A stretch of DNA of 31,242 nt from a virus. This document shows, one piece after another, positions 1 through 31,242 of the stretch. The position numbers were made by a program, and so were the translations under genes. Positions within the stretch are counted from its first letter, which is position 1. Each line of letters opens with the position of its first letter. Location of the stretch: positions 1 to 31,242 of IMG/VR virus record IMGVR_UViG_3300037585_001440. One strand, given 5' to 3'. Below the pieces are notes generated by a model that saw only the letters and a program-made list of their open reading frames with translations, ran no database searches and was not told the DNA's origin.

Positions 1-1
1 T

Positions 2-190
2 GGAGCTATGAAAGCAGCTGCTGGTTTTAGATTCGCACAGATTGGTGGCAACGTAGCTCATCATCCTTCAACTACATACGATGGAAACATCGGGGAAGTA
101 GGATTTTATGATGCAGATATTGGACCTGTAGCCGCGATAACACTATCTAAAGAATTATCAACAAAGTGGGGCGTAAATAGAAGATCGTAA
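2..190 (+). CDS. C-terminal part of an unidentified protein (probably 5'-truncated)
   Basis: The reading frame is open from the left edge of the window (GGA GCT precede the first ATG at position 8) to the stop at 188-190. I therefore read it as the end of a gene that begins outside the window, although a 60-residue gene starting at position 8 cannot be excluded. The visible residues are Gly/Ala-rich and mixed in character (for example GEVGFYDADIGPVAAITLSK) and end in a basic NRRS tail. There is no recognisable catalytic motif, signal peptide or membrane segment. A 37-nt A/T-rich gap separates it from the next gene on the same strand. I do not recognise the family and assign no function. Confidence 0.5.
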   Translation, partial: GAMKAAAGFRFAQIGGNVAHHPSTTYDGNIGEVGFYDADIGPVAAITLSKELSTKWGVNRRS

Positions 191-227
191 CGTTAGGATA
201 AAATAATAATAATTAAATTAAATAAAA
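191..227 (+). promoter_or_regulatory. A/T-rich translational leader
   Basis: A 37-nt spacer, almost all A and T after its first few bases, lies in front of the ATG at 228. It has no Shine-Dalgarno-like purine block at the usual spacing and no visible TTG/TAnnTTTG Bacteroidota promoter. It matches the A/T leaders seen before other genes here, and I read it as a Bacteroidota-type ribosome-loading region. Confidence 0.35.
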
Positions 228-512
228 ATGGCAAAAAACACAACAAAGAAAATCAAAGAATTAAAAGGTGAAAAACCTGAAAAAATTAGTAACGAGCATT
301 TAAATAAAATGCAGGGTATTATTAATAATCTAAATAGATCTCAAATAGAGATAGGTTCTATTGAAACACAAAAACACGCACTAGCGCACCATGTTATGAC
401 TATTCAGGAGGATTTAAGATCTATGCAAGAGAATCTTAAAGAAGAATATGGTACTGATAATATCAATATACATACAGGAGAAATAAACTACGAAGATGTC
501 AAAACTGATTAG
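228..512 (+). CDS. Small helical (coiled-coil) protein upstream of the terminase
   Basis: This 94-residue protein has a Lys-rich N-terminus (to about residue 20). A long, charged, probably coiled-coil helix covers about residues 22-72, including NKMQGIINNLNRSQIEIGSI and a run ending in LKEEYG. A short acidic tail follows, containing INIHTGEINYED. There are no membrane segments or Cys. From memory, similar short proteins with an 'ELKGEKPEK ... EEYGT.NINI..G.INY' pattern sit at this place in uncultured marine phage contigs, but I know of no assigned function. The gene overlaps the next by 17 nt, suggesting coupled translation. The start is the first ATG after the A/T leader. A structural or assembly role is only inferred from position. 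Confidence 0.8.
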   Translation: MAKNTTKKIKELKGEKPEKISNEHLNKMQGIINNLNRSQIEIGSIETQKHALAHHVMTIQEDLRSMQENLKEEYGTDNINIHTGEINYEDVKTD

Positions 513-717
513 AAAGATCACTGTGGGTAAAGACTATAAAAACGACGCTATGCACTATGCTGTTGGGCAAGAAGTTTATGGTGGACACACAATATCTGAT
601 ATTATAGAAGAAGATGATAAGTACTCTATATATATTAAGAAGAACAAAGATGTATTGCCATGGAAAGACTTCAATAAGAACATGGCTATATCTATAGAGT
701 ACAATCTAGAATACTAA
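496..717 (+). CDS. Small conserved phage protein of unknown function
   Basis: This 73-residue protein begins MSKLIRKITVGKDYKNDAMHY. It looks like a small alpha/beta domain with alternating strands (YAVGQEVYGG, KYSIYIKKN) and a closing MAISIEYNLEY strand. There are no catalytic motifs, Cys or membrane segments. It overlaps the upstream gene by 17 nt and shares one base with the next (TAATG at 715-719), so it is almost certainly translated as part of the operon. I recall similar proteins near terminases of uncultured marine phages, with the 'IRKIT.G.DYKNAMHY' start and 'ISIEYN' end conserved, but no function. It may help head assembly or may be unrelated to structure. Confidence 0.8.
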   Translation: MSKLIRKITVGKDYKNDAMHYAVGQEVYGGHTISDIIEEDDKYSIYIKKNKDVLPWKDFNKNMAISIEYNLEY

Positions 718-1328
718 TGAAAGCGCCTTTTGACTTTGTTATAGAGCCAAAAGGAAATAGATATAACAATACAACTAAAGTAGGTGATAAAGATCTTGTA
801 TTAAACACAGAGGTTTATAACCACCAATTTGTAAATAGAGAAGCTATTGTTAAGTCTGTTCCTACGGCTTTTAAAACAGAAATAAAACCTGGAGATACTA
901 TTATAACGCATCATAATATATTTAGAAGATGGCATGATGTTAGAGGTAACGAAAAGAATAGTAGAAGTTATTTTGATGAAAACACTTATTTCGCAAAAGA
1001 AGATCAAGTTTTTTTATACAAAAGAAACGGAGAGTGGAAAGCTCCTAAGGGATATTGTTTTGTACAGCCAATTAAAGATAGAACTCGTTTCGGTTTCGAC
1101 AGGGAAGAGTCCTGTATAGGCATTGTTAAACATACAGACGGTACGTATAACAAGGGGGATTTAGTAGGCTTTACACCGTTTTCAACATATGAGTTTGTGG
1201 TTGACGGGAAAAGACTATATAGAGTTATGACTAAATTTATTACAATTAAATATGAATATCAAGGAAACGAAGAAGAATATAATCCTAGCTGGGCAGAAAG
1301 CAGTGGAGGAATTAATCAAAGTAGCTAA
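717..1328 (+). CDS. Protein with two GroES-like (Cpn10-like) halves
   Basis: This 203-residue protein appears to carry two successive small beta-barrels. The first (about residues 35-105) contains NREAIVKSVP, KPGDTIITHHNIFRR and DQVFLYKRNGEW. The second (about 115-188) contains GIVKHTDG, NKGDLVGFTPFSTYEFVVDG, KRLYRV and ITIKYEYQGNEEEY. The order 'expression of G-V/I-V, then KxGDxV, then a loop, then Y-x-V, then I-x-I-K-Y' is that of the Cpn10/GroES fold. Phage co-chaperonins such as T4 gp31 replace GroES when the capsid protein folds, so help with capsid folding is plausible but inferred. Typical Cpn10 is about 95 residues, so this is double length. Its 3' end overlaps the next gene by 77 nt in another frame. 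Confidence 0.65.
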   Translation: MKAPFDFVIEPKGNRYNNTTKVGDKDLVLNTEVYNHQFVNREAIVKSVPTAFKTEIKPGDTIITHHNIFRRWHDVRGNEKNSRSYFDENTYFAKEDQVFLYKRNGEWKAPKGYCFVQPIKDRTRFGFDREESCIGIVKHTDGTYNKGDLVGFTPFSTYEFVVDGKRLYRVMTKFITIKYEYQGNEEEYNPSWAESSGGINQSS

Positions 1329-1527
1329 AGAACCTATTGTAGATTCTGGAGATGATATTACTGCTGATAGACTAAAGAACGCTGCGGCTACTAAAAAACT
1401 AGCAATATTTGACGCATTCGAAATACTTACAAGAATTCAAGAGGAAGAGAATCTACTTGAGGGCAAGGCACCTGAAGAGAGAAAGGAAGAAGTCTTTAAA
1501 GGATTCGCAGAAGGTAGATCTAAGTAA
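1252..1527 (+). CDS. Small helical protein in the small-terminase position
   Basis: This 91-residue protein is all-helical in appearance: AGQKAVEELIKVAKE, then DDITADRLKNAAATKKLAIF, then DAFEILTRIQEEENLLEG, then a charged C-terminus ending FAEGRSK. Its last base is the first base of the large terminase ATG (TAATG), the usual place for a small terminase subunit. It is short for that role (commonly 140-200 residues) and I see no clear helix-turn-helix, so the assignment rests on position. The ATG at 1252 gives a 77-nt out-of-frame overlap with the previous gene. The only obvious later alternative is GTG at 1303, but that would drop the AGQKA stretch. It could also be an unrelated packaging accessory protein. 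Confidence 0.7.
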   Translation: MNIKETKKNIILAGQKAVEELIKVAKEPIVDSGDDITADRLKNAAATKKLAIFDAFEILTRIQEEENLLEGKAPEERKEEVFKGFAEGRSK

Positions 1528-3743
1528 TGTACAAGCAAAGTTTAGTTAATACAGTAGAGCCTATAAAGAAAACCACTATTACCAGAATGAATAGAGGTAA
1601 GAAGTGGAAGTATGGCTACAACAAAGAACACGATCTAATAGTATTATCTCACAACGGGGTTATAGGTGAGATAATAGAGATACAAAATTTAATTATAGCG
1701 CTACCTAAACCACCTAAAGAAGTATACAAACACCAAAAGAACAAATGGGTGAAACAAGAGTATCCCAAGGAGTTACAGAGGATTAAGAATATATTCGATT
1801 GGAGGAGTTATCCGGAAGATCAAAAAGAAAAATGGTACGATTATATAAACGAAGAATTTAAACGTCGAGACGAGGGATTCTGGTTTGTGAACAATGGTAA
1901 ACCAACCTGGGTAACTGGTACGCACTATATGTATTTGCAATGGAGTAAGATTGACGTTGGAGCTCCAGATTATAGAGAATCAAATAGATTGTTTTACATA
2001 TTTTGGGAGGCGTGTAAGGCAGATAAAAGATGTTATGGTATGTGTTATCTTAAAAATCGTAGATCTGGATTTTCTTTTATGTCTTCGGCTGAAACAGTTA
2101 ATTTAGCTACTCTAACAGGTGACGCTAGATATGGTATACTTTCAAAAACTGGATCTGATGCTAAAAAGATGTTTACTGATAAGGTAGTCCCAATTAGTAT
2201 AAATTACCCATTCTTTTTCAAACCTATTCAAGACGGTATGGATAGACCTAAAACAGAATTAGCGTATAGAGTACCGGCGTCTAAATTTACAAGGAAAAAG
2301 ATTACAGCTAACGAGAAGTTAGAAGATATAAAAGGATTAGATACAACGATAGATTGGAAGAATACCGGAGACAATAGTTACGATGGAGAGAAACTAAATT
2401 TACTAGTACACGATGAAAGTGGTAAATGGGAAAGACCTGATAATATACTAAATAACTGGAGGGTTACAAAAACATGTTTACGATTAGGTAGTAGGATAGT
2501 TGGTAAATGTATGATGGGCTCAACTTCAAACGCATTAGATAAAGGTGGAGACAATTTTAAAAAATTATACAACGCATCCGATGTCACATCGCGAAATAGA
2601 AATGGCCAAACAAAGTCTGGTTTATACTCTTTGTTTATTCCAATGGAATGGAACTATGAAGGATTTATTGACGAACACGGATATCCAGTCTTCAATAATC
2701 CAGATAATGATGTTTTCGGACCAGATGGAGAACTAATAGATTACGGCATAATAGAACATTGGAACAATGAGGTTGAAGGATTAAAATCTGATCAAGACGG
2801 ATTAAACGAATTCTATAGACAGTTCCCAAGAACTACAGAACACGCTTTTAGAGATGAATCTAAAAATAGTATTTTTAATCTTGTTAAAATATACGAGCAG
2901 ATAGATTATAACGAAGGTATAGGAAACTCAGCGGTATTATCAGTTGGGAACTTTCAATGGGTTAACGGCGTTAAAGATACACAGGTAATATTCTATCCAG
3001 ATCCCAAAGGTAGATTTAAAGTGAGTTGGTTTCCGCCATCTCACATGCAGAATAAAATCGTGATGAAAAACAACGTAAGGTATCCAGCTAACGAACACAT
3101 GGGTGCTTTTGGTTGTGATAGTTACGATATCTCAGGAACAGTAGATGGAAGAGGATCGAACGGAGCATTACACGGTCTTACTAAATTTTCAATGGAAGAT
3201 TGTCCTCCAAACCACATGTTTTTAGAATACGTAGCAAGACCTCCAACCGCTGATATATTTTTCGAAGACGTATTGATGGCCTTAGTATTTTATGGAATGC
3301 CACTACTTTGTGAAAACAATAAGCCTAGATTATTATATCATTTAAGAAGAAGAGGCTATAGAGGGTACTCTATGAATAGACCAGATAAACTGTGGAACAA
3401 ATTATCTGTAACGGAAAAAGAAATAGGTGGAATACCTAATTCAAGTGAAGATATAAAACAAGCACATGCCGCGGCTATTGAGATGTATATACAGGGTCAC
3501 GTCGGTCATTTAGGAGACGGAAATTATGGAAATATATATTTTAACGAAACATTAAATGATTGGAGTAGATTTGATATAAATAAAAGAACTAAATTCGACG
3601 CGACTATTAGTTCTGGTTTAGCTATAATGGCTTGTAATAGACATTTGTATAGGCCAAATGCTAAAATTGAGAAACAACAATTAAACATAAATATTGCTAA
3701 ATATTCAAACAAAGGTAATATGTCAAAAATAATTAAAGAATAA
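1527..3743 (+). CDS. terL: Terminase large subunit (DNA-packaging ATPase/nuclease)
   Basis: TerL is the motor that pumps DNA through the portal and cuts it at the start or end of packaging. This 738-residue protein shows a basic N-terminal region and an aromatic segment (FWFVNNGKPTWVTGTHYMYL, about residues 120-140). A degenerate P-loop, KNRRSGFSF, lies at 176-184. A clear Walker B, LLVHDES, has Asp296 and Glu297. A Ser/Thr-rich coupling-like segment, MGSTSNALDKGG, follows. The C-terminal nuclease region includes FGCDSYD, with Asp531 a likely first metal ligand. The P-loop lacks the classic GKT/GKS ending; comparable degenerate loops are, from memory, found in this marine phage terminase group. 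The gene is preceded by the small helical gene and followed one base later by the portal gene, the canonical order. Confidence 0.9.
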   Translation: MYKQSLVNTVEPIKKTTITRMNRGKKWKYGYNKEHDLIVLSHNGVIGEIIEIQNLIIALPKPPKEVYKHQKNKWVKQEYPKELQRIKNIFDWRSYPEDQKEKWYDYINEEFKRRDEGFWFVNNGKPTWVTGTHYMYLQWSKIDVGAPDYRESNRLFYIFWEACKADKRCYGMCYLKNRRSGFSFMSSAETVNLATLTGDARYGILSKTGSDAKKMFTDKVVPISINYPFFFKPIQDGMDRPKTELAYRVPASKFTRKKITANEKLEDIKGLDTTIDWKNTGDNSYDGEKLNLLVHDESGKWERPDNILNNWRVTKTCLRLGSRIVGKCMMGSTSNALDKGGDNFKKLYNASDVTSRNRNGQTKSGLYSLFIPMEWNYEGFIDEHGYPVFNNPDNDVFGPDGELIDYGIIEHWNNEVEGLKSDQDGLNEFYRQFPRTTEHAFRDESKNSIFNLVKIYEQIDYNEGIGNSAVLSVGNFQWVNGVKDTQVIFYPDPKGRFKVSWFPPSHMQNKIVMKNNVRYPANEHMGAFGCDSYDISGTVDGRGSNGALHGLTKFSMEDCPPNHMFLEYVARPPTADIFFEDVLMALVFYGMPLLCENNKPRLLYHLRRRGYRGYSMNRPDKLWNKLSVTEKEIGGIPNSSEDIKQAHAAAIEMYIQGHVGHLGDGNYGNIYFNETLNDWSRFDINKRTKFDATISSGLAIMACNRHLYRPNAKIEKQQLNINIAKYSNKGNMSKIIKE

Positions 3744-3744
3744 T

Positions 3745-6135
3745 ATGAGGGAGTTTCCAAGTCAAGTAGTTAGTGATGTAGAAAAGTTAAGTTTCGAATA
3801 CGGACTTAAGGTTGCTCAGGCAATAGAGAGTGAGTGGTTTGATAAAAGCCATAACAACAGATATTCGTATAACCACTCTAATTTTCATCAATTAAGATTA
3901 TACGCTAGAGGCGAGCAATCAATACAGAAATATAAGGATGAGTTATCTATAAATGGTGATTTGTCCTATCTTAATTTAGATTGGAAACCAGTCCCAATTA
4001 TACCTAAGTTCGTAGATATAGTGGTAAATGGTATTGCGGAAAGAATCTTTCATGTGAAGGCATCATCTCAAGATCCTTATGGGGTTAGTAAAAGAACAAA
4101 GTACCTAGACGCTATAATGGAAGATATGAGAAGTAGGGATTTAAAGAACTTTATAAAAGATAATTTTGGGTTAGATTTATTTAAGAATAATCCAGAAAAA
4201 CTTCCAGATGGACAAGAGGAACTAGACTTGCACATGCAACTTGATTACAAACAGTCTGTCGAGATAGCTGAGGAACAAGCTATAAATACTTTACTTAAAG
4301 GTAATGATTACAATTTAATATCAAAAAGATTTTACTATGATATTGCTGTTTTAGGCATAGGAGCTGTTAAGAACTCTTTTAATACATCTGAAGGTATTAC
4401 TATTGATTATGTTGATCCAGCAAATCTTATTTACTCATACACGGAATCGCCTTATTTTGAAGATATATATTACGTAGGAGAAGTTAAAACTATCCCGATA
4501 AACGAACTAATAAAAGAGTTTCCGCATATTAGTGAGAGTGAGTTAGACGAGATAGTTAACACTGGTGGTAATAGTTCGTACAAATATAATAGTAGGCGTG
4601 GCGATAGCAGAGACAATAATAAGGTTCAAGTTCTATACTTCAACTACAAGACCTATATGAACGAGGTTTATAAGATGAAGCAATTAGCTACAGGAGCGGA
4701 AAAAGCTATAGAAAAAGATGATTCTTTTAATCCAGAGGAAAACGAAAACTTCGGTAAGCAATCAAAATCTATAGAATGCCTATATGAAGGAGCTTTGATT
4801 TTAGGAACAAATAAACTCATAAAATGGGGAATGTCAAAAAACATGATGCGCCCTAAAAGTGATCACTCTAAAGTAAAAATGAATTATGCTATTTGTGCCC
4901 CTAGAATGTACGAGGGTAGAATAGAATCTTTAGTTAGCAGAATAACGGGTTTTGCAGATATGATCCAACTAACACATCTTAAATTACAACAAGTGTTGTC
5001 GCGTATGGTACCAGACGGAGTGTATCTTGACGCTGATGGACTTGCTGAGATAGATTTAGGTAACGGCACGAACTACAATCCACAAGAAGCTTTAAACATG
5101 TTTTTCCAAACAGGTAGTATTATAGGTAGGTCTATGACGTCAGAAGGCGATATGAACCCCGGTAAAATACCTATTCAAGAAATATCCGGAGGACAAGGCG
5201 CTGGTAATAAAATGCAGGCTTTGATCGGAACGTACAATTACTACTTGCAGATGATTAGAGATACTACTGGATTAAACGAAGCTAGAGACGCTGGTAGTCC
5301 AGACGAGAGAGCTTTAGTTGGAGTTCAAAAACTAGCTGCGGCAAATTCAAATACAGCAACTAGACATATATTAAATTCTGGGTTATTTTTAACTAAAGAA
5401 ATATGCGAGTGTCTTTCGCTTAGAATATCTGACGTATTAGAATATTCTCCTACAAGAGATGCCTTCATACAAAAAATCGGTGGACATAACGTTGCTACAT
5501 TAGCGGAGATGTCTGAATTACACTTGTATGATTTCGGTATATTTTTAGAATTAGCACCAGATGAAGAAGAAAAACAAATGTTAGAAAACAATATTCAAGC
5601 AGCGTTATCGCAGCAGGGAATAGAGTTAGAAGACGCTATTGATCTTAGAGAAATTAAAAACGTTAAACTAGCAAATCAACTTTTAAAAATAAGGAGAAAA
5701 CAAAAATTAAGTAGAGATCAACAAGTACAACAAGAAAATATGCAAGCGCAAGCAACTGCTAATATAAGACAAAGACAAGCAGAAGCAGAAGCAGAAATAC
5801 AAAAACAACAATCTATAGCTAATACAACTATGTCTATGGATCAGAAGAAGTTTGAGTTTGATTCCCAGAAACTACAACAAGAAGCCGCTATTAAAAAAGA
5901 ATTAATGGAACTAGAATTTAATTTTAATATGCAGTTAAAAGGGATGGAAGTAGACGGACAAAGAGGCAAAGAAACAGAAAAAGAAGATCGTAAAGATAAA
6001 AGAACAAAAATACAAGCAACGCAGCAGAGTGAACTTATAGATCAAAGAAATAACAATAAACCACCTAAAAACTTTGAATCATCAGGTAATGATGTATTAG
6101 GTGGGATTGATATGTCACAGTTTGGTCCTAGGTAA
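3745..6135 (+). CDS. Portal protein
   Basis: The portal is the dodecameric ring at one capsid vertex that accepts the terminase and through which DNA enters and leaves. This 796-residue product starts one base after the terminase stop and has portal-like content: an N-terminal helical region with an aromatic stretch (YNHSNFHQLRLYARGEQS), a conserved-looking PIIPKFVDIVVNGIAER segment (about residues 85-105), a wing-like middle with IDYVDPANLIYSYTESPYFED, and a helical stem region with TTGLNEARDAGSP. From about residue 645 to 755 there is a Gln/Glu/Lys-rich coiled coil (for example QRQAEAEAEIQKQQ), which may form the inner barrel or contact scaffold. It is longer than most portals (450-700). 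Identification rests on order plus these patterns. Confidence 0.85.
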   Translation: MREFPSQVVSDVEKLSFEYGLKVAQAIESEWFDKSHNNRYSYNHSNFHQLRLYARGEQSIQKYKDELSINGDLSYLNLDWKPVPIIPKFVDIVVNGIAERIFHVKASSQDPYGVSKRTKYLDAIMEDMRSRDLKNFIKDNFGLDLFKNNPEKLPDGQEELDLHMQLDYKQSVEIAEEQAINTLLKGNDYNLISKRFYYDIAVLGIGAVKNSFNTSEGITIDYVDPANLIYSYTESPYFEDIYYVGEVKTIPINELIKEFPHISESELDEIVNTGGNSSYKYNSRRGDSRDNNKVQVLYFNYKTYMNEVYKMKQLATGAEKAIEKDDSFNPEENENFGKQSKSIECLYEGALILGTNKLIKWGMSKNMMRPKSDHSKVKMNYAICAPRMYEGRIESLVSRITGFADMIQLTHLKLQQVLSRMVPDGVYLDADGLAEIDLGNGTNYNPQEALNMFFQTGSIIGRSMTSEGDMNPGKIPIQEISGGQGAGNKMQALIGTYNYYLQMIRDTTGLNEARDAGSPDERALVGVQKLAAANSNTATRHILNSGLFLTKEICECLSLRISDVLEYSPTRDAFIQKIGGHNVATLAEMSELHLYDFGIFLELAPDEEEKQMLENNIQAALSQQGIELEDAIDLREIKNVKLANQLLKIRRKQKLSRDQQVQQENMQAQATANIRQRQAEAEAEIQKQQSIANTTMSMDQKKFEFDSQKLQQEAAIKKELMELEFNFNMQLKGMEVDGQRGKETEKEDRKDKRTKIQATQQSELIDQRNNNKPPKNFESSGNDVLGGIDMSQFGPR

Positions 6136-6166
6136 AACAAATTATTAACTATTATTATATTATATT
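6136..6166 (+). promoter_or_regulatory. A/T-rich leader ending ATTATG
   Basis: A 31-nt spacer with a repeated ATT/TAT pattern ends in the ATTATG start context of the scaffold-like gene. There is no Shine-Dalgarno sequence. It resembles the leader in front of the gene at 8953. Confidence 0.35.
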
Positions 6167-7372
6167 ATGGCAAAAAAGAAAAAAGAAGAAGTAGTTGAAA
6201 AGACTACAAACGAACCTAAAGGTGACGTTACAAAAGTGCAAAAAAAAATGAAAACTAAACCTCAGGTTGTAGAAGAAACTATAACTAAGGTTAACTTAGA
6301 TAAACCACCAACACCAAAAGAAAATGAAGAAATTAAAGAAGACGCAACTAACGACGGAGGAGTGGTTGAACTCGCTGAAGATACCAACGCCACACAAGAA
6401 CAAGAAGAGGTACAGCAGGAAGTTGAAACACAAGAAACCCCAGTTATAGAAGAAATAACAAATAAAGAATCGGAGTCAAAAGTAGAGGAAGTTGTTAATA
6501 CCGTAGAAGGCGCTATAGTTGAATCTATAGAGACGGGAGTAGAACTTCCAGAGAATATACAAAAACTCATGAATTTTATGGAAGACACGGGTGGAGATTT
6601 AAACGATTACGTTACTCTTAATCAAGATTATTCGGAATTAGACAACCATACTTTATTAAAAGAATATTACAAGGTTACTAAACCACATTTATCAGACGAA
6701 GAAGTAGATTTTGTAATGGAAGACGAATTTGCGTATGACGAGGATATAGATGAAGATAGACAAGTAAAAAGAAAAAAACTAGCCATGAAAGAGCAAGTTG
6801 CTCAAGCAAGGCAACACTTGGAAAGTGTAAAATCCAAATATTACGAAGACATCAAGATGGGTTCAAAACTCACTGAAGAGCAACAGAACGCTATTGAAGG
6901 TTTTCACAAGTACAATAAGGAATCAGAGCAAGATAAAAAAATGTTCAAAGAACAATATGACGTTTTTGAAAAAGAGACAGAAAAAGTTTTCAACGAAAAA
7001 TTCAAAGGTTTTGAGTATGAGGTTGGAGATAAAAGATTTAGATTTAATGTAAACGACGTAGATAACGTTAGGGAAAGTCAAAGCGATATTAACAACTTTA
7101 TCAAAAAGTTTTTGAATAAAGATATGAGAATGGAAAACGCTAAGGATTATCATAAATCATTATACACGGCTTTTAACGCTGATAAGATTGCTAATCATTT
7201 TTACGAACAAGGTAAAGCTGACGCAATTAAAAACAGTATCGCTAAATCTAAAAATGTTGATATGTCTCCTAGACAGACGTTTGGAGAAAACCTTAATGCT
7301 AATGGTATTAAAGTTAGAGCTTTAGACACTGACACGTCACCTGATTTCAAATTCAAAATTAAAAACAAATAA
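6167..7372 (+). CDS. Probable scaffolding/head-assembly protein
   Basis: This 401-residue, strongly charged protein lies between portal and capsid genes, where scaffolding proteins normally lie. Residues 1-30 are Lys-rich. Residues 40-125 are acidic and Val/Glu/Thr-rich, and probably disordered. From about 128 (ELPENIQKLMNFMEDTGGDL) it becomes helical: HLSDEEVDFVMEDEFAYDED, then long heptad-like Lys/Glu helices (about 200-285). The end is basic (TSPDFKFKIKNK), as expected for a scaffold tail that binds capsid protein. Scaffolds guide procapsid assembly and are then lost or degraded. No protease motif is visible. It could instead be a permanent internal head protein. The start is the ATG after the A/T leader; the next gene follows 20 nt later. 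Confidence 0.75.
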   Translation: MAKKKKEEVVEKTTNEPKGDVTKVQKKMKTKPQVVEETITKVNLDKPPTPKENEEIKEDATNDGGVVELAEDTNATQEQEEVQQEVETQETPVIEEITNKESESKVEEVVNTVEGAIVESIETGVELPENIQKLMNFMEDTGGDLNDYVTLNQDYSELDNHTLLKEYYKVTKPHLSDEEVDFVMEDEFAYDEDIDEDRQVKRKKLAMKEQVAQARQHLESVKSKYYEDIKMGSKLTEEQQNAIEGFHKYNKESEQDKKMFKEQYDVFEKETEKVFNEKFKGFEYEVGDKRFRFNVNDVDNVRESQSDINNFIKKFLNKDMRMENAKDYHKSLYTAFNADKIANHFYEQGKADAIKNSIAKSKNVDMSPRQTFGENLNANGIKVRALDTDTSPDFKFKIKNK

Positions 7373-7392
7373 CAATTTAAAAATTAAAAATT

Positions 7393-8877
7393 ATGGCAAT
7401 ATCAAATCCTGGTGGTTTGTTAAATAGCACACCTGCTCATATACAGCAGGCACTACAATCAAACTACTTCGACTTTACTGCGACAGCTGGACAAGGCTGG
7501 GCGCAACAATATTTACCAGATCTTATGGAGAAAGAAGCAGAGGTATTTGGTCCTAGGACTATATCTGGATTTCTTTCACAAGTAGGAGCTGAAGAAGCTA
7601 TGTCTGCTGACCAAGTTGTGTGGTCTGAACAAGGTAGATTACACTTAGCTTACACAATGACGGTAACTACCGTTGGTGGTGGTTCCTCTACAAACGGTGG
7701 TTTAATCACAATCAACGACCACATCGATACTAACGCTACTTACGTTTCGGGTTCTCATGGTGTTAGAGTAAACGACACTGTTATTTTAGCTACTAGTCAA
7801 GCTGTATTAAAAGCTTTAGTTGTTCACGTTAACGGTAACGCACTTAGTGTTGAACCTTACGGAGCGGCTGACTGTACTACTCTTACCGCAACTACTGGAT
7901 CATTATTAGTATATGGTTCTGAGTTTGGAAAAGGTCAAAGTTATAACTCTGCTGCCGCTGCTGCTACTGAGCAAAGAGGCGCTAACGAACCTAGTTTCAA
8001 ATCTTACACTAACAAACCAATTATTATTAAAGATTACTACGAAGTATCAGGTTCTGATACAGCTAGAATCGGTTGGGTTGAAGTTGCTTCTGAAGAAGGT
8101 CAAAGTGGATATCTTTGGTACTTAAAGGCTGAAGCTGATACAAGAGCACGTTTTAATGATTACTTAGAAATGGCTATGATAGAAGGTGAGCTTGGGGTAG
8201 AGGGTACTGATGATGTTGCGGCGTTTGTTGGACCTGCTGCTACTGATGCTTCTGGTACACAAGGTTTGTTCGCTGCTATTGAATCAAGAGGTAACATTAC
8301 TACTGGTGTAACTGGTGTTAATGCTGCGACTGATTTAGCTGAATTCGACGCTATTTTAGCTGAGTTTGACTCTCAAGGTGCTATTGAAGAAAATATGATG
8401 TTCGTAAATAGAGCTACGTCTCTAGCGATGGATGACATGTTAGCTTCTATGAATTCTTACGGAGCTGGTGGTACTTCTTATGGAGTATTCAATAACTCAG
8501 AAGACATGGCATTAAACTTAGGTTTCTCTGGTTTCAGACGTGGATCTTACGATTTCTACAAATCTGATTTCAGATACTTGAACGACAAAGCTACTAGAGG
8601 TGGTATTAATGCTTCCGCTGGAGCCAACGCTATTAGAGGGGTTGTTATCCCAGCTGGTACGTCAACTGTTTACGACCAAATGTTAGGTAAAAATCTTAAG
8701 AGACCATTTTTACACGTTAGATATAGATCTTCTAAAACTGACGATAGAAAAATGAAAACTTGGGTTACTGGTTCTGTTGGAGCTACTACATCTGCTTTAG
8801 ACGCGATGTCAATCCATATGTTATCGGAGAGATGTTTGATTACGCAAGGTGCTAATAACTTCATGTTAATGAAGTAA
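7393..8877 (+). CDS. Major capsid protein
   Basis: This 494-residue product follows the scaffold-like gene and precedes a strong terminator, which fits a highly expressed capsid gene. Codons are strongly biased to GCT, GGT, ACT and GTT, more regular than in the neighbours, as in abundant proteins. The N-terminal arm (about residues 1-90) includes TAGQGWAQQYLPDLMEKEAEVF. Residues about 95-178 are a Gly/Thr/Val-rich beta segment that looks like an inserted barrel. The remaining part is alpha/beta, with RARFNDYLEMAMIEGELGVE (a spine-helix-like run) and a C-terminal SIHMLSERCLITQGANNFML. I infer an HK97-like fold from context and length; the sequence alone does not prove it. A 'Ser-Glu-Arg/Gln-Gly' type maturation cleavage site is not evident. 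Confidence 0.85.
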   Translation: MAISNPGGLLNSTPAHIQQALQSNYFDFTATAGQGWAQQYLPDLMEKEAEVFGPRTISGFLSQVGAEEAMSADQVVWSEQGRLHLAYTMTVTTVGGGSSTNGGLITINDHIDTNATYVSGSHGVRVNDTVILATSQAVLKALVVHVNGNALSVEPYGAADCTTLTATTGSLLVYGSEFGKGQSYNSAAAAATEQRGANEPSFKSYTNKPIIIKDYYEVSGSDTARIGWVEVASEEGQSGYLWYLKAEADTRARFNDYLEMAMIEGELGVEGTDDVAAFVGPAATDASGTQGLFAAIESRGNITTGVTGVNAATDLAEFDAILAEFDSQGAIEENMMFVNRATSLAMDDMLASMNSYGAGGTSYGVFNNSEDMALNLGFSGFRRGSYDFYKSDFRYLNDKATRGGINASAGANAIRGVVIPAGTSTVYDQMLGKNLKRPFLHVRYRSSKTDDRKMKTWVTGSVGATTSALDAMSIHMLSERCLITQGANNFMLMK

Positions 8878-8897
8878 GCATTTATTATATTAAGAGA

Positions 8898-8925
8898 GGT
8901 TGGGGTTCGCCCCAACCCCTTTTAT
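8898..8925 (+). terminator. Intrinsic terminator after the capsid gene (UUCG loop)
   Basis: A perfect 8-bp stem, GGTTGGGG (8898-8905) paired with CCCCAACC (8910-8917), is closed by a TTCG loop (8906-8909) and followed by CCTTTTATTTTATT, a broken T tract. It begins 21 nt after the capsid stop codon. This is a classical Rho-independent terminator. It probably gives partial termination, since the downstream structural genes have no clear promoter of their own. The loop is closed by G-C, not the extra-stable C-G. Confidence 0.88.
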
Positions 8926-8952
8926 TTTATTAATTTTATTATATATTATATT

Positions 8953-9795
8953 ATGACAAAGAAAACAAAAAAAGTTGAGGTAGAAGAACCTCAAATCCAA
9001 AACGTGGTAGAAACACCACAGGTTGTAGAACAACCAAAGGCAAAAGCAAGAGAAAGAGTTAAACCATCTAACGAGTGGGAAATCAAAGATAGGGCTTATT
9101 ATTTGAAGGGTAGTAAGAGACCTATATCTAGATCGATTAAATCTACGAATATCTATTATTTTGACGAAGAGTTAGGTTACGAAAGAGAACTTAAATATTG
9201 TCAAAACCAAAAAACTCCATTTGTTGACGAAATGAAAGGCGATCAAAGATTAGAACATATTGTTTTTAGAGGTGGTCTTCTACTTGTACCAAAAGAAAAA
9301 ACAGTTTTACAAAAACTATTAAGTTTATACCACCCGCATAAAGACGTGTTATATTACGAATATAAACCAGCAGCATTAGCCGCCGAAGAGATCGATGTTT
9401 TAGAGCAGCAAGTAGAGGCGTTAGTAGCGGCTAGAAATGTTGATATCGACATGGCGGAAGCTATCATGCGTGTAGAGAAGGGCTCTGAAGTGTCTAACTT
9501 GAGTTCTAAGGAACTTAGACGTGATTTGTTACTGTTTGCTAGAAACAATCCTAAATTGTTCTTAGAATTAGCTGATGATGAAAACGTAATGCTTAGGAAC
9601 TTCGGTATTAGATCTGTAGAAAATGGGATATTAAGATTATCTTCAGATCAAAGAAACTTTTTATGGGGAAGTAACGGTAGAAAGATAATGACGATACCGT
9701 TTGACGAGCATCCATATACCGCTTTAGCACATTGGTTTAAAACTGATGAAGGTATGGAGATATATGCAAATATAGAAAAAAGATTAAACAATTAA
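8953..9795 (+). CDS. Conserved head-region protein of unknown function
   Basis: This 280-residue protein sits between two hairpins. Residues 1-40 are a Lys/Glu/Val/Pro-rich tail, probably disordered, resembling the N-terminus of the scaffold-like protein. About residues 43-130 form a mixed alpha/beta domain with SIKSTNIYYFDEELGYEREL, FVDEMKGDQRLEHIVFRGG and LLVPKEKTVLQKLLSLYHPH. Then come helices (EIDVLEQQVEALVAARNVDI, SKELRRDLLLFARNNPKLFL) and a C-terminal part with SNGRKIMTIPFDEHPYTALA. No enzyme motif is evident. I recall proteins of this type downstream of the capsid gene in uncultured marine phages, so a head completion, decoration or vertex role is likely but unproven. The gene is set apart by the upstream terminator and its own A/T leader. 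Confidence 0.85.
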   Translation: MTKKTKKVEVEEPQIQNVVETPQVVEQPKAKARERVKPSNEWEIKDRAYYLKGSKRPISRSIKSTNIYYFDEELGYERELKYCQNQKTPFVDEMKGDQRLEHIVFRGGLLLVPKEKTVLQKLLSLYHPHKDVLYYEYKPAALAAEEIDVLEQQVEALVAARNVDIDMAEAIMRVEKGSEVSNLSSKELRRDLLLFARNNPKLFLELADDENVMLRNFGIRSVENGILRLSSDQRNFLWGSNGRKIMTIPFDEHPYTALAHWFKTDEGMEIYANIEKRLNN

Positions 9796-9801
9796 CCAAA
9801 C

Positions 9802-9838
9802 TGTAGAGCGGTCGCCCTACGGGGCGATCGTAACTACA
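9802..9838 (+). promoter_or_regulatory. Strong two-tier RNA hairpin (UACG loop) in a gene leader
   Basis: The inner stem pairs 9809-9817 (CGGTCGCCC) with 9822-9830 (GGGCGATCG): nine pairs with one G-T, closed by a TACG loop in the very stable C(UNCG)G form. After a small internal loop (AG opposite TAA), a second stem pairs TGTAG (9802-9806) with CTACA (9834-9838). No T tract follows, so it is not a standard intrinsic terminator. It starts 6 nt after one stop and ends 11 nt before the next start codon. Possible roles are protection of the upstream mRNA 3' end, RNA processing, or control of the next small gene. Confidence 0.65.
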
Positions 9839-9849
9839 AAATAAATTAT

Positions 9850-10008
9850 ATGAAATCAAAAGGATTAGGTGATACAATAGAAAAAATCACGAAAATAACC
9901 GGTATAAAAACCCTACTTGAACTCGGAAATAAACACATGGGTAAAAAGGGTTGTGGTTGTAATAAGAGAAAGCAAGCTTTAAATAAAAAGTTTCCTTATA
10001 AAAAATAA
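9850..10008 (+). CDS. 52-residue Cys-containing small protein
   Basis: The frame ATG 9850 to TAA 10006-10008 encodes a basic 52-residue protein. Its first half is an amphipathic helix-like segment (GLGDTIEKITKITGIKTLLE). Its second half carries a Cys-Gly-Cys and a Lys-rich end (KKGCGCNKRKQALNKKFPYK). It fills the only 222-nt gap in the area and has the usual A/T leader. From memory, small proteins with 'GLGDTIEK.TK.TGIK' and 'CGC..R...LNK.FPY' recur in marine phage contigs, supporting a real gene. Two Cys alone do not make a zinc site, although two or more chains could share one. It has no membrane segment. Function is unknown; a neck or virion accessory role is inferred from its neighbours. 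Confidence 0.75.
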   Translation: MKSKGLGDTIEKITKITGIKTLLELGNKHMGKKGCGCNKRKQALNKKFPYKK

Positions 10009-10017
10009 AAAAACATT

Positions 10018-10725
10018 ATGATAAACGTAGATAGAATATATCAAAGAGTTTTACTGTTAGCTAATAAAGAACAAAGAGGATATATAACACCTCAAGAATT
10101 TAACTTATTTGCAAACCAAGCGCAAATGGATATATTCGAACAGTATTTCTACGATTTAAATCAATTCCTAAGAACACCCGGTAACAGCACTATGCACGCT
10201 GATATGGTGGATTTGTTAGAGGAGAAAATAAGTGCGTTTGAAGTAACAGCGGTATTACAAGGGCCAATTGGCGGTCCCGGCGTTGGTGGTAATCTAAATA
10301 CGTTACCAAGGTTTTACAGATTATCCAACGTTAGATTCCGTGACTTAATATTAGAAAGCGTTAGTAGAAAAGATTTTAGACATTTTCCTAATAGTCCTTT
10401 AGCAGCACCTACGGCCACTAGACCTATATACATGGTAGATACGATAAATAACACTATTCAAGTTGCTGGTAGGAATTTTGGTTCGCTAGATATAGACTAC
10501 ATCCAATCACCTAGACAGGTAAATTGGACCTATATAGTTGTTGGAGGTAAGGCATTATATAACGCTACCGCTGGTGATGCTCAAGATTTTGATTTACATC
10601 CTTCTGACGAAACAGAATTGGTTATGAAAATATTAGCTTTAGCAGGTTTTACGTTAAAAGATACGAATTTATATCAATCAGCATCAGGAGAAGACACGAA
10701 GAATATTCAACAAGAAAAACAATAA
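10018..10725 (+). CDS. Probable head-tail connector (adaptor) protein
   Basis: This 235-residue protein starts with a helical region (INVDRIYQRVLLLANKEQRG, then ITPQEFNLFANQAQMDIFEQ) typical of connector proteins that stack beneath the portal. A Gly/Pro loop (GPIGGPGVGG, about residues 81-90) follows. A beta-rich middle has FYRLSNVRFRDLILES and PIYMVDTINNTIQVAGR, then IDYIQSPRQVNW. The C-terminus is helical again (SDETELVMKILALAGFTLKD) with a polar tail. Helical bundle, beta insertion and final helix resemble the overall plan of podoviral gatekeeper/adaptor proteins such as T7 gp11, but I claim only analogy. It precedes another connector-like gene by 3 nt. There is no catalytic motif. The ATG is in the ATTATG context. 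Confidence 0.72.
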   Translation: MINVDRIYQRVLLLANKEQRGYITPQEFNLFANQAQMDIFEQYFYDLNQFLRTPGNSTMHADMVDLLEEKISAFEVTAVLQGPIGGPGVGGNLNTLPRFYRLSNVRFRDLILESVSRKDFRHFPNSPLAAPTATRPIYMVDTINNTIQVAGRNFGSLDIDYIQSPRQVNWTYIVVGGKALYNATAGDAQDFDLHPSDETELVMKILALAGFTLKDTNLYQSASGEDTKNIQQEKQ

Positions 10726-10728
10726 TAA

Positions 10729-12042
10729 ATGGGATTATTAGACAATCAAACACAGCAAAATTACTACAATGGAAATGATTTTGGTGGTTACCAATTTATT
10801 TCTTTAGATAATATTATAAACAACTTCATCGTAGCTTACGTTGGTGACGGTAAAATAATCCCTAAGGTAAAAAGAACAGATATAGCTTTTCACGCGCAAA
10901 GAGCTATCCAAGAGTTATCATTCGATACTTTTAAATCTATAAAGTCGCAAGAAATCACACTTCCACCATCAAACACGATGATACTTCCTCAAGATTACGT
11001 TAATTACACTAGAGTACTATGGACTGATGCTTCTGGTATTAAACGTCTTCTTTACCCAACTAGTCACACTCAAAATCCAACCCCAATTTTACAAAACTCA
11101 GATAGCGAATATGCTTTAACAGCTATTGGTACTTTAACAGATACTGATGCTACTATAGTGTTAGATTCCGAATACCCAAACGTACAAGTTGGAATGATAG
11201 TTTCATCGCCTAACATACCTAACGAGTCGCTAGTAATTGCTACTTCTAACACCAGTGGCATAACAACAATAGAAATTAACAACAACGCGACTTATACAGG
11301 CACTGAAACTCTTACGTTTACACCTCAAGATGGTTCTTTAATATTAGAGGAAGAATCTACCTTTGTTTTAGAAAATGTTACGTGGGATATTGATGAAGAT
11401 AAAATAACACAAGCGCCAAATACAGATGTGTCCAATATAACTGTTGGAATGTTAGTATCTCATGAGGATTTTCCAAATGGAACAACGGTTACTGATGTTA
11501 ACGGCGCTGTTATAACAACCTCAAATGATTCTACAGCGGCGTCTACAACAACAACTAACGAGGTAACTTTTATATCAACACCTGGAGACTCTACTACTTG
11601 GAGTAGTTATTCAAGCACCGCTAGCGGTAGTGATGCCTCTGCTTATAATTATGATACTGACATTTACGATTTAAATTTGGGGCAAAGGTATGGTTTAGAT
11701 CCACAGCACGCTCAAGTTAATGGTTCTTATTTTATAGACAATTTAAAAGGGTTGATACATTTTTCATCTAACTGTTCTGGAAAAACTATAGTTCTAGATT
11801 ATATAAGCGATGGACTTGGTACAGATGAAGAGATGATAGTTCATAAGTTTGCAGAAGAAGCTATGTATAAATCTATAGCTTACGCTATATTATCTACTAG
11901 TGTAGCTGGACAAGCTTTAGTGCCTAGATTTAAAAAAGAAAAATTCGCGTCAATAAGACAAGCTAAACTAAGATTATCAAACTTAAAGATAGATGAAATG
12001 GTCCAAATCATGAGGGGTAAATCTAAGATAATAAAACACTAA
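10729..12042 (+). CDS. Neck/connector protein with an inserted double beta module
   Basis: In this 437-residue protein the ends look like one conserved core and the middle looks added. The N-terminal part (1-125) has RTDIAFHAQRAIQELSFDTF and LPPSNTMILPQDYVNYTRVL. The C-terminal part (about 320-437) has RYGLDPQHAQVNGSYFIDN, IHFSSNCSGKTIVLDYISDG, KFAEEAMYKSIAYAILSTS and a basic end. Between them lie two related segments (about 134-199 and 217-283) with the pattern 'V.VGM.VS...P...V......I......T.T.E..TF', then a Ser/Thr-rich linker. Its place after the adaptor and before the giant tail protein suggests a neck or tail-tube-like ring. The core resembles proteins I recall from marine phages without assigned function. 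Confidence 0.72.
   Translation: MGLLDNQTQQNYYNGNDFGGYQFISLDNIINNFIVAYVGDGKIIPKVKRTDIAFHAQRAIQELSFDTFKSIKSQEITLPPSNTMILPQDYVNYTRVLWTDASGIKRLLYPTSHTQNPTPILQNSDSEYALTAIGTLTDTDATIVLDSEYPNVQVGMIVSSPNIPNESLVIATSNTSGITTIEINNNATYTGTETLTFTPQDGSLILEEESTFVLENVTWDIDEDKITQAPNTDVSNITVGMLVSHEDFPNGTTVTDVNGAVITTSNDSTAASTTTTNEVTFISTPGDSTTWSSYSSTASGSDASAYNYDTDIYDLNLGQRYGLDPQHAQVNGSYFIDNLKGLIHFSSNCSGKTIVLDYISDGLGTDEEMIVHKFAEEAMYKSIAYAILSTSVAGQALVPRFKKEKFASIRQAKLRLSNLKIDEMVQIMRGKSKIIKH
11128..11325 (+). repeat. Beta module, copy 1 (VGM-VS type)
   Basis: Codons 134-199 of the neck protein encode a segment with VQVGMIVSSPNIPNESLVIA followed by ITTIEINNNATYTGTETLTF. It has the same order of landmarks as the segment at 11377-11577 and a looser match at 21771-21968. 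The similarity is at protein level; DNA identity is low. Confidence 0.6.
11377..11577 (+). repeat. Beta module, copy 2 (VGM-VS type)
   Basis: Codons 217-283 of the neck protein contain ITVGMLVSHEDFPNGTTVTD and then VITTSNDSTAASTTTTNEVT, matching copy 1 in the order and spacing of landmarks. This fits tandem duplication of a small beta domain, or repeated acquisition of it. Confidence 0.6.
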
Positions 12043-12045
12043 TAT

Positions 12046-15000
12046 ATGCCAGTAATTAAAAACGGTTTTGACAAGGCGGCGATGAACAAGGATTTTGACG
12101 AAAGAATTGTTCCGTCCGGGCAGTATAGAGATGCTATGAATATACAAGTTTCAACGTCCGAAGGTAGTAACGTTGGAACAGTGCAAAACATATTGGGTAA
12201 TACGAGAGTTGAAAATTTAATTCCTATAGGTGATGAAATGAACCCACTTACAGGACAAGAATATAGATGTGTTGGAGCTGTAGTCGACGAAAAAAACGAC
12301 GCGTTATATTGGTTTGTCACTTGTGCGGAGTTTGACGCTATTATCGAATACAAAGATGATCCAACTAATCAAACTTCCAACACTTGCACACCTATATTGG
12401 TAGACAGGAATAAAGATGTTTTAAAATTCGATTATAACACACTTATAACCGCTGTAAACATAATTGATGACATGCTTTTTTGGACAGATAACGTCAATGA
12501 GCCTAAAAAGATAAGCATATCTACACTTAAAAATAATCTCCACACTAATTTAACTTCGCATAGTAGCATGTATCGACGAGCTGATTGGGGACAAACAACT
12601 AGTGCTATGATTAATATCGGGCCTATAAAAGAAGATCATATTACGGTGATAAAGAAAAAACCTGGTAAAGCTCCGACTATAGCTTTTTCAGATTCCAACG
12701 TTCAACGTATATATGATTTTGGTGACACGCCATCTTCTGCTTTTAATTTAACACCAATAGATATATCTATAGGTGGATCTTTACCTTTAGTGGGAACAGA
12801 TTTAACATTTACACATGAGGGTTATAGTAATTACTTTGAAGATTTTGAATATATAATAGGAGACATAATCTTACTCAGTAGAGATGATACCACTGGTAAT
12901 TTACCACAAAATTACGAATTAAAATTAAAAATTACAGGTATTTTATACGACAACTGGTGGGAGGCTGCTGGTTGGGGTAGATTTAGATTTACTGGGGAAA
13001 TTTTAGAAATAAGTAGTTCTATTCCAGTTGATGAGGCTTTCTTTTATAATTCTTACAAGAAAGTAGACACAGACGTGTTGTTTGAAAAAGAATTTATACG
13101 TTTTGCTACTAGATATAAATACGCAGACGGGCAATACTCTGCTTTTTCACCTTTTACACAACCAGTATTTTTAGCTGGATCATTTGGTTTTCATCCAACG
13201 AAAGATCCATATAATCTAGGAATGGAAAATAATATTATCGATATAAGATTGCAGGATTTAGTTACTCCAGATATTCCAAATGATGTCGCACAAATAGATA
13301 TACTTTTTAAAAAGGAGACATCTACAACTGTGTATTCTGTAGATAGCATTAGACCAGACGATCCTCCTCTAAACGGATCTAGCTACAATTACTGGAATAG
13401 TAATAGTTATACTAGTCACAAGTATTTAACAACTGGTTATGTAGAGGGCACTGGAACAGAAGACAGTACACATCATGCTACAAACATAACATCTAACAAA
13501 GGTGAATATATAGTATCTACAGAAAATATATATGCTGCCTTACCAGAAAATCAAATACTAAGACCCTGGGACAATGTACCTAGGCAGGCTTTAGCACAAG
13601 AAATTACTTCAAATAGGATAGTTTACGCTAATTATTTACAAAATTATACTTTAAAAGACTTTGAAGATAGAATATGTTATCCTGATTTGGATTTAGGGTA
13701 CGAGGAGAGGAAATTTGATCCTCTTAACACTACTGCTGTTACATTTGAAACTGGAAAACAATCTGTAAAATCTGATAGAACGTATTATTTAGGTGTTGTA
13801 TATGGTGATAGATACGGTAGGGAGACCCCTGTGTTTACAGGAAAAGATTCTTCTATAAAAATCCCATATGATATCTCTGATAGCGCTACTTTTTCTGGAG
13901 CTGCTAGTAAATCCTTACGATTAAGAGGTAGTTTAATTGGAGAACAACCCTCTTTCGCTGAGTATTACAAATATTTTATAAAACAAACGACTGGTGAATA
14001 CTACAATCTTACCATGGATAGGGTTTATAAAAACACAGGAGACGATACCATGTGGATTTCTTTTCCGTCTTCGGATAGGAATAAACTTCAAGAGGGGGAT
14101 TATTTAACTATAAAAAAGCAAGTTGATGTAGAGCGACAAGTCCCAGAAGAAAACAAACTCAAAGTCATAGATATTCAGAATAATGCCCCGGATTCTATAA
14201 AGTTCGAGTATACACAGTTAGGAACAGGTGGTGGTACTGCCGAGGATTTAGCCGCTTTGTTTTCGAATTCAAGCGCACAACCCGCTGAAGATGTTAAGAG
14301 AATAAGTATAGATAGAGAGACTTGGATAGAAAGTGAGTTTGGAATGGATCTAGACAAATTCGCATCAACATCAAGACATCTAGTTATCCAGTTCGAGATA
14401 ACATCAAATAACGTTGTTACAAAGTCAGAAAAGTATGATGTAGCGGCTTATTTTAGAGAAGAGGCTGGGAATGATGGGGTGTACAATTTCTTGCTTAATA
14501 AAAAAATCACTCCCGCTGATTCTTGGGTAGAAAGTTCTCCTGGAGTGTTAAATTCAGCAAAACTCTTAACAATTGTAATATTTGAAAAGACAAAAAAGAA
14601 TACAACTGAATTTGAAGGAAGATTCTTTGTAAAAATAATATCGAATACTCTAACTAATCAATACTTGATACCATCTGCATCTAGCACAACTAATGATTAT
14701 CAAGTTGTAGCTAGAGCATACGTGTTTAATTTATTTGACAGGCATCAAACGCATACATCTTTAAATGCCTCAACTACCGGTTATGGTATATATAATTCAA
14801 CAGAGTTTAACACAGGTAATACTCAACCTGTGCACGTTACCGCTGTAGATACTAAAACAGAACCTCGTTGGGCGGAAATAACTAAATTCAACAGTAATCA
14901 AACATCAAACCAAGGATGGTTTATTGATAATATGCATTTTGTTTCTGGCCAAGAGCCACCAGAGATGCAAGCTACACTCATGTGGGATGCGGCTCAATCC

Positions 15001-18000
15001 GGTAGAATGCACAAGGGAAATCCAGGAATGGCAAGTACTATAGACCAAGGAGTTTACGGTATGGAAGGTATAGTGAAAGCAGGCCCAGGTACCGCTTATA
15101 ATTTTAACAGTTCGGGTGATCCGAATGGGGCTAAGCATTGGTCTAATGATAAAATTCTTCGATTAAAGAGTGATTATGAGGCTGAGATTACCGCGAATAA
15201 TAATCCTTATGTTGGAACTGGAACGGATGATGTAGAATGGACTAAAGTGTATGAAGCTGATAGCACTGAAAATCCCCAAAAAGTTTTTATGCATCTCTCG
15301 TATTCTTCTGTAGGCGTTGACTTACACGATGGAGATTTCCATGTTTTGGATGCTTTTGTGTCGATGTCATGGAATACTTACACTCTTAGCATGCAGGGTG
15401 GAATGTTAGGTGAACATGCTTTTCAGTGGATAGCTGCGAAGGGAATACATTTCGACGATTCTATTTCAGGGCCTCATTATCATCACGCTATTGGTAATAA
15501 CATCACCGAATTTAACGATTACATGAACAGTTCGTCTTTAGAGGCTCACGATAGGCAATTCGATCCTTCTTTTAGAGGAGGGCCCTCGGCTGAGGCGGTT
15601 ATGAATAGATTGGTACCTGGTAGTAAATTTCAGTTCGATGGAGATGACGATAACACCTACACTATATTAAGTTCAGATGTTAAATACTTATATAATCACA
15701 CTCCCTGGAACCCCGTACTAAAGACGGATAACAATGGGGATGTTCAAAAAGGGGGAAATAGTGTTTCTGAAGCCCTACAAGAATGGTACGATTCAGGTTT
15801 TTCAACTACTAAATACGAAGACTTTAAAGAAAAGGTCGTTGATTTTGGTAGAGCTAACAACAGAAGAGTTGTATTTATTTTACAACTTAGTAGAGATGGT
15901 GCCCAAAGTAGCATTCCAGGCGATTCAGATCCTAGACAACAAGCTTACAATCCAATGGACACTGCTGACGTTGACGATTATCAAACTATTAGATTTTTAG
16001 ATTACCACGTGGAACCAGGTACGAGTATTTTACCTACTTCTCCGGCTATATTTGAAACAGAAGGAACAGAGAATATAGATTTAAATATATATTATGAGGC
16101 TAGCGATGCTTTACCTCTAAGATTGGACCTTACTGACGGAAGTGGAACAACTGGATTAGAATCAAACGGAATCTTAGCAGATAACGGGGTTAAGTACGAA
16201 AAGGATTCTGTTAAAGGTTATTTATTAGCACCTGTAGGAAGTAGAGTAACTATTAATAACCCGCCTTCTTTTCCAGGAGAAATAGATTATGGTCCGCAAG
16301 CTCAACAATTTCCCGAGGAAGATTTCTTCGTTAGAGTTGTTGATTGGGACGGTAACATACTCTCTATAGCAGGACCTGGATTACAAGCTACTGATACAAT
16401 TGCTAATGGCGGTTTAACTAGTAGTTCTAATCAATACGCTGGACTTACACTTACGTTTTGGAGAGACGATTTGAGTTATACTAAAGCAACCGTGTATGCG
16501 ATTAGAGAAATTGTAGACAACTCTAATGGAAGCGCTGCTTATATCACAAAAATAGAAATAGATCCAATGGTTTATCAAATAGGCGTTGGATTACCTTATT
16601 ATAATTGTTTTTCATTCGGTAACGGAGTGGAATCTAATAGGATTAGAGATGACTTTAACGCGTCTTTTATACAAAATGGAGTAAAAGCATCTACAGTGTT
16701 AGAAGAACCTTACGAAGAAGAAAGGAGAAAATACGGGTTGATATACTCTGGACTGTACAACTCTACTAGCGGTGTGAATAATTTAAATCAATTTATACAA
16801 GCGGAACAAATAACAAAAGAATTGATGCCGGCTTATGGTAGTATACAAAAACTATACGCTAGAGATAATGATCTTGTTACGTTTTGTGAAGATAGAGTAT
16901 TACAAATATTTGTAGACAAAGATGTTCTTTACAACGCTGATGGAAAACCGCATTTATTAGCTACCAACAGAGTGCTAGGCGAGGCGCGTCCTTTCAGTGG
17001 AGATTACGGTATATCTAGAAATCCAGAGTCATTTGCTAAGGAGTCGTTTAGAGCTTATTTTACAGATAAACAAAGAGGAGCGGTGTTAAGATTATCTAAA
17101 GATGGGTTAACGCCCATATCAAACCAGGGATTACACGATTACTTTCGAGACAACTTAAGAGACGGCGGTAAAATATATGGTAGTTACGATTTACATAAAA
17201 AAGACTATAATTTATCTATCTTTTACGCAGATGGAGAGAATTTAATTTTAAACCCAGGGTTTGAAGAGGGTGGAAACTTTTTAACAACTTTAGCGCCTGA
17301 ATTATTATTAAACCCTGGTTTCGATAATGCTACCAATGTTTTAGGTAGCGAGCTCTTGCTTCAACCAGAGCTACCCGTTACTCTCGCTGGTCAAACTAAT
17401 TTTATAGATGATTTTGATTGTGATGCTGTTGATACGAGTTACAATCATTACGGTTCCGACGTTACCACTACAGTTTCCCAGACAGTTCCAGTAACACCGT
17501 ATGGAAATTACAGTGGACAAACTATGAGAGTTAACGATACCACTGGATTGTTCCATAATATGAACGTTAAGTATGTATCTAACGTTGGTAGTTTTGGAAT
17601 GGTAGTTAATTCTTGGAGCACTACAACTCATGACGAAATAAAAATAGCTAATGTAAATCATAGTACGGGTTTTATTACTCTTCAAACTACAAACCCAGCT
17701 GGTGGAATTGCTGCTGTAGTAGGGGCTGGTGGTATACATCATGGAGCAACTATTGTTTTTGAAGATTATCCGTCTCATCTCCCTATAACAGTTAACACTT
17801 GGAATATTACAAACTACTGGACTACTGGTGTATACTTTACGGATCTTTCTACTTGGTGGAATGGGGATCCAACAGCAGGTAGCACGAACACGCAGCCTTG
17901 GAACACAACTTCATCACGTGCAATTGCGTTTGAAACAAGTGATTGGATGTGTCCTAACGGAGCCAACATAGATTACACGCAACCATCCTCTAACTTATTA

Positions 18001-21000
18001 GATATTCAATCATCAAAGAGCTATGATTTATCTTTTAATGTTTCAACGTTCCGAGACGCTGGCGGTGGATATCTTCACGATCCTGAATTTGAAATAGCTA
18101 TTTACGGGAGTATGATCAACGGGGTAGCTACCGCTGTAAAGTTTAACGTGGTTTTAAACAGCGATTACGCATGGGACCAAAACGAAAGTCCACCTGGAGA
18201 TTCTCAAGTAAGTAATTACTGGTTTGGTACTTCTACATCTTCAGCGACCGGTGATTCGGTTAATGGTACTACTGATACTTATCTTGCTAATAGAATGGTT
18301 ATTAAATTGGTATCTGGTGGAGAGGGTCAAGGCGCCGGTCTCAATCAATCTTTTCCAGTGATGGATGGATTTAGTTTAGTGGAATCAGGATATGTTTTGC
18401 CTACTAACTGGATGGTCGGTCCAGGTATGTCAGGGGTAGATAATATTATTCCAACAGCAACGAATTCCGCTTCTCTTAACGATGGAAGTGGTAGCGTGTT
18501 ATTTACTTCTCCAAACGAGATGTGGCCAAGCGAAGCAGATTACCTACAACAACATGTGGCTACAGCAAACCAACCAGGAGATTATGACCATGTTCAAGTA
18601 TCTTTCGAAGTGTTTAACCTTACTCATCATATTGGTAGCGGTCCCGGAGGAGGAGGTTCTAGAGGTTTACGCGTTTCTTTTTACAACGATAACTTAAAAG
18701 GATTCAAAACATCACCGCATGAAATTACGCTAACGCCAGGTAGTAATACTGTTACAATTAATAAAAACATGGCAATTGCCGGAACTAACGATCCTAATTT
18801 AGCTGGTCTTATAAGATTTGAAACAACAGGGAGAGACATTCAGTGGGATGGTGTTTCTTTTAATATTGACAACCTTTCCATGAAGATAATTACCCAAAAC
18901 ACGCCTAACTGGGCTTTAACTGGATATAACAACAATGGAGTTGTTGATTCGTCCCCAGCTATTCAAGGAGATTTTGTCGGTATCACGGTACCATCTGGGG
19001 CTCCTGTAATACCTTTAGATCAAGGGTGGTATAGAGTTACTTCTGAAATTGCCTCTGTTAGCACGCCAGGAAAATTACGAACGGTAATTGGACCTAACGT
19101 TGCGTGGATTGACGACTCTCCTCCAGAAGTGAATGTAAGTAATCAAACTCATTTTATTCAGACTTCAGGAACTTATGAGACTAATATATATATAGCTGAT
19201 ACCGATGATTACCCATTTTTCTTTGGTAATATTGGGGTTGGTGGAGCGCATGCAAATGGAGTTTTTGGAGTTGATTCTATCTCGTTGAGACAAATAGTTC
19301 CTTGGGGTGGAACTGTACCCGAATGGGATATAGACACAACTGGACTTGCTGCTGGGCAAATATTTTATGATGAAATTAAATGGGAAAGAAAAAGAGTGGT
19401 TACCTTTAGAGAAGCAATCGCAGGAGTACATTTAAAGCAATATTTTTCAAATAATTTATTTAGATCTGAAAATCTAACTTTAGAAAACGCTGAGTTTCAT
19501 TTCGAAATGGGAGACAAGTATAGAACGACTTTCAAGATGAAAAATGTTGATTTTGGTAATAGTTGTACTTGTAGTGTTGATCCTACGGTAAACACAACTG
19601 AAGCCCTGTGTCTTAGTGTGACTGGTGCGCAGTGGACGTGTCCTGCTGGTGTTTGTAGTATTGACCCTACAACAAACACATCCGAGGCTTTGTGTGACGC
19701 CGCTACTGGTGTTTGGACCCCTTCCTTGTTTCCCAAGTTAACGATGATGGTTTACAACGAGGTAGGTGAAGGATTTAGAGAAACTGTAGATTTACAAGAA
19801 GGCAATAAAACCTATGAGTTTGTCAACGAAATAGGAGAGCACGAGGGGAACCCCGCGACCAACCAAAATCCACTTCCAATTGATTTACTTCGACGTATGA
19901 GTTTCTATATTGGAGAATGGAACGATCCTGAAACAATGGATAGTTGGGTTGGTGATGATCTTTTTTATGGTAATATCGACGATATATCTATAGAAAAAAT
20001 AGGAGGAGGTAAGACCATTACATTTAGTGAAGATGTTAGAGGTTGGACAAGTTTTAAATCTTTTATACCGGAGTTCGGGATTAGCGTAGTTAACCAATAT
20101 TATACTATGAAATATGGTAAGTTATACAAGCACCATATTCCAGGTACAGATAGAAATACTTTTTATGGTGAGTTCGAAGAGTCATCTATTACTCCAATAT
20201 TAAACACGCATCCAGACGTTATTAAAAACTTTAACACACTGTTCTATGAAGGTAGTCAATCCAGAATAAGAGCGTGGACAGCATCGAACACTGACGGAGA
20301 ATATTATAACTTATATAACGACGAAGGCTGGTATGTTGAAAACATACACACAGATAAACAAAGAGGATCTGTAGGTGAATTTATAGAAAAAGAAGGGAAA
20401 TGGTTTAATGCTATTAGAGGAAGAGTAGGTCAAGTAGATACAGCGGCATTTAATTTCCAAGGAATAGGAACCACATTAGGTCAAATTATTACAGGGTGTA
20501 CGAATGATGCTCCCGGTGATAACCCGGATATAAACGGTTTTGGGAGCGACGGTAATATATGCGTGGCTCCTTGCGCGTTTGGTTATGCAGCCGCTAATTA
20601 TAATCCAAATGCAACTGTTGATGATGGTAGTTGTAATTTGATATTCTTTGGTTGTATGGATCCTAATGCTACTAATTACAATCCTGTTAATTCAGTTGAT
20701 GATGGTAGTTGTATTTTTCTGAATGGTTTTGAAGCTCAATTTCGTCATGCTACCGCCGCCCATAACGATGGTGCTATGAGAATTGTTCACGCAGGAACAA
20801 ATATACCAGCGAATTATTATGGTAGCACTAATAATCCACATGCCTATATTCCTAATTTCGGAGTTGATGGTATTGACCTCATTTGGAGTAGTTATGGAAA
20901 CGTAACCAATCCTGGAACATATCCTTTTTCCGAAGTAACTGGATTAAATTTAGGGCCGGTTGCAGTAACGGTGAATTCAAATAACACTTATAATCCGTCA

Positions 21001-21111
21001 GTAAATTTCAACGCGTTTATTCTTGGAATGGTTGTTAACGGATGTACAGATCCTACAGCAACTAACTTTGACTACTCGGCGAATACAGACGACGGTAGTT
21101 GTACATATTAA
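12046..21111 (+). CDS. Giant tail protein: stabilization/hub framework with inserted receptor-binding modules
   Basis: This 3021-residue protein opens with MNKDFDERIVPSGQYRDAMN and VSTSEGSNVGTVQNILGNTR, a start I recall from tail stabilization/tubular-B-like proteins of short-tailed phages. A mainly beta framework runs to about residue 1733, ending in QRGAVLRLSKDGLTPISNQG and YDLHKKDYNLSIFY. The framework appears to resume at about 2656 with KTITFSEDVRGWTSFKSF, YEGSQSRIRAW and GEFIEKEGKWFNAIRG. The roughly 920 residues between hold jelly-roll-like entries (NPGFE near 1736, NPGFD near 1756) and two Cys-Trp motifs (2509-2531, 2537-2558). The C-terminus bears three Cys/Asp repeats. Such surface modules would bind host glycans or protein; that is inferred. 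The protein probably forms the tail hub below the neck. No enzyme motif was seen. Confidence 0.82.
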   Translation: MPVIKNGFDKAAMNKDFDERIVPSGQYRDAMNIQVSTSEGSNVGTVQNILGNTRVENLIPIGDEMNPLTGQEYRCVGAVVDEKNDALYWFVTCAEFDAIIEYKDDPTNQTSNTCTPILVDRNKDVLKFDYNTLITAVNIIDDMLFWTDNVNEPKKISISTLKNNLHTNLTSHSSMYRRADWGQTTSAMINIGPIKEDHITVIKKKPGKAPTIAFSDSNVQRIYDFGDTPSSAFNLTPIDISIGGSLPLVGTDLTFTHEGYSNYFEDFEYIIGDIILLSRDDTTGNLPQNYELKLKITGILYDNWWEAAGWGRFRFTGEILEISSSIPVDEAFFYNSYKKVDTDVLFEKEFIRFATRYKYADGQYSAFSPFTQPVFLAGSFGFHPTKDPYNLGMENNIIDIRLQDLVTPDIPNDVAQIDILFKKETSTTVYSVDSIRPDDPPLNGSSYNYWNSNSYTSHKYLTTGYVEGTGTEDSTHHATNITSNKGEYIVSTENIYAALPENQILRPWDNVPRQALAQEITSNRIVYANYLQNYTLKDFEDRICYPDLDLGYEERKFDPLNTTAVTFETGKQSVKSDRTYYLGVVYGDRYGRETPVFTGKDSSIKIPYDISDSATFSGAASKSLRLRGSLIGEQPSFAEYYKYFIKQTTGEYYNLTMDRVYKNTGDDTMWISFPSSDRNKLQEGDYLTIKKQVDVERQVPEENKLKVIDIQNNAPDSIKFEYTQLGTGGGTAEDLAALFSNSSAQPAEDVKRISIDRETWIESEFGMDLDKFASTSRHLVIQFEITSNNVVTKSEKYDVAAYFREEAGNDGVYNFLLNKKITPADSWVESSPGVLNSAKLLTIVIFEKTKKNTTEFEGRFFVKIISNTLTNQYLIPSASSTTNDYQVVARAYVFNLFDRHQTHTSLNASTTGYGIYNSTEFNTGNTQPVHVTAVDTKTEPRWAEITKFNSNQTSNQGWFIDNMHFVSGQEPPEMQATLMWDAAQSGRMHKGNPGMASTIDQGVYGMEGIVKAGPGTAYNFNSSGDPNGAKHWSNDKILRLKSDYEAEITANNNPYVGTGTDDVEWTKVYEADSTENPQKVFMHLSYSSVGVDLHDGDFHVLDAFVSMSWNTYTLSMQGGMLGEHAFQWIAAKGIHFDDSISGPHYHHAIGNNITEFNDYMNSSSLEAHDRQFDPSFRGGPSAEAVMNRLVPGSKFQFDGDDDNTYTILSSDVKYLYNHTPWNPVLKTDNNGDVQKGGNSVSEALQEWYDSGFSTTKYEDFKEKVVDFGRANNRRVVFILQLSRDGAQSSIPGDSDPRQQAYNPMDTADVDDYQTIRFLDYHVEPGTSILPTSPAIFETEGTENIDLNIYYEASDALPLRLDLTDGSGTTGLESNGILADNGVKYEKDSVKGYLLAPVGSRVTINNPPSFPGEIDYGPQAQQFPEEDFFVRVVDWDGNILSIAGPGLQATDTIANGGLTSSSNQYAGLTLTFWRDDLSYTKATVYAIREIVDNSNGSAAYITKIEIDPMVYQIGVGLPYYNCFSFGNGVESNRIRDDFNASFIQNGVKASTVLEEPYEEERRKYGLIYSGLYNSTSGVNNLNQFIQAEQITKELMPAYGSIQKLYARDNDLVTFCEDRVLQIFVDKDVLYNADGKPHLLATNRVLGEARPFSGDYGISRNPESFAKESFRAYFTDKQRGAVLRLSKDGLTPISNQGLHDYFRDNLRDGGKIYGSYDLHKKDYNLSIFYADGENLILNPGFEEGGNFLTTLAPELLLNPGFDNATNVLGSELLLQPELPVTLAGQTNFIDDFDCDAVDTSYNHYGSDVTTTVSQTVPVTPYGNYSGQTMRVNDTTGLFHNMNVKYVSNVGSFGMVVNSWSTTTHDEIKIANVNHSTGFITLQTTNPAGGIAAVVGAGGIHHGATIVFEDYPSHLPITVNTWNITNYWTTGVYFTDLSTWWNGDPTAGSTNTQPWNTTSSRAIAFETSDWMCPNGANIDYTQPSSNLLDIQSSKSYDLSFNVSTFRDAGGGYLHDPEFEIAIYGSMINGVATAVKFNVVLNSDYAWDQNESPPGDSQVSNYWFGTSTSSATGDSVNGTTDTYLANRMVIKLVSGGEGQGAGLNQSFPVMDGFSLVESGYVLPTNWMVGPGMSGVDNIIPTATNSASLNDGSGSVLFTSPNEMWPSEADYLQQHVATANQPGDYDHVQVSFEVFNLTHHIGSGPGGGGSRGLRVSFYNDNLKGFKTSPHEITLTPGSNTVTINKNMAIAGTNDPNLAGLIRFETTGRDIQWDGVSFNIDNLSMKIITQNTPNWALTGYNNNGVVDSSPAIQGDFVGITVPSGAPVIPLDQGWYRVTSEIASVSTPGKLRTVIGPNVAWIDDSPPEVNVSNQTHFIQTSGTYETNIYIADTDDYPFFFGNIGVGGAHANGVFGVDSISLRQIVPWGGTVPEWDIDTTGLAAGQIFYDEIKWERKRVVTFREAIAGVHLKQYFSNNLFRSENLTLENAEFHFEMGDKYRTTFKMKNVDFGNSCTCSVDPTVNTTEALCLSVTGAQWTCPAGVCSIDPTTNTSEALCDAATGVWTPSLFPKLTMMVYNEVGEGFRETVDLQEGNKTYEFVNEIGEHEGNPATNQNPLPIDLLRRMSFYIGEWNDPETMDSWVGDDLFYGNIDDISIEKIGGGKTITFSEDVRGWTSFKSFIPEFGISVVNQYYTMKYGKLYKHHIPGTDRNTFYGEFEESSITPILNTHPDVIKNFNTLFYEGSQSRIRAWTASNTDGEYYNLYNDEGWYVENIHTDKQRGSVGEFIEKEGKWFNAIRGRVGQVDTAAFNFQGIGTTLGQIITGCTNDAPGDNPDINGFGSDGNICVAPCAFGYAAANYNPNATVDDGSCNLIFFGCMDPNATNYNPVNSVDDGSCIFLNGFEAQFRHATAAHNDGAMRIVHAGTNIPANYYGSTNNPHAYIPNFGVDGIDLIWSSYGNVTNPGTYPFSEVTGLNLGPVAVTVNSNNTYNPSVNFNAFILGMVVNGCTDPTATNFDYSANTDDGSCTY
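19570..19638 (+). repeat. Cys-Trp motif, copy 1
   Basis: Codons 2509-2531 encode a motif CSVDP..N.TEALC......QWT: Cys2509, Asp-Pro, Asn, Glu-Ala-Leu-Cys2522, then Trp2530. It is followed six codons later by copy 2 and matched by copy 3 in another gene at 22533-22601. Confidence 0.7.
19654..19719 (+). repeat. Cys-Trp motif, copy 2
   Basis: Codons 2537-2558 encode CSIDP.TNTSEALCDAATGVWT, with Cys2537, Cys2550 and Trp2557 aligned to copy 1. The two Cys probably form a disulfide or hold a small loop outside the cell. Confidence 0.7.
20572..20634 (+). repeat. Cys/Asp repeat, copy 1 (DDGSC)
   Basis: Codons 2843-2863 encode CAFGYAAANYNPNATVDDGSC, slightly shorter in its front half than copies 2 and 3. 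Repeats of the form GC-DP-A-NY-P-A--DDGSC are common in secreted proteins of marine Bacteroidota. The Asp cluster suggests calcium binding (inference). Confidence 0.75.
20650..20712 (+). repeat. Cys/Asp repeat, copy 2 (DDGSC)
   Basis: Codons 2869-2889 begin GCMDPNATNYNP and end VDDGSC, the best match to the consensus. It lies 5 codons after copy 1. Confidence 0.82.
21040..21102 (+). repeat. Cys/Asp repeat, copy 3 at the protein C-terminus
   Basis: Codons 2999-3019 begin GCTDPTATNFDY and end TDDGSC, followed by Thr-Tyr and the stop. It is separated from copy 2 by about 110 residues of a distinct beta-like domain, so the repeats bracket that domain. Confidence 0.82.
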
Positions 21112-21122
21112 TATAATACAAC

Positions 21123-22439
21123 ATGGCTTTAATTAAAACAATAAAAATAGATAATACCGCGATACGAACCGGTGGAGCTAGTAGATCTGTGGTAATAACA
21201 GGCGATAGCGACGCTGTGTTTAGTTTAAAGGTTCTTAGATCTTCAGACGGCAGATATTATAATTTTTTCACAAATACTTTTGAGGCTACTTATACGTCTA
21301 AAAGTAGATTAGCAAATAAAAAACCAGGGAGTTTTAGTATTGTTTTTCCGGCAGCCACAAGCGGAGATACTTACACGATACACGTCTTTGCGGAACCTCA
21401 CTATAACACGGAGTTTAATTTTGGTAGTAATAAATTGCATTATTCGACAGTTATAGAGCAAGTTGGTTCTGGTAGTGGCGATGGAAATTCAACTATTACG
21501 TTTGCTACAGACACATCTATTTCTACTGTTTCAGCCACAACTATTGGTACTTCCGCTGGATCTTCAACTGATAAATTTGTAGGCGCTAGTAGATCGACTG
21601 TCACAATGAAAGACAAGCAACTAACAGTTCCAGCAGCTACAGGAAATTACGGGGTTTTTATAACCGATCCTGGAGTAACTAGTAATGTTGGAGAGTGGGA
21701 TGCTAATGACTTATATTGGATTACTACCGCTGCTGATCACGAGACAACTAGCGCTAGTACACACGACACTGGATCTGATAGTACGGCTTTAGTGTTGGAT
21801 AACGTAGATGGTTTATATATTGGTATGCACGTGTCAGCGATAGAATCAGGAAGTGTTACATCTACTATGCCCACGATAACGGCTATTGATACAGATACTT
21901 TAACGGTAACTTTATCAGCTGCTCAAACTTGGGATATTACAAAAGACATAACATTTAGAGCTTATGGACCTGGTCTAATAAAGAAAACAACAAATATAGA
22001 ATTAGAACTAACAAATGCCACTTGTAAATTGGGACAAGAATCTACTACGGTTCGTACGGCTATAGCGTCTGGAACAGGAACAGCGGTTGATGTTAATGGT
22101 ACTGGTGGAATAGGTAATGGAGCAACTATTAGATGTAAATTTATTGATAAAAGTACTCACGCATCTCCTTGTGTGGTAGCTCACGGCGGCGCTACGGGAC
22201 ATATTACTCAAGGAACACTCAATATTACAAGAGGGTTGTTTTGCGCTACTACCACTGCTACTTTTAATCCACCTCTTGGAGTTGACGTTCCTATACGGGC
22301 GGGAACAATAATATATATAGACGGAAGTAGTGCTGATATTTATCTAAGTGGAACTATATCCATAAGTAAATATCCAACAACTAACAAAAACATATACATC
22401 GATGTAAGTAAGATATTTACCGCAGGTGTTAATACATAA
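21123..22439 (+). CDS. Beta-rich tail/fibre-like protein
   Basis: This 438-residue protein is rich in Thr, Ser, Gly, Val and Ile with few charges, and is almost certainly beta-structured. Residues 1-120 form one domain (KTIKIDNTAIRTGGASRSVV, FSLKVLRSSDGRYYNFFTNT, TYTIHVFAEPHYNTEF). A low-complexity Ser/Thr stretch covers about 120-160. Residues 217-282 resemble the VGM-VS module of the neck protein (LYIGMHVSAIESG and TLTVTLSAAQTW). The C-terminal part (about 285-438) contains ITRGLFCATTTATFNPPLGV and ends in a possible barrel. There is no signal peptide or membrane segment. It starts 11 nt after the giant tail gene and ends 3 nt before the next, so it is probably a virion accessory or fibre protein. 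Confidence 0.75.
   Translation: MALIKTIKIDNTAIRTGGASRSVVITGDSDAVFSLKVLRSSDGRYYNFFTNTFEATYTSKSRLANKKPGSFSIVFPAATSGDTYTIHVFAEPHYNTEFNFGSNKLHYSTVIEQVGSGSGDGNSTITFATDTSISTVSATTIGTSAGSSTDKFVGASRSTVTMKDKQLTVPAATGNYGVFITDPGVTSNVGEWDANDLYWITTAADHETTSASTHDTGSDSTALVLDNVDGLYIGMHVSAIESGSVTSTMPTITAIDTDTLTVTLSAAQTWDITKDITFRAYGPGLIKKTTNIELELTNATCKLGQESTTVRTAIASGTGTAVDVNGTGGIGNGATIRCKFIDKSTHASPCVVAHGGATGHITQGTLNITRGLFCATTTATFNPPLGVDVPIRAGTIIYIDGSSADIYLSGTISISKYPTTNKNIYIDVSKIFTAGVNT
21771..21968 (+). repeat. Beta module, copy 3 (divergent VGM-VS type)
   Basis: Codons 217-282 of the fibre-like protein include LVLDNVDGLYIGMHVSAIES and then TITAIDTDTLTVTLSAAQTW. The order of landmarks follows the two copies in the neck protein, but similarity is weaker. 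Confidence 0.4.
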
Positions 22440-22442
22440 AAT

Positions 22443-22883
22443 ATGATAACAATAAGCTTTAATGGACCAATAGATAACGATTCGTTACAAATAGGAGATG
22501 GAATATACTATATAATGCCACGTACTGGTACTTGTAGCGTCGATCCTGATGATAACATAACTCAAACTATGTGTAACGCCGCTAGTGGTACCTGGACTCC
22601 AACCGTAGGGTTTGATCACTCTACATCTACCCCGGTGTACGGAGGGGTTTTAATGGATATAAATTCAGTCGCGAATGGGGTGAGTACGATAACTGTTAAC
22701 GATGCGGGTACTCAAGCCGCTGTTGATATTACCGGCGATACGTTTATTATGTTTGCTAAAGATAGTAGGATTAACTTATCTGGATTAATAGGGTATTATG
22801 CAGAACCTATAATTAAAAATAACTCTAAAGTAAACGCGGAGATGTTTTCTATAGGTTCTGAAATAACTCCTAGTAGTAAATAA
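22443..22883 (+). CDS. Small beta-rich structural protein with a Cys-Trp motif
   Basis: This 146-residue protein starts with strands ITISFNGPIDNDSLQIGDGI. Residues 31-53 then match the Cys-Trp motif of the giant tail protein (Cys31, Asp34-Pro35, Asn38, Cys44, Trp51). The rest is beta-like: TPVYGGVLMDINSVANGVST, ITVNDAGTQAAVDITGDTFI and INLSGLIGYYAEPIIKNNSK. The last part resembles the ends of small virion proteins in which 'GYYA' and 'N.SK..AELFS.GSE' patterns recur in marine phages (recollection). There are no catalytic residues or membrane segment. It begins 3 nt after the preceding fibre-like gene, so the two are probably translated together and may act together. Confidence 0.75.
   Translation: MITISFNGPIDNDSLQIGDGIYYIMPRTGTCSVDPDDNITQTMCNAASGTWTPTVGFDHSTSTPVYGGVLMDINSVANGVSTITVNDAGTQAAVDITGDTFIMFAKDSRINLSGLIGYYAEPIIKNNSKVNAEMFSIGSEITPSSK
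22533..22601 (+). repeat. Cys-Trp motif, copy 3 (different gene)
   Basis: Codons 31-53 of the 146-residue protein encode CSVDPDDNITQTMCNAASGT then WTP. Spacing matches copy 2 closely (Cys to Cys 13 residues, Cys to Trp 7), although DNA similarity is limited and third codon positions differ. Confidence 0.7.
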
Positions 22884-22923
22884 CACGTAAAAAGTGTAAT
22901 TATAAATAAAACAAAATAATATT
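22884..22923 (+). promoter_or_regulatory. A/T-rich leader ending ATTATG
   Basis: This 40-nt gap is nearly all A and T and ends in the ATTATG start context. It contains no clear promoter and no hairpin followed by a T tract. Confidence 0.35.
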
Positions 22924-23808
22924 ATGGCGTACAATAAGTATAAAAGAAAGAAGGATAAAGATGGGAACCACAAAGGTTCGCCTACGAAATATTTAAATGC
23001 TTTATTTGGAGGACCTAGAAGAAGAAGAGAACAAGAAGCAGCTAACGAAGATTTCGAAGCGCATATGGACGAATGGGATAATCAGAAGATGACAAACCCA
23101 TATGCTGGTGTAAAAAATCCTTACTCTAACTTAGAAAACCCTTACGAAGATGCTACCGTTAATTTAAAAGCATCTGAGTTTGCTAGGGAGCAATCTCAAC
23201 AATCTATGGCTAATATAATGTCAAATATGCAAGGAGCAGCGGGTGGTAGTGGAGTAGCTGGATTAGCACAAGTATTAGCCAACCAGGGTGTAAAACAAGC
23301 ACAACAAGCGTCTATATCTATTGGGCAACAAGAGCAATCTAACCAATTAAGAGCTTCTGCAGAAGCTGGTAGGTTAGCACAGCAATCCGCTGAGGGAGAA
23401 CAAAAAAGAGACTTAATGGAAAGAGAGGGGGAAAGAATGGTAGAGCAATTCGAGAGAGACAAGGTAACTCAACAACTAGAATGGAGCATGGATAGAAAAG
23501 CCGCTGCCGATCAAGCTATTGATGACGCCGCTGCTACGCGAGATAAAATGGCGTCTGCCGCTGTTTCTAAAGGATTTAGTAAATTATCCGATATTAGACT
23601 TAAAGAAAATATAACTAGAACAGGTTATTCTAAATCTGGTATACCTATATATACTTTTAATTATAAAAATGATGACGAACTATGGTCTGGAGCTATGGCT
23701 CAAGATTTAATAGAGATAGGAAGAGAGGACGCTGTTACTATTATGGACAATGGATATTACGGAGTATACTATGACATGATAGACGTTAACATGATTCTTA
23801 AAAATTAA
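22924..23808 (+). CDS. Helical virion protein with C-terminal S74 self-cleaving chaperone domain
   Basis: In this 294-residue protein, residues 1-40 are Lys/Arg-rich. Residues 55-75 hold an NPY repeat (TNPYAGVKNPYSNLENPYED). Residues 80-215 are Ala/Gln/Ser-rich helix, including MQGAAGGSGVAGLAQVLANQ and a charged coiled coil. Residues 220-294 match peptidase S74: KLSDIRLKENITRTGYSKSG, GIPIYTFNYK and MAQDLIEIGREDAVTIMDNG. In this family the Ser of the SD-R-K motif (here Ser222-Asp223, with Lys227) cleaves before itself and frees the chaperone domain, about 73 residues here. The domain usually caps trimeric beta-helical fibres; on a helical protein next to putative internal proteins it is unusual. 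The role could be assembly of a helical oligomer. Whether it cleaves is inferred. Confidence 0.85.
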   Translation: MAYNKYKRKKDKDGNHKGSPTKYLNALFGGPRRRREQEAANEDFEAHMDEWDNQKMTNPYAGVKNPYSNLENPYEDATVNLKASEFAREQSQQSMANIMSNMQGAAGGSGVAGLAQVLANQGVKQAQQASISIGQQEQSNQLRASAEAGRLAQQSAEGEQKRDLMEREGERMVEQFERDKVTQQLEWSMDRKAAADQAIDDAAATRDKMASAAVSKGFSKLSDIRLKENITRTGYSKSGIPIYTFNYKNDDELWSGAMAQDLIEIGREDAVTIMDNGYYGVYYDMIDVNMILKN

Positions 23809-23811
23809 ATT

Positions 23812-24777
23812 ATGGCAAAACAAAGAGTGAACACAAATCTACCGCTAAATAACGATGGAATTCGACCGGATCAGGAAAGTCTTTTAAACCAAGATCACAT
23901 AGAGTACGATCCGATAAAGATATACAGTGAAAGAGCTGATTACAGTAAGGAATCAAAAGTATCAGAGGTATTTGGACCACATATACACAGTAAAGTAAAT
24001 ATGTTTATCACTGAATACGCTAAGATGTATGATCAAATGTTGATTGAGGGAAACAAAGAAGCGGCGGGTTTTTTTGAAACTGGTATAAAAAAAGTACATA
24101 CACAATTAAACCACTTGTCAAACCTTAAGGATGAGTGGATGGCAATGCGAGGCGGAGGTATGAGGGGTAAGTCTACTGTTTCCAACATAACGGATCCTCG
24201 TTGGCCTGACGCGTTTTTTACAGAAAAAGGAGATATAAGTATAACGCCTGATTATCAAATTTTAGCTAACGTACCCACTCTTAAGGCTCCCCCTAAGTTA
24301 GTTAACGATATAGCTATAGATTGGGAAAGTAAAGGCGACGGTGAGGGTAGATACATGGGGGCTATCCAAGATATGCAAGAGGCTGGCGCTAGAGGAGATA
24401 AAATTCCTCCGTTTGATATAGATTATTTTGTTAGTAATTTACTAAAAGAATACTGGCCACAAGCTCTTGCGGATGATTGGGGTGGAATATACGCTTTACA
24501 AGACGAAATTTTACCAAAAATGATAGAGGCTAACGGTGGCAATATGGACGGACTAAATACATCCATAGAATCTTTTAATCCAAAAATAGATAATAAATTA
24601 CATAATTACTATGCTAGTAGGTTGAAAAGAGCTTTTGATCCTAACTACGGTAATCAAGAGAAAAATTCTAATAGTTACGATAAATACGTTAACTCTGGTT
24701 TATACAACGAAAAAGAACTCGCGTTGATAAAAAAACGTCTTACATCAGACGCATCTTCCAATAAATCTACAGCATGA
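23812..24777 (+). CDS. Unidentified late protein next to the giant gene
   Basis: This 321-residue soluble protein has a polar N-terminus (NTNLPLNNDGIRPDQESLLN), a helical section (about 55-105: SKVNMFITEYAKMYDQMLIE and FFETGIKKVHTQLNHLSNLK), a Gly/Met-rich turn (MRGGGMRGKS), and a mixed middle with DITDP-like and ITPDYQILANVPTL segments. The C-terminal half is helical (DIDYFVSNLLKEYWPQALAD, EILPKMIEANGG) with a Ser/Lys-rich end. There is no signal peptide, membrane segment or recognisable enzyme motif. It starts 3 nt after the S74 gene and overlaps the giant gene by 4 nt (ATGA), so translation is coupled and it may work with that product. I do not recognise the family; a virion or ejection role is inferred from position only. 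Confidence 0.75.
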   Translation: MAKQRVNTNLPLNNDGIRPDQESLLNQDHIEYDPIKIYSERADYSKESKVSEVFGPHIHSKVNMFITEYAKMYDQMLIEGNKEAAGFFETGIKKVHTQLNHLSNLKDEWMAMRGGGMRGKSTVSNITDPRWPDAFFTEKGDISITPDYQILANVPTLKAPPKLVNDIAIDWESKGDGEGRYMGAIQDMQEAGARGDKIPPFDIDYFVSNLLKEYWPQALADDWGGIYALQDEILPKMIEANGGNMDGLNTSIESFNPKIDNKLHNYYASRLKRAFDPNYGNQEKNSNSYDKYVNSGLYNEKELALIKKRLTSDASSNKSTA

Positions 24778-27700
24778 CTAAGACTAAATCCCCGTTAAAA
24801 CATAAAGTAGAAAACACAGGACCAATATCCCACGAAGCCCACAAGGAACTTCATGGTTTTGAAGGTGATGTTGATGCGTTTATAGAGCAGCATGATGACG
24901 ATCACGATGAAGTTGATGTTAAAAATTATGATAAAACAAGCACACAAGAAAAGTTATCGGAATCTGAAATAGCTGAATCAGATGAATTAATGAACAAATT
25001 AGATCTTAGTTCTTTTGGTCCTCCCGCGGGATGGAGATATCAAGCTGGACCCACAGGAGGCGGGGCTTACTTTGGGCCAAACGGTGAATCGGTTCCAGTG
25101 TCTCACGCTGACGCAGAAACCGATCTATATGGAAACGCTTTTCCGTGGGAGACTGTTGAATCAGAATCAGATGAGTTAGATCTAGAAGAAGTAAATGAAT
25201 TGATAGAGAATTACAATTCTAATCTATATAATCTGAAGGAATACGAATATCAAAAAGTAGATAACACTGTAGGGGCAAGTGGAGGTGGTTGGGGTGGAGG
25301 TTCAGCTGTTCTAGATCAATTTCATGCTATGGAAGTCGAACAAGGCATGGAGGCAGAGTTAAACGTCTTTAAAAACGAACTTGTAGAAAAATACGGAACC
25401 GACGATCCAGCCACAATTTTAGCTGAGGAATTAGGAGACAACGCCTTTGCTACTCAGGCTTGGGGAGATGCCGTGGGATGGGGAAAGTTTCTTAGAGGCG
25501 TAGAAATGCCGGATTTTGGTAGTATCGCAAACAACAAATATATTTACGGAGCTTATATGGAAGATTACGGTACTGATGCGGACGAAAAAGCTGTGATGGT
25601 TTTCGATTGGGTTTTTGGTTCAGATTTTCAAGGAGCAGCTGAGAATGAATCTTTTGAAGATCCAAATCACGGAAAATTTAAATATAGATTCTTTAGTGAA
25701 TATGTAGACAGATCACAAATAAAAAATATAAATAACTCCAGAAAAGCAGTTAAGATAGAAGAGGAAAACTTGGTGAAAAACGGAATGGCAGTAGAGCTTG
25801 AAAACATTCAAGAAGTAGCTTCAACGTATTACACAGGAACACATAAAGAAACTTACGATTTGTTTGAATCAGGAGATTTCGAAGGAGGAGTTGCTAAGAA
25901 TGAAGAATTAGGGTACGTTACACTTTACAACAAAAATGGGAAGTGGATAAACTGGGAAGACGTTCCTGAAGAAGAGGTTAATCTTGATAATTGGAAGGAT
26001 GCTATTGGTGATAACGGAGAAACGTTTACCTCAAAAGAAGAATACGCAGAATATATTCAAAGTAAGATCGGTACTATATCTGCGGAGGACGAAGAGAATG
26101 CTAGGATATTAGCTTTAGACAATAAACCCGATATGTTGCAATTACAGAGAAAGGCCGCAGCATACGAGGTAGTGGCAGCTGTACAACAACTAATGAGTGA
26201 GGATCCCGAACTGGTGATGTTTGATAGTGAAACGTTATTAGGAGAGTTATATGATGTTGTGATGGCTATAGGAAAAGAAGACCTTGAGGCGAATTTAAAT
26301 AAAATTATTGAAACTGGACAGATACAACCTGGATTAAGAAAATTCACCGCTGATAATCAAAATTATGAAACTTACAACAATGCTCTTGGTAAGTTTAAGT
26401 CATTGAGTAGGGCTTTAGATTTAAACCAGGATCCAACCTTACTTCCCGAAGGAAACTTTTTTACCGAGCGATGGACTACTGACTTTACGGGCATGACAGC
26501 TGACGAGGAAGTGGATTGGAATGTACAAAATTTTGGTGATATTTTAAATATACAAAAAACAGAGAAGGGGTTAGGAATTAAAAGAGATGGTAGTGAGTAC
26601 GCGAGTTTAGGAACTTGGTTTGGGCACGAGGTGGATCTTAGAGATGTCTTAGAAGGTGGTAGAGATTTTGTGGTTGATATAGCGCCTCTTGTAGCTTCTG
26701 TGATTATAACTAAAAAGTTAACTGGCGCGCAGATAACTGCTTTTGGAAACGCTTTTAGAAATATTCTTCAAATGGGAAGTAAAAGTAAAACATGGAATTT
26801 TGTTTCAAGTCTTTTCGTTGCTGGTACTGAAGAGTTAGTTGTACTTGCTGGAGCCGATCAAGTTGGAGGTTTACTTTTTGATATGGATCCAATGGTATAT
26901 AATCCTGGAAAAGGAGGGCTGGAAGAATCATTTAACTGGCAATTTGCTTTTGGTCTTGGAGTTGGTAATGAACTTTCTAAAAAAATAATACAGAAATTAT
27001 ATACTACTAAGTATGGAATTTCGTTGATGGAAAAAGTAGAAAAGATAAAAACTCTAGACAAGGTATTCAGCGCTCATTTAGGAGCTGTTAGTGGGGTTGG
27101 ATCTATGGAGATCGCTAAAGTGTTTAGTGGTGACAGTTGGCTTCAAGTTGACTTTTCTAAATGGGAAGAAGAAGGATTTAGTTCAGAACAAGAATATAGA
27201 GATGAAGTATACTACGAATCAGCAAAACATATGGTTAGTGACTATATAGGGATGTTAACACTCAATCTTCTTGGTCCTAATAGTGGTACTATGAAAGCAG
27301 TAGCTAAGGACATCGAAAACATGAAAATAAATGTTTTTAAAGTAAGTAAGGCATCTAAGATTCTAGGTATTAAAGAATCTCCGCGAAAAGTAGCTGATCC
27401 TAATGAAATAGATAACGCCGGTGCTAAAAAAGAAACTGAAGCTAGAGATAGATACCAGAAAGAATATAAAAAAATAGAAGAAGATCTTAACGAAGCTAAA
27501 GAAAAAACAAAAAACAAAGAAGAACTAAACAAAAAAGATAAAAAAGCTTTAAAAAAAGAAAAACAACTCAAAGAAAAATTAGATTTAGAGTTAAAAGAAA
27601 TTAAAACGTCTGTTGCGGACATGCAGTTCCGTAACGATTTAGTTAAAGCTAAGGAGTTGATAGCTAAAGATAAGAAAAAGCAAAAAGAAACAGACAAGCT

Positions 27701-30700
27701 CACATTTAGATTACAGAAAAAGATACAAATGGGGAAGGAGTTAAACGGTAAAGACGTTGTTGATTTTGCAAATATGACAGACACTCAATTTGAATATTAC
27801 ATAGCGAAACTACAAGTAGAGTTTGGACAAAGTTATCCTAAACTTAGGGAAACTATGGAAAGCCAAAGGGAGTTTTACAAAAGTGTAGTTGAAAACGTTA
27901 AGTCGCATAAAATTTTATTTAAAACCGAAAAAGAACAGCATAAATTTATTGAACAAACCGTTGAATTACTTAAAAAGAAGAGTGAATTAGACAGATTAAA
28001 AAAGAACAATAAGAAGGGAGAAAATGACACTAGGATTAAAATACTAGAAAAGGAAATAAACGGTAGTAAAGAGGTTAAAAACAAAGAAGGAAAGGTAATA
28101 GAAAAAGCCACTGAGGGATTAGACAAGAAACACTTAGAGGTTGTTGAATCGTTAGAAGCTGCTTTTAAAAAGAGAGTTACGGAAGAGTTAATTATAGCAG
28201 AATCTATAGCCAAAGATCTAGGCGCTGAATTTGAAATAGCTAAAGAAACTAAAAACAAAAAAGGAGAAGTAATTGAAACCGTTGAACAAGTGTACGAAAG
28301 ATTAGCTGGTAAAGGATCTGAGGGTACGGCTGGTGTTCACATAAGAGGAAAAAAAGGTCAACCAGATAGAATAATTGTCAATCCAGAAACAGCGGCCAAA
28401 GCCTTAACGTTGGGTACTGGTATACACGAGGTGGTTCATTATATATTGAGAGATGTTTTGAAGGAAAAACGAGCGGACGGAAAGTATGTGGTAACTAAAG
28501 AGGGTAGAGTTATTATAGATAAATTTTTAAAAAATTTAGAAAAATCAAATCCTAATGCTAGAAAAGTATTGGAAGATAGAATAAAAAAGAACTACGCTAC
28601 TAAGACTAGCCAAAGACTTATAGATCCAAAAACTGGTAAACCAATAGAAATAAAAGTTCCCAAGGAAGAATACTACGAGGAATATTTAACGTCGTATGTA
28701 GAAGCTTTGAAGAATAAAGAGATAAAGCTTGATAGAAGTACCGCTCAAAAGATTCAAAATACTTTTATGCCTTATATAAACAAGGTTTTTCCAAATATCG
28801 GAAAGGGAAAAGAATACTCTGTAGAAGACGCTACTAGTCTACAAAACATGTTAGAATCCTTATATGATGCGTCGAATAGAGGTGTTAGCAAGTGGCAGAT
28901 GAAAGACTTTATGAAGAGAAATCCCGAGTTAGCAGCTGGAGCTTATTCGTCGTTTAGTAAAGTTCCTATTTCCGCAGAGGTAAAAGCTAAAATGGATAAG
29001 ATAAACGAGGCTGCCGAGGGAAACTATAAAGAGCTATTAAATAAAAAGATAGAGGGTACTGATAAAAATAAATATACAAAAAAAGAAGTTGGAGAAATAT
29101 GGAATAAAGAATGGAAAGGACCTGATAGCAACCCTATGGAGGGAAGATGGTTTGATACTTATTTAGAAAAAGCTGACAATATCTTTGACGTTATGTTAAA
29201 GAAGACTAGTGAGTTTAACAGAAAATCTGGAGGTAAAATTTTAGATGAAAGAGCTTTTGCTAGTCAAGTAGTACAAGAGCTCGCCGGGCTTAATGCTAAT
29301 CAAATCAAACAAGGTGGGCACATGAGAAACTTTGATATTACAGAAATTTCTAAATACAAAAAAGAAGGTAAGTATCCTGGTTTCTCTGGTTGGGTTAACA
29401 CTTTCGGAAATCAAAAACTTTTAAACGTATTTAGAAATGCTAAGGATTTAGTTAGAGATAAAAAAGAAACATCTTTATCTGAAGAAGGCGTTGAAAGAAA
29501 AATGGATCTCGATGCTTTTGAAATGATTCAAGCTGAGACGTCTAGAGAAATAAATGATCGTATACAATTAGAGTCTGAAAAACTAAAACTACACGAAGCT
29601 TTTGGTGAGGTAAACACAGGTAAAGGTAACCAAGTTAAGGAAATTTACGACGCTATTCAAAATCAATTTAAAAACAAAGACGGTAGTACAAATATAGAGA
29701 AACTTAAAAAAGCTACAGAAGGTAAGAACTACAAAACTCTAGAGGTTGCAATGCTAGCCGAAACAGTAAAAATATTTACTGGAGGACGTACGTATAAAAA
29801 AGGACAGAACAAAGGAAAGTTTATACACGAAGTGCTTGCGGAAAAAATAAAGAAGGGAGCTAATATAGATAAGCAAGATATAGAGGCTGTTCAACCAATG
29901 TTAGATAAGTTTATACCAACTATGTTTGGTCACGTTTTACCAGAAGGTTTTATAACAAAACCTGTTGACTATAGAGACGTAGACAAACTTGGCCAACCTA
30001 TAACTAAAACTACTCAAGTTCCTGCTGAATCCGCTGGAGTGCCACGTGAAATACAGAAGGTAGCTTACACTAAACAAGAAAAAGCTGGGACTTTAGTTAC
30101 CACTGGAAAGGATAAGTTAAGAACAATTAGATCAAAAGAAAACTTTTTTGCACACCGTAAAAAATCAGAATCATCTAAAGTAATATCTGATCTTAGAGAA
30201 TCTGTTGGTATAATGTCTAACGGTACTTTTAAAACTAATCCTAGGAACGTATACGAAATAAACGGAAAAGTATATACTAGTAAAAAGAGTTTTGAAGCCG
30301 CTGGAGGAAAAGAAAAAGATATTAAAAAAGGAGTTGGAGAAGAGACAAAAGGACTGCTTTATTTAACTAGCAAAATACTTACTAGCCAACCTATTAGAGA
30401 ATTACTAGATGCAGAGGGTAGAGTTTTTGAATCTACTATGTTGAAGTTAGCAGACGGCAAACCTCACAAAGCCTTTAGTAATGTAACGGAAATAAAAGGA
30501 TTCCGTGAAAAAATGACTGAAGCTATAATAGATATTAGTAGCACTGAAGCTCAAAGAATTTCTGATATTATTAGACGTCAACAAACTGGTGAGTTTTATG
30601 ATTTCAAAATGATTGATGATGTTTTTGGAAAAGAAAATCCAGCTATCAGAGAGATTTTAGAAAACGGACTCGTAGAAGCTCAAGGATTAGAATTAATAAC

Positions 30701-31242
30701 AAAAGTTACTAAACTACAAAGTATAAAAGACTTTTACGAAACACCTAAGGAATCCGAACGTTTCGAAAAAGAAGAAGCAAAAAGCGCTAAGCAATTAGCT
30801 GAAAAATATAACGTTAATTCAGAAAACGTATCTCTTGCTAATGTAAATAACTCTCTTGATTTAATTCAAAAAAGAAAAGATAATAATGTTTTAGTTTTAA
30901 ACAATATGCCTGTTCACTATAAGCATATACCTAAAAATGCTTTAGCCGCGTTGTTAACTACTTTTGGTTGGAATAGTAGAGCTAGAAGAGAAATTATAAA
31001 CGAAGGAAAGAGTATAAACAAAACTATAATTTCTAAAGATGCAAGAGAGAATTCCGTAGCGTCATTAGATAGTTACTTTGGGAAAGAAAGAATTATAGAT
31101 AAGGGTAATGTATATGACGGTAGATATGACAAGTGTTTTGTTCCTGGTAATTTTGGTACTCTAAAAAGACAAATAAATACTGAGGCCAAACGTTTAAAGA
31201 AGCTTGTCGATAGAGGAAAACTAAAACAGTCTGAAGCAGACA
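24774..31242 (+). CDS. Giant putative virion/ejected protein with zinc-metallopeptidase motif (3'-truncated by the window)
   Basis: From ATG 24774 the frame stays open for 2156 codons to the window edge. Residues 1-150 are acidic, with a Gly/aromatic patch (SFGPPAGWRYQAGPTGGGAY, from residue 80). Two hydrophobic stretches lie near 635-650 and 677-702. Residues about 883-1165 are a Lys/Glu coiled coil. At 1218-1222 is HEVVH, within LGTGIHEVVHYILRDVL and preceded by a strand (RIIVNPETAA). YYEEYLTSY (1300-1308) supplies a possible third zinc ligand, Glu1302 or Glu1303. That pattern fits a zincin (gluzincin-like) peptidase. The rest to 2156 is mostly charged helix. Phage giant 'polyvalent' or ejection proteins can carry zincin domains and enter the cell with DNA; that role here is inferred. 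It starts in the stop of the previous gene (ATGA). Confidence 0.85.
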   Translation, partial: MTKTKSPLKHKVENTGPISHEAHKELHGFEGDVDAFIEQHDDDHDEVDVKNYDKTSTQEKLSESEIAESDELMNKLDLSSFGPPAGWRYQAGPTGGGAYFGPNGESVPVSHADAETDLYGNAFPWETVESESDELDLEEVNELIENYNSNLYNLKEYEYQKVDNTVGASGGGWGGGSAVLDQFHAMEVEQGMEAELNVFKNELVEKYGTDDPATILAEELGDNAFATQAWGDAVGWGKFLRGVEMPDFGSIANNKYIYGAYMEDYGTDADEKAVMVFDWVFGSDFQGAAENESFEDPNHGKFKYRFFSEYVDRSQIKNINNSRKAVKIEEENLVKNGMAVELENIQEVASTYYTGTHKETYDLFESGDFEGGVAKNEELGYVTLYNKNGKWINWEDVPEEEVNLDNWKDAIGDNGETFTSKEEYAEYIQSKIGTISAEDEENARILALDNKPDMLQLQRKAAAYEVVAAVQQLMSEDPELVMFDSETLLGELYDVVMAIGKEDLEANLNKIIETGQIQPGLRKFTADNQNYETYNNALGKFKSLSRALDLNQDPTLLPEGNFFTERWTTDFTGMTADEEVDWNVQNFGDILNIQKTEKGLGIKRDGSEYASLGTWFGHEVDLRDVLEGGRDFVVDIAPLVASVIITKKLTGAQITAFGNAFRNILQMGSKSKTWNFVSSLFVAGTEELVVLAGADQVGGLLFDMDPMVYNPGKGGLEESFNWQFAFGLGVGNELSKKIIQKLYTTKYGISLMEKVEKIKTLDKVFSAHLGAVSGVGSMEIAKVFSGDSWLQVDFSKWEEEGFSSEQEYRDEVYYESAKHMVSDYIGMLTLNLLGPNSGTMKAVAKDIENMKINVFKVSKASKILGIKESPRKVADPNEIDNAGAKKETEARDRYQKEYKKIEEDLNEAKEKTKNKEELNKKDKKALKKEKQLKEKLDLELKEIKTSVADMQFRNDLVKAKELIAKDKKKQKETDKLTFRLQKKIQMGKELNGKDVVDFANMTDTQFEYYIAKLQVEFGQSYPKLRETMESQREFYKSVVENVKSHKILFKTEKEQHKFIEQTVELLKKKSELDRLKKNNKKGENDTRIKILEKEINGSKEVKNKEGKVIEKATEGLDKKHLEVVESLEAAFKKRVTEELIIAESIAKDLGAEFEIAKETKNKKGEVIETVEQVYERLAGKGSEGTAGVHIRGKKGQPDRIIVNPETAAKALTLGTGIHEVVHYILRDVLKEKRADGKYVVTKEGRVIIDKFLKNLEKSNPNARKVLEDRIKKNYATKTSQRLIDPKTGKPIEIKVPKEEYYEEYLTSYVEALKNKEIKLDRSTAQKIQNTFMPYINKVFPNIGKGKEYSVEDATSLQNMLESLYDASNRGVSKWQMKDFMKRNPELAAGAYSSFSKVPISAEVKAKMDKINEAAEGNYKELLNKKIEGTDKNKYTKKEVGEIWNKEWKGPDSNPMEGRWFDTYLEKADNIFDVMLKKTSEFNRKSGGKILDERAFASQVVQELAGLNANQIKQGGHMRNFDITEISKYKKEGKYPGFSGWVNTFGNQKLLNVFRNAKDLVRDKKETSLSEEGVERKMDLDAFEMIQAETSREINDRIQLESEKLKLHEAFGEVNTGKGNQVKEIYDAIQNQFKNKDGSTNIEKLKKATEGKNYKTLEVAMLAETVKIFTGGRTYKKGQNKGKFIHEVLAEKIKKGANIDKQDIEAVQPMLDKFIPTMFGHVLPEGFITKPVDYRDVDKLGQPITKTTQVPAESAGVPREIQKVAYTKQEKAGTLVTTGKDKLRTIRSKENFFAHRKKSESSKVISDLRESVGIMSNGTFKTNPRNVYEINGKVYTSKKSFEAAGGKEKDIKKGVGEETKGLLYLTSKILTSQPIRELLDAEGRVFESTMLKLADGKPHKAFSNVTEIKGFREKMTEAIIDISSTEAQRISDIIRRQQTGEFYDFKMIDDVFGKENPAIREILENGLVEAQGLELITKVTKLQSIKDFYETPKESERFEKEEAKSAKQLAEKYNVNSENVSLANVNNSLDLIQKRKDNNVLVLNNMPVHYKHIPKNALAALLTTFGWNSRARREIINEGKSINKTIISKDARENSVASLDSYFGKERIIDKGNVYDGRYDKCFVPGNFGTLKRQINTEAKRLKKLVDRGKLKQSEAD

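Follow-up and report, generated by a model that had tools for sequence, protein, structure and literature searches.

What is encoded by a giant open reading frame that fills the end of a viral contig, and what would a protease signature in the middle of its product be for? The window considered here (the whole of a public virus record, 31,242 bp) ends inside such a frame, the product of which carries a central HEVVH motif. Ejected giant proteins are active during the first minutes of an infection, ahead of any phage gene expression, and very few of them are understood. Among the polyvalent proteins of phages, zincins are the commonest domain and probably serve in processing; DdrB of P1 is cut before packaging, and the vRNAP of N4 is packaged uncut (Iyer et al., 2017, PMC5512222). 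The polyvalent class and the hypotheses on its zincins are thus already published (PMC5512222), and what is new here is an uncatalogued zincin, a mosaic layout and a nested kinase.

The giant gene and its completion

The sequence-only reading had described an uninterrupted frame running off the window, which was borne out, as the frame is open from its ATG to the record end over 2,156 codons (Table 1). Its suggestion of extending the contig to the stop codon could be followed by means of a near-identical record (IMGVR_UViG_3300025099_000045; 41,625 bp), which shows four single-base differences from the window across the shared 31 kb and contains the complete gene (L002:10001-22219; 4,072 codons, 4,072 aa).

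Ahead of the HEVVH motif, two moderately hydrophobic segments could conceivably touch a membrane, as judged from hydropathy. The long Lys/Glu coiled coil that had been described in front of the motif was confirmed in its composition (residues 880–1180; Lys 21%, Glu 16%); this stretch is probably helical, with the AlphaFold2 (AF2) model supporting a helix only from residue 1091 on.

Table 1. Features of the window, with positions counted from its first base
Feature	Positions	Strand	Basis or remark
Terminase large subunit and portal	1527..6135	+	Place the phage beside Elemovirus, Pervagoviridae and Pachyviridae
3,021-aa virion structural protein, crassvirus-muzzle C-terminal domain	12046..21111	+	
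294-aa virion-type protein, C-terminal Peptidase_S74 intramolecular chaperone (ordinary tail-fibre type)	22924..23808	+	
321-aa gene directly upstream of the giant, 4-bp overlap with the giant start	23812..24777	+	No family match
Giant gene, 5' part, 2,156 codons	24774..31242	+	Rest on near-identical contig, L002:10001-22219
Two moderately hydrophobic segments, residues 628–694	26655..26855	+	Kyte-Doolittle 1.3–1.5
Lys/Glu-rich stretch before the zincin, residues 880–1180	27411..28313	+	Composition; AF2 helix from 1091
Zincin-like metallopeptidase core, residues 1149–1319	28218..28730	+	AF2 pLDDT above 90 over most
HEVVH, residues 1218–1222, predicted zinc ligands and catalytic Glu	28425..28439	+	AF2 helix 1215–1229
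Tyr1274	28593..28595	+	Tyr in 81% of 74 relatives
Glu1303, predicted third zinc ligand	28680..28682	+	Start of AF2 helix 1303–1313

The phage and its structural gene block

The terminase and portal are closest to those of Manatee Spring phage (64% and 52%, respectively), followed by those of Maribacter phage Panino and Flavobacterium Elemovirus (46% for the terminase); further relatives are Cellulophaga phi40:1 and phi38:1 (Pervagoviridae), Cellulophaga phi18:3 (Pachyviridae) and Tenacibaculum Gundel. Here, as in several relatives, the giant closes the structural block as its last large gene; the proteins at the equivalent position have lengths of 3,859 aa (Manatee Spring phage), 3,694 aa (Elemovirus), 1,829 aa (Panino), 1,691 aa (phi40:1) and 1,935 aa (phi18:3). 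At the other end of the window, a GroES-like co-chaperonin gene (717–1328) lies beside the terminase gene, and a GroES-like gene is found there in Elemovirus, phi18:3 and Panino as well.

The rear half: a phosphatase, a nested kinase and a C-terminal module

Past the window edge, the sequence-only reading had envisaged perhaps a virion polymerase or a lytic domain. Neither was found; the completed chain instead holds a HAD phosphatase with a P-loop kinase, followed by a conserved C-terminal module. A virion polymerase was rejected, since none is matched over the 4,072 aa in Pfam, PHROGs and NCBIfam.

The HAD-type phosphatase (residues 2476–2812; L020:9980-11239) displays DFDDT, TAR, K and DD motifs, and DFD-T, TAR, K2791 and DD are conserved in all or nearly all of 68 rows. 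Inserted inside it is the P-loop kinase, which is matched by both AAA_33 and Zeta_toxin of Pfam above cut-off, and which conserves a Walker A motif, D2536 and a DGTG motif. The insertion occurs at one exact point of the HAD and is all or none, with a DFDDT-to-TAR distance of 278 residues in the 32 members that have the kinase and of 78–81 residues in the 37 that do not. Three members carry unrelated inserts at the same point, and on a tree of the C-terminal module the presence of the kinase switches about nine times. A search of the literature for kinases placed inside a HAD gave nothing. The best Foldseek match of the kinase model is 4gp6 (E = 2e-8, TM 0.74 on the target), which suggests a polynucleotide-kinase-like enzyme; a zeta-type sugar kinase activity, in line with the Zeta_toxin match, is just as possible as an activity on polynucleotide ends.

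After the HAD and kinase comes the conserved C-terminal module of ~700 residues (3230–3960), a candidate packaging module for the delivery of cargo into bacteria. The chain closes with a Lys-rich tail (residues ~3960–4072) in which two Cys/His finger-like (CCCH-like) repeats can be seen, zf-TRM13_CCCH of Pfam matching just above cut-off.

A family with one rear half and many front halves

A scan with the HAD/kinase domain returned 104 viral loci. Taking the best 80 of these 104 and adding three from a zincin scan left 81 distinct ORFs, the longest of which has 4,520 aa. HExxH is present in 74 of the 81, nearly all of which had been gathered by a different domain (the HAD/kinase), and the zincin typically lies about 1,000 residues ahead of the HAD (897–1303). 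Homologues without the His and Glu residues, which the sequence-only reading had regarded as evidence against its proposal, are marginal in number. The seven exceptions comprise two 5'-truncated fragments (L033 and L055), two HExxxH variants (L062 and L071), one member with HDGIH (L017) and two without a zincin domain (L088 and L089). The giant of Manatee Spring phage (L006:741-12320) has two HExxH motifs, at residues 1615 and 2500, and perhaps two zincins.

The two halves of the chain differ widely in conservation, with a mean identity of 18% for the zincin vs 52% for the HAD. In pairs that are 60–80% identical in the C-terminal module, the zincins are only about 21–24% identical; in pairwise BLAST of such giants, the rear halves are roughly 55–73% identical, and the identity begins between a few and about 300 residues before the HAD motif, with little or nothing earlier in many pairs. 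Grouped by coverage, 76 front halves (~2,000 residues) make up 26 types, with a sharp homology break near the HAD, and nearly all of these types keep the zincin. Rear halves reach at least 70% identity in 118 pairs, and in 56 of these pairs less than 10% of the front halves can be aligned. Because the upstream genes are also less alike in pairs with similar rear halves, the exchange appears often to take in part of the tail module. The family, which spans about 100 viral contigs, amounts to a natural experiment in which one rear half is combined with 26 types of front half and the same kind of protease. In isolated phage genomes, tblastn matched neither the front half encoded in the window nor the C-terminal module; host-genome matches come from metagenome-assembled bins only.

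An uncatalogued zincin domain

HEVVH is the sole HExxH in the 4,072-aa giant, where 0.06 would be expected by chance from composition. The sequence-only reading placed the motif in a good zincin setting with a later Glu at residue 1302 or 1303, and the position of the motif was confirmed, and the fold order and the Glu (E1303) proved to be conserved in the family. Within YYEEYLTSY, which begins at residue 1300, E1303 is Glu in 98% of the 74 aligned family members (90% or more in a separate second alignment), and position 1310 is occupied by Glu or Asp in 91% of the 74. Since these members were picked for their HExxH, only E1303 and a held-out test are independent of that choice. In the latter, zincin profiles were built with each front-half type left out in turn and were run with the HMMER filters off; they recovered 70 of 76 members and 23 of 26 N-types, and the best E for shuffled sequences was 65. 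A profile lacking the giant's own type still matches the giant at E = 1e-19, and the zincin profile also matches the syntenic Elemovirus giant, annotated 'structural protein', at E = 9e-13. A chance HExxH is ruled out by this conservation and by the held-out profiles.

The structure prediction that had been proposed for this region, run with AF2 on 70 sequences, yields a confident core in which an N-terminal helix, a beta sheet, the active-site (HEVVH) helix and the Glu helix follow one another in the order of zincins, with HEVVH and E1303 on separate helices. In these independent tests on sequence and model, the predicted zincin domain is genuine, and HEVVH with E1303 (Table 1) would constitute a Glu-type zinc metallopeptidase with putative protease activity. 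No Pfam peptidase model matches any member of the family, a sequence search of the PDB gave nothing significant (weak chance matches only, mostly polymerase beta), and Foldseek of the zincin model against the PDB likewise gave nothing significant (top E = 0.41). The family is uncatalogued, with no matching Pfam or PDB family; the same model finds one uncultured-virus protein in BFVD at E = 1.5e-10.

Probable packaging in the virion

Two of the proteins at the equivalent position, phi40:1 gp101 and phi18:3 gp123, carry a structural annotation based on experimental MS/MS. An N-terminal profile built from these two and from the Elemovirus and Panino proteins matches four family members (E from 4e-25 to 4e-18) and 28 after iteration; it does not reach the N-terminus of the giant studied here, which is of another type. 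We infer the packaging of this giant from its family and gene position, its own N-terminus being unmatched. The giant also has the traits of a polyvalent protein, namely unrelated domains (zincin, P-loop kinase and HAD) in one chain, encoded beside virion late genes. The layout of a polyvalent or ejected protein, which had been recognized earlier, accordingly finds support in synteny and in the N-terminal homology of relatives to MS/MS-annotated virion proteins, and the giant is very probably an ejected 'polyvalent' protein of the virion, as far as relatives and gene order can tell.

What the zincin may do

We favour, with moderate confidence, an explanation in which the giant is a polyvalent virion ejection protein and the zincin most likely cuts its own chain. 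Encoded among the late structural genes, the giant would be packaged in the virion and would enter the cell along with the DNA. The front ~2,400 residues would represent an exchangeable payload, and the HAD/kinase with the C-terminal module a common chassis with a presumed role in packaging or ejection. Either in the particle or just after entry, the zincin would then free separately folded domains. Self-processing is favoured because the zincin is kept in nearly all of the otherwise unrelated front halves, and it is kept there at the distance from the HAD given above, as expected of a processing domain. As the MS/MS-annotated Cellulophaga giants are without HExxH and two family members are without the domain, the zincin is not indispensable, and the uncut packaging of the N4 vRNAP, which has a similar domain (PMC5512222), also speaks against self-processing. 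This family allows a direct test of the proposal, already in the literature, that polyvalent proteins are processed by their zincins.

The main alternative, which we consider rather unlikely, is that the zincin is an injected effector cutting host proteins (of defence, of the envelope, or transcription factors) while the giant chain stays intact. Metallopeptidases (MPTases) serve as effectors in other conflict systems (PMC5512222), and both the zincin and the front half as a whole change much more quickly than the rear half, in an arms-race-like manner; such fast divergence of the zincin relative to the HAD would also suit a host-directed enzyme. However, a single host target would not obviously need a zincin kept at a similar position in almost all of 26 unrelated front halves, and the sequence points to no target or specificity.

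Still less probable, in our estimate, is a structural or regulatory role of the zincin, which would then resemble the C1 domain of the N4 vRNAP (itself with an HExxH) and assist packing, unfolding or regulation. N4 gp50 has the same order, in that a large helical C-terminal domain comes after the HExxH domain (PMC12633501), and the consulted passages of the N4 paper mention no protease activity of C1; a conserved Glu follows the first His of the motif by 82 residues in gp50 and by 85 in the giant, gp50 is packaged unprocessed (PMC5512222), and family members with HDGIH or without the domain exist. Against this, the catalytic Glu and the three ligands hardly ever change in a domain that otherwise drifts to 18% identity, which is a mark of catalysis, and the profile-profile link to the N4 domain (hhalign probability 26.6% over 22 columns; hmmsearch E = 0.014 on the HELVH region) does not establish homology. 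That the giant is an unpackaged cytoplasmic late protein, as its unmatched N-terminus might suggest, is very improbable in view of its synteny with MS/MS-annotated structural proteins in two phage families and of the 28 relatives that are N-terminally homologous to them.

Returning to self-processing, a bolder version, to which we give little credence as a whole, would make the giant a 'reverse polymorphic' effector: the constant C-terminal half would package and eject the chain, the zincin would free the N-terminal payload after entry, and the optional kinase/phosphatase would heal ends of RNA or DNA that host defence had broken.

Comparison with known systems

Polyvalent proteins with an MPTase (PMC5512222) resemble the giant in joining unrelated enzymes in one chain, with a central zincin and beside virion genes, and their MPTase core has the same N-terminal helix, sheet, HExxH helix and later Glu helix. 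In contrast to these, the zincin family of the giant is without a Pfam peptidase match, and the giant keeps its rear half constant while the front is swapped. In the main text of that survey (PMC5512222), the word 'phosphatase' is absent, and no domain is named as HAD. N4 gp50 (Schitoviridae), a 3,500-aa ejected protein, likewise comes last in its block of virion genes and has an HExxH followed by a helical domain, whereas no T7-type RNAP domain was detected in the giant with Pfam, PHROGs and NCBIfam.

Closer at hand, the Elemovirus giant, phi40:1 gp101 and phi18:3 gp123 are, like the giant, products of the last structural gene, and they share their N-terminal module with 28 family members. 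The Elemovirus protein has a homologous zincin, whereas the Cellulophaga copies (1,691–1,935 aa) have no detectable HExxH, HAD, kinase or C-terminal module. With respect to the rear half, T4 Pnkp likewise combines a P-loop kinase fold with a HAD phosphatase, and the giant's kinase fold can also be likened to the Clostridium thermocellum Pnkp kinase and to zeta kinases; unlike in Pnkp, the kinase of the giant lies within the HAD instead of next to it, and Pfam names it AAA_33/Zeta_toxin.

Large cargo proteins of short-tailed Bacteroidota phages are also known in Crassvirales (gp45–gp50 of phi-crAss001, PMC10172136). Crassvirus cargo includes RNA polymerase-associated proteins (PMC10172136), whereas no polymerase was detected in the giant. 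As in Crassvirales, the window encodes a protein with a muzzle-type C-terminal domain (12046–21111), here in a phage with its closest relatives outside Crassvirales.
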